DNA of 64,000 nucleotides. Origin: Porphyridium purpureum (lineage: Eukaryota; Rhodophyta; Bangiophyceae; Porphyridiales; Porphyridiaceae). Numbering within the stretch: the stretch's first letter is position 1; each line of letters begins with the position of its first letter. The notes beneath the pieces were generated by a model, which searched no databases, was not told where the DNA came from, and worked only from the letters and a program-made list of their open reading frames with translations. Positions 1 through 64,000 of this stretch are shown piece after piece. A program made the position numbers and the translations under genes. Location of the stretch: assembly GCA_008690995.1 (NCBI GenBank), contig VRMN01000001.1, positions 4,092,001 through 4,156,000 of the forward strand. Reading direction: 5' to 3'.

Positions 1-981
1 CTCGCCACACACCCGACGTGAAGACGCGCCCCTGCGTGATTCTACGCCTCTGCGTGCGTCTCACAGTGTGTGTCCAATTTCGCAGTTCGTGTTTCACATA
101 ACAAAGCACGACAAAAAAATACGAAACCAAAGCCGAAGATTAGATTCAATTGCTACGCCAATAAACCAACCAACGATTCCAGCACCCGCGGTACTTTATA
201 GCCATGTAAGCCGCCGCATCGCGCTTCAATTAGCTGCGCAATGTAGTAAAACGTCGACGATTTACTATGATGACAAAGCTGACGTGTGATGGCTGGGTGT
301 TTAAGTGCTTGGAAGGCGTCGTTCGCAAGTACGGTTGGTACGTATGTTTCGGGGGTGTCCCGAAATAGATACACTGCCGGTCATCGGGTACGGGTGTTGA
401 CAATGTTGGAGTAAACCGTGATGGTTTGATATGGGAAGAGAAAAGTGTAAACACGCGTTATTTTGTGGCCAGCTGGAGTAGTGGGCGTTGCGGGTTGCGG
501 TGGATTCCGTTGAAGGGTGTGATTGGGCGGTGATGTTTTATTAGGACATGTTCGAGCTGCGGCAAGTGCTGACACTGGATGTTGAAATGCGGATGATGTG
601 GCACGCACACTTTGAACCGAAGCGGCTGAGGAGGACAAGGAGAGCCACATGCGGAGCGGCTTGATGCATCAGATGTGGCCTGAATGGCTGATGGCGTCGT
701 TGGAGTAGACGGCATATTGGCGCATGGCGGTTGCCGCGTGGTACGCAGCGCAGCACGCAGAGACCTGGTGGAGTGAGCTTTGCTGAACGAGGTTGAGACG
801 CCACGCCACACGGCGGCCGGCGGCGAGATGAGAAAGCGACCCGAGCAAAGCAACGTGACGTCGTCAAGGCGCAAACCGAACGGCGTCTTGTACACTCTTG
901 AAACCAAAGAAGGAAAAAAAAAGAACCAGATGCCGTGATCCACAAGAATGTCGTATTTATACCATAACTTACAGACGCATT
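1..981. other. Intergenic, no supported gene
   Basis: No reading frame here has recognisable domains or convincing composition. The longer minus-strand frames run into the nitrate transporter gene in a different frame and look like shadows. The stretch probably holds the transporter 3' flank and the flank of a gene outside the window. Confidence 0.5.
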
Positions 982-2547
982 CTACTCGCGGTCGGACACA
1001 GACACTGAGCTCGACCTGCGCGCGTCGCTCTCCAGCAGCTCGTCGTCGATGGTCTTGGCTGGCGCCGCCGCCGTCTGGGTGTCCACCACCTTGAGCGGGC
1101 CGACGCCCAGCGGGATCACAAGGCACGCAATGCCGCACACAATGCAGCCCAGGATCAACATGGCGTCCGGCTTCTTTTCTGGGCCGTACGAAAAGAGCAG
1201 GCCCAGCGTCACAGCACCCACGTTTCCGCCGGCGCCAACAATGCCAGAGATCGCGCCCGTGCATGTCGGGTCCACGTACGGCACCACGCCAAACGTCGCA
1301 CCCTCGGCCATCTGCACACACGACGAAAACAGAATCAGCAGCGGGATGGCCGCGCCCAGAGAAGTCACGCGCGAGAACCCAATCAGGAACAGACCTTCGA
1401 TCAGCTCGGTCAGGAAGAACACAAGTAGGCGCCCCTTCATGCCAAAGCGCTTGCTCATAAAGTCAGAGCTGATGCCGCCCAGCGAGCGCGCAAACAGGTT
1501 CATCAGGCCAAATAGCGAGGCAATCAGGCCGGCGGTGCCCTGGTTCACGCCAAACTCGTCCTGGAAGTACGACGACAGGTTGGCGTTCATGATCAGCTCC
1601 ACACCAAAGCAGCCGGCGTACAGCGCAAACAGGATCCACGAGCGTACGTTCAGCGACGCGCGCTTCATTGACTTGAGCGCATCCGTCTTCTGCAGCGCAC
1701 CGGACGCGTGCAGGTCCTTGTACTGGCCATCGGGCAAGTCTTGCGAGAAAAAGTACAGGCACAAGCCGATTGCCACGCACATCGTGCCTGGGATCACCAT
1801 CACCACGCGCCACGCCTTGTCGTCATTGAGGCCAAACGCCTTCATCAGGTTGAAGAACTGCGGCATCAGCGCGTTGGTCACGCCACCGCCCAGGTTGCCC
1901 CATCCGGCAGACGTCGCGTTCGCCGTGCCCACGATCACCGGCGAAAACATCTGCGTAGTCCAGAACTGCGTGATCACAAACGTCGCTCCCAGGAAGCCAA
2001 CGAAGAAGCGCGCCGTGCAGAAAGACGCATAGTTGAAGGCAGTCCCAATCAGGTACACGGGCAGCGAAAAGACCGTCATGAGCGCCGCGAACGGAACGCG
2101 CGACCCAAACCGGTCGCAGCTCGGGCCGATGATCAGGCGCATTAGCACCGTGCCAGACACCGCAATCACATTCGAGTTTCCAATCGCCGTCTTGTTGGGC
2201 GTGTTTGTTTCCGTGTTCCAGAGGCCCAGCTCCGTGGACTGGCGGATCGTCGTCATCAGTGGCGACACCGCGAACCAGCCAAAGAACGCCGTGAAGAACG
2301 CCGACCACGCGAAGAAAAAGGCGCGCATGTGCGGCTTGTCAAAGCGCCACGGCTCCAGCTTCATGGCGCGGTGCTTCTCGTCCACCGGCAGGCGGAACAG
2401 CCTCTCGCCGGTCTCTGGGTCAATGGGCTGCGGCCCATACTTTTCATCGTCCACGAACGCCCCAGTCGAGCCCACACGCTCGTTCACGTCTACATCCGGC
2501 GCCATTGTGACCGTCGGCGCGGAGTCAGCCTGATTCTCGCTATCCAT
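982..2547 (-). CDS. NRT2: NRT2-type high-affinity nitrate/nitrite transporter
   Basis: 521 residues, ATG start, single frame. This is a major facilitator superfamily protein of the nitrate/nitrite porter (NNP) family, expected in the plasma membrane, importing nitrate with protons. A roughly 75-residue hydrophilic N-terminus precedes about twelve hydrophobic segments. Two glycine-rich NNP signatures are visible: AGWGNLGGG near residues 213-221, and an AGGNVGA segment near residue 437. The MFS loop motif DRFGSR is also present. The C-terminus is short, acidic and serine-rich. It is divergent from nitrate reductase with about 1 kb between the two starts, which supports a nitrate-assimilation role and shared control. 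NRT2 is the family name; a nitrite-preferring paralogue cannot be excluded. Confidence 0.93.
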   Translation of the reverse strand: MDSENQADSAPTVTMAPDVDVNERVGSTGAFVDDEKYGPQPIDPETGERLFRLPVDEKHRAMKLEPWRFDKPHMRAFFFAWSAFFTAFFGWFAVSPLMTTIRQSTELGLWNTETNTPNKTAIGNSNVIAVSGTVLMRLIIGPSCDRFGSRVPFAALMTVFSLPVYLIGTAFNYASFCTARFFVGFLGATFVITQFWTTQMFSPVIVGTANATSAGWGNLGGGVTNALMPQFFNLMKAFGLNDDKAWRVVMVIPGTMCVAIGLCLYFFSQDLPDGQYKDLHASGALQKTDALKSMKRASLNVRSWILFALYAGCFGVELIMNANLSSYFQDEFGVNQGTAGLIASLFGLMNLFARSLGGISSDFMSKRFGMKGRLLVFFLTELIEGLFLIGFSRVTSLGAAIPLLILFSSCVQMAEGATFGVVPYVDPTCTGAISGIVGAGGNVGAVTLGLLFSYGPEKKPDAMLILGCIVCGIACLVIPLGVGPLKVVDTQTAAAPAKTIDDELLESDARRSSSVSVSDRE

Positions 2548-3545
2548 GCTTGCAAATGTGTGCGGGTCCTTGTCCAGTAATCTTCTCCTGCTCCTTCTCT
2601 TGCTCTTCTTCCTTCTCCACCCTTGAGCTTCTACTTCTGCCAGTCTGCCATGTGCCTCTTCACCAGCTGCCGGACCAGCCTGTTATATAGACGTGCTCGA
2701 GTCGCTCGGTGGCGACACGTTGCCTTGCGCCCCAGCGGTTACCTCGCGAGCGCTCGCGCGAGTGCGTGCCCGCGCACGTCACCCTTTCACAAGCCCGCAA
2801 TGCTTAGATGAGACGGCCACCGCTCAAAACGCCATCACCACCACGATCACGTGTGTCAACTCGACAGCACGCATCTATCCCATTCATTCATCACCCACTC
2901 ACAAAAATCCCCCTCTTCCCAGTTCAAACCTCGCGTCTCCCCCTTCCGTGAAAACCCAAAAAAAAACCCATCACCAAAAAAAATAAAAAACGCCTTTAAC
3001 CGCGTGCGACTTTTTGTGACTTCGTTTTTTTGGTCGCTTGTTTTTTGTTTTCTGTTTTCATATCGCGAGCGTTACGCGGGTGCAGTCGACAGCGGGCTGC
3101 GTCGCGCGATGCCGGTGGTTGGGCTGGCGCGATGCCGAACAGATGGCGAGCGCGGGTGTGGCATGTGCAGCGGTGGCGGCGGGATGAGGTGTGTGGTCTA
3201 TCGCGCGAGCGCGCAAGAAACGCCTGGGCCAGCGCGTGGCGGAGGGGAAAGCGCAACGGCGTATGGCCGCACCGCGCGACAACTGGACAAGCCGGGAGCG
3301 CGCGGTGGGTGGGTGATGGGGATGGGAGTTGTTTGGGGCGAACACACAAGATAACGTGGTCGACGCTGCGCGAGGCCTATGTAGTTTTTCTCTCTCCAGT
3401 TGGGTTATTTAACGAGAGTTTGGGTGGGTACCTAGTGGTCGGCACGGCGTGGGTACGAGAGGCGTGGAGAGAGGACGGGCGAGAGCAGCAAGGTTTTCCG
3501 AAAAGGGGTCAGCTTGCGCAAGACTCACGCGCACGACGGTATTGT
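2548..3545. promoter_or_regulatory. Divergent NRT2 / nitrate reductase promoter region
   Basis: About 1 kb separates the two divergent nitrate genes. The NRT2 side, 2575-2640, is pyrimidine-rich on the plus strand and so purine-rich in the NRT2 transcript. An A-rich patch lies at about 2957-2996. A TATA-like TTATTTAA lies at 3405-3412, about 135 bases before the reductase ATG. The reductase frame stays open back to 3030, but that extension is Arg/Trp-rich and unlike any reductase N-terminus. No binding site for a nitrogen regulator was identified. Confidence 0.55.
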
Positions 3546-6227
3546 ATGGCCACGGCGGCTCCGTTTATGATGACTGAAAGTCGGCGAACGTCGTCGCTGG
3601 ATTCGCTGACAGACAGCAAGGGGCCGGCGGGTGTCAATGTAAAGCACGATGCGACCACGATACTCGAGTCGGTGCCAACGCCCATCGACTTGTACACAGT
3701 GCCGGGTGACGCTGAGAAGACCCGCACCAACGTGCTGGCAGCGCTTCATGCCGACTATCGGCCCGGTGGACTCGGGCCGCAGCACGTGGAGACAGAGGTG
3801 CTGGATGTGGACAAGAGCACCCCGGACGCGTGGGTACCGCGCTCCAAGGAGCTCATCCGCCTGACGGGAAAGCACCCGTTCAACTGCGAACCAGAGATCG
3901 GGCTGCTGCTGGACCAGGGCTTCTTCACGCCGCCGTCCATCCACTATATTCGCAACCACGGCTATGCAATGAAGGACATTAGCTGGGAGACACACGAGCT
4001 GGACATTGGCGGACTTGTGGCCAAGCCCATCACGCTGTCGATGGACGAGCTTGCCGCGATGCCGTCTGTGTCGCTGCCCGTGTCGCTAGTGTGCGCCGGG
4101 AACCGCCGCAAGGAGCAGAATATGACCAAGCAAACCATTGGCTTCAGCTGGGGCCCGTGCGCGGTAGGCACGCATATTTGGACCGGCGTGCGGCTGCGAG
4201 ATCTGCTGCTTGCAACTGGCGTGGACTTGAGCAAGGCCAAACACGTATGCTTTGTGGGTGCCGAGGACCTGCCCAAGGGCAAGTACGGCACATCGATCCC
4301 CATCTCACTGGCCATGGATGTGTTTGGCGAGGTGATGATCGCGTATGAAAACAATGGCATGCGCCTAACCACGGACCATGGGTTCCCCGTGCGTGTCATT
4401 ATTCCTGGCTGGATTGGAGGGCGGATGGTCAAGTGGCTCAAGCAGATTATAGTCTCGGAGGAGCCGTCTGACAACTACTACCACTTTTTCGACAACCGCA
4501 TCATGCCGCCCCACGTCACTGCCGAGCTGGCGGAGAAGGAAGGCTGGTGGACGCGCCCCGAGTATTTATTCAACGAGCTGAACATCAACTCGGCGATTGG
4601 CTCGCCGAACCACGACGAGCGGCTGGACTTGAGCGCCGGTAGCAAGAAGTACACCATGCGCGGGTACGCGTACTCTGGTGGTGGGCGCAAGGTCACGCGC
4701 GTGGAGGTTTCGCTGAATGGCGGCAAGACGTGGGAGCTCGCCGCCGTGGACCGGCCGGAGGAGAAGTTTAGTCACACAGCCAAGTTTGGGCGCTTCTACT
4801 GCTGGGCGTTCTGGACCTTGGAGGTTGACACGTTCCGGTTTTTGGAGAGCGCCATTGGACCCGGAGAGGTCATGTGCCGAGCATGGGACGAGTCAAACAA
4901 CACGCAGCCTGCTGCCCTCACGTGGAACCTGATGGGCATGGGGAACAACCCGCATTTTCGCGTCAAGATCCACCCGGAGCGAACCAAGGCTGGCTTCAGC
5001 CTGCGCTTTGAGCATCCGACCGTAGCTGGCCCAACCAAGGGTGGTTGGATGAATCCGCTGGACTCAGAGGAGCTCCAGGCAGCGACCAAGTTGATTGCGG
5101 AGCAAAAGGAAAAGGCGCGCACGGCGGCGCGCGCGACCAAGGACCCGTCCAAGACGTACTTCAAGTGGGACGAGATTCGCAAGCACGACAATGAAGAATC
5201 GGCGTGGATTGTAGTGCACGAGAAGGTGTACGACTGCACGCCATTTCTGGCGGACCATCCAGGCGGCGGCTCGTCGATTGTGATGAACGCTGGCGCAGAC
5301 TCGACCGAGGAGTTTGACGCAATCCATTCGTCAAAGGCGCAAGAGATGCTCAAGGATTACTACATTGGCGAGCTGGATGCGGACGCGGAGGGCGAAGAAT
5401 CCGCGACCGACAGCGTTGAGGAGGCCGAGGTTCTGATCGCGCTGGACCCCAAGAAAAAGGTCGCGGTGCGTCTCGTCTCTTCGGAAAAGCTCACGCACAA
5501 TACGCGGCGCTTGCGCTTTGCGCTGCCGACTGAGAAGCACTTGCTTGGACTTCCGACAGGATTCCACATGCTGCTGAGTGCCAAGGTGGACGGCAAGCTG
5601 GTGATGCGTGCGTACACACCCACGACTTGCAACAGCACGGTGGGCTACTTTGAGCTTGTGGTCAAGATTTATTTTGCAAACGAGCACCCCAAGTTCCCGA
5701 ATGGCGGCGTTTTCTCGCAGTATCTGAACGCGCTCAACGTGGGTGACACGGTCGACATCAAGGGGCCCATTGGTCATGTGGAATACAAGCGTCACGGCCA
5801 CATGATCATCCACGGAGCGAAGCGTGGCGTGAAGCAACTCGGCTTTATCTGTGGCGGCTCTGGCATTACGCCGGCGTATCAAATCATCCAGCAGATTCTC
5901 ACGGACAAGACGGACGCGACGGAGCTCTTTCTGCTGTACGCCAACAACTCGCCGAGCGACATTCTGCTGAAGACCGAGCTGGACGCGTGGGCCAGAGAGC
6001 ACGCGAATTTCCACCTGTACTACACTGTGTCCAGAGTGCCCGACGGCGAGTGCTGGGAGTATGGCGTGGGATACATCACCGAGGACATGATCCGCGAGCG
6101 GCTGCCGGCACCCGGCGGCTGCGAGGCGTACATTGGTCTATGCGGGCCGCCGTCCATGATCAACTTGGCCTGCTTGCCGAACCTCGCCAAGGTAGGCCAC
6201 GCGCCAGAAACCTACGGCACGTTCTAA
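3546..6227 (+). CDS. NR: Assimilatory nitrate reductase (NAD(P)H), eukaryotic type
   Basis: 893 residues from the ATG at 3546, the usual size for plant and algal nitrate reductase (about 860-920). It reduces nitrate to nitrite in the cytosol. Domains in order: molybdopterin (sulfite-oxidase-like) domain with VCAGNRR, the Mo-ligand cysteine being C183; dimerisation domain; cytochrome b5 domain with heme-ligand histidines H571 (HPGG) and H594 (IHSS); FAD domain with RAYTP at 688-692; NAD(P)H domain with CGGSGITP from 769 and CGPPSM from 866. The C-terminus ends in the usual aromatic Phe. All cofactor motifs looked for are present, so it looks functional. The start was chosen because upstream codons lack similarity to the family. 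Its neighbour is the divergent nitrate transporter. Confidence 0.96.
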   Translation: MATAAPFMMTESRRTSSLDSLTDSKGPAGVNVKHDATTILESVPTPIDLYTVPGDAEKTRTNVLAALHADYRPGGLGPQHVETEVLDVDKSTPDAWVPRSKELIRLTGKHPFNCEPEIGLLLDQGFFTPPSIHYIRNHGYAMKDISWETHELDIGGLVAKPITLSMDELAAMPSVSLPVSLVCAGNRRKEQNMTKQTIGFSWGPCAVGTHIWTGVRLRDLLLATGVDLSKAKHVCFVGAEDLPKGKYGTSIPISLAMDVFGEVMIAYENNGMRLTTDHGFPVRVIIPGWIGGRMVKWLKQIIVSEEPSDNYYHFFDNRIMPPHVTAELAEKEGWWTRPEYLFNELNINSAIGSPNHDERLDLSAGSKKYTMRGYAYSGGGRKVTRVEVSLNGGKTWELAAVDRPEEKFSHTAKFGRFYCWAFWTLEVDTFRFLESAIGPGEVMCRAWDESNNTQPAALTWNLMGMGNNPHFRVKIHPERTKAGFSLRFEHPTVAGPTKGGWMNPLDSEELQAATKLIAEQKEKARTAARATKDPSKTYFKWDEIRKHDNEESAWIVVHEKVYDCTPFLADHPGGGSSIVMNAGADSTEEFDAIHSSKAQEMLKDYYIGELDADAEGEESATDSVEEAEVLIALDPKKKVAVRLVSSEKLTHNTRRLRFALPTEKHLLGLPTGFHMLLSAKVDGKLVMRAYTPTTCNSTVGYFELVVKIYFANEHPKFPNGGVFSQYLNALNVGDTVDIKGPIGHVEYKRHGHMIIHGAKRGVKQLGFICGGSGITPAYQIIQQILTDKTDATELFLLYANNSPSDILLKTELDAWAREHANFHLYYTVSRVPDGECWEYGVGYITEDMIRERLPAPGGCEAYIGLCGPPSMINLACLPNLAKVGHAPETYGTF

Positions 6228-6890
6228 ATGTCATCTATCTGCCTATATATTATATATTAAGTGATGGTTTTGTATTCCGTGCCCTTTTTTCCACATGCAC
6301 CTTGACACGATGCTTCAACGCATCGACCCCGTGCCTCTTCCTCTTCCACTTCTATCTCCATGCATCTCTTCAACCACGGCACTGTACCTCCCCCACCCAC
6401 GCACACACCACAACAGTACCCTACCGAACTTGAAACCGCACCGTGATCGCGTTTTGCTGTTTGATGCCGCGTGCTCGCGCGTGCTGGAGCGTCGCCAAAA
6501 ATGATAAAAACAACGCATTTCAATCATTTCAATCCGAGCCTGCGTTTGAAAAAAAACACAACAAACAAACCAAAAACAAAAAACAAAACGCCAAAAATAC
6601 AGGAAAGAAGGAACACGAAGACGAAAAAAAGGACAAAACGCAATAACCCACACCAAACGAGTGGAAGAAAGAAGGGAAAAAAAAAAAAAAACTAAAACTA
6701 CAGAAGAACATTTTCAAACGTGCGAGCGCGAGCGCATGGTGATTGGTAAGCGGCGACGTGCGTGAAAAGGAAGCGGGCGGGGAGGGAGGGAGAATTGTGT
6801 GGGAGAGGAGTGTTGAGGGACGGGAAGGGTGGGAGAGAGGTGGGGAGGTGAAGGAAGATTGGGACTGGTGTTGGGAGGAGGTGTGGGGTT
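6228..6890. other. Nitrate reductase 3' flank and G-rich leader of next gene
   Basis: An AT-rich patch (about 6244-6260) follows the reductase stop. A CA/A-rich stretch with an A-run near 6680 comes next. From about 6770 to 6950 the plus strand is strongly G/purine-rich with many GGG and GGGG runs, so G-quadruplex formation in DNA or the transcript is possible. An ATG at 6736 is followed ten bases later by a GTAAG donor-like site (6746-6750). No independent gene is seen. Confidence 0.45.
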
Positions 6891-9800
6891 GTGTGTAAGG
6901 GGGTTGGAGGGGGAGGGGAGTGGTGGAGGGGGAAGGATGGGCGATGCGGTGCTTGGGTTTGTGCCCAGCGCCGGCAGCGTGGTGCTGGCTGGCAACCGGC
7001 ATCTGAGGGACGACGGCGGCGGCAATGCGCGCGCCGCGGCGCCGCGGCCAGGGCGCGCGTCGTGCAGTTCGATAAGCCGACCCGCGATCCAGAGCCCACG
7101 GAGCTGGATCCGAACGACCCCAAGGCAAAGCAGGCCGCGATCCACCGCGCGCCAAAGTCGTTTGAGGAGTACCTCAAGGAGCGCGCCGCAAAGGAGGCCG
7201 CGGCGAAAGGAGGCGCAAACGCAGCGGCATCGTCGGCATCGACAGCGCCGCTGCAAAGTACGGGCCGGAATCCAGCTGTGCAGTCTTCGCCGCCGCCGCC
7301 GCCAGCGCCAGCGCCAGCGCCAGCTTCCCGCGCGTCAGGCGGTGGCTTGTACGAAGAATACATGAAGAAACGTTCGAGCGGAGGCGCCAGTCCAGTGAAA
7401 CCGTCCGCGCCGTCATCCAATGCACCTGTGGCGCCCGTCACTGGCGGAAGCTCCTACGAATCAAGCACACGTGCTCGAGCAGCCGAGAACAAGTCGGCAG
7501 CGATGCCGCCACCGTCAGCGGCAGATCTGGCACCCACGGGACCTCCAGCGCCTCCTGCTGGAGGACTATTCGAATCGTACATGCGTGAGAGAGCGAAGAA
7601 GGAAAAGCCAGGCGCGGCACAGTCAAGACAACCGGCAGAACCGTCCACACCACCTGCCTCGGGAGGCTTGTTTGAGTCGTACATGGCGTCGCGACAGGCA
7701 AGGGAAGGGTCAGGCCCTGCGCAAGCTCCAGCACCCTCGGCAAAGTCGGCCGCCGCGGCGACCAATTACGCAGACTACATGAAGAGCCGTACCGATGGCG
7801 TCCGGCAGAACCCTGTCGCTCCTCCCGCCGCGCCAGCACCGAAGAAGTCAGACGCGTCAACACCAGTGGGAGGCAGTCTGTATGACTCGTACATGCGCGA
7901 TCGGGCCAGGAAGGAAACGACGGTTCCACAAGCGGCTGCTCCCAGTGCACAGAGGAAAGACCAGGGGAGCCCCAGTGCAACTAGTCTGTTTGATTCTTAC
8001 ATGGCATCGCGAAAAGAGAACCCAGCAGCATCGGCACCGCCTAGGTCGCCCGCAAAGCCGTCAACTGGTGCGGCGCAGCCGACATCGTACACGGAATACA
8101 TGAAGAGCCGGACGGATGGAGTCAAGCCGCACGCAGTAGCACCGCCGTCTGCTCCGATGTCAAGCACTCCGGAGCCAATAGCTCCTGCAGGCGGAAGCCT
8201 GTATGATTCGTACATGCGTGAGCGCGCTCGCAAGGAGGGCAAAGGCTCAAGTACGGGGGCACCCGCGCAAGTGCCCCAGGGAACGGAATCTAAAGTTGCA
8301 CCGCGCGAAGGCAGTAGCACGAGTCTTTTCGATTCATACATGGCAAAGCGAAAAGACAAGGGTGACGTCGGGCTGCGGCCCTCTAGCGCGCCTGTCGCGG
8401 TCCCGAAACCTGCGACGCCCGCAGTGACCAACTATGCGGACTATATGAAGACGCGCAAGGATGGTGTGAAGGAATTGCCCAGATCTGCTGCGGCTCCGCA
8501 ACAGCTCGAAAAGGTCGCACCAATCGGTGGCGCCTTGTTTGACGAGTATATGCAAAAGAGAAAGTCGAAGGAGGCATCCTCGCAAACCTCAACTGTACCC
8601 CAAGCGCCGAATAAGCCATCCGCCCCCGCCAATAAGAGCAGTGTCGAAGACGTCAAGGTCCGATCAGACACAAGCCGTCAAAGCAAAGCGGTGACGCCAA
8701 CACCACTGGACGCACCGGATAAGCTCAAGGCCGCGAGTCCAGTGGACAGTGGTTCGCTGTTCGAATCGTACCTGCGTGAGAGAAAAGCGAAAGAGTCAAA
8801 ATCTGTGTCTTCCTCAAGTAAGCCCGCAGCGCCGAGCAAGCCTGCCGGGCCTCCGGCCACGAACTATGCGGATTACATGAAGACGCGCACAGATGGAGTC
8901 AAAGAGAACCCTGTGAAACCGGGAGCAAAGCTGGAATCAGAGGCACCGGCCGTACCAATCAGCGGTGATTTGTTCGAGTCATACATGCGGGACAGAAAGG
9001 CGAAGGAAGCGCGCACACCACCGCCGTCAAGTAAGTCCTCGGCGGCGGCGCCCAAACGCTCGTCGCCGGGAGCCACAAACTATGCGGATTACATGAAAAC
9101 ACGCACGGACGGCGTCAAGGAGAATCCAAAGACGCCGGTAGCGCCGCAAGAGCCGGAGGTACCGACCGCGCCTGCTGGTGGAGCGCTGTTTGATTCGTAC
9201 ATGCGTGAACGGGAAGCCAAGGAATCGCTGTCTTCGGAGAGTTTCACGAGAAGCTCCTCGTTTGAGGAGTTTCGGCAGAGGAAAGCGCCGAGTTCTTCCC
9301 CGGCTCGCGAGCCGGTAGAGGAGAAGGTCGCTGAAACGAAGGAGGTAGCTCCGAAAGCGCCCGAGGAGCCCATGTCGAAATCAAGCTACAAGCGCAGCGC
9401 ATCGTTCCAGGAGTATTTGAAGCAGCGCGAAAACGCTGCGGTTGAAGAGTACAAGCAGCAGCAAGGCAAGAAGGATGTGAAAGCTTCCAGTGACATCAAG
9501 CCAGCGGGTGCGAAGCTGAGTAAAACTACTGCCAAGCCGACAGGTAAGGCGGCTGCCAAGTCGTCCGAAGCCGCTGTGGACGCATCCAAACCGGCAGCCG
9601 ACGCATCTAAGCCGGCAGCCGACGCATCGAAACCGGCAGCTGGTGCATCCAAACCGGCAACTGGTGCATCTAAACCGGCAGCTGACGTATCTAAACCGGC
9701 AACTGGTGCATCCAAACCGGCAGTCGACGCATCCAAAGCGGCAGCCGACGTATCCAAACCGGCAGCTGGTGCATCCAAACCGGCAGTCGGTGCAGCTAAA

Positions 9801-10109
9801 TCGGCAGCCGGTGCATCCAAACCGGCCGTCGGTGCATCTAAACCGGCAGCCGGTGCATCCAAACCGGCAGCAGCGAAAGGCGCGGGCCCCAAGGCGGAGG
9901 CAAAAGAACCGCTGATCTGGGACTTTGGCGAGGCCGAGGAGGGCGAATTGCAGCGTATCTTCCGGGAGGACGGACTATTCACTTTCCTCAACTTGCTGTA
10001 CAAGCAGAATGAGAGCCAGGTGTGGTGGTATGCAATACTCGTCCTGATTGCGTTTATTGGGTACGGCTGCGTGTACTTGGCGGTCACAAACTCTGACGTG
10101 CTGCCCTGA
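6891..10109 (+). CDS. Large disordered repeat protein with C-terminal membrane helix
   Basis: Not recognised as a named family. Clear coding sequence runs from about 7060 to the stop at 10109. The frame is open from 6852 but has no ATG before about 7359, so the 5' end is unresolved (non-AUG start or an upstream spliced exon). The protein has about twenty copies of a motif of the form (G/S)-L-(F/Y)-(D/E)-S-Y-M-x-x-R-x-x-K-E, alternating from the middle onward with a second form, N-Y-A-D-Y-M-K-T-R-T-D-G-V. Linkers are Pro/Ala/Ser-rich. Next comes a 14-unit Ala/Ser/Lys/Pro heptad array (9579-9872). Last is a conserved-looking acidic/aromatic segment and one hydrophobic helix (WWYAILVLIAFIGYG and following) close to the C-terminus, as in tail-anchored proteins. 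Regular short aromatic/Arg motifs in a disordered chain suggest a multivalent scaffold. A pyrenoid or phycobilisome linker is one possibility (inference only). Confidence 0.8.
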   Translation: MCKGVGGGGEWWRGKDGRCGAWVCAQRRQRGAGWQPASEGRRRRQCARRGAAARARVVQFDKPTRDPEPTELDPNDPKAKQAAIHRAPKSFEEYLKERAAKEAAAKGGANAAASSASTAPLQSTGRNPAVQSSPPPPPAPAPAPASRASGGGLYEEYMKKRSSGGASPVKPSAPSSNAPVAPVTGGSSYESSTRARAAENKSAAMPPPSAADLAPTGPPAPPAGGLFESYMRERAKKEKPGAAQSRQPAEPSTPPASGGLFESYMASRQAREGSGPAQAPAPSAKSAAAATNYADYMKSRTDGVRQNPVAPPAAPAPKKSDASTPVGGSLYDSYMRDRARKETTVPQAAAPSAQRKDQGSPSATSLFDSYMASRKENPAASAPPRSPAKPSTGAAQPTSYTEYMKSRTDGVKPHAVAPPSAPMSSTPEPIAPAGGSLYDSYMRERARKEGKGSSTGAPAQVPQGTESKVAPREGSSTSLFDSYMAKRKDKGDVGLRPSSAPVAVPKPATPAVTNYADYMKTRKDGVKELPRSAAAPQQLEKVAPIGGALFDEYMQKRKSKEASSQTSTVPQAPNKPSAPANKSSVEDVKVRSDTSRQSKAVTPTPLDAPDKLKAASPVDSGSLFESYLRERKAKESKSVSSSSKPAAPSKPAGPPATNYADYMKTRTDGVKENPVKPGAKLESEAPAVPISGDLFESYMRDRKAKEARTPPPSSKSSAAAPKRSSPGATNYADYMKTRTDGVKENPKTPVAPQEPEVPTAPAGGALFDSYMREREAKESLSSESFTRSSSFEEFRQRKAPSSSPAREPVEEKVAETKEVAPKAPEEPMSKSSYKRSASFQEYLKQRENAAVEEYKQQQGKKDVKASSDIKPAGAKLSKTTAKPTGKAAAKSSEAAVDASKPAADASKPAADASKPAAGASKPATGASKPAADVSKPATGASKPAVDASKAAADVSKPAAGASKPAVGAAKSAAGASKPAVGASKPAAGASKPAAAKGAGPKAEAKEPLIWDFGEAEEGELQRIFREDGLFTFLNLLYKQNESQVWWYAILVLIAFIGYGCVYLAVTNSDVLP
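9579..9872 (+). repeat. 21-bp coding minisatellite, 14 units
   Basis: Fourteen consecutive 21-base units encode heptads of the type (D/G)-A-S-K-P-A-(A/V/T). They lie inside the repeat-protein gene, between the motif region and the C-terminal membrane segment. The units differ at a few positions (D or G first, A/V/T last, occasional V, A or S inside), so the array is older than a pure slippage product. It stays in frame throughout. It probably acts as a flexible basic spacer. Confidence 0.9.
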
Positions 10110-10269
10110 CGCGGTTTGGCAAGCGGTTTATGTAGTAAAAAGCGGTTGTTTTGTGGTTTCTCGGAGATTTGCGGTTAGTGCCAGGTAGTAGCTCTGCTTG
10201 GCGAGGTTGTGTCTTGGCAAGCGGCACAAGCGCCGAACGGGAGCCCGTCCAGCACACGACAGAAACGCG

Positions 10270-11037
10270 ATGGCGAACATGGCGTTCCAAGCGCTCTTGC
10301 CGTGGCGACCGGCCAGCTCGCGACGCGCTGTGGGCCAGCGCGCAAGGCCACTGGACCTGAGGCGCTGCTGTGTGATGCAGTTCCGCTTTGACAGCGGGCA
10401 TTGGGACTTCAAAACCCTGGATGAAGCCACGCAGCAGTCTCTGCGCAGCTGGATGCAGCCGCCCCTGCTGCTCGCCCCGGTGTCGCCGTCCTCGTCGTCT
10501 GCGTCAGCCGCCACGCACGCACATCCTAAACCAAACCCCGCAGAATGCAAGCAGCGGAACGCCAACCGCGTCTGCATCCGCTCGATGAAAGGTGCGGTGC
10601 TGGTGGGCGAGTACATCAATGCCTCCGATCGGGAGAAAAACCAGACAGCATGGGTCCGCCCGCTGCTGCTCATGAAAGAGCCGACAAGGCAGCAGCGCGT
10701 CGTCCGTTCCAAGGAGGATGCCGAACGTGCTCGGATAGATGAGTCGGAGCCAGAAGGTGCGCAGTTTACAGAGTTGCGTGGCTGTGCAGACCTCTTTGTA
10801 CCTGCCGCTCTGCTGCAGCCGCTGAGCGGAGAGCTGGGTACCGTGGTCGAGCTCATGTTGTCGGCCCACTTTCCCAATTGGCAGACACTAGACGAACAGA
10901 TCGAAGCCGGCAGCAGAGCGATATGGAGCGTGCTTGAAGACGCTTTGGCGGAGGCGTTTCCGCAGGTTATACGCCCAGTGGATGCAGACGGGAAGGAGTC
11001 AGAGACCGATGGCGACGACTTTTCGTGTCATATTTGA
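10270..11037 (+). CDS. Hypothetical protein with possible organelle-targeting N-terminus
   Basis: 255 residues from the ATG at 10270. The frame extends upstream only to a TTG. The first 40 residues are Arg/Ala-rich with almost no acidic residues (MANMAFQALLPWRPASSRR), as in plastid or mitochondrial transit peptides. The rest is globular-looking, with a Ser/Ala/His/Pro-rich loop at about 70-90, a segment VLVGEYINASDREKNQ, and an acidic C-terminus. No domain was recognised. It lies 160 bases after the repeat-protein gene on the same strand and converges with the methyltransferase gene. Function unknown. Confidence 0.65.
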   Translation: MANMAFQALLPWRPASSRRAVGQRARPLDLRRCCVMQFRFDSGHWDFKTLDEATQQSLRSWMQPPLLLAPVSPSSSSASAATHAHPKPNPAECKQRNANRVCIRSMKGAVLVGEYINASDREKNQTAWVRPLLLMKEPTRQQRVVRSKEDAERARIDESEPEGAQFTELRGCADLFVPAALLQPLSGELGTVVELMLSAHFPNWQTLDEQIEAGSRAIWSVLEDALAEAFPQVIRPVDADGKESETDGDDFSCHI

Positions 11038-11394
11038 TTGGCGGTATCTGCGTGTAGCCCTTCCACCTGCGAACGTGATTCTTCTACCTTAGGCGGATCT
11101 TTCTGTGGTGCGAAGGTACGTGATGCGCATCCCAATAGTTTTTCTGCCTTCCTTGTTCCGAGCGAGAGTGTCGTAGAAAGAATTCCCTTCGACGGCACAC
11201 ATCAGAGTCGACACTTGACACATTGCTGCCAGCTCGATCAAGCCCTCTTTTTTTTTTTTTGCCTTTGATTGCGCACAGCCAAGGCTGCCAGTACCGCGAG
11301 TCGCCCTCTGTGTTCGGAGAATCCGTATTCCATGCATTACCATACCATGCGTACAAGGATGCTCTTTATTTCTACGAAATGACATGGTCGGTTG
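11038..11394. other. Convergent intergenic gap
   Basis: 357 bases between two converging genes. A T-run lies near 11250. Nothing else is supported. Confidence 0.5.
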
Positions 11395-12243
11395 CTAGTC
11401 AGCAAGTTTCTTCTTGGTCGCTTGGACGATATACATGGGATCGCTGCGGCCAAACAATTTGCGGGGCGAAATATCGATTCCCTTTGGCGGTTCAAATTCG
11501 CCCGCGTAATGGAAGAAGCTACCCACAATAAACACATGCTCGGCATCATTTGTGCGCAGCCAGATCGCACTGACCTTGGTCGGGAAGCAGCGGTTGCTAA
11601 AGCTCATGATGGCCTTTCCGCCTGGCCTCAGCACGCGCGCCATTTCTTTGAAGATTTCGAGCGGCTTGACGAGGTAGTCGACGGAAACCACATTGGTGAT
11701 CACATCAAACGAGTTGTCAGGGTACGGCATCATCGGATTTCTGTTCAGATCCACAACATCGAACGAGGTGAGGCGCTTGTTCTGCTCCAGCTCGTACTTG
11801 TTCATGCCCAGTCCGACGACCTTGTTCAGAGGCAAGTCTTCCGGATAATGCGAGATCCAGGAGCTGCACAAGTCGAGCACGTCCGATCCCGGCTTAATTT
11901 CCTTCGCGTAGTACTTTGTGAGGGCGTCGATGGCGTCGTCGTCAATGTGCGTCACCAGCCGCGGCTGTGAGTAGAAGTACGAGTCGATGCTCTCATCCTG
12001 CCGCTGAAAGTCTTGCGGCTTGAACGGCCACTGTTCCGGCCACTTTGGACTCTTCAAGGCGTCCTCGATCTGTACTTTCATGCTGAGCTGCTGCGTGCAC
12101 ACGCGTCTGCTGAACCGCGCACCGTGCACGCTGCGAGTCCGGCTCCTGGACACCACACACCTTCCAGCCGCCGCACACACAAACCCAGATGCCACGCTGC
12201 CTACGGCTCCAACACCCACCCCGCAGGCGCCTACAAACGCCAT
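11395..12243 (-). CDS. SAM-dependent methyltransferase (type 11-like), probably organellar
   Basis: 282 residues from the ATG at 12243; the frame continues upstream only to a GTG. The N-terminal 55 residues are rich in Ala, Gly, Val, Arg and Ser with few acidic residues, like a transit peptide. The class I methyltransferase core has motif I as VLDLCSSW, an acidic strand end VVDLNRN, the segment NSFDVITNVVSVDYL, and the post-motif RVLRPGGKAIMSFSNRCFP typical of Methyltransf_11. Motif I is DLCSS rather than the usual DxGxG, as in some plant and algal relatives. Substrate unknown. The gene was divergent from the coiled-coil gene at 14050 before a transposon landed between them. Confidence 0.82.
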   Translation of the reverse strand: MAFVGACGVGVGAVGSVASGFVCAAAGRCVVSRSRTRSVHGARFSRRVCTQQLSMKVQIEDALKSPKWPEQWPFKPQDFQRQDESIDSYFYSQPRLVTHIDDDAIDALTKYYAKEIKPGSDVLDLCSSWISHYPEDLPLNKVVGLGMNKYELEQNKRLTSFDVVDLNRNPMMPYPDNSFDVITNVVSVDYLVKPLEIFKEMARVLRPGGKAIMSFSNRCFPTKVSAIWLRTNDAEHVFIVGSFFHYAGEFEPPKGIDISPRKLFGRSDPMYIVQATKKKLAD

Positions 12244-12333
12244 GACGCCTACACCCTCCGCTCCCTTTCTCCCTCTTCTCCTGTCTCTCTGTGTCTCTCT
12301 CCACCTCGACTTGTCAATTTCCACGCACGTGCA

Positions 12334-12344
12334 AACTGAACCTC
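12334..12344 (-). promoter_or_regulatory. GAGGTTCAGTT promoter motif (methyltransferase side)
   Basis: Read on the minus strand this is GAGGTTCAGTT, soon followed by TGCGTGG. The same 11-base motif, followed by GCGTGG, occurs on the plus strand at 13765-13775. The two copies flank the inserted Tc1 element and face the two divergent genes. This looks like one bidirectional promoter split by the transposon. Confidence 0.5.
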
Positions 12345-12351
12345 TACCGTA

Positions 12352-12470
12352 AAGTGCGTCTCAAACAAATAGGACACTGCAAAATTTGTCCATTTTCATA
12401 GTAAATTATGAAAGTTTACTATGAAGACGTGTCTTCGAGGGGGAAACAGGATGCTCAAACAAATAGGACA
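12352..12470 (+). repeat. Tc1-like left terminal inverted repeat
   Basis: This matches the reverse complement of 13581-13699 with only a few differences by eye. It contains two direct copies of a 16-base site about 90 bases apart, the likely transposase-binding sites. Confidence 0.9.
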
Positions 12471-12504
12471 TTTGACAAAGAGAGACTATATGGAGCTCTA
12501 GGGA

Positions 12505-13518
12505 CTAAAAGTTCCGGACGTTTGCGCCCTCCATGTTCATGCAGCGGTGTAGACGTGCATTCCACCCCGTCAGAAGGCTCCGAACCTCTGCGTTCGTGAT
12601 CGACGCCCAGACTTCTATGATTTCAGCCTCCAGCTCCGAGAGAGACTCATACTGCCTGTTTCCGGCGTAAATTCGGCGCGACATAATGCTCCACACGTTC
12701 TCCACCGGATTCAGGTCTGGCGAGTACGCTGGCCAATCCATTACATGCCATCCTTCGCGCGCGAAGAAGGACTTTGTATTCCGCGCCGCATGAGCAGGGG
12801 CATTGTCCTGCATGAATGTCCATCCTTCTGGATGAGTTTCACCGAAGATGGTCGCCACTCGAGAGGACTCCAGCATGGCCACATAGTTTTCTGAAGTGAT
12901 CCTTGCTGGGGTCTTCAGGAGCGCCATCTTCCCAGCGGAAGAAATTGCCATCCAAAACATCACACTTCCGCCGCTCGTATGACGGCGGACTCGATCCGGG
13001 AGCTCTCCTGTCCGGACCCACTGACCAGAATACCCATCAGGGCCATCTAAATTGAACTTCTTTTCATCCGTAAAGATGACTTTTCTATGCTCTTCAATTT
13101 TATTCAGATTTTGCATGGCAAATGCCACGCGACGCAGCCGATTCTCACGGGAAAGAGGCTGCCTGACGATGGCACGCCGAAAGGACAGATCATCGGCCAT
13201 ATTGCGCCTCACTGTCTCACGGCTTACCGGCTTCCTTTGGGACCTGCCAGTATTGACCTGCATTGTGAGAGCCTTTAGAGGGCTCCTAGGAGCCGCTCTA
13301 AGTTTATTAAAAACACGCGTTTGAGCGGGTCCTGTGAATTTACGGGCATTCTGATTGCCGACGTAGCCTGGGGTCGCGTCGGGCTGGTCCAGAAAGCGTT
13401 TTACGGCATTTCTGGACCGATCCGCGCGTGTGGCTATATCGGACAGCTTGAGCCCCTCCGCGCGCCATCCCCAGATGGCACGCTTCTCCGCCTCGGTCAA
13501 CGCACCCGCGCGCCCCAT
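12505..13518 (-). CDS. Tc1-like transposase, DD34E
   Basis: 337 residues from the ATG at 13518; a TTG at 13572 would extend it by 18 residues into the terminal repeat. The N-terminus has a helix-turn-helix DNA-binding region (LTEAEKRAIWGW, SDIATRADRSRNAVKRFL). The catalytic part shows FTDEKKFNLDG (first Asp), FMQDNAPAH (second Asp) and SPDLNPVENVW (Glu). Exactly 34 residues lie between the second Asp and the Glu, the DD34E spacing of Tc1-like enzymes. No internal stop is seen. It performs cut-and-paste transposition into TA dinucleotides. A near-identical copy lies at 57530-58543. Confidence 0.95.
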   Translation of the reverse strand: MGRAGALTEAEKRAIWGWRAEGLKLSDIATRADRSRNAVKRFLDQPDATPGYVGNQNARKFTGPAQTRVFNKLRAAPRSPLKALTMQVNTGRSQRKPVSRETVRRNMADDLSFRRAIVRQPLSRENRLRRVAFAMQNLNKIEEHRKVIFTDEKKFNLDGPDGYSGQWVRTGELPDRVRRHTSGGSVMFWMAISSAGKMALLKTPARITSENYVAMLESSRVATIFGETHPEGWTFMQDNAPAHAARNTKSFFAREGWHVMDWPAYSPDLNPVENVWSIMSRRIYAGNRQYESLSELEAEIIEVWASITNAEVRSLLTGWNARLHRCMNMEGANVRNF

Positions 13519-13580
13519 TTCCCGCCCGAAATCGCCCTCTTCTTGTCGACTGGCCGCCGCCGGGCGCGCCAAAACGCTTG

Positions 13581-13699
13581 TGTCCTATTTGTTTGAGCAT
13601 CCTGTTTCCCCCTCCGAAACAGGTCTTCATAGTAAAATTTCATAATTTACTATGAAAATGGACAAATTTTGCAGTGTCCTATTTGTTTGAGACGCACTT
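13581..13699 (-). repeat. Tc1-like right terminal inverted repeat
   Basis: Partner of the repeat at 12352-12470. Its inner end overlaps the region just before the transposase start, so the transposase promoter probably lies inside this repeat. Confidence 0.9.
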
Positions 13700-13708
13700 T
13701 ACGTAAAA

Positions 13709-13775
13709 GTACAGTGCTCGCTGTACTAGGAGTTCAGTGGATGAAGTACAGTGGCCGTGCGATCGAGGTTCAGTT
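13709..13775 (+). promoter_or_regulatory. GTACAGT motif cluster upstream of coiled-coil gene A
   Basis: GTACAGT occurs at 13709-13715 and 13746-13752, its inverted form CTGTAC at 13721, and GTTCAGT variants at 13732 and 13768, the last as GAGGTTCAGTT (13765-13775). A purine-rich leader follows (about 13805-13880), then the ATG at 14050. The same order, motif cluster then purine-rich leader then ATG, is seen upstream of SMC1. Confidence 0.55.
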
Positions 13776-14049
13776 GCGTGGAAACGCTGCGTGATTTGCG
13801 CGAGTTCGTTGCGAGGTGTGAGCAGTGAGGAGAGAGGAAGAGGGAAAAGCAAGGAGGGAAGTAAGAGGGGAAGCGGGCTTGTGTGTTGCTAGCGAGCGAC
13901 GTGGTGCGTTGGGTTCCGGTCAGTGCGAAGAGGAGCCGCGCCCCCGAAGTTGGTTGGGTTGGTTCTGGGCTTAGTTTCTCTGTGTTCCGCAGAGCGGCTT
14001 TGAAGAGAGTGGGGTTGGGAGTGGGAGTGCCAGCGGGGAAGAAGGGAGG

Positions 14050-15336
14050 ATGGGGTTGTTCGGGAAGCAGAAGAGCTCGGACTCGGGCAAGAGCGTGGAG
14101 AGGCAGTCGTCCAGTGATGCGTCCGTGCCGTCGCTGGGATCGTTTGGCTCGTTTAAGAAGGTGTCGTCGCTGAGGAGGACGCCGTCTGACGGCCGCGAAA
14201 TGTCGCAGAACTCGCAGGCGTCTGCAGGCGGAAAGTCGCAAAGCGTCGCGCCGTCCACTGTGTTTGAGATGAAGACACCCGGGCAGGTGCTGGCCCGGGT
14301 GGAAGTGATCAAGCTCGATGTGGCGGAGCTTGAGAAGGAGTGCATCAAGCTCGAGAGCCAGCTTTCCTCGGCGAGTCGCGTCGTCAAAGTGGAGCAGCGC
14401 GTCGACGACGATCTGCACCTACAGCGGAAAAAGTACGACAAGGCCGTCGCGGCGCTCGAGGACATGAAGAAAGAGTCACAAACGCTCGCGGGAAGTAATG
14501 CAGGCCCGAAGGTTATGAAGAAGCTGGTCCAGCGTTACGGAGATCGCATTTTGGACCTAGAGATTGAGGAGATGCGCGAGCGCGATGAGCACAATCAACT
14601 TTTAAAGGCCATTGCGGAACAGGAGAACATCATGCGCGCTTTGGAGACACAGAGCATGCGATGCCCGCGCGTGCTGAACTCAAAGTTGAAGGTACCCCCG
14701 AAATTCTCCCCCAACCCGCTCCCCGAGTTCCATGAGTGGCGGCAGGATCAGAAGCAGGTGTTCAAGCTGATCAAGTCGGAAGAAAAGGAAGCGGAAAGGC
14801 GCAAAGAAAGCGGGGTCGAGCAAGCTCCGTTGGGCGTTTCGGTATCGGCGGCGTCATCCATGTTCGGCGGGGGTGGAGGCAGCGATAGGCACGGCGCTTT
14901 TCCGGACGCAAATCGCAGCTCGCTGCAGCGTGTGGAGAGTGGCAAGAAAAAGCCGAGCAAGTGGTCTGTCGAGGATCCAGCGGCACGATCGCGGGACCGC
15001 TCGCCTGGCGTAAGCCGTAGCTCTTCCTCAACCAGCGTCGTGAAGGCCGAGAGCGTCAAAGAAACAGACGTGCTGCAGAAGAGCGCCAGTGGAAGTGTTA
15101 AGAACCTGTTCGCCAAGTTTGACTCGGGCGAAGTGAGTGCGGAAGAAAAGGCGCACGCGCCGAATGACGCCATGCTCGAGCTGCAAAAGATTCAGAAGCG
15201 CAGTAGCTCCAAGGAACTCGTATCCTCTTTCGAGCACGCAAGTGGAAAGGGTTCGCACGACGAGGAGTTCAAAAACAAGGAGTTCGACAAGTCTGCCGTT
15301 GAAAAAGTGCATTTGGATAAGAAGTTCTTGATGTGA
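14050..15336 (+). CDS. Coiled-coil protein A, paralogue of convergent neighbour
   Basis: 428 residues, ATG start. The N-terminus MGLFGKQKSS is Gly-2/basic and could be acylated, but the fit to the myristoylation consensus is weak. Residues 10-75 are Ser-rich. A coiled coil spans about 75-205. The C-terminal third is Ser/Lys-rich with a short motif SVKNLFAKFDSGEVS and then NKEFD close to the end. Similar motifs in the same order occur at the C-terminus of the convergent gene at 15778-16653 (SAKNLLARFESGDI, GKEFD). The pair looks like an old inverted duplication with conserved tail motifs. The motif recalls short helices in actin- or cytoskeleton-binding proteins, but no family was identified. 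Function unknown. Confidence 0.75.
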   Translation: MGLFGKQKSSDSGKSVERQSSSDASVPSLGSFGSFKKVSSLRRTPSDGREMSQNSQASAGGKSQSVAPSTVFEMKTPGQVLARVEVIKLDVAELEKECIKLESQLSSASRVVKVEQRVDDDLHLQRKKYDKAVAALEDMKKESQTLAGSNAGPKVMKKLVQRYGDRILDLEIEEMRERDEHNQLLKAIAEQENIMRALETQSMRCPRVLNSKLKVPPKFSPNPLPEFHEWRQDQKQVFKLIKSEEKEAERRKESGVEQAPLGVSVSAASSMFGGGGGSDRHGAFPDANRSSLQRVESGKKKPSKWSVEDPAARSRDRSPGVSRSSSSTSVVKAESVKETDVLQKSASGSVKNLFAKFDSGEVSAEEKAHAPNDAMLELQKIQKRSSSKELVSSFEHASGKGSHDEEFKNKEFDKSAVEKVHLDKKFLM

Positions 15337-15777
15337 TGTGATGGCCCTTCGCTTGCGTGTCGCTTATCGCATGTTACGAATGGCTGTTCACGCATATCTG
15401 TGCGTGTGGATGAACAACACAGCATATCTCTATACTTGAGTAAGCAAGACAAACCTGCATATTCCTGGTTTTGTTTTATTTCATATTGTGGACCTTTCTT
15501 CCCCTACAAAGTTGGCGCCAATTCGTCCGTTGATCGAAAAGAGCATTTCACCTCTTTTCTTTTTCCCTTTTTTTTTGTGTTTGTTGTTCTTCTTGTTGTT
15601 CTTGGCTAAAGCCATCGAACCCAAAGCGAAATTTCAGCATTTCTCGCCATAGTTTGTATATCACTTTCTAACGCTACGCATGGTTCGCTCAGCCACTGGC
15701 GCTACCAATCCTTTACTTCAAAGAGTTACGGTAGGCGAGTCTGGTCCAAGCTGTCGCCGCTCGCGCGTCTGTGTCTC
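15337..15777. other. Convergent 3' gap between coiled-coil genes
   Basis: 441 bases, with T-rich runs at about 15555-15600 that could belong to 3' untranslated regions. No gene is seen. Confidence 0.5.
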
Positions 15778-16653
15778 TTACTTTTCTTTGGGCATTTTTC
15801 CAAACACGTGACGGTGATGAAAGTCCTCATTGGTGAGTCCATCAAACTCTTTGCCTGCAAACTTTGACAAATGCTCTTGTTCGGAGACCTTTGCAATGTC
15901 ACCCGATTCGAAGCGAGCGAGCAAATTCTTTGCAGAGCTCGATGCCGAGCTCGATACCACCGGCTGGTCACTATGCTTGTCTTCCTGATCGCCCGACGCG
16001 CCGCGCTCGAACTTTTTGAACGAGTCCTTGATCGAAGATCCTTGCCGCTGAAGCTTTCGCAGGTCATCACGCTCTGCGTGCCCCTGGAGTCTCCTGCTGC
16101 TCGGAAAAGAGCCGGTGATGTCTTCCCTGTCGTTCGCTTTCTTATCCGCGCCGACGCTTTTCTTGTAGGTTCTTGTGACACGAAGCACCTCGCCGTCTGT
16201 GGCAAGCGCCGGGTGGATATTCTTAGACACGAGCAGCTCGCCCAACTTTTGCAGCAGCTCGTTCTGCTCCTCTGTGTACTTGTGCAAGTAGTCGAGCTCT
16301 CTCTCGAGGTTGCGCACCTCCCTCTCCTTCTTTTCCACCTTCTTCGCGACCGCGTCCAGCTGCTGTCGGTTCTTCTGTTCAATCACGGCGGCCTCGGCCT
16401 TCAGCGGGGGCAGCTCGCGCGTCAACTCTGCGATCTTGCGTTCGAGATCCCCAATCTTTGCCTTCCGCACGGCGACCTCCTCCTCGCTCACTGAGACCTT
16501 TTCGTACAGGCGCTGCACGGCCTTCTCGCCGGCCTTAATCTTATTCTCCTCTTCGACCAGCGCCGCCAGCTCATTCTCGGCCTTCTTGATCGCGATTTTC
16601 AGCTTGAGCGGCTCATCGTCCACCAGCTTCTTCCCGCTCCGCGACGAAAACAT
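15778..16653 (-). CDS. Coiled-coil protein B, paralogue of convergent neighbour
   Basis: 291 residues from the ATG at 16653; upstream there is only a GTG. The N-terminus is MFSSRSGKKLVDD. A long charged heptad coiled coil covers about residues 15-145. A Ser/Lys-rich region follows, then SAKNLLARFESGDI and GKEFDGLTNEDF near the C-terminus, matching the tail of coiled-coil protein A. Its plus-strand 5' flank (about 16720-16810) is pyrimidine-rich, giving a purine-rich leader. Likely a structural or adaptor protein. No named family recognised. Confidence 0.75.
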   Translation of the reverse strand: MFSSRSGKKLVDDEPLKLKIAIKKAENELAALVEEENKIKAGEKAVQRLYEKVSVSEEEVAVRKAKIGDLERKIAELTRELPPLKAEAAVIEQKNRQQLDAVAKKVEKKEREVRNLERELDYLHKYTEEQNELLQKLGELLVSKNIHPALATDGEVLRVTRTYKKSVGADKKANDREDITGSFPSSRRLQGHAERDDLRKLQRQGSSIKDSFKKFERGASGDQEDKHSDQPVVSSSASSSAKNLLARFESGDIAKVSEQEHLSKFAGKEFDGLTNEDFHHRHVFGKMPKEK

Positions 16654-18056
16654 CGCGCCGCCAACCCACACGCTCCTCGCGCACCCTGCGCCGACTCTCG
16701 CGCGCGCGCGCGTAACCCTTCTCGCTCCCCGTACCAGCCGCGGAATGAGCTACCGCCCCCGGCTTCTCACCCTCAACCAGTTCCGTCTCCTTGCCCTTCT
16801 TCCCGGCTCTCAAATTCCAAACTCACGCTGCGACTCATTTTAGCCGTTTAGGCAGCGCTCTCTATCAAACCCGCACGGTTTTGATGGAAAACCCATTGCC
16901 GCGCGGACTGTCGGCTTCTTTATGAACCTCTGCGGCCTGTTCTATTTTAGGCCTTTTTCATAATAAATCGGGGACACCTGGGCGCGGGTGATCGATCGCG
17001 TCGTTTCGTGATGAGTAGAAAACGATGGAGGTACTGTTTGTGCTCAAGTGCGGAGGTACACTACACAAATGTTAATTATATCCAGCACACTCATTAATTA
17101 ACGGTCGTTATTTTAATCGCCCGTGCAGCTGTTGAACAGGCATGCCCGAAAGAACCGTGGGGATGGTGTTACCGAAGGTGAGCGCCATGATGATTTGCAA
17201 GTGAAGACTGCTATTCTCCTGTATCACCTTACTTCCTGTACTGAAGCCCTACGCATGCAATCGTGGGGCGAGGCGCTCTTTATATAATGCGACGGTGTGC
17301 CCCGCAGGGCAGGTGAAGGCAACACGCGCTGCATGTGCGGACGTGCTTGTCCCCGAGAGTAATTGCACGGCAGCCCGGACGGGTTGCGACGCCCTGCCAG
17401 CACGGCAAGGGGTCGTCACGCCCTTTCCGCCTTTCGCGCCATCCGCAGGACACGTCGCGGTTCGCGACCCCACGTGCTCCGGCTCCTGCATAAGGTGGCT
17501 GTGTACAGTGATATCTTCACACTCGAGCATAAGCTGCTGATGGTTTAGGTTTGGTTGATGGGCCTGGCTGGTTTGAAGGCGGCTTGCTCTGCATTTGGCA
17601 TCTTCTGCGCCCTTGCGAGAAGTGGTGGCGTCAGCATTGGTGGTACGCACAGGCACGGTCATCACACACAACGAATTAACCAGTTTAGACGCACGCGGTG
17701 GAACAGTTTCTGGATGCGGTTTGTGCCTCTCGGGCGAGCAATGGTCTCCTTCTCCTCTGGCTTGCACTGCTATCTCGCCACTGTGCGGTGGCGTACTTAA
17801 GTGATGTCGGTTGCAACGAGGTTCTTCACGTACAAAGACTTCAGCTTGCTTGGTGTTTGGTTCTCCGCAAGGGCATCGTGCTGATTCCGGTTCGTAGCCT
17901 GGCCGGCGTTTACGCCGGTGTAAAGATGAAGCTCGCCTGACTACAATGCAACTAGGTGAGATACTGGGGTGACCGGCAAACACTCTGAATGCGGATGCTA
18001 CAGTCGTATCTGTCTCATGCGCGATATTCAACGCTTCAGCACGCGCACGTTCGAAT
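16654..18056. other. 1.4-kb intergenic region, no supported gene
   Basis: It holds the 5' leader of coiled-coil B, an AT-rich patch at about 17070-17115, a TATA-like TTTATATAAT near 17279, and one GTACAGT at 17503-17509. A minus-strand frame (17249-18220) overlaps the U2AF gene and has biased Arg/Ser/Thr/Pro composition without domains. A decayed or non-coding gene is possible but unsupported. Confidence 0.4.
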
Positions 18057-18842
18057 CTACTCGCTGGTCTCAACTGCGGCTGGCGGGGGCGCGGGCGGCT
18101 CGCAACCTTCAGAGTCCGAGCCGTGACGACGTCGCTTGTGAGTGGATCCCGCGCTGCCGGACCGGCGGCGGTGAGGATGCTTGTCCTTCTTCCTTGATAT
18201 CCCCGCACCCCTGCGATCACGTGACGAACGCGGGCTTCGCACCCCCTTTATGCGCGAACCGCTACCATTGGTTCGACGATGGGCTTTTCTTGACGACCGT
18301 TCACGACGGAATAATGCATCATAAAGTCGGTCGGTAATTTCGCGGACATGCATGTAGTTGCATTGCTCGCCGCGCTCACAGAGGCTGCGCTCATATGAGC
18401 TGCAGCGAGCACCCTCGAAATCAATCGGACTGCAGCATTGCGCGCTGACACGGCGCCCCTCGTAAAAGCATCCGTCAACGGCGTCCAGCGCACGCTGTGC
18501 GGCCTTCTCGTCCCTGAACTGAACATACACGTTCCCGGCCAGGTGGGGTGACGCGTTTGCACACACAAGCATGCGGCGGACCTCGCCGTGACGCTCAAGT
18601 TCGAGATACACATCCTCGAAGAAGTCGTCGAACCGGGCCATCTCCTGCTGAGGGGAAAACTCGAGCCGCGGCACGCGCGCCCGGTCTGCCGCGGCGTGCA
18701 ATTGCTCCACGCCTAGCCACATGTTGGCCAGGAGCAGCGTGCGCGACGAGCTTGGCCGCACATGCTCGCGAACGCATCGCTCGCCGTATCGGCACGCACC
18801 CAGTTTACTAAACTGCGCACATACCGGCCGGTCACGATCCAT
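18057..18842 (-). CDS. U2AF1: U2AF small subunit (U2AF35-like) splicing factor
   Basis: 261 residues from the ATG at 18842. First CCCH zinc finger with spacing C-x8-C-x5-C-x3-H (CAQFSKLGACRYGERC). Then an atypical RRM of the UHM type (residues about 40-150) with FDDFFEDVYLELERHGEVRR and NVYVQFRDEKAAQRAL. Then a second CCCH finger (C-x7-C-x5-C-x3-H) and an Arg/Ser/Lys-rich tail. This is the U2AF35 domain order; the protein recognises the 3' splice-site AG in the nucleus. The N-terminus is shorter than usual. The codons just upstream (SFRELFRRVK) resemble the usual extension, but no ATG is in frame there, so a small upstream exon is possible. It shows that splicing operates here despite few introns. 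Confidence 0.9.
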   Translation of the reverse strand: MDRDRPVCAQFSKLGACRYGERCVREHVRPSSSRTLLLANMWLGVEQLHAAADRARVPRLEFSPQQEMARFDDFFEDVYLELERHGEVRRMLVCANASPHLAGNVYVQFRDEKAAQRALDAVDGCFYEGRRVSAQCCSPIDFEGARCSSYERSLCERGEQCNYMHVREITDRLYDALFRRERSSRKAHRRTNGSGSRIKGVRSPRSSRDRRGAGISRKKDKHPHRRRSGSAGSTHKRRRHGSDSEGCEPPAPPPAAVETSE

Positions 18843-19404
18843 TTTCACCCGTCGGAAAAGTTCTCGGAAACTCGCCCTTCCCAATCGTCACAGCCTCGAA
18901 TAATCGGACAGCGCAGCGAGGTCGACGTACGCTCGTCACTTTACACACTCTACAACAGCGTCCTTTACTTGGTGCATGCGCTTTCAAGTACAAGCGGCGC
19001 GCGAAAGCCTCCTCTTCCCGCCCTATCAATCTACACAGCGGCGGAGAAGAGTGTGAAACGAAAATAAGATGAAAAAATGTCCGTACATGACACATGGTTA
19101 CATGGAAATGATGCCTTCGACCTACGCAACGAGAATATCTCTGTTGGTAAGGCGTTGTATTCTCCGCCTCACTTTTAAACAAAGCGCACAAAAACAATCG
19201 GACCCCGGCTAGCGGGCCTCTGGTCGGTCGTGCGAGCTTCACAAACGGCTCACCGTTCCAGGATCGGCTACATGTCCGCTGCCTTGTGCGACATGTCGCT
19301 TGCTGAATCCGACAGTGCGCCCTGTACGCCTTTCTTCGCAATTCTAGACATGTGACGGGCACACGAGCGGTTCGCGCCTATGACTGAAAATTACAATCAA
19401 ACGA
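18843..19404. other. Intergenic between U2AF35 and SMC1 genes
   Basis: About 560 bases holding the U2AF35 promoter and the SMC1 3' flank, both genes being on the minus strand. No distinct element was recognised. Confidence 0.5.
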
Positions 19405-22400
19405 CTACGTCATCATGACGGCCGATGCGTGCTCTGAGCGCGGCGTGCTCATAAATGTTTCGGCACCGCCGCCATGGGCATCGCTAGTTTGACGGACGGA
19501 AAGCGCATGCACATCGGCATTATGAGAATCCATTCTGGGCGCATCATCATCACCACTCGCTGGCCCGCTCTGGCCGCTGAGATGCTGAGCAAACTCAGAA
19601 AGGTCGAGCAGCGCGACGTGCGAGGTATCATCCCGTGCGTCGCGGTACACACCAACGAGAGCGTCTGCCTTTTCGTAAAATGCATCTTTGAGCGAAATGA
19701 CAATGGTCTGAACAGTGCGTGACCGTCGCTGAAAGAAAGCCGCAAGTTTGCTGACGTTGAGCGCGTCAAGTGCTGCGTCGACCTCGTCCAGTACGAAGAA
19801 GGACGCCGGCTGGAAGTCGTGAATAGCAAACAGCAGCGCAAGGGCCGCGACGCTGCGCTCGCCGCCGCTGAGCTGATCCATGTCTCGGAAACGCTTGGTC
19901 GGAGGCATGGCATTGAACTTGACTCCGCCAGAGTACGGCTCTAGAGACCCGTCCGCGGCAGCCTCGAGCGACAAGTGCGCGGTGCCTCCCATCGGGTAAG
20001 CTTGCGAGCGCGTCAGCTGCTTGTACAGGCCGTCAACGCAGCCAGAAACATGATCAAAGCACGCGCGAAAGCGTCTGATACGCTCGTCCCGCACCGCATT
20101 GAATTGGGTTTGCAGCTCAGCGTGCCGCTCGCGCGCCGCCTCAAATGCTGTCGCAGCCTCGGCTACACGCTGCGCTACGTCCTCTGCGCGCTCGCCTGCC
20201 GCAGCGCGCATATTGGGCGCCAAAGCCTCAAGCCTGACGCTCAGAGCTTTGATTTGCTCCTCCATCTCCGAGCGCTTCTTGCCACGGAGCGTAGCGTTGC
20301 TGGTCAGCGCCGCGTCTCTCAACTTCCGCGGTAAACTCCCAAACTCAATCTCACGGTCCATTCCGATGAGCATCGCATCGTCATCGTTGTTCTCTTCAAC
20401 AGAGGACCCGTTCGTATCGTCGACAAAAGGAATGCGGATCTGCTCAACCTTGCATTCAGAGAGCAGCGAGCGTTTCTCGGTGTCCAGCTCATCACGCACG
20501 CCGTTGAGGCTCACCACTGTGCTCCGCAGGCTGTGAAGTTCAGCGGCGGCAGCAGCATGCTCCTTTACTAGCTTCGCATGCAGCAGCTGTGCGTCGTCTA
20601 GGTTGGCAGTCAATGCTCGCAGCTCCTCTTCCAGCTCGTGCAGCTCATCTTGAAGCTTCTGCCGAGCAGTATCAAGCCGGGATCGCTTTTCCTGCAAAGC
20701 ATCCACGCGAAGCTGCGCGGTGCGCACAGCGCCTTCAAGCTCACGTAGCTCTAGTTCGGCGTTCGCAGCGCGATCTCGTTCGTACGCTAGCTGGTCCGCT
20801 AGCTTGTGTCGCTGCGTTTCAAGCGCAAGACGGCGATGTGTGAAAGCTTCGCTTCGGCTCACGTGCACACGCTCAAACTCGCGCACGCTCGCCACGCCCA
20901 CACGCGAGCAAAAGTCGTCAAAGATCGCTTCCTCCATACCTGCCAGACGCTGTTCGAACTCGGCAACCCGCGTCCGCTCTTCGTCTAGTGCAGCTTGCTC
21001 CTGCTCCTGATGCTGAACCTGCTCGCTGGTGCTTTGTAGTTCACGCTCCGCCGACGCCAGCACGCGCTCCAGGCGAACCGTCTTGTCGCGCGAATTGTCA
21101 ATGTCCTGCTGCAAGAACTGTGCGCCACGCTCCAGTTGCGCTATCTGCGCGCGAAGCGCTTCTTCGTGCTCGCGAAGTGATAAACGTGGTTCCTGTTGTT
21201 CATCAGGACGAGATGTCGTACGCCCCTGACCTTCTGTTCCTGTCTCGTCATCCGCGGAGCTCTCTATTCCTCCAGAAGCAGCGGCGACCGCGGGTACAAT
21301 AGCGGTCAGCTCGACCGGCTCATCCAGAGCGTCGAGCTCCTTGAGAGCGGACGCGCGCGTGCGGCGCAAGGCATCCATGTCAGCGCGTGCCCACCGCTGA
21401 GCGCGCGCACCGTCCGCGCGTGACAGCGTGCCACCCGTCATGAAGCCCGACTTATCGATCAAAGAGCCATCCACTGTGGCAACTTTCACTTTGAGCCCAG
21501 AACTCCCAGCACCGCTACCATATCGTAAGGCTCGCGCCTCGTCCAATGTATCTGTCACCATGGCGCTGCCTGCAGCGTATTCAACGGCCTTGCTAATTTC
21601 CGGCTCGAACTTGAGCACATCAATCACCAGGCGGGCGGTACTCATACCAGAGATACTGCCGCGAAGTCGTTCATCCAGCTCTGGGACGCGCAGCGTGTTG
21701 AGCGGTAAAAAGGTCGCAACGCCCACGCGCTTCTCTTTCAAGTACTGAATGCACTCTGCAGCGGTATGCTCGGTATCGACCACAATCGCATCCATGAGCT
21801 TCCCAAACACTACGGCCACCGCCTCACGATAGCGCGAATGCACTGGCTTGCACAGCTCACTAAGCCGACCACGGATGCCCGGAAAAAGGCGCTGCATATT
21901 ATCATATGCTTCAGTGAGCTTGCGCTCGCGTGAGTCGTCCCGCGCGTCCACTTTGGCCGCGCGTAGCGAGTCGGTGCATTCGTCCACGCTACGCTGTAAC
22001 TCGGCGCGCTTTCGCGCGCGCTCGCCCTGCATGAGCACAACCGCAGACAGGACGTCCGCCGCACGCTGCGCATCCGTCTCGGCTCGCCGTTTTTGTTGTG
22101 CTAAATTAGCACAGCGCGCCTCGAGCTTTGCAATTTCCTCACGCGCCGTCTGCATGCGCGTGCGCCACTCGGCGTTGCGCAGCGCAGCCGACTTGTGCCG
22201 CTGAGTGAGAATCAGCTCGCGTCGCCGCGCCGCATCTAGCTGCTGCTGCACACTTGAACTCTCGCTAGCCGCACGCTGCTTGAGCGCGTGGTATGCGTCA
22301 ATATCATCCTGCGTGACACGCCGCTCTGAAGCTTCGGCCACCTGCATCTCTGTATTCAACCGCGCCAGTGTTGCATCGACTTCATCAAGCGCGTTCTTCA

Positions 22401-23469
22401 AAGCATTGATCTCGCATGCTTGAGCATCCGTGTGCTCCTTCCGCTTTGTCAGGGCAGCTTGCTGTTTCGTTACCTTGTGCTGCATCTGCTTCATTTCCGC
22501 ACCCACGCGCGCGAGCTCAGGTTGCGCCGCTTGGAGTCTGCTTTTCTTTGCGGACACTTTACCGCTCAGAAGCGTTCGCGCCTTGTTGTATGAAGCCACA
22601 TTTCGCTTCGCACCGGCAAGCGCCTGCTCAAGACTGGCTACCGTGCGCTCCGCATCGGCGACTGCTGCGCTGGTCTCCTCAAGGTCGGCGTCGTTCGTAG
22701 CGCGAGCCCGCGAAATATGAAACAGTCTGAAGAGGTATAGCTGCACGCGCGCGTCGGCGAGCTCGTCCTGCAGTGCTTGAAAGGCTGCAGCTTCCTCGCG
22801 CTGCACCTTGAGCATCTTTTTCTCCGCGCTCATGCCCTTTTTCTTCTTGAACGCAAACAGCGTGTCCTGCTCTGCCTGCTCGCGCGCCGCCGCGATGCGC
22901 TCGTACTCTGCCTTTAGCTCCACCGAGCCGCTGACCTGCTCAAACAGCTCTGTGAGCTGCTTTGCACTGCGCATTGCCACAGCTTCTACTTCGTTCTGGA
23001 AGACCAAGAAGTTGCGCGTCTTGGCACGCAGCCCAAGCGATTCTAGTCGCGTCTTGTACGCATCATACGTGCTCTGTCGCCCGTCCACATAGTACTCAGA
23101 CTGGGATGCGTGCTTGGCGCTTACCTGGCGGCGCAGTTTGATGTGTGTGCCTGCGTCTTCCAGCCGCACGGTGATTTGGACCCACGCGGTCTTTGCCTCC
23201 CAGTGCGAGCGGCTCTCGTCCTTGCCTCGATGCACCAAGTCATTGAGCTGCGTGCCTCGGAGCGCACGCGTGCTGACGCCCAGGACAAACGCAATCGCGT
23301 CCATCAAGTTACTCTTCCCGGCGCCATTCGGCCCGATCACCGCGCTGAAGCGACGCAGAGGCCCAATGCACGTCGTGCCACCGTACGACTTGAAATTATG
23401 CAGCTCCAGCGTCTCGAGCAGCGCGTCCACCGGCGGATGCGCGGCGCCCGCCTCGCGCGCGGCCTCCAT
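19405..23469 (-). CDS. SMC1: Cohesin subunit SMC1
   Basis: 1354 residues, ATG start, single frame; SMC1 proteins are usually 1200-1300. The N-terminal ATPase half has Walker A GPNGAGKSN at residues 46-54. The SMC1-typical stretch FQNEVEAVAMRSAKQLTELF follows around 155-175. Long coiled coils flank a hinge at roughly 515-690, which contains Gly-rich GFMTGGTLSR. The C-terminal half has the signature LSGGERS (from about 1200), Walker B FFVLDEVDAALD, and VISLKDAFYEKAD. The QNEVEA and KDAFYEKAD segments point to SMC1 rather than SMC2, 3 or 4. It forms the cohesin ring with SMC3 to hold sister chromatids. The last 80 residues are a Ser/Asp/His-rich extension. Confidence 0.95.
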   Translation of the reverse strand: MEAAREAGAAHPPVDALLETLELHNFKSYGGTTCIGPLRRFSAVIGPNGAGKSNLMDAIAFVLGVSTRALRGTQLNDLVHRGKDESRSHWEAKTAWVQITVRLEDAGTHIKLRRQVSAKHASQSEYYVDGRQSTYDAYKTRLESLGLRAKTRNFLVFQNEVEAVAMRSAKQLTELFEQVSGSVELKAEYERIAAAREQAEQDTLFAFKKKKGMSAEKKMLKVQREEAAAFQALQDELADARVQLYLFRLFHISRARATNDADLEETSAAVADAERTVASLEQALAGAKRNVASYNKARTLLSGKVSAKKSRLQAAQPELARVGAEMKQMQHKVTKQQAALTKRKEHTDAQACEINALKNALDEVDATLARLNTEMQVAEASERRVTQDDIDAYHALKQRAASESSSVQQQLDAARRRELILTQRHKSAALRNAEWRTRMQTAREEIAKLEARCANLAQQKRRAETDAQRAADVLSAVVLMQGERARKRAELQRSVDECTDSLRAAKVDARDDSRERKLTEAYDNMQRLFPGIRGRLSELCKPVHSRYREAVAVVFGKLMDAIVVDTEHTAAECIQYLKEKRVGVATFLPLNTLRVPELDERLRGSISGMSTARLVIDVLKFEPEISKAVEYAAGSAMVTDTLDEARALRYGSGAGSSGLKVKVATVDGSLIDKSGFMTGGTLSRADGARAQRWARADMDALRRTRASALKELDALDEPVELTAIVPAVAAASGGIESSADDETGTEGQGRTTSRPDEQQEPRLSLREHEEALRAQIAQLERGAQFLQQDIDNSRDKTVRLERVLASAERELQSTSEQVQHQEQEQAALDEERTRVAEFEQRLAGMEEAIFDDFCSRVGVASVREFERVHVSRSEAFTHRRLALETQRHKLADQLAYERDRAANAELELRELEGAVRTAQLRVDALQEKRSRLDTARQKLQDELHELEEELRALTANLDDAQLLHAKLVKEHAAAAAELHSLRSTVVSLNGVRDELDTEKRSLLSECKVEQIRIPFVDDTNGSSVEENNDDDAMLIGMDREIEFGSLPRKLRDAALTSNATLRGKKRSEMEEQIKALSVRLEALAPNMRAAAGERAEDVAQRVAEAATAFEAARERHAELQTQFNAVRDERIRRFRACFDHVSGCVDGLYKQLTRSQAYPMGGTAHLSLEAAADGSLEPYSGGVKFNAMPPTKRFRDMDQLSGGERSVAALALLFAIHDFQPASFFVLDEVDAALDALNVSKLAAFFQRRSRTVQTIVISLKDAFYEKADALVGVYRDARDDTSHVALLDLSEFAQHLSGQSGPASGDDDAPRMDSHNADVHALSVRQTSDAHGGGAETFMSTPRSEHASAVMMT

Positions 23470-23890
23470 GCCTCACGCCCTTACCGCAGCCGCTCCAGTG
23501 CATGCAACGCTCCCACGCCAGCATGTGCGCACATCCAAACTCTTTCTTCGTCCCGGGCCTCTACTCCCTCTTCCTCTCTTGCACACCACTTTCGTCTCCT
23601 CCTCCCCCGTGCACCTCCCCTTTCGCCCCACACGCCCGCGCGCGCCTTTTCCCGAGAAGAGCCGGATTTGGCGCGAACAATAGTACAGTCCCGGAAAGAA
23701 TCACTGTACACTAGTTGCGTGAAATGTACAGTGAGCGTGCTAGAGGTACAGTCATTCCATCGGGGGAGATGCGAGATTTTACAGAGACCGCGTGGATAGG
23801 TGGTGATGGGTGCGTGGTTCATGTGAGCGTGGAACTCACGCCGCGGTCCGATGGAGCGGCCGCGCGGTGGAGAGTCAGCAATTCATGTCG
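23470..23890. other. SMC1 promoter region
   Basis: Plus-strand 23520-23640 is strongly pyrimidine-rich, giving a purine-rich SMC1 leader. A GTACAGT cluster (23683-23752) lies beyond it. The far end is the 3' flank of the antiporter gene. Confidence 0.55.
23683..23752. promoter_or_regulatory. GTACAGT cluster upstream of SMC1
   Basis: Four copies in 70 bases: GTACAGT at 23683-23689, inverted ACTGTAC at 23703-23709, GTACAGT at 23726-23732, and GAGGTACAGT at 23743-23752. Copies start 20-23 bases apart, about two helical turns. Confidence 0.6.
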
Positions 23891-25792
23891 TTACGACTGC
23901 GGCGTGTCTGGCGGCTTCTTCAGAAGCACGGGTCCGGCGGCGCGCATGTATAGCGTCACTAGCGGCGCCGTGAGCAGGATGGCGATGCTCGACGTGAGTT
24001 GGAACAGGCGGCCCCATTCGAGCTCCTCCGGCGTGCCGCCGTTTTCCCGATAGTATGCCAGCGGCAGACCGCCAAGTGAGGCCTGGATCGTTGCCTTGGC
24101 GCACATGCTCACGGTCACAAACAGCCGCTCCCGCAGCAACAGTTGCGAGCGGACAAGTACCAACAGGCTTGTAGCGATACGCGCACTGCACCCTATTGCA
24201 ACCAACGCGGCAGACTTCCCAAAGTCTGTGCCAGAAATTTCGCGAAAGTCGAGCACCGCTCCAATTGAAGCAAACAGGAGTGGACTCACAATATATTTCC
24301 AAATTTGCGTAGCGTAAAACTGCACCACATGCACAAGTTCTTCCTCGGGCTCTGCCGTCAACCAGCTCCAGCTCCATGTGCCCGGCATCATATCTGCCAC
24401 ACGCGAGCCCGGTAGCCCGCGCCGCCAGCCCTCCTTTGCGACCAGGGCGATGAGCACAGCACTGAGCGCCGCAGCCGCTGTGTAGCTGAACGTCTGGAAC
24501 AAGAACACAAACCCCAGATTGAGAACGAAGAACAAGAGCGCCATTTTGGGAATGCTTTGCACAAAGCCAGTGAACCATAGGAGTGCCCCAATAACCACGC
24601 CCGCGGCGGCGCCCACGAGAATATTAATTGGGCCAAAAAGAATGTTGTACGCCAGCGAGCCTCGCGACACGGCCAGCCCAAAGCAAAGGGTGTAGCCGCT
24701 TACTACGGTCACGATATCGGTCGTCACTGTCATGAGCAGTAGCACGCCGATACCCGCGTCTACACCAAGCCCCTTAGTGTGCTCAAGGTGTAACACTTCG
24801 GTCACAATCACAGCGGCCGAACCCGCCGCCTCAATGAAACCCATGGCCAAGCTGAGCGCCCAAGGCATACCCAGCAGTGCGGTGCCTGCTGCGCCCACGC
24901 ATACGGCTTCAATGATGCCAGGCAGCCAGCCAAAGCGAAGAAGCACGCGCATGACGCGTTTGGCAGCATCCACATTGATGCTCAGTCCGGCACGCAGGAG
25001 CACAAAGGACAGCGCCACGCGCCGTGACGCGCGAATCCATGATGGCTCCAGTCCGCGCAAGAGATCGCCCGGTACATTAACTAGCACAATCCCGGCCAGA
25101 AGCGATCCCAAGAGGCTGGGGATTGTGAGCACGTCGAATAGTATGCCGAATATGAGACCAAAAACCCACAGGAGCAGAAGACTGAACAATGCTCCAAATG
25201 GAAGCGCGTCATCGCGCACCACAAGGAAGAGAAGCGCGTACAACAGCGCCAATATGAGCGTGCCAACGACCCATTCCCTGATCCGAGAGCGAACGTCGGC
25301 CCGTACAAGTTCAACATAGGCGCGCACACGGCCGCATATCGTGCTAGATTGCGTGGCAGAGTCAGAAGATAACGAGGTCGATGAGTCTGCGCGTGCAAAT
25401 GTCTCCAAGTCGTGACTGGTGCCAGGCTGCAGTGAAGGGCCTTTCGAAGAAGACTTGTGTGACTCGTACTCGCGCTCCGGCAACGACTCATACTCGCCAC
25501 CGGGGAACGACGCTGCCGCGGCTTCTTGGTCGTGCTCAAACGCCTGCACAAACGCGTCGTGCGAGCCGCCGTAAGCCTCTACGTCCTGGGACGCGACGGA
25601 CATGTCTTGAAACGAGAAGCGCGCGTGCGAGCCTGCGGGTGCGGCCGCGGAGTTTCCCGCCACGTCTGCGCCTGACCGGCCAGCATTTGTCGGCGCGTTG
25701 CCTTCGTCACTACTCTGCGTGAGCTTGTGCACGACCATACATACGCAGCGCGTCGAGACTCCCGCAGAAACATTCGGCCGCACGTTATGCAT
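23891..25792 (-). CDS. Cation/proton antiporter of the NHA/CPA type
   Basis: 633 residues, ATG start. Residues 1-155 are hydrophilic, Ser/Glu/Ala-rich and probably cytosolic. About twelve or more membrane segments follow to residue 620. Family-like elements are PSLLGSLLAGIVLVN, LLRAGLSINVDAAKR, and a long-helix region GFIEAAGSAAVIVTEVL followed by MTVTTDIVTVV. NHA and NhaA-type antiporters usually carry two adjacent Asp in this last helix; here a single Asp follows Thr-Thr. That would fit an electroneutral CPA1-like exchanger rather than an electrogenic one (inference). It would exchange Na+ or K+ for H+ at the plasma or an organelle membrane, useful in brackish or marine water. Other YeiH- or NhaP-like transporters are possible. 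Confidence 0.75.
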   Translation of the reverse strand: MHNVRPNVSAGVSTRCVCMVVHKLTQSSDEGNAPTNAGRSGADVAGNSAAAPAGSHARFSFQDMSVASQDVEAYGGSHDAFVQAFEHDQEAAAASFPGGEYESLPEREYESHKSSSKGPSLQPGTSHDLETFARADSSTSLSSDSATQSSTICGRVRAYVELVRADVRSRIREWVVGTLILALLYALLFLVVRDDALPFGALFSLLLLWVFGLIFGILFDVLTIPSLLGSLLAGIVLVNVPGDLLRGLEPSWIRASRRVALSFVLLRAGLSINVDAAKRVMRVLLRFGWLPGIIEAVCVGAAGTALLGMPWALSLAMGFIEAAGSAAVIVTEVLHLEHTKGLGVDAGIGVLLLMTVTTDIVTVVSGYTLCFGLAVSRGSLAYNILFGPINILVGAAAGVVIGALLWFTGFVQSIPKMALLFFVLNLGFVFLFQTFSYTAAAALSAVLIALVAKEGWRRGLPGSRVADMMPGTWSWSWLTAEPEEELVHVVQFYATQIWKYIVSPLLFASIGAVLDFREISGTDFGKSAALVAIGCSARIATSLLVLVRSQLLLRERLFVTVSMCAKATIQASLGGLPLAYYRENGGTPEELEWGRLFQLTSSIAILLTAPLVTLYMRAAGPVLLKKPPDTPQS

Positions 25793-26921
25793 TTGCGCCT
25801 ACCTGGAAGGTGGGCGTGTGTCTCCATCAGTCACGGAAGTACAGTCGGATGCTCGATGGTCACTGTACGCGAATCCTCCAAGCGCGAGGCTGCACGCTTG
25901 CGTGCGGCAAGCGACCTGGCGCGCGCGTCTCTGTGGCAGTTGCCTGGACCTCTTGGGACAACGGGTCGGTCGGTCGATCATGTCACTCGCTGGACGCTCG
26001 TCCATGCCGCACCGGGTAAACCGCGTCCACGAGGTTTTGATTCGGTCAACTAGACACATCACTGGGTCTTGCGCAGCGTGGAGGGTAAAGAATTTGTCCT
26101 CACGCACCCTTGGGAGTGTACGAACCAAAGGCGTACCGTGAGTGCCAGGCCACGTGCCGATCAAGCAGAAGAGCAAACGTCTTGTAAATGCAACCCGGTG
26201 CTGCGCTGTGTGCCTAGGCGCTTGCAGGGAGTCAAGACTCGAAGCGTGCGCGTGACGGCACGCGGCTGTTGCAGGAATGTCAGGATGGACAAGATTGTGT
26301 GTTCTCGCAGCTGCGTCAATGTCGCCACAGCGAAGTGACGTACACTGTGAAATCTCAAGCATTGTCGATAACAACAATGCTGAGCCAATCTATGTCTTGA
26401 GCAGTGGACGAAACGACAAGGCGGACCGCAGCCGCTGCATCGCGGGCAAGGTACGCTAGACATCGCTGAGAAAGCGCGCGGTGATGCCATGTAGGCGTAA
26501 GTTGAGGGAACGCGAGAGCACCAAATGCCAGCGCGTCAAGCGACTGGAGAGCAGCAACGCTCTCCACGAGTAGGCGCAGGCATTCTCGAAGAATACACTC
26601 ACACTGCGGCAAAAAATGTGAGGCTGTAAAAACGCAGATCGCGGAGCTCAAGAGAAGAGAAAGACCAGATCCTCATCCACCCATACGCGTCTGCGCGATC
26701 ATTCTCGCGCTGAGACCGTGTTGCAAACGGGAACATACTGCGTGTGATTTTCTTCCTTTTTTTGTGCCGTGAGGCGAACCGGGACGTCTTTGACGCCGTG
26801 CGTGCAGCCTCGTTCTATGCCATCTGGACGATGCGCAGTGACACAACCAAGCTCACAGCTCGTGCATTCGTTCACGTGTCGCTCAGGCTTGACCATCGGA
26901 TGCATGTCAGACTGTACCTTA
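25793..26921. other. 1.1-kb intergenic region upstream of the antiporter
   Basis: It carries a paired GTACAGT site close to the antiporter start. No supported gene lies between there and the copia target-site duplication. Confidence 0.5.
25839..25868. promoter_or_regulatory. Paired GTACAGT / ACTGTAC sites upstream of antiporter
   Basis: GTACAGT at 25839-25845 and its inverse ACTGTAC at 25862-25868, 47-77 bases upstream of the antiporter ATG at 25792. Their 23-base offset matches the spacing seen upstream of SMC1. Confidence 0.55.
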
Positions 26922-26926
26922 TCCGC

Positions 26927-27201
26927 CAAGAAGCCTTACTAGTGGTAGGCTTAGTACTAATGGTGTGGGAACAACGAGCCGAAGTTCGCTGCCGAGAAGA
27001 TTAGACCAAAACAAAATAACAAAGGCTACCTGCTTTAGTCGTTACCACAAACTCCTCTGACTCGAGGCATTTTTGGGAGCGTCTACGACGGAACGAATCG
27101 GCGCTGTTTAAGTACCCGCACGGCGCCGCCGCCGGCTGAGATCGACAACCTCGTAACCACCGGCGCTCGATACTGGGGTACAGCTTGACCTCCGAATCAC
27201 G
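26927..27201 (-). repeat. Copia 3' LTR (relative to element)
   Basis: 275 bases, apparently identical to 32301-32575. The outer edge abuts the TCCGC target duplication. Confidence 0.93.
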
Positions 27202-27424
27202 CGCCCCCTCACGCTTATCCCATATTTTGCGCGTATCTAAAGCCCTATCATATCAAACAATGAGGTTCCCCCATAGATGGGTCCCTCGGACTCACATAAA
27301 GTCGCCCCCGTTCTGGGGGTGTACATCCGGCGACGGCCATGCCATGAACTTCACTGCGAAACGGGCAATCATTAGCAGCCCGTCGCTCGCTCGAAGATAG
27401 GAGCGAAATCTAACCCTTCTCAAC

Positions 27425-30400
27425 TCAACGCGAATCACCAGTGGACGGGGACAGGAGAGGCGATGACAAACCCCACGCGCGCGCGTGTCCGCGAAAGACG
27501 TCGGCGCCTACGGGCTTGGTGAACGGATCAGCCACGTTGGCCCTGGTGGGTACGTGTTCAAAAGCGACGAGATGCTCGCTGTGCAGCTCATGCAGCCATG
27601 CGAGGCTTATGCGTTGGGTCTTGTTTGCATGAACTAGCACTGGGCTGAATCCCTTCGACACCGCACCGAGTGAGGTCTCGTTATCGCATCGCACGGTTGT
27701 ACGCGGCCACTTCGCAAATACATCATCCAGGAATGTTGCGATTGGGAACGTCGCGTTCTGCACCGCACTGTGCATTGCCACCAATTCCGCCTCCGCGGTT
27801 GACGTAGCGACGCGCCTTTGGCGACGGCTTGACCACTCGACAAGATGACGAGTGCCGCCGGACGCAAGAAAGATAGCGACACCACTTGTGGAGCGGCCGG
27901 GATCCAGATCCGAATCAGTGAAGCAGACAATGTTGATCTCCTTGTTATCTGTGCTTGGCATCGCGTATTGTAAGGTAATATTTGCGTGCTTCGCGAGATA
28001 CGCCAATACCTCATCCATGGCACGCTGGACATCCACTGACCATCGATCGGTATGTCTGGCAATCATGGCCACCGCGTATGCCAAATCCGGTCGTGTCGTA
28101 CGTGACAGCCACATCAACTTGCCCAAGCAAGCGCGCGCTTCCGGTGGGCAGGCATTCAATTTCTCGCTCGTCTCGATTCGTGTAGACAACGGTGTCGCCC
28201 TCGCGCGCCCCCCTTTGTGGGCCGTGGCGATGTATCTGGCGTACTCGCCACTATCAAAGATCCAGGCTTCATCCTGGCGGTACACGTTGACACCGAGATA
28301 GCGTATGGGCCGTGCGCGTGAGCTTTCCGACAGAAGCTGCGCGCTCTTCGTGATCCTGAACATGCGCACCAGCTCGTGCATGGCCTCGTTCACCGAGGCA
28401 GTGGTGCCCAAAATGGCCCCGTCATCGACGTAAAGCACTAGTAGCGTTAGCACTCCGGCGCGCCGACGCCAATAAACGTTCTTGTCTGCAGCAGACTCAC
28501 TCCAGTGGGCGGCGCACAGTTTCTGGCGGGCGTACGCGGAATAATCGAAACCTGCGCGCGGCAGACCATATAGTGCCATTGGCAACGGGACCACGGGGTC
28601 CTTCAAACTTGCGATCTTCCGCAGAACATGACGTGTAACGATTCCTTCCAAAAACGGCACCAGAGACTTGAAATACGCGAACGTGGGGTTCCCTCTCAAT
28701 GGCGCGTGGACATACGCGGCATCGATATCGAAAAATAATGCATCAGCTGCGGCGCCGTGCACGTGCAGTGCGACGGACACGGCCGCGCGTATGCTGGAAA
28801 GACCAGGCGGCCGGTCAAACTGTGGTGTTTCAGGCGGTGCACGTTTGCCATCCACATCCGTGATGTGGCAACCCTGTGCCACGATGCGACATTTAAGCAT
28901 TCGGTGTTCCGGCGGCATCTCGCTGTTCTTGATGGCGAGGATCGGCTTCAACTTAACAAACCGCGCGTTCGGCACGCGTGCGGCTTCGCATCGGCCTAGT
29001 GCTTTCTGGAATGGTAGCGCACCGCTACTGATGAGCGTATTCATTTCTTTGGTGAAGGCCAGACGTCCCGCCTGCGTCCGCGAATGCGTGGCAAACGATA
29101 CTACTTCAGCCACACCAAGGTGCAAGCTATCGCAGCCCGGTGCGGCGCTCTCCGATTGCATTTGCTGCGCCACATTGAGGACGGCTTGACGGGCGCGGAT
29201 GTCTCCTGCTGTCCGGCCGCGTCGGTGCTTACCTAACCCCGTAGCCTTTTCTCCGAGCAGGCCGATTGCGCTCGCGTGCGAGCGCAACGCCAGGCCCCCG
29301 ACTCCGCTCAGCGCTTCGCCACCTGTATCGCAAATGGTTTTCCATTTCGGCCCATGAGCTGCGTACCCGGCACGCAGTGCGTCATCCATCTCGGTGCTCC
29401 ATGAGCGTCGCTCGTACTCCTCCCTTGACGCCGTCGTGGTCGGGACGTCAATGTCTTGCTTTTGCAGGGCTTGCGCCTTTTCCTCGTCATGATCCTCTGA
29501 TCGAGCACGCTCCGGCGTCCGATCCCCATCGGGATCGAGCACTGCATGCCACTCAGGCATTATCCGATCCACTGCTCCCTCATTAGAGCGTTGTTCCTTG
29601 CTAGGGAACACACTTGTTGACAAGCTCCACTCTCCCACCCACTTGGCGGCTGAGGGGCGGAGATTGTCGAGCGGAATTGCGAGAACGTTGAGCGGGGTGC
29701 GGTTGGTGGTCGGTGATGGGAATCGGATGCCCATGACGAGGGACAGCATACCCCTGGGGTGAAACTTGGCACGTTCCGCCGTCATGATATAAACTCCACG
29801 GCCAAAAGGCGGGATATCGCGCTCCCACTTGCGTCCGTAGCGAGCCTGATACGGCGCGATACCATCCCTGCTTTTCCAGGCGGCATTACGTGCGTTGGCC
29901 CAGTACTTCGCGGCGAACGCGAACCATTCCGGCTCGAGCCCGGCGGTCAGCAGCAGCGTGCGTACTCCTGCATTGAGATCCCGGTGTACGCGTTCGTGCG
30001 TTGCGTGCGTATTTGGTCGGTGAGCTAGTCCCGATTCGTGGGCCACGAGGTTGGCCTTCAGTGCGACTTCGAACGCGCCCTGGAACTCGCGGCCTTCGTC
30101 ACTCCTGACGAGTCGCGGCCAGCCGCGACCGCGTTGTATTTCAAGGAAAGCGGTCAACGCGCTTTCCGCGGTCTTGTTCGCCAGGGGCGCCACAACAAGC
30201 CACCCGGTAGTCGCGTCCCTGTGCGTCAGGAGCCATCTCGCGCCGCAGATACCGTACTCAGTTGGATCGACTAGGTCGACGGAAACGGTATCGTTGAACG
30301 CAGAGAACTGGGGCGTTTGCGTGCGGCGTGGTGCGCGCATGGTCTGAAGCTTGGATGCCTGACAGGCATCGCAATCAGCGCGTGCAGGCATGTGGAGCAC

Positions 30401-31975
30401 CTCGTGCTCAATGCCGACCGTGCCCCCGCTGCTTTCATTTTGCTCATTGGTCGCGGCACATTCCAAAGTATCCGGTGTCCTTGCGTTAGCGGCGTTCCTT
30501 GTGTATTGTCTTGGAGTAGAGACATCCAGCAAGATCTTGCCGCCGACCTGCAGCTTGGCCTGGTGCTCGTTGAGCCAGTCGAGACCAAGGATCATTGCAT
30601 GGTGCCCGCTGTGCACCCATGCCTCTGTGCGTTCTTCGACGATGCCTGGCACCGTAAGCAAGAACGACGCTTTGCCCGTGATTGGCTTGGTGCGTCCATC
30701 GGCCAGACGAATTCGTGGCCCGTTCGACCCGCTTTTCGTGAAAGGGACTCTAAGTTTGTTGCACACCGCCTCTGATACAAATGTCGCGGTTGCACCGGTA
30801 TCGACTACCGCGTTCGATGCGTGGCCATTGATAAAAACGGGCAATTGGATCAAGTCCGACTTCGCGAGTGCGGCCGCACCAATCTCAAACTCCGCGACAC
30901 CCAACTCGTGGGTGCATTCGGCGGCCCAGTGGCCGCGGCGCCCACAGTTATGACACGTATCCGCTCCGACGCGGGCGGTCCTTGACGGTGCTTGCGGCGC
31001 GCTCCTCGGCACGGTGCGCTGCTGGTTCTTCGGGCGTTTCTTGCTTTTTCTGTTCGGTGCTCGTGTCTGTCGGCGCGGAGCCTCGGCCGATCCTAGATCC
31101 ATTGGCGCTGCATCTTTTTCAGCAAATGCTGACGCGTGCACGCTTTGCCGAAATACGGCGTCGACTGCCAATGCGGCGCGAAGCGCCTCATGGTACGATG
31201 CAGGTTGCCTTAGCAGCACCTGAATTTGAATCTTGCTCTGCAGACCGCGCACAAAACGATCGAGCCGCTCGGAATCACCGACCGACGGGAGCCTGAGCAG
31301 GCAGTTTCCGAAATCGTTTGCGTAGTCGTGGACGCTGCGGTTGCGCTGCGCACAAGCGGCAAGCCTGTCACGCGCGACCTGGTCCGAGGCGATGGGTTCG
31401 AATTCCCGCCTGAACGCCTGCAAGAAGTCATCAAACCGGACAGGCTTTGGGTCAAGCACTGACCACCAAAGCCTAGACGCCCCATGAAAGAAGGAGGCGG
31501 CGATACGCACACACTTCTGTTCAGCATCATCATCCCACGGATGAGAGCCGGCGCGATACTCCTCTTGGAGCTGGATGTAGATCCGCTCGCTAGCGGTCTC
31601 ACACCACGCGCCGACCGCGAGTGCATCCCTGTCCCCAAGAAATGGCGCCATTGGCGCGGCTTTGACTTGCGACGCTGCTTCGGCTCGCGGGTATGCGCCG
31701 TTGCGCCATCGATGCATCTCGGCAGCAAGAGCATTACGCTCCTCTTGCACCTGCCCAAGGAGCTCCTCGCGCATTCGCGAGAACTCTTGGGCCAACGCCT
31801 GGCGTATGTTTTCTATGTCACTCGCGGCGCTGGTCGTTGCCTGCTGCTGCTGTTGTTGTTGTTGCGCAGCGGCCTGTGCAGCCAGCTCGGCCTGCATGGC
31901 CTGCTGCTGCTGGCGAGCGAGCGCTGCGGTGCGCTCCTGCTCGAGCCTGGTGGGGGTCCTTTGACCTGATTCCAT
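27425..31975 (-). CDS. Copia gag-pol polyprotein
   Basis: 1516 codons in a single frame. A Gln-rich N-terminus leads the gag. A CCHC zinc knuckle (CHNCGRRGHWAAEC) lies at about residue 340. The aspartic protease has VDTGATATFVSE at about 390. The integrase zinc region and catalytic core cover about 540-720. A segment at about 855-885 resembles a Myb/SANT helix. Reverse transcriptase, with FFDIDAAYVHAPL, YGLPRAGFDY and LYVDDG near 1180, spans about 1010-1260. RNase H, with CFTDSDLDPGRST near 1350, runs to about 1490. Gag and pol are fused with no frame change, as in many copia elements. Role: transposition by reverse transcription. Confidence 0.95.
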   Translation of the reverse strand: MESGQRTPTRLEQERTAALARQQQQAMQAELAAQAAAQQQQQQQQATTSAASDIENIRQALAQEFSRMREELLGQVQEERNALAAEMHRWRNGAYPRAEAASQVKAAPMAPFLGDRDALAVGAWCETASERIYIQLQEEYRAGSHPWDDDAEQKCVRIAASFFHGASRLWWSVLDPKPVRFDDFLQAFRREFEPIASDQVARDRLAACAQRNRSVHDYANDFGNCLLRLPSVGDSERLDRFVRGLQSKIQIQVLLRQPASYHEALRAALAVDAVFRQSVHASAFAEKDAAPMDLGSAEAPRRQTRAPNRKSKKRPKNQQRTVPRSAPQAPSRTARVGADTCHNCGRRGHWAAECTHELGVAEFEIGAAALAKSDLIQLPVFINGHASNAVVDTGATATFVSEAVCNKLRVPFTKSGSNGPRIRLADGRTKPITGKASFLLTVPGIVEERTEAWVHSGHHAMILGLDWLNEHQAKLQVGGKILLDVSTPRQYTRNAANARTPDTLECAATNEQNESSGGTVGIEHEVLHMPARADCDACQASKLQTMRAPRRTQTPQFSAFNDTVSVDLVDPTEYGICGARWLLTHRDATTGWLVVAPLANKTAESALTAFLEIQRGRGWPRLVRSDEGREFQGAFEVALKANLVAHESGLAHRPNTHATHERVHRDLNAGVRTLLLTAGLEPEWFAFAAKYWANARNAAWKSRDGIAPYQARYGRKWERDIPPFGRGVYIMTAERAKFHPRGMLSLVMGIRFPSPTTNRTPLNVLAIPLDNLRPSAAKWVGEWSLSTSVFPSKEQRSNEGAVDRIMPEWHAVLDPDGDRTPERARSEDHDEEKAQALQKQDIDVPTTTASREEYERRSWSTEMDDALRAGYAAHGPKWKTICDTGGEALSGVGGLALRSHASAIGLLGEKATGLGKHRRGRTAGDIRARQAVLNVAQQMQSESAAPGCDSLHLGVAEVVSFATHSRTQAGRLAFTKEMNTLISSGALPFQKALGRCEAARVPNARFVKLKPILAIKNSEMPPEHRMLKCRIVAQGCHITDVDGKRAPPETPQFDRPPGLSSIRAAVSVALHVHGAAADALFFDIDAAYVHAPLRGNPTFAYFKSLVPFLEGIVTRHVLRKIASLKDPVVPLPMALYGLPRAGFDYSAYARQKLCAAHWSESAADKNVYWRRRAGVLTLLVLYVDDGAILGTTASVNEAMHELVRMFRITKSAQLLSESSRARPIRYLGVNVYRQDEAWIFDSGEYARYIATAHKGGRARATPLSTRIETSEKLNACPPEARACLGKLMWLSRTTRPDLAYAVAMIARHTDRWSVDVQRAMDEVLAYLAKHANITLQYAMPSTDNKEINIVCFTDSDLDPGRSTSGVAIFLASGGTRHLVEWSSRRQRRVATSTAEAELVAMHSAVQNATFPIATFLDDVFAKWPRTTVRCDNETSLGAVSKGFSPVLVHANKTQRISLAWLHELHSEHLVAFEHVPTRANVADPFTKPVGADVFRGHARAWGLSSPLLSPSTGDSR

Positions 31976-32020
31976 TGAGGAGATCCCGTTGCTCTGTGCC
32001 TTTGTGCACGAGTCTTTTTG

Positions 32021-32296
32021 CTACAGCGTTTGCTGTTCCTCGCTCTCAGTTTCGGCGATTCTTCGTCGGACTGCGCGATCGCCTTTACGAGCCGCGCTCG
32101 TGTATGGTCGATAGTTAGCGACGAGGTTTTCGAGGACTTCCAGTCGCTGCTCTGTGCGCGCCTGCTCCTCCGCGAGCAATCTTATATGTCGCGCTTGCCT
32201 TCTTTGCTGTATGGGCAGAGCTAAAACCGCGGATAGTAGAGGGAGTAGGATGGTGAGAGAGAGGAACGCAGCCGCGAGGATAGCGGCTGGGCTCAT
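32021..32296 (-). CDS. Short leader frame of the copia element
   Basis: A 91-codon ATG frame between the 5' LTR and gag-pol. It has a hydrophobic N-terminal segment (about residues 5-28) followed by an Arg/Glu-rich probable helix. Copia elements do not normally carry a gene here. It may be a real accessory frame or chance. Confidence 0.4.
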   Translation of the reverse strand: MSPAAILAAAFLSLTILLPLLSAVLALPIQQRRQARHIRLLAEEQARTEQRLEVLENLVANYRPYTSAARKGDRAVRRRIAETESEEQQTL

Positions 32297-32300
32297 AACC

Positions 32301-32575
32301 CAAGAAGCCTTACTAGTGGTAGGCTTAGTACTAATGGTGTGGGAACAACGAGCCGAAGTTCGCTGCCGAGAAGATTAGACCAAAACAAAATAACAAAGGC
32401 TACCTGCTTTAGTCGTTACCACAAACTCCTCTGACTCGAGGCATTTTTGGGAGCGTCTACGACGGAACGAATCGGCGCTGTTTAAGTACCCGCACGGCGC
32501 CGCCGCCGGCTGAGATCGACAACCTCGTAACCACCGGCGCTCGATACTGGGGTACAGCTTGACCTCCGAATCACG
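32301..32575 (-). repeat. Copia 5' LTR (relative to element)
   Basis: 275 bases, apparently identical to 26927-27201. The element's primer-binding region starts directly inside it, and the outer edge abuts the TCCGC duplication at 32576-32580. Confidence 0.93.
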
Positions 32576-32624
32576 TCCGCTTCTAGTTAGTGTACAGCTT
32601 CTCACCGCTCGAAGCGCCCTTTTT

Positions 32625-32635
32625 TATATAAAAAA
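32625..32635 (+). promoter_or_regulatory. TATA-like box of the EEP gene
   Basis: TATATAAAAA lies about 150 bases upstream of the ATG at 32779 and only about 45 bases from the copia insertion. The element thus landed just upstream of the core promoter. Confidence 0.45.
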
Positions 32636-32778
32636 CAAGTGTTTAAACTCTTTTTTAAGAATCTGCCGTTCAGACTTTTGCGCACGTGCTGACGCTTGGA
32701 GAAGACGAGCTGCGAGATTGCTTGGTGTCGCTGTGTGGGGTTTTGCTTGCGTTGGTGATTGCGCAGCGCGCAGCGGCA

Positions 32779-34524
32779 ATGTGGAGCACGCAGCAATCGC
32801 ATCGGCGACGGATGGATGGCTGCTTTGCGCCGGCGCCAGTGCATGCGGGCGGGAGTTCCGACAAGGTGGCCAACATGGCGTCCACATTTGCAGTCGTGAC
32901 GTACAACATGCTCGCACGCTCACTGGGATCGAACAGTATTCCGTGGGTTATGGACGTGCCGCCGGCCGCCGTGGCGCTGGCAGATGCCGCGCTGACCGCC
33001 AAGCACTCACGGCGTCTCATCCGAGCAGCAGGGGCCGCCGCGCTGCCGCCGCCACCCACGCGTCAATGTACGTGGGCCGAGCTGGCGCGCGGGCCACTGG
33101 CCTCGCACTACATTGACCATTTCCACAAGAACTACGATTCGGGCGATTATCAAGAAATGCGCCGCTTTTTCGGTGCTCGTAAAGTGGTGAAAATATCAGA
33201 CGTGCCCAAACCTCTTCGTACGCGACTGGAGGTCGTCGCCGAGGACTGCGTTCAATACAAAGGGGCACACGGTCAAAATGTGCGCTGCCGCACTCTGCGC
33301 GGCCTTTTGCGCAACGCCCTCAATCAGGATGCAGAAGCCGACGGCAGGGACGTGGGCGATGAGGTTTTTCGCGCGATCATGGAGCTCGATGCCCGGGTGT
33401 ACGACTGGGAAGTACGCGGCCCGCGCGTCTTCCGAGCATTAATGGCAGAACCTTTCCATCTACTGACTCTAGAAGAAAGGCGTTATCCGAGCCTCAGTCG
33501 ATCGGGCGATATTTTGGTTTTGCAAGAATACGATGTGCACGAAGTCCAGGCCGAGTACGATATCGATGATGGGCGTGCAACATTTGCTGAGGCAATGAAG
33601 CGGCGAGGCTTTGCGGGGGCGTTTTTCTGCGGCACACGAAGCGAAGCGGGTATTGGAGTATTTTGGAGAGAGTCAGTGTTTGCTTGCGAAGCCGGCGGAT
33701 CAGATGATGGCGCCGCGAGAAGACACATTGCGTGCGGCCAGGAGCTCCGCCATGATGCAGATGGTACGGCACTGTCGAATCACGATTTAGGAGAGGTCTG
33801 GCGACCTATTCGGCGAAGGAATGCGAGCGCAGTAGTGGCGACACAAACATCGTCAGGGCAGGAAGCGGCGACGCCAGATCGGGAGTTGATGAAAGACGCA
33901 GATCGGCGCAACTGTGCGTTTGCACGTTTACGACACCGTGACACGGGTGCGCATGTCTGTATGATTGCACTGCATCTCATGACAACGTCTCGAGATTGCG
34001 AAGACGTCACGTATTTCCCGGGCGAAGTACGCGCAGGTGAGCTCGCCGCCATCCGGCAGCTCGTCGCCGCGCACGCTGAACGTGGTGATGCCGTTATTCT
34101 CGCGGGCGATTTCAACACGCAGCCGCACGAAATGTCTGTCTTTACAGGCTCCTGTGCGTCGCCGCCCCTAGACACCGGATTTGATGCAGCATTGAAGGCT
34201 TTCCATTGGCACGATCGGGAAGGAAATGCAATCAGACTTGCAGAGTGTCTCGAACGCACGCACAGGTGGTGTGCGAACGAGCTTGAGCAGAAGTACTGCA
34301 CCTCGGCGAATGGCGTGCGCCAGGAATGGATCGATTATGTTTTCGCCGGCCCGCCTGCGACGGTCCAAGTCGTGGCATCTGCGGGTGCTTTGCCCAAAAT
34401 CCCCAAAGTGGCGTTGCCCAATGAGCTGCACGGCAGCGACCATGTGCCAATTGGTGCAGAATTTGCATTCGTGCAGAAGCAAGCCGATGGCGAAGACAGA
34501 TTGAGGAAGGACGTCGACGCCTGA
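32779..34524 (+). CDS. Endonuclease/exonuclease/phosphatase (EEP) family protein
   Basis: 581 residues from the first in-frame ATG at 32779; the frame extends upstream only to a GTG. Another Met lies at about residue 34, just before the domain. EEP motifs: TYNMLARSLGS (Asn about 43), LVLQEYD with the metal-ligand Glu, MIALHLM, LAGDFNTQPHEMSVF with Asp and Asn, and the C-terminal GSDHVPIGAEF with the catalytic Asp-His pair. This order fits CCR4/nocturnin/ANGEL-like nucleases and similar phosphodiesterases. An insert of about 160 residues separates the first two motifs. The exact substrate (poly(A), other RNA or a small molecule) cannot be told from sequence. Confidence 0.85.
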   Translation: MWSTQQSHRRRMDGCFAPAPVHAGGSSDKVANMASTFAVVTYNMLARSLGSNSIPWVMDVPPAAVALADAALTAKHSRRLIRAAGAAALPPPPTRQCTWAELARGPLASHYIDHFHKNYDSGDYQEMRRFFGARKVVKISDVPKPLRTRLEVVAEDCVQYKGAHGQNVRCRTLRGLLRNALNQDAEADGRDVGDEVFRAIMELDARVYDWEVRGPRVFRALMAEPFHLLTLEERRYPSLSRSGDILVLQEYDVHEVQAEYDIDDGRATFAEAMKRRGFAGAFFCGTRSEAGIGVFWRESVFACEAGGSDDGAARRHIACGQELRHDADGTALSNHDLGEVWRPIRRRNASAVVATQTSSGQEAATPDRELMKDADRRNCAFARLRHRDTGAHVCMIALHLMTTSRDCEDVTYFPGEVRAGELAAIRQLVAAHAERGDAVILAGDFNTQPHEMSVFTGSCASPPLDTGFDAALKAFHWHDREGNAIRLAECLERTHRWCANELEQKYCTSANGVRQEWIDYVFAGPPATVQVVASAGALPKIPKVALPNELHGSDHVPIGAEFAFVQKQADGEDRLRKDVDA

Positions 34525-34578
34525 CCCGAACTTACATTCGGCGGTGTGGCAAGACACCGCGCACCGATTTTCGGTAGA

Positions 34579-34716
34579 TCAGGCCTCCAGGCTGGAGACT
34601 GAAACGTGAAGAGCCTTGTAGCGGTGCGAGAAAGCACTCTTTGCGCCGCGCATCCCGAGGTGCATGACCGCGGCGCAGCGCCCGGAGCAACACGCCGACA
34701 TGCCATTCGCGGCCAT
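34579..34716 (-). CDS. Candidate small protein, 45 residues
   Basis: An ATG-started frame, MAANGMSACCSGRC at the N-terminus and ending SLEA, rich in Ala, Ser, Met and Cys. Support is positional: minus-strand GAGGTACAG (34766-34774) and a GTACTGT site (34754-34760) lie 38-58 bases upstream, as in the promoters of SMC1 and the antiporter. No family recognised. It may be chance. Confidence 0.3.
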   Translation of the reverse strand: MAANGMSACCSGRCAAVMHLGMRGAKSAFSHRYKALHVSVSSLEA

Positions 34717-34753
34717 GCGAACTTTTGGCGGGGCTTGGTTTGGTGTACACCTT

Positions 34754-34774
34754 ACAGTACTTGACCTGTACCTC
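34754..34774 (-). promoter_or_regulatory. GAGGTACAG motif, minus strand
   Basis: On the minus strand CGATCGAGGTACAG is followed by GTACTGT. The context GCGATCGAGGT also occurs upstream of coiled-coil gene A (about 13757-13769). No known long gene starts just downstream; only the 45-residue frame does. Confidence 0.4.
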
Positions 34775-35732
34775 GATCGCGCGGAACCCTAGGCCCTGGT
34801 TCAGGTCGTGGTGGCCGTCAGCAGCACGTTGACGCGCATGGACATTGGCGTGTATCTGTGTGTGTGGGTGCCGCGGTCATTGTGGGGCCACTTCACTTGC
34901 TGAGGTATCCAATGCGTAACCGCGCGCGCGTTATCGAGACGCGCTGGAAGATGTGCGGACCATTCCAACTGGGATGTCGCGGCAAGTGGGTTCACAAGTG
35001 AAAGCAGTGCGCGATTCGCTTCGTGCCAGGTATCAGAGATGAGGTGTGCGACTAACGTGAGTTGGTCATGCGATGGGATGCGGAAGGAATAAGCAGAACG
35101 CTTCTCGGCGTACGGACGTTTAGATGTGCTGCGCACCATCAGAGATCGGCTGTTTGCAAAACATATGCTCTCGCCGGCGCAACGCGGCGGCCATGCGGGC
35201 AAGATGTCCGCACGATAATGGCTTGTGCTTCGGCATCAGAGTTGCGTGTGAGTGAGAGTGGAAAGCAAGAGGGGGGCGAAAAAGAAACCGTGTGGGTTTT
35301 TTTTGCTTTCGTTTTTTGCATGGCACCTCTTGGATATCCGTACTGGTGCGCGCCAGTGGCACTAGATTGTGTTGGAGTGCAGAACGCGCGAGGTTGCTCG
35401 GACGGTAGCAAGAATTTAGAACACGAAGCTCCTGCGGGCAAGCCACCGGATAGTTGACGAGTGACTGCGCACGTACGCACAACCATCGTAAAAGAAAAAA
35501 AAATGATTCAAAAAATCGTCAAGGATTCCAACACACCGGCATGAAATGCCATGATTTCAGTCGAACCTTGACCGGAAAACACGCAACGCTCAACAAACAC
35601 CGTCGCGTAACACAAATGGAACTCGGTACGCACGGGACGAGACGAGAGATGCGCCTTGGAAATTCAGCAACATAAGCCTCTAAAACAGCAGCTGCCAGTT
35701 TGTACGAGGACGAGCCCACGTAGCAGGACGTC

Positions 35733-36344
35733 ATGACTTTGTCCCTTCGACATGTGAGGGTGCTGATGATCTTATCGCGCGGACAAGCGCATGGTTGGAA
35801 AACGGCAGGGAATTCCGTTCGCTGTACTTTCGCGCATGCGCCTGATTCTTGGAGTCGCGCCAGAGAAGAGAGCGCCATGCTGCGCGCCCGCACGTGCGCT
35901 ACGACGACGACGGCCGCCACTGTGAAGGATGCGACCAACGTGCCGACCACGAAACTGGCCGCTGCTTTCCTCGGACGGTTCGATGTGCGCTTGGAAACCG
36001 ACGACCTCAACATGAGATTACGTCTCGCGCTCCAAGGCCATGGGCTGGCCGCGGGTTTCAGTGCGGATCTTGCACGTATGCACTCTCAAATCGTGCAGCT
36101 CTTGGAGACAACCGACACCGCGTACGACGGGCTCACATTGGACATGGCACTGAGGCTTGCTAAGCGGATACCTCACTCACTCTTCAGCCCGCACAAGAGG
36201 ATGGCGTATGCCGTACGTATTCTGCAGCGTGCACGCCACCACCAGGTGGCCCCCACTTGGTACGCGATGTTGCATTTCTTGGCTCTCGTTGAGCCGTGCC
36301 GCAAAACACATGTGAACTTGGTCCTTGCCTTGTATCGAATAATT

Positions 36345-36400
<56 letters not shown>

Positions 36401-37940
36401 ACAGCAGCAACAGCAGCAACAGCAGCAGCACGCGTCCTCGAATGACTTTGATGAAAGCTCACAGGACAGTACGTCGACCATGCGTCAAATTCAGGACGAC
36501 AAGACGTCTGTCGCTGCTACCGCACTCAGTGAGCTACTGCGATTTCTTCTACATCGCAAAAAGACCATGGTTGCTGCCGCATTGTGGAAATCCACACGCG
36601 CGCAGAGCCTTGAAGCCAGTCGAGACTGGAGTATAAACGCGAAGCTTCTGAGACAGGGCGCGTGGATCTGCGCCTTAACGAAAGACGTCGCTGAAGCGAA
36701 CTGGATTACTGAAAAGTACAATGAGTTTCGATTGTCGCCAGATTCTCGGGCGCTGGAGCTTCTTACATCAGCGTATATCCATGCTGGACATCTAGACAAG
36801 GCTCTCGAAATGATGCAATGGTCCTGTCGTGTAGGCTTTGTGCTGCATGAACGTCAGCTCCATTATTTTATGGGTGAGTGCATGGAAGCAAACTCTCAGT
36901 GCAGCAGGCCGCCTGCTGTGCTCAAAGCGTTGCTCTTTTCGCTGGGCGATGTCATACTGTCGGCGGAACGTTTGTGCTCTGACGAAATGAACCAGATAAG
37001 GTTTTTGCGGTCGTACTTTGACGCTCTGTGTACGTGCGTACGCAACAGTCGGCTAGGGGAGCACGCGTGGCACCATGCCTTCACTCTTGCGCACCGAGTG
37101 TTTGAACACTACCAAGTACAGGACAGTATTCTTTCCAGCTATGTAGTATTTCTGGCTGCCTGTGGAGGTCAGCTAGACATGGCACTGCAGATCGCTTTCG
37201 CTAGCCACAATTCTGGGCCTCGTTCAGACAACTTGACGAGAAAGGCTCACGGGACGCTGCATGCGTTTGCATATGAGGCGCTTGTCGAGCAAGGAGTCAA
37301 GGAGAATCGCTTGGAGACCACACTGAAGCTTGTTGACCAAGAAGAAGACGGCAAGCGTAGGAATATGAAGGTGACCGTGGCAGTAGCGGCAAGCTTTATC
37401 CGCACGCTGGGCAAGCTCGACCGAGTGGATGTATGTAGTGAGTTTTATCGGTCGTTCTCGAGCAAACATGGCTGCTGCGTAGTTGTTTCGACGGCCTACA
37501 TGGCCGTGCTCGACGCAGCTGCACGTCCCCACGACGCTTTGCTGGTGTTTCGTCAGCTGTCTCATGCACCGCCCAAGCGGATTTCAGCCCCAACTGCCGT
37601 GACTTATGCGGTGCTTGCATCTGTGGTGCTCAAAGGTGCGCGACACTGCAGTTCGGGTGATAGCATTGGGCAAGGGGAACCGCTTTCGATACTCACGGTT
37701 TCGGAAATGGCCGATTGTATCGAGGGCTATCTGCGGCGTGCTGGAGAATTCTCGAACAAGTTGACGAGGAGCGACGGAGAATCCACGGATTCGTCCTACA
37801 TACGTCAGAGCCAGATTCGGAAAGCATCAGACCGTAGGAAAAGGGAGCACATTATCGATCAGATCAAGACGCGAGTGGCACGAATTCGGCGCTGGCTGGC
37901 AACGGCTGGACACACTGATATTCGGGAAGCAAACTCATAA
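35733..37940 (+). CDS. PPR-like helical-repeat protein 1, with poly-Gln insert
   Basis: 735 residues from the ATG at 35733; a later Met at 35877 (MLRARTCATTTTAATVKDA) starts a transit-like N-terminus and is an alternative. The body is alpha-helical with pentatricopeptide-like units, for example SPDSRALELLTSAYIHAGH and neighbours. It is paralogous to the next gene downstream: both share LETTD near the N-terminus, LAKR, VRxLQRAR, GAW(I/V)C and PDxR in the same order. A run of 27 Gln (36348-36428) lies where the paralogue has none. PPR proteins usually bind organellar RNA, so a mitochondrial or plastid role is likely (inference). Confidence 0.72.
36348..36428 (+). repeat. CAG/CAA microsatellite encoding 27 Gln
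   Basis: 27 consecutive CAG or CAA codons. The second half has a regular CAA interruption every third codon. It follows a Glu codon in PPR-like gene 1 and is absent from the tandem paralogue. Confidence 0.95.
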
Positions 37941-38163
37941 GGAATATAGCGCTTCTCTTGCACATGCGCTTGCTTGCGTTTCAGATTTTCTCTACCTGTT
38001 TTCATTTCTTCGTTTGGTCCCTCGACCACAGTACAACTTTGAACCCGCAACACACGTGCACATAAAATCGATCTCGGCGTCGATGCCGCGGGCGCAGTGA
38101 ATTGGTAAATGTGCCTTGTTGGGCTCGCACGCACGCAGGAGCACTGTATCAGTGTGTGCGCGC

Positions 38164-39918
38164 ATGCTTCGGTCGCCCATTTTGTCTCGTGCGTTGCTTC
38201 GCACGAGGAATTGGTTGTCGATGAGGACGGCCGCCGCAGGAAGCGCGGCTTCCGGTGATGGATTCGTGGGCGAAATGTCGTGGAGCGAAGCTCACCGAGC
38301 CGATGCACTTCGACGCGGCTTCGACCCGGAAACGTACGCACTTAATATGGCATTAAAGCTCGCGCTGAGCAGCGACAAGAAGGCGTACGCTGCCGGTGTG
38401 GACATGGATCCCGCGCGGTGGCGTAGCCAGGTGGCGCGTGTCCTGGAAACGACTGACACACCTTTCGACGCAATGACATTGAGCTCGGCCTTGATGTTGG
38501 CGAAGCGATTGGATCTGACACCGCATGAGAAGCTTCTTTTCGCTGTGCGCATGCTGCAGCGCGCACGCGCCGACCATGTGTATCTCGATTCGGCAGTCAT
38601 GATGCACGTTTTATCTCTGGCGAGGCCGTGCCGCAAGGTGAACCTTGTTCTTACCGTCAAACGCATGGTCGAAATGTCGTGGCTGCCGGGAGGTTTCCGA
38701 ACGAGGGTGCGCCGTTTAGACAAGCAGGCGTATAGCACACTAGTGACGTATTGGTCACAGTGCGATCGACCGGCGCTGGTCCATGAATCTTTGCGTGAGC
38801 TTCAGCTCTGTTCGGATGACAGGCATCCCGAGTCTGCATTGTTTGGCGTGCTACTGCGCTGCTTTCTGGGCGCAGGGTGCACCGACGCAGCCCTTCAGAT
38901 ATGGAAGATTATGCGCTCACCCGCGTTTGTCGATCTTGCTCTTCAAAGGGGCGAAAACCTGTGTAACGGTGCGTGGGTTTGCGTGTACACACGTGACGCT
39001 GGCGAGGCTGACTTTATAATTCAAAAGTTCAAGGAGCATTCGATCACGCCAGATGCCCGCACGCTGCGCTTGCTCGTTTCAGTGTATATTTTAGCCGCTG
39101 ATTTCAGCAGTGCAAGAGCCCAGATGGACTGGATGACTCGCTTGGGTTACGCGTTGCATCCTCGCGAGCTGTATCAATACTTGCACGCGAGTACGGCGGT
39201 GGCGGGAGATATTTCAGGTGGCGCGAAACCCGCGCTGGACACGCTGCTGCTGACGTTGGGAGACGTGTTGATAAAATCGGCAGTATCAGAAAATGCACGC
39301 GGTCAGGTGGATTCCAGAGACCCTGTCCATTCAGACTTTTTGCGTGCTTACTTCAACGCGTTATACGAAGGTGTTCAGGATGGACGACTTGGCCGTAGCC
39401 CATATTCACTCGAGGACGTGGCGGATACGGCCATACGAATTTTTGAGCATTCTTACTCAAACGACCGAGATATTGCCAGCTGTATGACCTACCTTGCGTC
39501 ACGAGCTGGACGACTCGACTATGCGCTTGGCGTGGCACATCACCGGCACCAGCGAGCACCAAGAGAAGGTGCCGACGTCGCACATCCAGACGACGCGCTT
39601 CAAGCGTTTGCATACGAGGCGCTGGCCGAACGGAGCGTTGCTGAAAGCAGAGAGAATGATACATTGGCGCTTCTCTTTCGAAAAAATGATAACGCGGACG
39701 AGCCACCAGTAGACCAGATGATCGTTTCGCAGGCCTTGACGCATTTTCTTCACGCGTTTGGTCGATTAGGTCGGCTGGAGATCTGTGCCGAGGCCGTAGA
39801 CTCTTTTGAACACGCGTATGGTGCCGATATTCTGGTGACGCTGGCCTACTCACATGTTTTACGTGGGGCGTCTCGTTCAGCAGAGGCCCATGACCTGTTG
39901 AAAAAGTTCTATGGTTAA
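38164..39918 (+). CDS. PPR-like helical-repeat protein 2
   Basis: 584 residues from the ATG at 38164; upstream the frame reaches only a TTG. The N-terminus MLRSPILSRALLRTRNWLS is basic and hydrophobic, typical of mitochondrial or plastid targeting. PPR-type units are visible, such as TPDARTLRLLVSVYILAAD followed by an amphipathic helix and GYALHP. It is a tandem paralogue of the preceding gene (about 220 bases apart, same strand). Likely an organellar RNA-binding protein. The target is unknown. Confidence 0.72.
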   Translation: MLRSPILSRALLRTRNWLSMRTAAAGSAASGDGFVGEMSWSEAHRADALRRGFDPETYALNMALKLALSSDKKAYAAGVDMDPARWRSQVARVLETTDTPFDAMTLSSALMLAKRLDLTPHEKLLFAVRMLQRARADHVYLDSAVMMHVLSLARPCRKVNLVLTVKRMVEMSWLPGGFRTRVRRLDKQAYSTLVTYWSQCDRPALVHESLRELQLCSDDRHPESALFGVLLRCFLGAGCTDAALQIWKIMRSPAFVDLALQRGENLCNGAWVCVYTRDAGEADFIIQKFKEHSITPDARTLRLLVSVYILAADFSSARAQMDWMTRLGYALHPRELYQYLHASTAVAGDISGGAKPALDTLLLTLGDVLIKSAVSENARGQVDSRDPVHSDFLRAYFNALYEGVQDGRLGRSPYSLEDVADTAIRIFEHSYSNDRDIASCMTYLASRAGRLDYALGVAHHRHQRAPREGADVAHPDDALQAFAYEALAERSVAESRENDTLALLFRKNDNADEPPVDQMIVSQALTHFLHAFGRLGRLEICAEAVDSFEHAYGADILVTLAYSHVLRGASRSAEAHDLLKKFYG

Positions 39919-42605
39919 GATGAGTCACATTCCTCATCCGACTTTGGATCCGGCGATGTCCCAACCCATCGTGCACTGATTTCCATTGGAGGGTTCAGGA
40001 CATCATGCTAGAGACCCAACACCCGAGCGCTTTAAGACTGCGCAAGAAAGTATTGTTCGCACGGGAATCAGGTCGCATTCGATTACCTGCCGGCAGGCTC
40101 ATCAGAGCAGTAGGGAAGGATTTTGGCGCCGCCCAGGTCAGTCTGGACATGCGAAAGATCGTTTTACTCCTCAAGCCGCTTCCCCCCGTATTTGACATCG
40201 TAGCATGGACTTTGCAGCATCGTTTTTGAATTTGCGACAGACGTCGCACGTACAGAAGCAGACCGCAACAGCGCTTGCAGAGCATATCAAGAAGTCAACT
40301 CAAAGCTTCTCGACCGGGAAAAAATAGAGCACCGGCAAAAAGCTGGGCAGGGAAATATCTGTCGCACTTTTACATGCAGCTCGCGCTCCGTCTCTTTCGA
40401 AGCGGGAACTGCTCGAGGTGAGGACTTTCGTAACGACGTTTCCAGGCGTCTCGCGTGACCCACAACAAACATCAGCCGTACGCAAACCTGTGGAATCTGC
40501 TCACGATGATTTAAGAATACCGTCTGTTTCGCGTGGATTGATTCAGAAGTTGAACTCGGTTTCGAGACATCGCTTTTCGTGATGGTCGGCGCAAGAAGGC
40601 AGTAGGCGTTATTCTGATTGACATTTTCAACTATTGATCCGCATTTGGTTGTGCTTTTCATATTACTTGCACGAGCGAGTATGTAAATTGCCTTGAGCAC
40701 GCGCTCGATGCCAAGTGCGAGAAATCGCAACCGTGAACAAGACCAAAGATGTATCAGGTGTTGATAATTCTGTGTACGATTGAAATGCTGTGTCCATCGC
40801 GCGTGTGGACACCTTCGAAGGTGGAAAAAAACTCGCAACTCGCGGGCGGTCCAGCGAGTCTCGAGCCGCTTTATGATTGGAACATGCGCTTGGCGCATGT
40901 GATTGTTTTGCGAGCAAGCATCGTGGCGAGGCCGTGCATCCTGCTCGCTGTGGATCCTTGAAAACCTTAGAGTAGGTGCGCTGAATGTGCAGCAACTGTT
41001 GGTGTCTGAAAATCCAGCGAGCGATTCGTCAATGCCATGTTTATGACCAGACGCTTCATCGAGTCTACACGAACCCCGTTCTCTTAAAGAAACAATCAGA
41101 TCGGACGAGAAGGAGAGCGACGACAGCGCAGCACCCCAAGCCATCGCACATTACGCAACCGCTCGCCGGGTTCCGCATTGCCGAAACTACGATATCCAAC
41201 ATGGCACAATTGCACTTTTTTTTGAAACCAGTGCTGTTTCATCTTATCCGTCGGAGGGCCGCCCAAGTACAAAAGAGCGACAGCCGCCCAAAGTCCGAGC
41301 CGAACTCTTATTCTCTTATACAGCAGCCCTGCTGGTTGCGCCCATGCACGCTTCTCTACATCTTCAAAAACGCGCGTGGTAGACAAAGTGGGATGAGTGC
41401 ACAATGCCCATCCAGGAGATGACTGCGGGGTATAAGAAAACATACGGCTTCACGCGTAAATGCTGACAAACCCGGGCTTGAATGGAAGTGCACTGTACGC
41501 GTTGTGACCTTTGCGTTGCTTGGATCCAGAAGGGCAGAGCATGTCGTGGAAAGCGTGGGATATTACCATTTGTTTCTCGAGTGACCGAATTCTCACGCGT
41601 GCATCTCTTGCCACTCATCAAATAAAGTCAAACTCCTCTGTTGCTCTTCGGAGCAGCGGCGCTCTGCGCCTCTCGCTCCTGTACTGTCGGCTCCTGGACA
41701 ACGGGCTTTTGGATGACAATGACGGAGAGGAACATTATGACACAAGCAAGTTGGACTCGCTGTCCGCAAGCTTGTGCGTGTCCAGTCTCGTCTTCCGCAG
41801 GCAGCTCAACTTCATGAGCTGAACTGTGCTGTCTCTCAGAAACACAGGAAACGCAATGCGTTACCCGCTGCTGCTTCGCGACACGATCGCAAGTTCCGGC
41901 AGCTTTTCCCTTGTCCGCGCATCGTGCGCTGACGTTTCAAACTTGCGCACCAAGTTCGGGCATTCCCGCTGCGTGCAAGATGTCAAATGATGCTCAGGAA
42001 CACCGTTTGACAAAGCGATGCACAATGGAGCGCGTCGCTTGCGAACGACGAGCACATTTGATGGCCGAGAATCCAAGAAGGAACACAGGGAGGGTCTCCT
42101 CTCGGTCCCTGACGCGGGCCAAGCAACAGAGTCCGACATATTAGATAATAAATAAAATACACTTGCCGAACCATCCCATGCGCACAGACATCCTGTTGGG
42201 CCTTCTCCGCGGGGAGGCCGTGCTGGCATGACAAGTCAGACGCAAGAATTCGCGAATATCCGAGAAGCGCACGCGAGACACTTGCAGGTCTGCTCGCAGC
42301 AGCTGAGAGTTCTAATTCCAGGCTCCAGACATCTATTTTCCGGCCAGCGAGCGCCGGAGGGAGTGGAGAAGAAAAGGCGACGACAGGATGCCGACGCAGC
42401 GGAACACCCACATCCAACTAGGTTTGGGCCTCGTGGAAGAGCGACGGGCTCCTGCCAGTATTTTCGCAGTCGTCTACACGCCAACGTACGTTGCCATGAG
42501 CGCGGTATGCCGTACACAGGTATGCACACTTCTACACATGCTGCTTTGCCTTAGGTACACGTTGGGCTGCTCAATGGCTAGACTTTCGCGACATGTTTTG
42601 CTGTG
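39919..42605. other. 2.7-kb gene-poor gap
   Basis: The longest gene-free stretch among host genes here, with lower GC and no long credible frame. A short plus-strand frame at 40005-40229 has a histone-fold-like segment and is listed separately. An ACTGTAC site lies near 41490. An AT-rich patch lies at about 42140-42165, before the LURP-like gene's 3' end. A spliced or non-coding gene could be hidden here. Confidence 0.45.
40005..40229 (+). CDS. Short frame with a histone-fold-like helix (speculative)
   Basis: 74 codons from an ATG. Residues about 9-40 (ALRLRKKV, then IRLPAGRLIRAVGKDF) align without gaps to the N-terminal helix and first fold helix of histone H3/CENP-A at AL, LP, RL, R and DF, and similarly to the LP-start helix of NC2-beta. 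The frame then loses helix-like character. A CAG|GTCAGT donor-like site (about 40133-40141) follows the similar part, so the rest may lie in another exon. Chance similarity is possible. Confidence 0.25.
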   Translation: MLETQHPSALRLRKKVLFARESGRIRLPAGRLIRAVGKDFGAAQVSLDMRKIVLLLKPLPPVFDIVAWTLQHRF

Positions 42606-43361
42606 CTAGTTGTACTTGTCATTCCATATTTCATCCATACAAACCACCACCATGGTCGCAAATACGAGGTCGATGTTTGGCGCGACGTACGCAAAATACG
42701 TATTTACACCCAGCCCGGCCTGCGGTGTTCCAATCTCACGACCCACAAACATCTCGACCGGTCCTTTCTTGCGCTCCCGGACCTCAAAGTTCCATGCGAG
42801 AAAGTCAGAAGTAATGTGCAGCCACTGAGGTGCATCTTGACCATGCAGAGTACGACCGTCGCTACGCGTGCGGAACACGCCAGTGTCAGCATCAAAAAGC
42901 TGGGCAAGTCGATCCTTTTGAACACAGGCACGAGGCACGTGAGCGGCGTCGTACATGAGTTGTTTGCGCAGCGGGTGGAAAGGCACCGCCTCAATATACC
43001 CGAGCGGAGGCGGGCGATCTTGACCATCTTTGCTCGAGACTAGTGCATGCGCCGGATACACTGTTTTCTGATTCCTTAGCAGGCTCGAGAACTTGCCCTT
43101 GACCAGCAAGACCGGCTCCCCACGCTCGTCGTACACGTCGAAGGTGTCCCCAGAGTTGGACTGCAACCTTTCAACAATGAGCAGCCTCCGCGGGACGTTG
43201 AAGGTATAGACCGCTTGTGAACTTTCGTCGACAGAGCTGTGCGGCTCTGAATACCGCGCAAGACATTGCGGGATTTTCGGGCGCCCGCCAGCCACTTTAG
43301 CCATGTGCTCGGCGTCGTTAGAGTACAGAACGGTGCCGCGCCGCGCTTCATTGTCACCCAT
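42606..43361 (-). CDS. LURP-one-related / tubby-like fold protein
   Basis: 251 residues from the ATG at 43361. The frame continues 69 codons upstream with unlike composition. The domain resembles LOR (DUF567), a beta-barrel related to phospholipid scramblases and tubby. Visible elements are FDVYDERGEPVLLVKGKF near the front, WNFEVRERK in the middle, and the typical end AYVAPNIDLVFATMVVVCMDEI, like LOR proteins whose last helix is buried in the barrel. Plant LOR proteins are linked to defence and membranes. The algal role is unknown. It is divergent from the CFIm25 gene, with about 560 bases between starts. Confidence 0.72.
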   Translation of the reverse strand: MGDNEARRGTVLYSNDAEHMAKVAGGRPKIPQCLARYSEPHSSVDESSQAVYTFNVPRRLLIVERLQSNSGDTFDVYDERGEPVLLVKGKFSSLLRNQKTVYPAHALVSSKDGQDRPPPLGYIEAVPFHPLRKQLMYDAAHVPRACVQKDRLAQLFDADTGVFRTRSDGRTLHGQDAPQWLHITSDFLAWNFEVRERKKGPVEMFVGREIGTPQAGLGVNTYFAYVAPNIDLVFATMVVVCMDEIWNDKYN

Positions 43362-43924
43362 GGTCCTGTGAAAGCTCCCAGCGACGCGAAATGTTCTACC
43401 AATATCCAATTCTCGAACACAGTTCCTCTTCCTTCCGCGTCCAAACGACTGCGTTTCACACTGGCTTGCGGAACCAAACCTTTGGCCACGATCAGTCAAT
43501 GCACACACCGAGGCCTTTAAACGCAGCTTCACGTCCAGGCCTCCAGCGCCTCTGCGCGGAATCAGCACGCGCTGGGCTTGGATGAAAGAAGCGCTCGCTG
43601 TTCAGAAATGCGGGCTAGCGGAGAAGCAAGCGAAAGCTACCGCAAACCGCGTCCACATGGCTCTTGCCAACCCGCACGCACATCTGCTTTCCAGCTCAAC
43701 AGTCTCGAATCTGCCGCGATTCCGCTTAAAACTGGCCGGTCCAAATGGTTTGCGCCGTTAGCGCCGTTAGCGCCGTTAGCGCCGTTAGCGCCGTTAGCGC
43801 CGTTAGCGCCGTTAGCGCCGTTAGCGCCGTTAGCGCCGTTAGCGCCGTTTGCGCCGGAAGAAGCGCGTCGAGGTGGTGCGAGGGAGCTTGGTCTCTTGCC
43901 GCGCTGAGCGTTCAACGTGGATCG
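43362..43924. promoter_or_regulatory. Divergent LOR / CFIm25 promoter with 9-bp array
   Basis: Lies between two divergent genes. It contains the 11-unit 9-bp array at 43752-43850. The CFIm25 frame stays open through the array but gives a Ser-Ala-Val polymer unlike the family, so this is taken as 5' flank or leader. Confidence 0.55.
43752..43850 (+). repeat. 9-bp tandem array, 11 units of GCGCCGTTA
   Basis: Eleven near-perfect copies of GCGCCGTTA; only the last unit ends TTT. It lies 75 bases before the CFIm25 ATG. The near-perfect units suggest recent expansion and likely length variation between strains. Confidence 0.95.
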
Positions 43925-44953
43925 ATGGACGTGGACGCTGCGCAGAGCGCCGGCAGCGATGGTGGTGGCGCACATGGCGGCGACCAAGCGCAAGTGTCTG
44001 CGGATGCGGTAGCGTCCGGCGCACTTGATCACAAGGATGCGAATGGCGGCGCGGACGGTGAACACAGCAGTGAAGGTCAGAGCAGTAGCAGTAGTGATGC
44101 GCCCATGTTTGTTTTAAATACGGACTCCACACCGCATGCAGATCAGGTCGCAGCTGAGAGACAAATGCCATCGAGTGATGCAAGTGCGCTGCTTCAGCTA
44201 GACGAAGATGATTCGGCTTTGCACGCAGGGATCAGCTTGGGCGGCGGCTTCGGTGGTGCCGGCAATGCACCGCTGCCGCATGTACCGGTGACCCTGAATA
44301 TTTACAACCTCGAAGCTTACTCATTTGGTGTCAAGCCGGCGCAGATCAATCTGCCGCCAAGAACTGGCGGCGGTGCGCCCTTTGGCATGCGGCTTGAGTA
44401 CCGCCAGTCGCCGCAGTATGCGCTCAAGAAGCGGCAGCGGTACGAAGAGCGAGGAACTCGACGGTCAGTTGCGGCAGCGTTGTTTGTGCATGAACACTTT
44501 TTCCCGCATATACTACTACTTCGTGAGCGCGCGGCTTTGGCAGGTGTCCCGGCTTACTTCCTGCCCGGTGGGCGGCTGCGACCGGGCGAGACTGATGCCG
44601 ATGGTGTTTCTCGAAAACTTGAGTCCGCACTCGGACATGGCGTTGCTGGTTCGCACAGTGAGACTGGGAGTGCTGGGAGCTCTTGGGAAGTGGGCCCGCA
44701 GATGAGCGTATGGTATGGCCCAGACTTCAGCAACAATTTGTACCCATACATTGCCCCGCATGTGGACACGCCGCGAGAGGAGCTGCACGTTTACGCCGTG
44801 TATCTGCCAAGCTCGCGGACTTTTGTAGTACCCAAGCACCTTGAGCTCATCGCCGTGCCGCTGTTCGACATCTTTCAGCAGCCGGCACGCTACGGCGCGA
44901 TCATTGCTTCACTGCCGGTCAGCCTGAGTAACCTGCACATGAACCTCATATGA
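43925..44953 (+). CDS. NUDT21: Cleavage factor Im 25 kDa subunit (CFIm25)
   Basis: 342 residues from the ATG at 43925 (MDVDAAQSAG). The first 130 residues are a Gly/Ser/Asp-rich tail longer than in animals. Then comes the CFIm25 core: LNIYNLEAYSFGVKPAQ, VAAALFVHEHFFPHILLL, AYFLPGGRLRPGE, MSVWYGPDFSNNLYPYIAPH, VPKHLELIAVPLFDIF, and the end RYGAIIASLPVSLSNLHMNL. The Nudix helix lacks the catalytic Glu pair, as is usual for CFIm25, which binds UGUA RNA and guides 3'-end cleavage and polyadenylation in the nucleus. Confidence 0.95.
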   Translation: MDVDAAQSAGSDGGGAHGGDQAQVSADAVASGALDHKDANGGADGEHSSEGQSSSSSDAPMFVLNTDSTPHADQVAAERQMPSSDASALLQLDEDDSALHAGISLGGGFGGAGNAPLPHVPVTLNIYNLEAYSFGVKPAQINLPPRTGGGAPFGMRLEYRQSPQYALKKRQRYEERGTRRSVAAALFVHEHFFPHILLLRERAALAGVPAYFLPGGRLRPGETDADGVSRKLESALGHGVAGSHSETGSAGSSWEVGPQMSVWYGPDFSNNLYPYIAPHVDTPREELHVYAVYLPSSRTFVVPKHLELIAVPLFDIFQQPARYGAIIASLPVSLSNLHMNLI

Positions 44954-45626
44954 GTAGCTTTGGAATGCGTGCGGCGTTTTCGTTTTCCAAGATTGCTCTC
45001 GAGAAGCATGGCGCTGCGGATGCGCAGCGCTCCAGCCATCTGCCATCCTGGCACGGACGTGCGGCGGCATGTCAGACGGCTCGCATTACATCTGTACAAA
45101 GCGCATGTACGGGCTGCTCAACCGCATTTCATCGTACCTCGCGCTGGGAGCATGCAAACCAGAACCATTGAAGAACAAGGTGCGTGACAAGGATGTGAAG
45201 CATCTTGACACCATTTTCGCCAGCTCGCCATTGCGACCGTGATGCATAGAGATTTGCCTTTACGTCAACGATTACATTGTACGGCAAAGAGGTTAACAGA
45301 AACTAGCAGTACTCTTCCCTGCTTCGCTTGCCTACCTTGATGGGCTGCTGGTGGACAAATCAAATATTATCTTCACCGATCCAAGCTTGAAGGCTCGTCC
45401 TGCCCCCCATTTGGAGGTCGCACGCAACTTCTCACTTCAGCAATTTTACGCACATTCGGCTGTATCTACATGAGATCTCACCACCGCGCTGCGCATCGGG
45501 TTGCCGATGCGTGTCAAGTCACCTCGTAAACCCCCGAATGGCAGATTTCGCCCAGCTGTGAGACCAAGACATTGCTGCCATCTCAAGCGGCAGACTTGAC
45601 TAGGCAAAGTTCGCTTCAACCTTGGC
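44954..45626. other. Intergenic CFIm25 to APC5, with one small-ORF candidate
   Basis: About 670 bases. A 57-residue plus-strand frame (45069-45242) is the only item that looks protein-like. The remainder shows no feature. Confidence 0.45.
45069..45242 (+). CDS. Candidate small protein, 57 residues
   Basis: An ATG frame beginning MSDGSHYICTKRMYGLLNRI, with a hydrophobic/basic middle and a Lys/Asp-rich part KNKVRDKDVKHLDTIF before the stop. The balanced composition, unlike the Arg/Ser-rich shadows around it, suggests a real small gene. No family recognised. Located 115 bases after CFIm25 on the same strand. Confidence 0.4.
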   Translation: MSDGSHYICTKRMYGLLNRISSYLALGACKPEPLKNKVRDKDVKHLDTIFASSPLRP

Positions 45627-48509
45627 ATGGAAAGTGCGCGCGCGGCGCCCGGCAATGCCGAGCATGAGCGGCGGCAGCACATGCGCCAGTACCACGGTGA
45701 TGATAAGAAGTCTCCGAAGGCGACGAGCTGGGATATTTGTGTGAGCGCGCTGGTTTACTTCGTGTTAAACACGGGGCCCGAGACAAGCGCTTCGCGTGGG
45801 GAACAAATGCGACTCCCTCACGTGATCGCGCACGAGATAGTGCGGCACGCGTGCGCCGTGCCGCTTCACGAGCGCGAATCCATGGCTTCGCTCAAGGGTC
45901 TCGTTTTCTCGCGTGAGCTCCAGCGCGCACTGGTCGAAATCGAGCAGCTCGGGTTTGGAGACAGTCCCCGGCAGCCAGCTCATGCTGGTCATGTGTCGCG
46001 CGTGCTTTGGTGCATGCTCGTAGATGCAGTTGTCCAAGAGCTTTCGACACTGGACGATGTGTTGAACATGCTTTTTGTCAAATTACCGCGCTGCGTGCGT
46101 CAGTTTGCCAGCAGCGGCAACGACGACCAGCTTCTCGAGTATGTTCAGCGCATGGCTGAACTACGCTCAGTGCCGTTGGTGCCCACGACGCATGACCCCG
46201 GCGCTATTCCATCGGCTCTGCATCTTCTCACTCTAGATCCTGACTACGCGGCGCCGTCATCGACGGATGACGGAATCGATGACAACGAAGCGCTTTCACG
46301 ACACGCAGATGGAGGCTACATCGTCGAGACAAGGACAGCTACTTACGGACGAGGTCCTGAGCCGTATATGGGTGAGGATCTGGAGAATAGAAGCACCGCC
46401 TCATCGGTGGAGGCGCGTTCTCTGGTTGGCATATACTTGCGCCGGGCAGTGTGCGCGTGGACGAGCACTTCACTAGAAGATATTGACGCTACGGTGCGCA
46501 GTCTTGCCTGCTTTTGCACATCCAGGGTGGACGTGTCTGGCGCTTCAGGTAGTAGAAGCGCATCGGATGCACAACAGCTGCGCTTTAAACCAGAGATTCA
46601 AAACTGGTTTCATTCTGAGCGTGCAATGAAGCAGCGCAGGTTTACCGAGGCCGACGAGCTACTCCACGCTCATTTTGACCGCGATGCGCGGCGCATGCAG
46701 ATCGAAGCCCATGTGCCGAGCATGGCTCTGTCACGCATGCTTGCTCGCGCAGGCAAGTATGCGCTCGCGCGAAAGTCCGTGAACGAGGCACTCAACGCCG
46801 CGCGGCATGCAGGCGACACTTACGCACAGGCGGTGTTGCAGGACCTATTGCTGCGCATTGCACCTGCACATGAGCGTATACAGCTGCTTCTTCACTCTGA
46901 CGGTATTGGACAAACGCATCCCGTCACGCATTCCCAAGCAGTTCCAGACACGGGCACGGCACCAACCCGTTTGGGGTTCCGCAGCGAGCACTTGGTGCCC
47001 TCATTTCTGCCGCTGCAAGTACAAGACGCACTGCGGAACGTGCCCACTCATCGCCTTTTGATGTTTGCAGCCGAGGAGCTCCAGGCAAGCGTGCCGTTAC
47101 TACGCGACCCGCGTCTTGAGGTGCTATCATCGCGAATGTGCCACAGTGCACGAGACATATCTGTGATGCAGACATCCAAACCCGCGCCATCCGGGCACGT
47201 TGAGCAGCGAACGGCGTTTGAAAAACTGGAGCGCACTAGTGCGATGCTGGAGACAGTCGTTCACCGCTGCGTGCTGGGCGCGACGGGACACGGCGCGCAC
47301 GAAACGTTGCGGCGATCAACGCAAGAGGGCTATGACGTCCGCCGTGAGCTGGGTGCCCAGGGTGCCGCAAGTGGCACTAGTACACGTGCTAACACTTTGA
47401 TCGTGGCTTATATGACCAGCGCGTGCGCGTGGCAGGCTGCCGGATTCATGGAACTCGCCGTGAGCTACGGTGAGCTAGCGCTCGCACGGCTTGAGAGGAA
47501 TAGCAATCCGGACGACGCTTTTACTTGCAGTGAGAACGATGAGACGAACGAGTACCGCACGCAGGCCTTGTGCATGCGCGCAGACATTTTGGCGCTTTAC
47601 CGTGGTGAGTGGGATGCAGCGCGAGCCCTGCTGGGTGAAGAGCTAGATAAGCTAGAGCTGCAAGGGAGCGACAGAGAAGGTACACCGGAACACGATGCGC
47701 TACAGTTTGCGCTAATGCGACTCGAGGCCCTGCATGCCCTCGGGAAAACAGACGGCGAGTTTGTCGCGGCGCGAGTGCTCGACGAAATGGTGGATGTGCG
47801 TGCAGGCGTAGCTTCACAGCTTCTTGAGCCGCTGGGGCACGAGACCACGACTCAAGATCTTAATACAGAACAATGTGAAGTCGGATCATCTGCACCGGCC
47901 GGCCCAGACATGCCTTCCGAGGACGTGGCATTTCTGCTAGAGTGCTTTCGGCTTGGCGTACTGCTGGACCTCTCCCACGGTGGCGGGGCGGAACCACATG
48001 CTGAGCGCGGTCTGGCACGTGCCTGCCGCATGGTGGACGTGGCGATGGAATACCACCGTCCAGATCGTGCGTGCGAAGCTCTACTGCTAGTGGCGGAGTG
48101 CCTCGCAGCGGGCAGCAGCGGTGGCGCTTGCGCACCCGCCGCATTATCGTACCTCTTCGTGGCCGCGTCAGTTGCTTGGCGTCTGCAACTGATGCAGACA
48201 TACTGGCTGGCCGCCTGCATGATTGCCGAAAGCATGTTGATGCTAGGGGAACAGGCGGCCGCTCATGCACTGTGCAGCGCGGTGATGCCGCGCATGCTTG
48301 AGAACAGTGCTTTAGTAGATCAGGCGAGGTGTGTGTTGCTGCATGCGCGCTGCGTGCTGCAAGAGAGCGCGAGTCAAGAAGCAAAGACGCGCGCTCATTC
48401 TTTGCTTCTCGATGCGCGCCGTCGTTTCGAGCTGGCGCGCGACATGCGCGGCGTGCGAGATTGCGCTCGTCGTCTTGAACAGCTCGATGCAACCCCGGCT
48501 GAATCATAA
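45627..48509 (+). CDS. APC5: Anaphase-promoting complex subunit 5 (APC5)-like
   Basis: 960 residues, ATG start. It is alpha-helical with TPR-like units. The best APC5-like stretch is about residues 325-415: RAMKQRRFTEADELLHAHF, then ALSRMLARAGKYALARKSV and NEALNAARHAGDTYAQAVLQ, matching the APC5 pattern of a helix pair followed by EAxxxAxxxxD. The N-terminal 150 residues resemble the APC5 N-terminal domain only loosely. Acidic low-complexity loops occur around residues 200-265. APC5 is a platform subunit of the APC/C ubiquitin ligase that drives mitotic exit. Another large TPR protein is possible. Confidence 0.65.
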   Translation: MESARAAPGNAEHERRQHMRQYHGDDKKSPKATSWDICVSALVYFVLNTGPETSASRGEQMRLPHVIAHEIVRHACAVPLHERESMASLKGLVFSRELQRALVEIEQLGFGDSPRQPAHAGHVSRVLWCMLVDAVVQELSTLDDVLNMLFVKLPRCVRQFASSGNDDQLLEYVQRMAELRSVPLVPTTHDPGAIPSALHLLTLDPDYAAPSSTDDGIDDNEALSRHADGGYIVETRTATYGRGPEPYMGEDLENRSTASSVEARSLVGIYLRRAVCAWTSTSLEDIDATVRSLACFCTSRVDVSGASGSRSASDAQQLRFKPEIQNWFHSERAMKQRRFTEADELLHAHFDRDARRMQIEAHVPSMALSRMLARAGKYALARKSVNEALNAARHAGDTYAQAVLQDLLLRIAPAHERIQLLLHSDGIGQTHPVTHSQAVPDTGTAPTRLGFRSEHLVPSFLPLQVQDALRNVPTHRLLMFAAEELQASVPLLRDPRLEVLSSRMCHSARDISVMQTSKPAPSGHVEQRTAFEKLERTSAMLETVVHRCVLGATGHGAHETLRRSTQEGYDVRRELGAQGAASGTSTRANTLIVAYMTSACAWQAAGFMELAVSYGELALARLERNSNPDDAFTCSENDETNEYRTQALCMRADILALYRGEWDAARALLGEELDKLELQGSDREGTPEHDALQFALMRLEALHALGKTDGEFVAARVLDEMVDVRAGVASQLLEPLGHETTTQDLNTEQCEVGSSAPAGPDMPSEDVAFLLECFRLGVLLDLSHGGGAEPHAERGLARACRMVDVAMEYHRPDRACEALLLVAECLAAGSSGGACAPAALSYLFVAASVAWRLQLMQTYWLAACMIAESMLMLGEQAAAHALCSAVMPRMLENSALVDQARCVLLHARCVLQESASQEAKTRAHSLLLDARRRFELARDMRGVRDCARRLEQLDATPAES

Positions 48510-48683
48510 GGAGCTGCATCTGTTTTGGGTTCTTCGCGTCGGGATGTTGCAAGCAGCGTTGACCGGTCAAAGCCCGTGCCGTGGGCTTTTAGCTGACGAC
48601 ACAAGGCGTAATGCCGTGATTAATAAAGCATTCACACGTCTACACGTCCCGACGTCCCAGTCGACAATCTCAAGGTGGGCGAT

Positions 48684-49358
48684 ATGTTTGGCAGCCGCGT
48701 GGCGTGGGTTGATGTGATGGCTGCGGCAGCTGGGGCGCGAGCCCCAGGCCGTGCACACAGCCGGCCTAAGCTTCGGCGAGTCGCGTGCACACTGTATGCG
48801 AGCATGTTGTCGACCGGTCCTTCGCAACCGCGCATGCCTCGCGTCGCGGTTAGCGCCGTGGTGCTGCACCGGGATCACCGCAAGGCGCCAAGCGAAGACG
48901 GAAGCTTTGCCGAAGCGGGCGAGTATCAGGTGGTGCTGGTGAAGCGCGGCAAGGCGCCGAGCAAGGGCCTTTGGTCTTTTCCCGGAGGCAGTGTGGAGCT
49001 TGGAGAGTCATTGGCCGCTGCGACCGAGCGCGAGGTTTTCGAAGAAACCGGTCTGCGCGTGCGACACGCTGGCGTGTTCCATGCCACCGACGCGATTTAT
49101 TATGACAACGATGATTCAGGCAGCAGTGCGCAACCCCAGTTCCACTATGTCATCGTACAAAGTGTGTGTGCGCCTGCGAATCGGCAAAACTCGCCACCGC
49201 GACTGGTTGCGGCCGACGACGCGCAAGACGCGCGTTGGGTTTGCGTGTCCAAGCTGATGGATAGCTCGCAGAATCATCTCCAAACCATCCCCGGAGTGGG
49301 CCATGTGCTGCGAAAGGCACTGCGTATGCTTTCCTGCCTTGAAACCGAGGACTTGTGA
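48684..49358 (+). CDS. Nudix hydrolase
   Basis: 224 residues from the ATG at 48684. The N-terminal 50 residues are Arg/Ala-rich with few acidic residues (VMAAAAGARAPGRAHSRPK), so organelle targeting is possible. The complete Nudix box G-x5-E-x7-REVFEETGL is present, with the preceding GLWSFPGGSVELGE. All catalytic Glu are in place. An N-terminal VVLVKRGKAPSKG and a C-terminal tail of about 80 residues complete a normal single-domain enzyme. It hydrolyses a nucleoside diphosphate linked to some group; ADP-ribose or NADH-type substrates fit this subgroup, but specificity is not decidable. Confidence 0.9.
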   Translation: MFGSRVAWVDVMAAAAGARAPGRAHSRPKLRRVACTLYASMLSTGPSQPRMPRVAVSAVVLHRDHRKAPSEDGSFAEAGEYQVVLVKRGKAPSKGLWSFPGGSVELGESLAAATEREVFEETGLRVRHAGVFHATDAIYYDNDDSGSSAQPQFHYVIVQSVCAPANRQNSPPRLVAADDAQDARWVCVSKLMDSSQNHLQTIPGVGHVLRKALRMLSCLETEDL

Positions 49359-49452
49359 GACTTCAACAAGCTTCCAGCGTGTGCCGACGCGAGGAGAATG
49401 TACTCGTGCGCCATTTTGTAGCGGGTTGTTGACGCGGCGCGCGGCGGCAAAG

Positions 49453-50073
49453 ATGGCCGTAAGCTTCGTCATGAGAGCCGCGGCGAGACCCGGCTTTCGG
49501 GCGTGGAACCTCAACTCCGCGGAAAGGTGGGCGCCGCGGTCGGCCGAATGGCACGGCAAAAGGTACGGGACAAATCCGACCGTGCTCCAGCGGCGGTGGA
49601 GCCGTCGGCAGGCAACCAGTGTGCCAGACCAGTCGTCCACGGGGGCCAAGGCGTTACCCGTGGGGACGATTGTGGTCACCATGCCCAAGCTGTCGCCAAG
49701 CACGCGCGGCGCACGAGTTGAGCGCTGGCTGAAACGGCCAGGTGACTCGGTAGAACCTTACGAACTTTTGTTGGAGGTCTCAACGAGCTCGCTGACGGGC
49801 GAGGGCTTTGACACTGGCAAATTTTGCGGTCGCGTCACGCTGCAAGTTGAATGTGTTGATCACGCGCATCTGGTCAAAGTGTTTGAAGAAGCTGGCGCAG
49901 CTTCGGAGCCACAGGACGAGGTCCCCGTTGGTGAAGTGATTGCGGTCATGTGCGAGGAGCCGGATCAGGTTGATGCCGTGCGCCAGCTTGCGCACGAGGA
50001 GCTGCGAAACGCCGTGCGTGAGCAGGGCGACGAATGCGTGCTCATGAATTGGCATGCATACTTGAAGGATTAA
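49453..50073 (+). CDS. Lipoyl-domain-like mitochondrial protein lacking the lipoyl lysine
   Basis: 206 residues from the ATG at 49453. The N-terminus MAVSFVMRAAARPGFRAW is a likely mitochondrial presequence. Residues about 70-115 match the lipoyl/biotinyl fold of acyltransferase E2 proteins: TIVVTMPKLSPSTRGARVER, then WLKRPGDSVEPYELLLEV. The loop that normally reads ETDKA, with the modified Lys, reads STSSLTGEG instead, so lipoylation there is not expected. After that the chain continues with GEVIAVMCEE, as in E2 domains. No catalytic E2 domain follows. It may be a non-lipoylated structural or regulatory relative. Confidence 0.7.
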   Translation: MAVSFVMRAAARPGFRAWNLNSAERWAPRSAEWHGKRYGTNPTVLQRRWSRRQATSVPDQSSTGAKALPVGTIVVTMPKLSPSTRGARVERWLKRPGDSVEPYELLLEVSTSSLTGEGFDTGKFCGRVTLQVECVDHAHLVKVFEEAGAASEPQDEVPVGEVIAVMCEEPDQVDAVRQLAHEELRNAVREQGDECVLMNWHAYLKD

Positions 50074-50171
50074 TAGACTCATTCGCACATGTTTGTTTCA
50101 TACACTGTTTTTTTGTATTAAAGCCGGAGACTGAAGAAGTCCGCAGAGAGGACACATCAGTACCAACCACA

Positions 50172-51353
50172 TCAATCTCGAAGATCTGTATCGCGGCGGG
50201 CAGCACGAGCTCGTGCAGGTACCACTGCCTCTGAAGAACCCTCACGTCGGCCTCGCCGCTCTCTGGCGCGGTTGTGCGCGCGATCCCACAACTTGTACGC
50301 GCTGAACGCGCACACTACTGTCATTAGTGCGGTTGAGCCTGTCAGATTTACGTAAATGCCGGCCAGCAACGCGAAGCCCAAGCCAAAGGCCTGATGGCTG
50401 ACATGCTCACCCGTCTTGCACCAGCGCGCAAAAGTCTCGCAATTATCGCTTATAATGTTGTACCGGCTATGCCCGATTTTGGATTCGGCGCGTTCCACCA
50501 CCTCATCTGGGGGAAGAAGCTTGCGCCGTTGCGTGCCGGTGTACTCCACAATGTGCACGCGCGGTGAGGTCCACTGGAACTCGGTCATTGCCGTTCGTCC
50601 TATTCTGCCCAAATTCATGGACTTGACACCATCAATGCCCGTGTAATGGATCACAGTCCCATCGCCACAGTCGATACCGTGGTGCCAGTACCCAACTGCC
50701 CCATCTTCGTCATCTGGGTCGCCACGCCAAACCATCAGGTGTTCGCCCTTGCCGTACGTGACCTCCTCATTGCCGCGCCCAGACATCGCCGACCCTGGCG
50801 TTACCAGTTCCGCCCCTGATCGGTTTGCGAGCGACTGTGGCGGAGTGGCAAGTACTAAGGTCATATTCGAGCCCGTGCTCAGCTCGTCCCCCGATACGGA
50901 GCGCGAATGCGGTGCGCTCCGAGCGGTCTGGATAATGTCCGCACGTCCCAGGCTCGTCTCAGTAAATCTGCGCCGCAGCAGCCCGTCGCGCTCGTTTGTA
51001 TTTCTGTCAACATCTGGGGTCTGGTCACGCTCATACTCTAGCCGCACAAGCCTGCTTCTCGACTGGCCCACGGGCTGGAGCTGCGGACTCGGAGATGCCC
51101 AGTAATTATGTGTGGTAGGACTCTGCGTGAGCGGCGACGGCGTGTAGGGGACATATGCTGTACTGCCTGGAGTTACCGTCGCTCCCGCTGCGGCGGCAGC
51201 GGCGGCAGTTTCCGGAGGTCCAGCTTCTGCCGCCACGCCGGCGGTATACGAGAACGAGCGCGAGCGCGGTACCGACGGCTGGAGCGCGAAAGGGCGCACA
51301 GAACGCCCTCGTGCCTGGCCGTCCATGTCCGAGGCGGCAGCGGTTGATTCCAT
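50172..51353 (-). CDS. LRAT-domain protein with C-terminal membrane segment
   Basis: 393 residues from the ATG at 51353. The first 200 residues are Ser/Thr/Pro/Arg-rich and probably disordered. The LRAT (NlpC/P60-like) domain spans about 205-325: EHLMVWRGDP, GYWHHGIDCGDGTVIHYTG with the catalytic His, and NIISDNCETFARWCKTGE with the catalytic Cys of the NCE(H/T)F motif. One or two hydrophobic segments follow (GLGFALLAGIYVNL; ALMTVVCAFSAYKL), then a basic Arg-rich tail. LRAT proteins are acyltransferases or phospholipases at membranes. The substrate here is unknown. Confidence 0.85.
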   Translation of the reverse strand: MESTAAASDMDGQARGRSVRPFALQPSVPRSRSFSYTAGVAAEAGPPETAAAAAAAGATVTPGSTAYVPYTPSPLTQSPTTHNYWASPSPQLQPVGQSRSRLVRLEYERDQTPDVDRNTNERDGLLRRRFTETSLGRADIIQTARSAPHSRSVSGDELSTGSNMTLVLATPPQSLANRSGAELVTPGSAMSGRGNEEVTYGKGEHLMVWRGDPDDEDGAVGYWHHGIDCGDGTVIHYTGIDGVKSMNLGRIGRTAMTEFQWTSPRVHIVEYTGTQRRKLLPPDEVVERAESKIGHSRYNIISDNCETFARWCKTGEHVSHQAFGLGFALLAGIYVNLTGSTALMTVVCAFSAYKLWDRAHNRARERRGRREGSSEAVVPARARAARRDTDLRD

Positions 51354-53189
51354 GCGGAACTCTCGCTGACGAGCAAAGAAAGACTGTCCCCGTTTACCCC
51401 GCGCCAACTCTTCCAACAACAAGCGGTGGAACGCGCGCACGCAAATACGCACACACGGACTCTCCTTCGCGCCACGAACTTTACCTTCTCCCAAGCTCTC
51501 ACCGTTCGCACCACGTCCAGCACAACACGTCACCTCCCGCTCAAACGTTTAAATCCAACACACCTTTTGGCTCCAGCGGCATATTTCGGGAAGATCTTTT
51601 GGCTGTGTGAACGTGCGCTTGGATGATGGAGCATTGGAGTGGCGCAGAGTGCTCTCCTCGGGAGACGCACGAGGTCGATGCCCAGTAGTCCTTCCCGGCG
51701 CACGCGTCAAGATGGTGGTACGACTAAGCATGAGTGCGAGTCTAATGATTCGCGCGTACTGGATTGTCCGTTGGGCTTGGCTGTGCCGGAGTATTTACGG
51801 ATGGACGGCTTTGTGGTCTGATGCAAGAATTGATGGCATAAGCGGTCATCAATGTCCCGCGCGGCCGGCGTTCCCGGCATGGCAGCGTATCTAGATCGTA
51901 GCTTCCGACCACGTATCGAAACTCGGCCCACGCGGAAGCACGTTCTAGAGTTGCTCTCTTGTCAGAGAATGGCAGAGTCGCGCATTTCCGCCATGAAAGC
52001 GCGAAGCGATACAGCTTTAATATCTGCCGAAGTATAAGAACCCTGTTTTTCTTGTGACCAGGATGATACCTTCAGGGACGACCTTGACGAGCTGATTCAT
52101 TCGCACAAACGATTGCGGTAGAGATTATGGAGACTTTCTCCCTCCCGGAAGTACACGTAGCGCGTATCGGGAAGCAATGCGTGCATTCCGGCGGACCGCC
52201 TGCTCCTTCGCGTTTTCCATCGTCAGCGTAAAAGCATGAATGAGTAGGGCTCGCGGTCAGAATGCGTTGGATTATTGCATACAAATTGCGGTTCTGACGT
52301 GCTCGCGAAAACCAACACCAGATATCGCTGCGATAAGAACGCGCAAACGGAATGCTTGGACTCATCATGTGGGACGAATCCAATATTACTTGGCATTGCG
52401 GCTCCAAACGCTTTTATTGACTGCAACCGTATCCGCCGATCAAACCGTCCGCGACCTCTTTTTCCGTGCGGCGTCGCCAGTCGATGTGGATTATTTTGGT
52501 CGTACGGTGCCCGGGAAATGTCCAAATACGCTCGTGCCAACCTGCGGCGATATGAACTGCGAGTGCGAAAACTGCCTTGCCTAGGACTTGCGGAAAGACA
52601 GACTGCTGGTTGCTCGCCCCCAGTATCTATTTTGTTATGGGGAGACGGCGAGGAACGGGTTTGGCAGCGAGCTCGAGCTTTGCCCTTCTTACAGCAGCCC
52701 TTGATCTTTCCGTGTTCTTCGTAGGTGAGAAGTGCAAGCTGCATGTTCATGGCGAGGTAAATTGGGATGTGATTCAGACGCAAGCGTTCAGTGAAAGGGC
52801 GGGAAAGGCATTGCTATCTAGCCTCGCTGACCTGTTGACATTTCCGTCCTTCGCTTGCTCCAGTGTGGGCTGATTTGCCAACTCTTGTTCTGATATTGGT
52901 TGCTCCATGTACGCGCCGACAGCAGAGTTGACGGAGGAAGCCATCGGTATGTTCACGCGTGGCGGCGTTGCTTGATTGTGACACATGAGTAGGTAGCGTC
53001 GTATTTGGCCACGACGACCGTGCCATGCACGGATATTGCCATGTAAACGTTGACTTTAAGTTTGCGAGGTCCGCCGGAACTGCTGACTACGAATGTGACA
53101 GCGAGTCTGTCGACTTCGCCAGGAACAGCCACGTCGATGCATACACTAGGTCCGTCGACTGCGACGCAACGCACTCTTACGTCTTCGCC
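51354..53189. other. 1.8-kb intergenic region, no supported gene
   Basis: Several frames of 60-190 codons overlap on both strands without domains or consistent composition. The first 200 bases are the LRAT gene's 5' flank. Nothing else is supported. Confidence 0.45.
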
Positions 53190-53650
53190 CACTCCTGCTT
53201 GCGTCGACTTTGTTTAGATGGCGGCGCACGTGCTGAAGGGGCATGCGAGCGATCGTTCCAGCTAGCTGTTGTGCATTACGGGACCCGAGGAGCTGCTGTG
53301 CGGCGCGTGCGACCATGTGCTCGAAGTGACTGTGGACGCCGGCGCCGCGAGGATGCGGTCGGCCAGCTCGACGCTGCGTACGTACGAGGAGGTGTGTGCC
53401 GATCGCGAGTGCACGACCAAGGTTGGTCGGTTCAATGGCGTGCTGCATGGGGACGCACACAAGCTGCCCATTCAGGACGGCCACCGCTTGACGACGGTGC
53501 CATGCTGCCACATGGGTTGGGTCAAGGTTGAGCTCCGCATCGTGGTGTGTGCGTAGAAACGGCATTGCATGCACGTGAACTGTGCGACGACGCACGTGAA
53601 GCGAAGGAACAACGACGCGCCCCTATCCCGGGATGCCGCCGATGCGTGAG
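53190..53650 (+). pseudogene. Decayed copy of the shared secreted C-terminal module
   Basis: The best-preserved part, 53260-53530, encodes [19 protein letters not shown] and [20 protein letters not shown], almost identical to the modules at 56005-56451 and 61155-61601. Weaker DNA similarity extends upstream into the Pro/Thr linker (about 53190) and downstream to the GATGCCG...GATGCGTGA end (about 53650). The reading frame is interrupted on both sides and no N-terminal domain or signal peptide is attached. This is a host-gene fossil and the oldest-looking of three copies. Confidence 0.85.
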
Positions 53651-54429
53651 GGAATTTCCTCTAATCTCATGCGGTGCGGGACGAGCAACGTTTTCTTTCT
53701 TTTGGTGCGCCCTGGACCGAGTTCCATTCGCTCGCCACCGATAGGCAGAAGTGTTGGCGCGTGGGTCGAATCGCGAAGCCCGAACTATTGTGGCGGAACC
53801 GAACAAGCCGCGAGGTTTCCATCGCGCGCACCACGTGGCGCGTGAGTGCTCGCGGACCGTTTCGCCGTCGGTGGCGAGCACCGACGCAGCAGCCCAATCT
53901 ACGATTTGTGATGATCAACCTTGGACCACAATGGGTCAGTGACAGCATAAGCGATAGAAATTCAAATCTGCTGACGCGAGCAGAAAAGAAGCGATTCTGG
54001 TGAGTGAAAGGAGAGCCGCGTGGTCTCCGCATTGGGGAATGACAGAAAAGGCCAGCTGCTTTTTGCGCGAGATTTGCCGCGCGTCAACTACTAGCAAACT
54101 GGGGCTGGCGCGTGATTTTTGATCCTGGGCAGTCGCAGACTTGGATGCGAATCAGGTCGCGCGTCGACGACTGACAGAGAGAGAGAGACAGAGCCATGCC
54201 ATTTCAGGTGGGCTACTTGGAACATGGCACTTAAAAAGAGGTGGGCGTGCGCAGCTGGGTGAAATTGTGAAGGGCTGAGTGTCGAAGGAGAGCACCAAGG
54301 TCGAAGGCGAGGAGAAGGTCGGAAAGAGATTGGTTGAAGCGTTTGCGGCCCTGCGAATTAACTGCTGCGGCTGCTGTGTATTCGGCTGAGTGGGTCTCTG
54401 CGGATTTTGCGCGCTTTGCGTCGAACCTC
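53651..54429. other. Promoter region of the Cys-rich secreted protein gene
   Basis: Contains a short (GA)n run at about 54176-54192 and purine-rich sequence up to the ATG. No gene seen. Confidence 0.45.
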
Positions 54430-56454
54430 ATGGCGGTGATGGGCGCGCGCAGTGGCGCGTGGCACCGGCTGCCACAGGCACTGCTTGTGGTGGTTACAGT
54501 ATTCGTCGTGCTGGTTGCCTGCGCACCGCGCGCAGTGCTTGCCGCGCGCAATGAAAAGCTGGTAGCGAAGGCTGCGCATCGCGCCTTGAAGCAGAGCGTG
54601 TTGCCGGGGATGGCACCCGCGCCGTCTTTGAGCAGCGTGATGGCTAAAGCCAAAGGGGACCAAGCGCAGCTGGCCGAGGTGGTGTCTCGTCAGGACATTT
54701 CCGAATCCTGCGTTGCTGCCCTGCAATCGGAGTGCAGTGTCGATCTGATGGACACGGAATCCACAGTGCCGTGTGTCGCGTGCTATGAGGGTGAAGGGGA
54801 AGATTTGGGCGCCCTGTTCCAGTGCTTGGAGTCCTGCTGTGAGACTTTCGTTGACTTTGCACCCTGTTTTCAGAACGTCTTGGAGAGTGAAGACTGCAAC
54901 GAGAATGATCAACAAGCTCTCGCATTTTTGGTTGGTTTCTTGCAAACTCCGCTTTTGCAGTGCTCGTGGTCCGACTGCCTGGAGGCGGTAAGTGCCGAAT
55001 GCGACTCGAATGTACTGGAAGGTGACTATCCATGTTCCGACTGTGCGAATGAGGAAGACAGTGAGTGTCTAGATGGGTGCTGTGGTGATTTTGAGACCTA
55101 CCTTGATTGTGCTTTTTCAACCATTGATGAATCGGAGATGTGTACGGAAGAAAGTGTGGGAATTGTTATTGGCTTGCTGATTCTCCCTGTGGCTGGTCCC
55201 GTCGCCGAAGCATGCGGCCAACAGGTCTTGTCGCCGGCTTGTAGAGAACAGGCTGAAGAACTCGACTGCGCAGAGGATGCTTTCGATGATATTGAGACTT
55301 GCGCCATGGATTCATCAGTACAAGATTGTTGCGAGCGAGCTGCAAGAGGTTTCTACTGTTTCGAAAGCTTTTTCTTTACCAGCGAGGAATGCCAAGTGTC
55401 TGCTGTGCTCCTATCTGTCGCTCTTTTGTACTCTTCGAACGAAGCGAATGAGCAATGTGCGAATGAGTTGGGTCAGATGGAATGGGATGCACTCCAGACT
55501 GGTGTGTGTGTGGAAGAGGTTGGGAATGAATGCGGCATCAATTTTAATGATCTCGAGTCTTTCCCATGCGCGGAATGCGGAGATGATGATCCTTCTTGCT
55601 ATCAGATGTGCTGCCCGATGTTTGGCCCCGTTGCGCAGTGCGCGCAGATTTCGATTCAAGCATGCACACCGTCGGGTGCGGGCGGTGTGATTTCAAACCA
55701 GGAGTTTTCCAGCTTCTTTACCATGACTAGTGCACAGTGCATGGCGAGTCAGGCCACTGCGACGCCAGGGGTATCTCCGACAGCGACACCGGTCCCATCA
55801 GTTTCGCCGGGAACGGCGACGCCGGTCCCATCAGTTTCGCCAGGAACGGCGACGCCGAGTCCATCGGTTTCGCAAGAACCCACACCCACACCGGTCCCGT
55901 CGGGTTCGCCAGGAACGCCCACGCCGACTCCGTCGGATTTGCCAGGAACGCCGACGCCGACTCCGACTCCGTCGAGTCCGCCAGAACCCACACCCACTCC
56001 GGTGTGCATTGATGCTGAATGGATCGAGGCGCGCGGGCTGGAAAAGGTGCATGCGAGCGACGGTGTCGGCGAGCTGCTGTGCATTACGGGACTCGAGCAG
56101 CTGCCGTGCGGCACGCGCGACCATGTGCTTGAGGTGACTGTGGACGCCGGCGCCGCGAGGATGCGGTCGGCCAGCTCGACGCTGCGGACGTACGAGGAGG
56201 TGTGTGCCGAGCGCGAGTGCACGATCAAGGTTGGTCGTTTTAATGGCGTGCTGCATGGGGACGCACACAAGCTGCCCATTCAGGACGGCCACCGCTTGAC
56301 GACGGTGTCGCGCCGAGGCACAGTGTGGAGCGGGTTGGAGAACCGCATTGTGGTGGGAGCGCAGAAGCTGGAGTCTGTGTACGTGAACCGTGCGATGACG
56401 TACCTGCAGCGAAGGAACAGCGCCATGCACTTGTCGAAGGATGCCGATGCGTGA
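54430..56454 (+). CDS. Secreted Cys-rich repeat protein with shared C-terminal module
   Basis: 674 residues from the ATG at 54430; upstream the frame reaches only a TTG. Signal peptide: basic N-terminus, hydrophobic core [17 protein letters not shown] and cleavage near AVLAA. Four tandem Cys-rich units follow (about residues 90-430), each with pattern C...C...C-x2-C...C-x3-C-C...C. Examples are [10 protein letters not shown] with [16 protein letters not shown] with CLDGCC, and [10 protein letters not shown] with CYQMCC; the third unit is degenerate. They are acidic. Next is a Thr/Pro/Ser-rich linker (about 445-525), a likely site of O-glycosylation. The last 149 residues (526-674) form a module shared almost exactly with the Fea1 protein at 59886. 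No family recognised for the Cys units. Extracellular or wall location is likely; metal binding is possible. Confidence 0.82.
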
Positions 56455-56544
56455 CGGAAAACCTATCGAAACGGGTAGAATTGGGAGATTCGTGCTGAAG
56501 CAGCGTTGAAGTGGGAATACTTTTGGGCGATGTTATTGTTCTTT

Positions 56545-56585
<41 letters not shown>

Positions 56586-56862
56586 CCTTTTGTTTCTTGA
56601 CCTTTGTTTTCTTGTTGTTGCGGTTGCTACCGCTGTGTTCCCGGTAGCGCTGCTAGTTTGGGTTGGTAAAATTGTCAGCGATGCCTCGTTGCGCGAGAAG
56701 CCTCATGAGCCAGCGGGGCTTGCATGTGGCTCCTGCTCCTGATCGAGCTGCGGGCGCCAGCGAAGTGACCCATCCATATGTCCACACTCACCGCAGCCTC
56801 GCTGTGGTCCCCATCAGAAAAGCGTCTTCAGCTTTCACGCTCCATTAAGTTTACTCATGGCG
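56005..56862 (+). repeat. Duplicated block copy 1: C-terminal module plus 3' flank
   Basis: Nearly identical to 61155-61997. The match includes the 149-residue module, the stop, the 3' flank with a T-rich tract and about 280 bases beyond it, ending soon after TTTACTCATGGCGG. Upstream similarity continues through the Pro/Thr linker. The T tract is 40 uninterrupted T here (56546-56585) but is broken by C and G in copy 2. Confidence 0.93.
56546..56585 (+). repeat. Homopolymer of 40 T
   Basis: An uninterrupted 40-base T run about 90 bases after the stop of the Cys-rich gene. The homologous position in copy 2 (about 61695-61730) is T-rich but interrupted. It may be expanded by slippage or by sequencing. 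Confidence 0.9.
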
Positions 56863-57348
56863 GTACGGACGGTGAGCGATGCAGATGCTTGTTGTTGTGT
56901 TGAAGATCGAGCACGATGGCCGTGAGAGAGGCAATGTACAGTCATCAGTGTACTCATAAGCTAAAGTTGTTACCGCCCAGAAGACCCAAGGCTTCTATCC
57001 AGAGCCCAGGCCCAACAGCTTGGCGGCTAAGCTGTCCACCTGGGACTTCTCCTCTCCCCTGTCGGCAGTACTGAAGATTGCACACCAACAAATTTCAACA
57101 AATAGATGCTTTTACTCTCGCAATCCTACCTCTCAAACTTTTCCAACGTGAGCGGCCGGCTGGCTCGCATCCATTTGATACCCGTCGGCTGGCCGGAGTC
57201 CGCCATCTCGCACCGTCTCACATCTCCACCGAATCACCACAGTCACCACTCATACCGCCATCACCAGTCCGCACCCTCTTCGTCACTGCGCGCTGCAAGT
57301 CTGCATCCGCTTGGCGCTTCCGCAGCGCGTTTCGAAGCGCCTGCAACA
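56863..57348. other. Intergenic between duplicated block and Tc1-like copy 2
   Basis: About 490 bases with one GTACAGT at about 56935 and pyrimidine-rich sequence toward the transposon. No gene seen. Confidence 0.45.
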
Positions 57349-58551
57349 AAGTGCGTCTCAAACGAATAGGACACTGCAAAATTTGTCCATTTTCATGGTA
57401 AATTATGAAATTTTACGATGAAGACGTGTTTCGGAGGGGGAAACAGGATGCTCAAACAAATAGGACACAAGCGTTTTGGCGCGCCCGGCGGCGGCCAGTC
57501 GACAAGAAGAGGGCGATTTCGGGCGGGAAATGGGGCGCGCGGGTGCGTTGACCGAGGCGGAGAAGCGTGCCATCTGGGGATGGCGCGCGGAGGGGCTGAA
57601 ATTGTCCGATATAGCCACACGCGCGGATCGGTCCAGAAATGCCGTAAAACGCTTTCTGGACCAGCCCGACGCGGGCCCAGGCTACGTCGGTAATCAGAAT
57701 GCCCGTAAATTCACAGGACCCGCTCAAACGCACGTTCTAAATAAACTCAGAGCGGCTCCTAGGAGCCCTCTAAAGGCTCTCACAATGCAGGTCAATACTG
57801 GCAGGTCCCAAAGGAAGCCGGTAAGCCGTGAGACAGTGACGCGCAATATGGCCGATGATCTGTCCTTTCGGCGTGCCATCGTGAGGCAGCCTCTTTCCCG
57901 TGAGAATCGGCTGCGTCGCGTGGCATTTGCCACGCAAAATCTGAATAAAGTTGAAGAGCATAGAAAAGTCATCTTTACGGATGAAAAGAAGTTCAATTTA
58001 GATGGCCCTGATGGGTATTCTGGTCAGTGGGTCCGGACAGGAGAGTTCCCGGATCGAGTCCGCCGTCATACGGGCGGCGGAAGTGTGATGTTTTGGATGG
58101 CAATTTCTTCCGCTGGGAAGATGGCGCTCCTGAAGACCCCAGCAAGGATCACTTCAGAAAACTATGTGGCCATGCTGGAGTCCTCTCGAGTGGCGACCAT
58201 CTTCGGTGAAACCCATCCAGAAGGATGGACATTCATGCAGGACAATGCCCCTGCTCATGCGGCGCGGAATACAAAGTCCTTCTTCGCGCGCGAAGGCTGG
58301 CATGTAATGGATTGGCCAGCGTACTCGCCAGACCTGAACCCGGTGGAGAGCGTGTGGACCATTATGTCGCGCCGAATTTACGCGGGAAACAGGCAGTATG
58401 AGTCTCTCTCAGAGCTGGAGGCTGAAATCATAGAAGTCTGGGCATCGATCACGAACGCAGAGGTTCGGAGCCTTCTGACGGGGTGGAATGCACGTCTACA
58501 CCGGTGCGTGAACAAGAAGGGCGCGAACGTCCAGAACTTTTAGTCCCTAGA
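57349..58551 (+). mobile_element. Tc1-like element copy 2, one end missing
   Basis: This is the element of 12352-13699 in opposite orientation. The left terminal repeat (from AAGTGCGTCTCAAAC at 57349) and the transposase frame are kept. Similarity stops at about 58551, so roughly 147 bases with the other terminal repeat are absent. The base pair before the left end is CA, not the expected TA. It has lost autonomous mobility in cis, although the enzyme frame is open. Confidence 0.93.
57530..58543 (+). CDS. Tc1-like transposase, copy 2
   Basis: 337 residues from the ATG at 57530, differing at only about 4% of positions from the copy at 12505-13518 by eye. The helix-turn-helix region and all three DD34E acidic residues are kept (FTDEKKFNLDG, FMQDNAPAH, NPVESVW). 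Because the element lacks one terminal repeat, this copy could supply enzyme but not move itself. Confidence 0.93.
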   Translation: MGRAGALTEAEKRAIWGWRAEGLKLSDIATRADRSRNAVKRFLDQPDAGPGYVGNQNARKFTGPAQTHVLNKLRAAPRSPLKALTMQVNTGRSQRKPVSRETVTRNMADDLSFRRAIVRQPLSRENRLRRVAFATQNLNKVEEHRKVIFTDEKKFNLDGPDGYSGQWVRTGEFPDRVRRHTGGGSVMFWMAISSAGKMALLKTPARITSENYVAMLESSRVATIFGETHPEGWTFMQDNAPAHAARNTKSFFAREGWHVMDWPAYSPDLNPVESVWTIMSRRIYAGNRQYESLSELEAEIIEVWASITNAEVRSLLTGWNARLHRCVNKKGANVQNF

Positions 58552-58991
58552 TGTTATCCGCCGACCCCGCGGATACCTAGTTTTGCGGGATCCTTGCTAT
58601 GGCCTTGCTGTGGCCTTGCTGTGGCCTTGCTGGTGCACTGTCATTTTTTCTCACAGTGCTACCCGGCGAGCTGTAGAACACGGGGCGGCAGTCTATATAC
58701 AGGCGTGGAGACCCGCGAGCAGGCTCGGGGACAGAAAGGAAGAAGAGAGAGAGGTAGCGAAGGGGAGAGAAGAAGGAGAGGGAAAGTAAAAGGAAAAGGA
58801 GGTTCATAACACTTCTTTCACTTCTCACAGAACGACGTTCGAGCTCTTGCGCAATCAAGTCTTGCTAGCTTTCGGTCGGGTGTCAAAAGACAGATTATTC
58901 ACCACACGATGGAAGGCATATTGCTGGTGCATTGCGCTCCGGACTGTGGTCCATGATGCAATTTTGTTCCTCCGCAGGAGCAGATTCTCGG
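58552..58991. other. Intergenic with short tandem repeat and purine tract
   Basis: Three copies of a 12-base CCTTGCTGTGG-type unit lie at about 58600-58633. A long purine-rich tract (58731-58805) resembles the leaders upstream of genes elsewhere in the window, but no gene follows it. Confidence 0.5.
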
Positions 58992-59386
58992 CTACCAGTC
59001 ACGCTTTTTGAAAAGCTCGCTCAAACCTTCACTATTCGTGATCCTTTCCACAACGGCCGGCGTGAGCTTCGACGGGTTGGTGGAAGTGTACTTGAGACTG
59101 TAGGCATCAGGACCTGCTGAGAAGCGGCGAATTGCGCTACCGGAGCGGTTTATGTTACGCGATATTGCCTGCAGACCGTCGCATACTGCCTTGAAGGCCA
59201 AAATGGCTCTTTTTCCGCGCTCTGAGAGTCCGCATTTGCGTCGCATAGTACCTGGGCGATGGTGTCGCACATGAGCGCACACGAAGATCAAAATTCGTGC
59301 CGCCTGTCCACGCGCAGCCTTGGATTGTCGCTGATATTGTTCCCGGTCCTATCCTATTTGTACGCACTTTATTTGTCCGCACTTTA
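58992..59386 (-). mobile_element. Relic of a divergent Tc1-like element
   Basis: A minus-strand frame (58992-59291) encodes LSERGKRAILAFKAVCDGL and SRNINRSGSAIRRF, matching the transposase N-terminus of the two larger copies (LTEAEKRAIWGW, ATRADRSRNAVKRF) at lower identity. Toward 59386 the end sequence AAAGTGCG(T/G)ACAAATA occurs twice in a row (minus strand), like the terminal repeats. The catalytic part is absent. This is an older, related subfamily, truncated. Confidence 0.75.
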
Positions 59387-59885
59387 TTACAGCTGTACTC
59401 CGGTTTGTACAGCTCTCCGGCATCTCTGAGGATGACATTTAAATGCATTCATTCACAAATTACCACTAATACTCGCTTAATGCTCCCAAAAGTCCACGTC
59501 AGCTTCATTTTCGGCCTCTTTGCGTCTTAGATCGAGTGGTAAGCGGGTATAAGGGGTATTCGCGAGTTTAGATTTCCCTGGTTGCGAACTGATGGGAGAA
59601 GTGGCGCACATGGTGGCCGTGCCTGAGTGAATATCGGCGATGAGAATGGAAACGATGATTGCGCGAAGGGAAGGAGGCACGAATCGGGCAGTGTCCGTGG
59701 AATGGTGTGCAGCCTCCGATGGGTATTAAAGCGCTTCGCGGGTTGGTGATGGGCAGGAATGAGAAGGGAAGGCGGACAGGTGCGGGGTGGACAGTGGTGG
59801 GCAGAGACGGGCAGACGGGAAGGAAGGAACCATAGCACTGCGCCGGAGGCGAGAGGGGTGAGACACCAAAGTGTGGGAGACCGCC
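59387..59885. promoter_or_regulatory. Fea1-gene promoter region
   Basis: The 130 bases before the ATG (59756-59885) are purine-rich with many GGG and GAA runs, as in other leaders here. A TATTAAA element lies near 59725. No iron-responsive element was recognised. Confidence 0.5.
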
Positions 59886-61604
59886 ATGAAGATGTTCGCT
59901 CTGGGCATCCTGGTGGTTGCGATTGCCGTCCTCGCAGATCATGGCGAGGGCCAGACAATTGCTGGATACACGTTTGAAAGCGACGTCATTGATAGGGCAG
60001 AAATTGATCTTGATATGGCGGACATCAGCTCTCTCACTGACGCATCCGAGTTCGTGGGGGCCAAGACTCTGTATGAGAATGGGCTGAATTCCGTGAAAGC
60101 AGACGGATCGATCCGTACGATTCGTGGCCTGTCGACTTCGGCGGGTACCAAGATGACGGGTCAGCCTACCTTTGACACTTATGAGGCCTACTGGGGTTCT
60201 CCAAACTATGGGGATAACTTTGTTATTCAGGCACTCGATGGGACAGGCATGTTTGCCGCGGCTTCGAATATCTTTCGGGCCGAATGTGCCACTAAGGGTG
60301 CCCAGTACCAGATTGTGTGGATGTATGTGATCCACGAACTTGAGGACGGCCGAAATGATTGTCTCGCCGGAGACATTAATGATAATATTGGGGGTGTGCA
60401 GGCAGTCGACGAGGGATGGGCCTTTTACACTGGTTCCTTGGTTGGGGAGCTTGGAACAGAAGCCGGACAGTTGCTCTGGGGTTTGGCGGAGAAGCGTGCT
60501 ACCAACTTTGACACTATCACCGACGGAAAGGCAACCGTGAACACCAGGCTTTTGGAGTTGTGGAAAAAGTTGCAGGCATCGAGCCAGAGTGATTGCGCGA
60601 ACATGCGCGAAGATATTGATGAAGTCATCAGGCTGCTGCTGATCCCTCTGTACCAAGGAGCCCTTCGCTATGCTTACAGAGCGGATCCTGCCAGTGGCTT
60701 CGGCGGAGGAAGCAAGGAGTGGGGAGAAGGATGGGCTTTTGTTGCCGCCCTCTTGCCGATGGCCGCAAGGGAAAGCCCCGACGACGTTGCTTACATTCGC
60801 AGCAACTTCGACCCGGAAAGCACCAACGCTCCGGTAGGCGACGGGTACGAGGCAGTGATGGACCGTCTGTACAGCAGTGCTGCGAAGCTAGGGATTTCCG
60901 CCGAAGAATTGGGAACTCTTGGTGAGTTGAACACTGGAACGCCGACGCCGACTCCGTCGGATTCGCCAGGAACGCCGACGCTAACACCCACACCGGTCCC
61001 GTCGGGCTCGCCAGGAATGCCGACGCCGACGCCGACTCCGACTCCGTCGGATTCGCCAGGAACGGCGACGCCAACACCCACACCGGTCCCGTCGGGTTCG
61101 CCAGGAACGCCGACGCCGACTCCGACTCCGTCAGAACCCACACCCACTCCTGTGTGCATTGATGCTGAATGGATCGAGGCGCGCGGGCTGGAAAAGGTGC
61201 ATGCGAGCGACGGTGTCGGCGAGCTGCTGTGCATTACGGGACTCGAGGAGCTGCCCTGCGGCACGCGCGACCATGTGCTTGAGGTGACTGTGGACGCCGG
61301 CGCCGCGAGGATGCGGTCGGCCAGCTCGACGCTGCGGACGTACGAGGAGGTGTGTGCCGAGCGCGAGTGCACGACCAAGGTTGGTCGGTTCAATGGCGTG
61401 CTGCATGGGGACGCACACAAGCTGCCCATTCAGGACGGCCACCGCGTGACGACGGTATCGCGCCGAGGCACGGTGTGGAGCGGGTTGGAGAACCGCATTG
61501 TGGTGGGAGCGCAGAAGCTGGAGTCTGTGTACGTGAACCGTGCGATGACGTACCTGCAGCGAAGGAACAGCGCCATGCACTTGTCGAAGGATGCCGATGC
61601 GTGA
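59886..61604 (+). CDS. FEA1: Fea1-type iron-assimilating secreted protein with shared C-terminal module
   Basis: 572 residues from the ATG at 59886 (context CCGCC before ATG); a GTG lies upstream. Signal peptide [17 protein letters not shown]. Residues about 25-350 match the Fea1 / low-iron-inducible periplasmic family (Chlamydomonas FEA1, H43): [15 protein letters not shown], two repeated motifs [10 protein letters not shown] (about 176) and GEGWAFVAA (about 281), and [10 protein letters not shown]. These Glu-rich motifs are candidate metal ligands. Next is a Thr/Pro/Ser linker with repeated [14 protein letters not shown] units, then a 149-residue module (424-572) that differs from that of the Cys-rich protein at about three positions. 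Chlamydomonas FEA1 is secreted, helps capture iron and is induced by low iron. The added module is unusual for the family and may anchor the protein in the wall or mucilage (inference). Confidence 0.88.
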
Positions 61605-61997
61605 CGGAAAACCTATCGCAACGGGTAGAATTGGGAGATTCGTGCTGAAGCAGCGTTGAAGTGGGAACACTTTTGGGCGATGTCATTGTTCTTTGTTTTG
61701 TTTTTTCTTTTTTCTTTTTTCTTTTGTTTCTTGACCTTTGTTTTCTTGTTGTTGCGGTTGCTACCGCTGTGTTCCCCGTAGCGCTGCTAGTTTGGGTTGG
61801 TAAAATTGTCAGCGATGCCTTGTTGTGCGAGAACCGTCATGAGCCAGCGGGGCTTGCATGTGGCTCCTGCTCCTGATCGAGCTGCGGGCGCCAGCGAAGT
61901 GACCCATCCACATGTCCACACTCACCGCAGCCTCGCTGTGGTCCCCATCAGAAAAGCGTCTTCGGCGCTCACGCTCCGTTAAGTTTACTCATGGCGG
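61155..61997 (+). repeat. Duplicated block copy 2: C-terminal module plus 3' flank
   Basis: Partner of 56005-56862, with the same order of module, stop, T-rich tract and downstream flank. Similarity ends at about 61997, after TTTACTCATGGCGG. The upstream Pro/Thr linker is also shared. Confidence 0.93.
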
Positions 61998-62179
61998 CGA
62001 AGATTAGTGATGGAGATGCTTGCGAAGGGACGCAACTCGGCGTGTCGCAAACGCGTGCGGGGCATGCTGCTTGACCGATACGGTCAAGTACACGAGCTCG
62101 GAGACTGCGCACACTAGCGCGTGAGCACGTGCAGGCTGCTCTAGAGCTAAGAGACTGTGGGAGCTGCTGTCCACGTACC
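61998..62179. promoter_or_regulatory. Short promoter region of the oxidosqualene cyclase gene
   Basis: Only about 180 bases lie between the end of the duplicated block and the cyclase ATG. The cyclase promoter therefore probably overlaps the duplicated 3' flank. Confidence 0.4.
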
Positions 62180-64000
62180 ATGTGGGTGCTGCGGTGCGAG
62201 CGAGGCCGGCAGTGGTGGGAGTACCAGGGAGCGCTGGATGATGGTGGTCCTGGCGCGGACGCCGAGCAGCAACGCGTGCGCGGACTGCAGCAGCTGGCAT
62301 TGCGCGAGATTGATGAGCGGCGTACGCTCTACGCCAAGAATCGAGCGCAGCAGCGCCACGCTGGCGATTTTGTGCTCCGGACGCTGGCAAAATACAATGT
62401 GTGCTGGGATGGAAACCCGCGCAATCGCGACGAGACGGATGCTGATTTACACGTGGTACCGGCCGCTATAGATCAGCACGATCCACTGGGTGCGGCGGTT
62501 TTTCGGGGCGTGCGCTTTTTCGGATCGCTGCAGATGAAGGATGGGCACTGGCCAGGCGATTATGGTGGGCCAATGTTCTTGATGCCCTTCCTGATCTTTG
62601 CGTGCCACGCAACACACACGCCACTTGGCGAGCAGCACAAGCACGAAATGGCACGCTACATTCGCAACATGCAGAACGATGAGGGCGGCTGGGGCCTGCA
62701 TATCGAGCACCACGCGACCATGTTTGGAACCGTGCTCAACTACGTAGCACTGCGTTTACTGAATGTGCCCGCTGATGACGCAACATGTACCGCGGCGCGT
62801 TCGTGGATTCGCTCGCACGGTGGTGCCACGGGAATTCCTTCCTGGGGAAAGTTCTGGCTCGCAGTACTGAATCTGTACGACTGGCGAGGCCTGAACCCAC
62901 TCACGCCTGAAATGTGGTGCCTGCCGTACTGGCTACCTATCCATCCGGGTCGCTACTGGTGCCACGCGCGTCAGGTATACCTACCGATGTCGTACATTTA
63001 CGGCTGCCAGTTCAGTGTGCCAGTCGACGATTTGATTCTCAGTCTACGCGAAGAACTTTTTGTGCAGCCCTTTCACCAGATTGAGTGGTCAAAAATGCGA
63101 AATCATTGTTGTCAGATTGATGAATATTTCAAGCGCCCACGCGTGCAAAAGCTGTTCTGGGGCATACTCGCATGGTACGAGTGGTGTCCACTGTTTGCGC
63201 CCTTGCGACACGCGCTGCGTCGGACCGGATTGCGTAAGGTAATTGATCACGTGCGACAAGAGGACCGCAACACCAAGTGGATCGACATCGGACCCGTCAA
63301 CAAGGTAATTAATTTCTTGTGCTGCTTTGTCGACAATGCTGATGGTGCAGACATCGAGCTTCACCGCGACCGTCTAAAGGACTATCTTTGGCTTGCCGAG
63401 GACGGCATGAAGATGCAGGGATACAACGGCTCACAGCTGTGGGATACGGCATTCGCCGTACAGGCGATCACGGAAAGCCCTGATATCGCAGCGCATTTTC
63501 CAAACACGATTGCCGCCGCGCACGAGTATCTGGACGTCGCGCAGGTTCTGGAAGACGTGCCCGAACGCGACAGCTATTATCGTCACATATCCAAAGGCGC
63601 ATGGCCATTCAGCACCAGCGATCACGGCTGGCCGATCTCAGACTGCTCATCCGAGGGCCTCAAGGCAACGCTAGCCCTACAGCAACGCGAAATGCTAGCG
63701 CTGATCGCAAAGAGACCGGACGCGCCGTCGCTCATTTCGGAAGAGCGGCTGTTTGACTGCGTCAACGTGATTCTGTCTTTCCAGAACACAAAATGGCCAA
63801 ATTGCGACGGAGGCTGGGCTACGTATGAGCTGACGCGCTCGTTCGCGTGGCTTGAGCTACTCAATCCGTCCGAAATCTTTGGTGACATTATGATTGATTA
63901 TACGTACGTGGAGTGCTCTTCGGCATGCATCACCGCCCTTGTCGCATTTCAGCGGCATTTTCCGCACCACCGCAAGGACGAAATCGCGGACGCCCTGGCG
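62180..64000 (+). CDS. CAS1: Oxidosqualene cyclase, cycloartenol synthase type (partial, runs off window)
   Basis: 607 codons from the ATG at 62180 to the window edge; the family is about 760 residues, so some 150 C-terminal residues are missing. The start MWVLRCERG matches the usual MWxL N-terminus. QW-type repeats are visible (GHWPGDYGGPMFLMP, GGWGLHIEHHATMFG, YNGSQLWDTAFAVQAI, CDGGWATYE). The catalytic segment reads DHGWPISDCSSEGLK with the proton-donor Asp at 488. His482 and Ile486 in this segment match plant cycloartenol synthase (His and Ile) rather than lanosterol synthase (Cys and Val). It cyclises 2,3-oxidosqualene on the ER, the first step of sterol synthesis in algae and plants. 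Confidence 0.94.
   Translation, partial: MWVLRCERGRQWWEYQGALDDGGPGADAEQQRVRGLQQLALREIDERRTLYAKNRAQQRHAGDFVLRTLAKYNVCWDGNPRNRDETDADLHVVPAAIDQHDPLGAAVFRGVRFFGSLQMKDGHWPGDYGGPMFLMPFLIFACHATHTPLGEQHKHEMARYIRNMQNDEGGWGLHIEHHATMFGTVLNYVALRLLNVPADDATCTAARSWIRSHGGATGIPSWGKFWLAVLNLYDWRGLNPLTPEMWCLPYWLPIHPGRYWCHARQVYLPMSYIYGCQFSVPVDDLILSLREELFVQPFHQIEWSKMRNHCCQIDEYFKRPRVQKLFWGILAWYEWCPLFAPLRHALRRTGLRKVIDHVRQEDRNTKWIDIGPVNKVINFLCCFVDNADGADIELHRDRLKDYLWLAEDGMKMQGYNGSQLWDTAFAVQAITESPDIAAHFPNTIAAAHEYLDVAQVLEDVPERDSYYRHISKGAWPFSTSDHGWPISDCSSEGLKATLALQQREMLALIAKRPDAPSLISEERLFDCVNVILSFQNTKWPNCDGGWATYELTRSFAWLELLNPSEIFGDIMIDYTYVECSSACITALVAFQRHFPHHRKDEIADALA

Follow-up and report, generated by a model that had tools for sequence, protein, structure and literature searches.

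A C-terminal module shared, with its linker and 3′ flank, by a Cys-rich gene and a neighbouring Fea1-type gene of Porphyridium purpureum

Introduction

Proteins in which different domains are joined by long repetitive linkers have been described from red algae. In the Cyanidiales, Thr/Pro/Ala-rich repeats connect kelch domains with trefoil or hint domains, and the accessible part of the report describes these proteins as occurring in differing combinations, as recently duplicated and subtelomeric and as varying in the length of their linkers, with a signal peptide named in a figure legend (PMC9812998).

Among the Fea1 proteins of algae, Ot-Fea1 has a predicted C-terminal transmembrane (TM) helix, according to the available text (PMC4855317). 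A fusion of the signal peptide and TM anchor of ISIP2a to a human transferrin domain is described as restoring uptake in the part of the source at hand (PMC7676907). As FEA1 of Chlamydomonas is secreted into the periplasm in the portion of the account available, an anchor is not obligatory for Fea1 proteins (PMC8098128).

The DNA analysed here, referred to as the window, is a stretch of 64,000 nucleotides of Porphyridium purpureum (contig VRMN01000001.1 of assembly GCA_008690995.1, positions 4,092,001 to 4,156,000). It contains a gene for a Cys-rich protein (gene A) and a gene for a protein with a Fea1-type ectodomain (gene B), which share their 3′ ends. The features of this locus are listed in Table 1.

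Table 1. Features of the locus, in positions of the window
Feature	Coordinates	Strand	Remarks
Decayed ectodomain of third, Cys-rich paralog	51870..52966	+	two relic blocks in different frames, with 4 and 1 stops
Probable linker relic of decayed paralog	53098..53199	+	Thr/Ser/Pro-rich, in the frame of the module; holds SPGTAT
Decayed module copy	53200..53654	+	three premature stops
Gene-conversion-like tract inside decayed module	53327..53503	+	8/177 differences from A, 7/177 from B
Gene A, Cys-rich protein	54430..56454	+	ORF, 674 aa: signal-like N-terminus, four Cys repeats, linker, module
Cys repeats of gene A, four of ~85 aa	54685-55740 (residues ~86-437)	+	at most 10 Cys each
Pro/Thr/Ser linker of gene A	55753..56004	+	84 aa, 33% P, 23% T
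C-terminal module of gene A	56005..56451	+	149 aa
3′ flank copied with module, gene A	56455..56891	+	DNA comparison with gene B
Gene B, Fea1-type iron-assimilation ectodomain, linker and module	59886..61604	+	ORF, 572 aa; PF07692, NF038033
Pro/Thr/Ser linker of gene B	60936..61154	+	73 aa, 37% P, 29% T
C-terminal module of gene B	61155..61601	+	149 aa
3′ flank copied with module, gene B	61605..62022	+	DNA comparison with gene A

Genes A and B and their surroundings

Genes A and B are neighbours and lie in the same direction, with their modules approximately 5 kb apart. Both encode a hydrophobic, signal-peptide-like N-terminus as judged by hydropathy only, the 19-residue values being 2.61 from residue 14 in A and 1.88 from residue 1 in B. 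The N-terminus of A is followed by a region of approximately 400 residues in which Cys and acidic residues are abundant. The four repeats found there have invariant columns of C, C, CC, C and C, and a single hydrophobic stretch lies among them (19-residue hydropathy of 2.06 at residues 243–261). No Pfam family was detected for gene A, either with the whole protein (E up to 1) or with its ectodomain and module (E up to 10). One of the Cys repeats was modelled with AF2, with the other three supplied as alignment, which gave three helices at a pLDDT of 69.5; no fold match to this model was found in the PDB (best E 8.9). The sole match of the ectodomain to PDB sequences was an antifreeze polypeptide (E 0.85), which was judged to be due to chance, and its 17 exact-short-peptide pattern matches in viral contigs included no relatives.

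Gene B matches the Pfam family Fea1 (PF07692; E 3e-23) with 82.9 bits versus a gathering cut-off of 25, residues 4–267 being aligned with positions 7–256 of the 359 of the profile. It also matches NCBIfam NF038033, a model built for prokaryote annotation, at E 3.8e-46 over residues 26–345 (profile 96–406 of 406), with a score of 157.6 bits that lies below the equivalog cut-off of 250. The latter model is aligned through its final position, at residue 345, and the Pro/Thr linker begins at residue 351, so that by this model the Fea1 domain appears complete at its C-terminus. It is not certain that the whole domain is, given that the Pfam match ends at profile position 256 of 359 and that of NF038033 starts at 96. 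The ectodomain gave no match to PDB sequences, none to plasmids, and 10 exact-short-peptide pattern matches in viral contigs with no relatives among them.

Gene B thus has its Fea1 domain behind a hydrophobic, signal-like N-terminus in the manner of FEA1 and ISIP2a (phytotransferrin). Unlike Ot-Fea1 and ISIP2a, which have a TM helix, it ends in a linker and a soluble module, and this module is additional also in comparison with the FEA1-related lipoprotein represented by NF038033. The construct of Chlamydomonas FEA1 ends at Ala362 in the available part of the source (PMC8098128), compared to the 572 residues of gene B.

A number of other features were observed in the window. Two Tc1/mariner-type elements (57348–58551 and 12351–13700) have open transposase frames of 337 aa that are identical at 323 of 337 residues. 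The first of them lies between A and B, is 97% identical to the other copy over 1204 bases and seemingly lacks its right end. Between this element and gene B, a possible relic of the N-terminus of a second, distant, Tc3-like transposase is found on the reverse strand (58995–59246), with 35% identity over 62 residues (E 3e-4) and a Pfam HTH match below the cut-off. Just 3′ of the copied flank of gene B, the first part of a triterpene cyclase gene (squalene-hopene cyclase superfamily) is found at 62180–62998, and on the other side of the locus a gene for an LRAT-domain protein (50172–51353, reverse strand) adjoins the decayed paralog. Further away, a retrotransposon on the reverse strand (27425–31975) has one open frame of 1516 aa with Pfam gag, aspartyl protease and zinc knuckle matches; no integrase or reverse transcriptase family was detected in it at E 1e-4, and a YVDD motif was seen by eye. 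A divergent gene pair at 982–6227 encodes an MFS transporter, by its position an NRT2-like candidate, and a nitrate-reductase-type molybdopterin/cytochrome b5/FAD/NAD protein. No Rfam match at gathering scores and no tRNA was found in the window.

The shared linker, module and 3′ flank

DNA comparison of A and B showed that 55810–56891 and 60936–62022 are shared at 89% identity with gaps. This block of approximately 1.1 kb starts inside the linker, runs through the 149-residue module and the stop codon and ends after approximately 430 bases of 3′ flank. Between the two modules there are differences at 3 of 149 residues (32, 74 and 98) and at 8 nucleotides, and the 3′ flanks differ at 22 of 416 aligned columns, with 20 gap columns set aside. 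The linkers of A and B differ in both the number and the order of their units, as would be expected were this minisatellite-like sequence the point of exchange.

A preliminary description of this DNA had claimed that unrelated N-terminal domains are followed in A and B by a common Pro/Thr linker, a nearly identical module of 149 residues with about three differences and some 400 bases of similar 3′ flank. The measurements above agree with that description. As for the N-terminal domains, no mutual match of the ectodomains was obtained by tblastn (each against the window, E up to 10) or by blastn, and a DNA comparison with lenient gaps, a weak method, also found the ectodomains and 5′ flanks of the two genes unlike.

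By the Nei-Gojobori method, dS between the modules is 0.047 (5 synonymous changes) and dN is 0.009 (3 nonsynonymous changes). With a total of just 8 substitutions, dN is lower than dS at a one-sided binomial p of 0.026, which reads as purifying selection on the module after copying, as far as so few substitutions can indicate. Since dS (0.047) and the divergence of the flank (22/416) agree, silent sites and 3′ flank appear to be of about the same age, and this agreement at approximately 5% reads as the copying of a single block.

The start of the module is also marked by an edge in base composition. Third-position G+C (GC3) was 0.80–0.81 in both modules versus 0.57 and 0.60 in the ectodomains, and A and B have the two largest within-gene GC3 contrasts among 16 genes of at least 300 codons (21 genes were examined in the window). 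The best GC3 window has its first codon at index 523 in A, where the module begins at 525, and at 423 in B, which is where its module begins. It should be noted that, the two modules being copies, their GC3 steps count as one fact and not as two independent ones. A GC3 of at least 0.80 was also found in 6.5% of 898 windows from other genes, and in a shorter gene outside the ranking (15778–16653, 291 codons) GC3 varies internally by 0.23, as much as in A. The step fits a module with a history of its own, or GC-biased conversion within a family of copies.

A decayed Cys-rich paralog and a conversion-like tract

Upstream of gene A, DNA at 53188–53654 resembles the module with 81–82% identity to the intact copies and is interrupted by in-frame stops at residues 6, 22 and 119 of the module. 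It is preceded by two relic blocks, of which 51870–52373 resembles residues 58–219 of gene A (protein score 83) and 52676–52966 resembles residues 324–416 (protein score 100). In controls, the best of 300 shuffles of gene A scored 60 and the best of 162 pieces of the window, taken in six frames from its first 49 kb, scored 53. The identification of the decayed ectodomain rests on this protein-level test, since a gap-lenient DNA alignment with A did not separate signal from background (1163, compared to a maximum of 1158 in 60 shuffles and up to 1225 for other regions of the window). The SPGTAT of the putative linker relic recurs in both intact linkers.

The order of ectodomain relics, probable linker relic and module is the same as in gene A. 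Each of the two ectodomain relics has a reading frame of its own, different also from that of the module, and all are interrupted by stops. The third module copy forms the 3′ end of a Cys-rich paralog that has decayed, and is not a lone module. The preliminary description had reported only a decayed third copy at 53190–53650; the decayed module is indeed present there, and it forms the end of a gene whose ectodomain relics extend from approximately 51870. The 3′ flank of the decayed copy was not detectably similar to that of A by gap-lenient DNA comparison (285, with a mean of 262 and a maximum of 319 in 60 shuffles).

Divergence within the decayed module is uneven. Its arms, on either side of the tract listed in Table 1, differ from A at 27/127 and 44/148 positions, together 71/275 (approximately 26%, gap columns left out), and the distance of the tract to A (8/177) is far smaller (Fisher p 8e-10). 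The minimum observed versus A or B was not matched by any window of 150 or 177 columns in 5000 permutations of the columns; with windows of 100 columns it was reached in 1 of 5000 versus A and in none versus B. By codon position, the arms differ from A at 29 of 92 first, 24 of 92 second and 18 of 91 third positions, and this absence of a third-position excess is as in a pseudogene. On account of the uneven divergence, the tract of 177 nt reads as a scar of gene conversion. No conversion donor is named because the decayed copy, at sites where A and B differ, agrees sometimes with A and sometimes with B. As the distance of the tract (approximately 4%) resembles the neutral distance between A and B, the copying of the block and the conversion are possibly of similar age. 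The earlier proposal of segmental duplication or gene conversion is in keeping with a copied block of linker, module and 3′ flank and with a conversion-like tract among the copies.

Nature of the module

No family was found for the module in Pfam (E up to 10) or NCBIfam, and hence no match to a known carbohydrate-binding profile. Searches of PDB sequences with the single protein and with a two-row profile gave no relative. There was no pattern match in viral contigs and no relative in phages, and 46 and 78 pattern matches in the genome contigs of a prokaryote collection included no relatives, it being the case for all contig searches reported here that they begin from exact short peptides and so detect close relatives only. 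Two matches to Streptomyces plasmids (E 2 and 8) were judged to be due to chance. An AF2 model of the module had a pLDDT of 31.6. Its two halves are unlike each other, and it has no likeness beyond that of shuffles to the ectodomains of A and B. No title dealing with the module was found in the literature covered, from which most subscription journals are absent, and it is undescribed as far as these literature and database searches go.

Carbohydrate-binding modules occur on Pro/Thr linkers and are common to unrelated extracellular proteins. The present module resembles them as a terminal domain joined by a linker to unrelated proteins, and is unlike them in having no Pfam match. A comparison could also be made with the Hint/Hog domain of Hedgehog, which the module resembles in beginning with a Cys after the secreted part and in length (149 versus 145 residues). 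A Cys at position 1 together with T-x-x-H constitutes the Hint motif, and the module has Cys1 and T37-x-x-H40. Proteins with a kelch-linker-hint arrangement occur in Cyanidiales, and Hog domains in other red algae, according to the accessible parts of two reports (PMC9812998; PMC2362128). Sequence similarity is nevertheless lacking: the module has no Pfam match at E up to 10, where Hedgehog itself matches PF01079 at 6e-53. When compared to the Hint domain of Drosophila Hedgehog (1at0, one sequence only), its local score was 26 versus a shuffle mean of 27.8, its global score was reached by 187 of 500 shuffles and the hhalign probability was 0.2%. The spacing of the motif is also different, with T-x-x-H at 37 in the module versus 69 in Hedgehog. 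A divergent Hint/Hog autoprocessing domain, with cleavage at the Cys that immediately follows the linker, is accordingly regarded as a very improbable identity for the module.

The arrangement in A and B resembles the Cyanidiales kelch proteins, as the available text portrays them, in being red algal and in joining a domain to a different C-terminal domain by long, repetitive Thr/Pro-rich linkers, and further in combining domains in more than one way, in recent duplication, in linkers of varying length and in the signal peptide (PMC9812998). It differs in that one C-terminal module, together with its 3′ flank, is common to two unrelated, adjacent ectodomains, and no kelch, trefoil or hint match to Pfam was found in A or B. 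The logic is the same and the parts are different.

Origin of the shared block

The module probably originated in a Cys-rich family at this locus, with gene A as the intact member and the upstream paralog as the decayed one. Starting from a tandem pair of Cys-rich genes, one member would have decayed, and the 3′ end of the other would have been copied onto the end of the Fea1 gene, with the repetitive linker as the 5′ point of exchange. Judging from its divergence, the short tract would have entered the decayed paralog at a similar time. The plan of Cys-rich ectodomain and module is probably older than its sharing between A and B, since it is present in the decayed paralog, the module arms of which are approximately 26% diverged. 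A direction of copying from the Cys-rich family to the Fea1 gene is suggested by the third copy being the tail of a Cys-rich gene, an argument that depends on one decayed paralog with no detectably shared 3′ flank. On the whole, we consider it quite probable that a module of the Cys-rich family was copied with its 3′ flank onto the Fea1 gene, the direction and timing being inferred.

The same near identity might also have arisen by concerted evolution, with both fusions of ectodomain and module being old and recurrent gene conversion keeping the module and 3′ flank alike, in which case near identity would not date a fresh domain swap. The conversion-like tract in the decayed paralog speaks for such a process, and the high GC3 of both modules would fit GC-biased conversion in a multi-copy family. 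However, divergence is even, at approximately 5%, across synonymous sites and flank, as from one event, and concerted evolution is held to be unlikely, if still worth serious consideration. An error of assembly, by which one copy of the module was duplicated, might be suspected from nearly identical blocks lying 5 kb apart. It is scarcely credible given the 8 coding and 22 flank sites that distinguish the copies, the differing unit numbers of the linkers and the in-frame joining of each module to a different ectodomain.

Possible role of the module

The module has no hydrophobic segment (maximum 19-residue mean 0.66) and its C-terminus reads SKDADA; judged by hydropathy only, neither a C-terminal TM segment nor a hydrophobic GPI-type tail was found in it. 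Gene B as a whole reaches a hydropathy of no more than 1.14 beyond residue 60. Because hydropathy indicates no membrane anchor, the tail of linker and module is the candidate retainer of gene B, if B is retained. The favoured role for the module is that of a soluble retention domain, which would keep the attached ectodomain on the cell surface or in mucilage in place of the membrane anchor found on some relatives of Fea1. For gene A, the hydrophobic stretch at residues 243–261 could hold the protein in the membrane without the module. Retention of the ectodomain at the cell surface or in mucilage by the module is put forward as a tentative reading with somewhat less than an even chance, and the surface display proposed in the preliminary description is likewise a possible role. 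Taken jointly, the history of copying and a soluble surface-retention role fall just short of an even chance.

The module may instead be no anchor at all. It could be a soluble domain that serves oligomerisation, solubility, ligand binding or sorting, or the chimera may simply tolerate it as a passenger. It has neither a hydrophobic segment by hydropathy nor a known binding domain in Pfam (E up to 10), and no finding made here links it to wall or mucilage. On the other side, a plan of linker plus domain is usual for tethering domains, and a mere passenger is not what would be expected from a dN lower than dS in the module, there being 8 substitutions. Such a non-anchoring role is considered possible, though doubtful.

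A wider reading would see in the retention module the end of a large undescribed algal family, in which a minisatellite-like linker carries a soluble domain for retention at the surface, the whole being spread and kept alike by GC-biased conversion as a cassette together with its 3′ untranslated region. This extension is speculative and regarded as rather unlikely. If true, any secreted ectodomain acquiring the linker would obtain a position at the cell surface together with a common 3′ control region.

The locus represents a clear local case of domain gain through copying of the 3′ end of a gene: the probable source family, a decayed relative and a scar resembling conversion all lie within approximately 10 kb. 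Should retention of proteins by the module prove true, this would account for how a Fea1 protein lacking a membrane anchor remains at the cell surface, and the module would be a candidate tag for surface display in microalgae.
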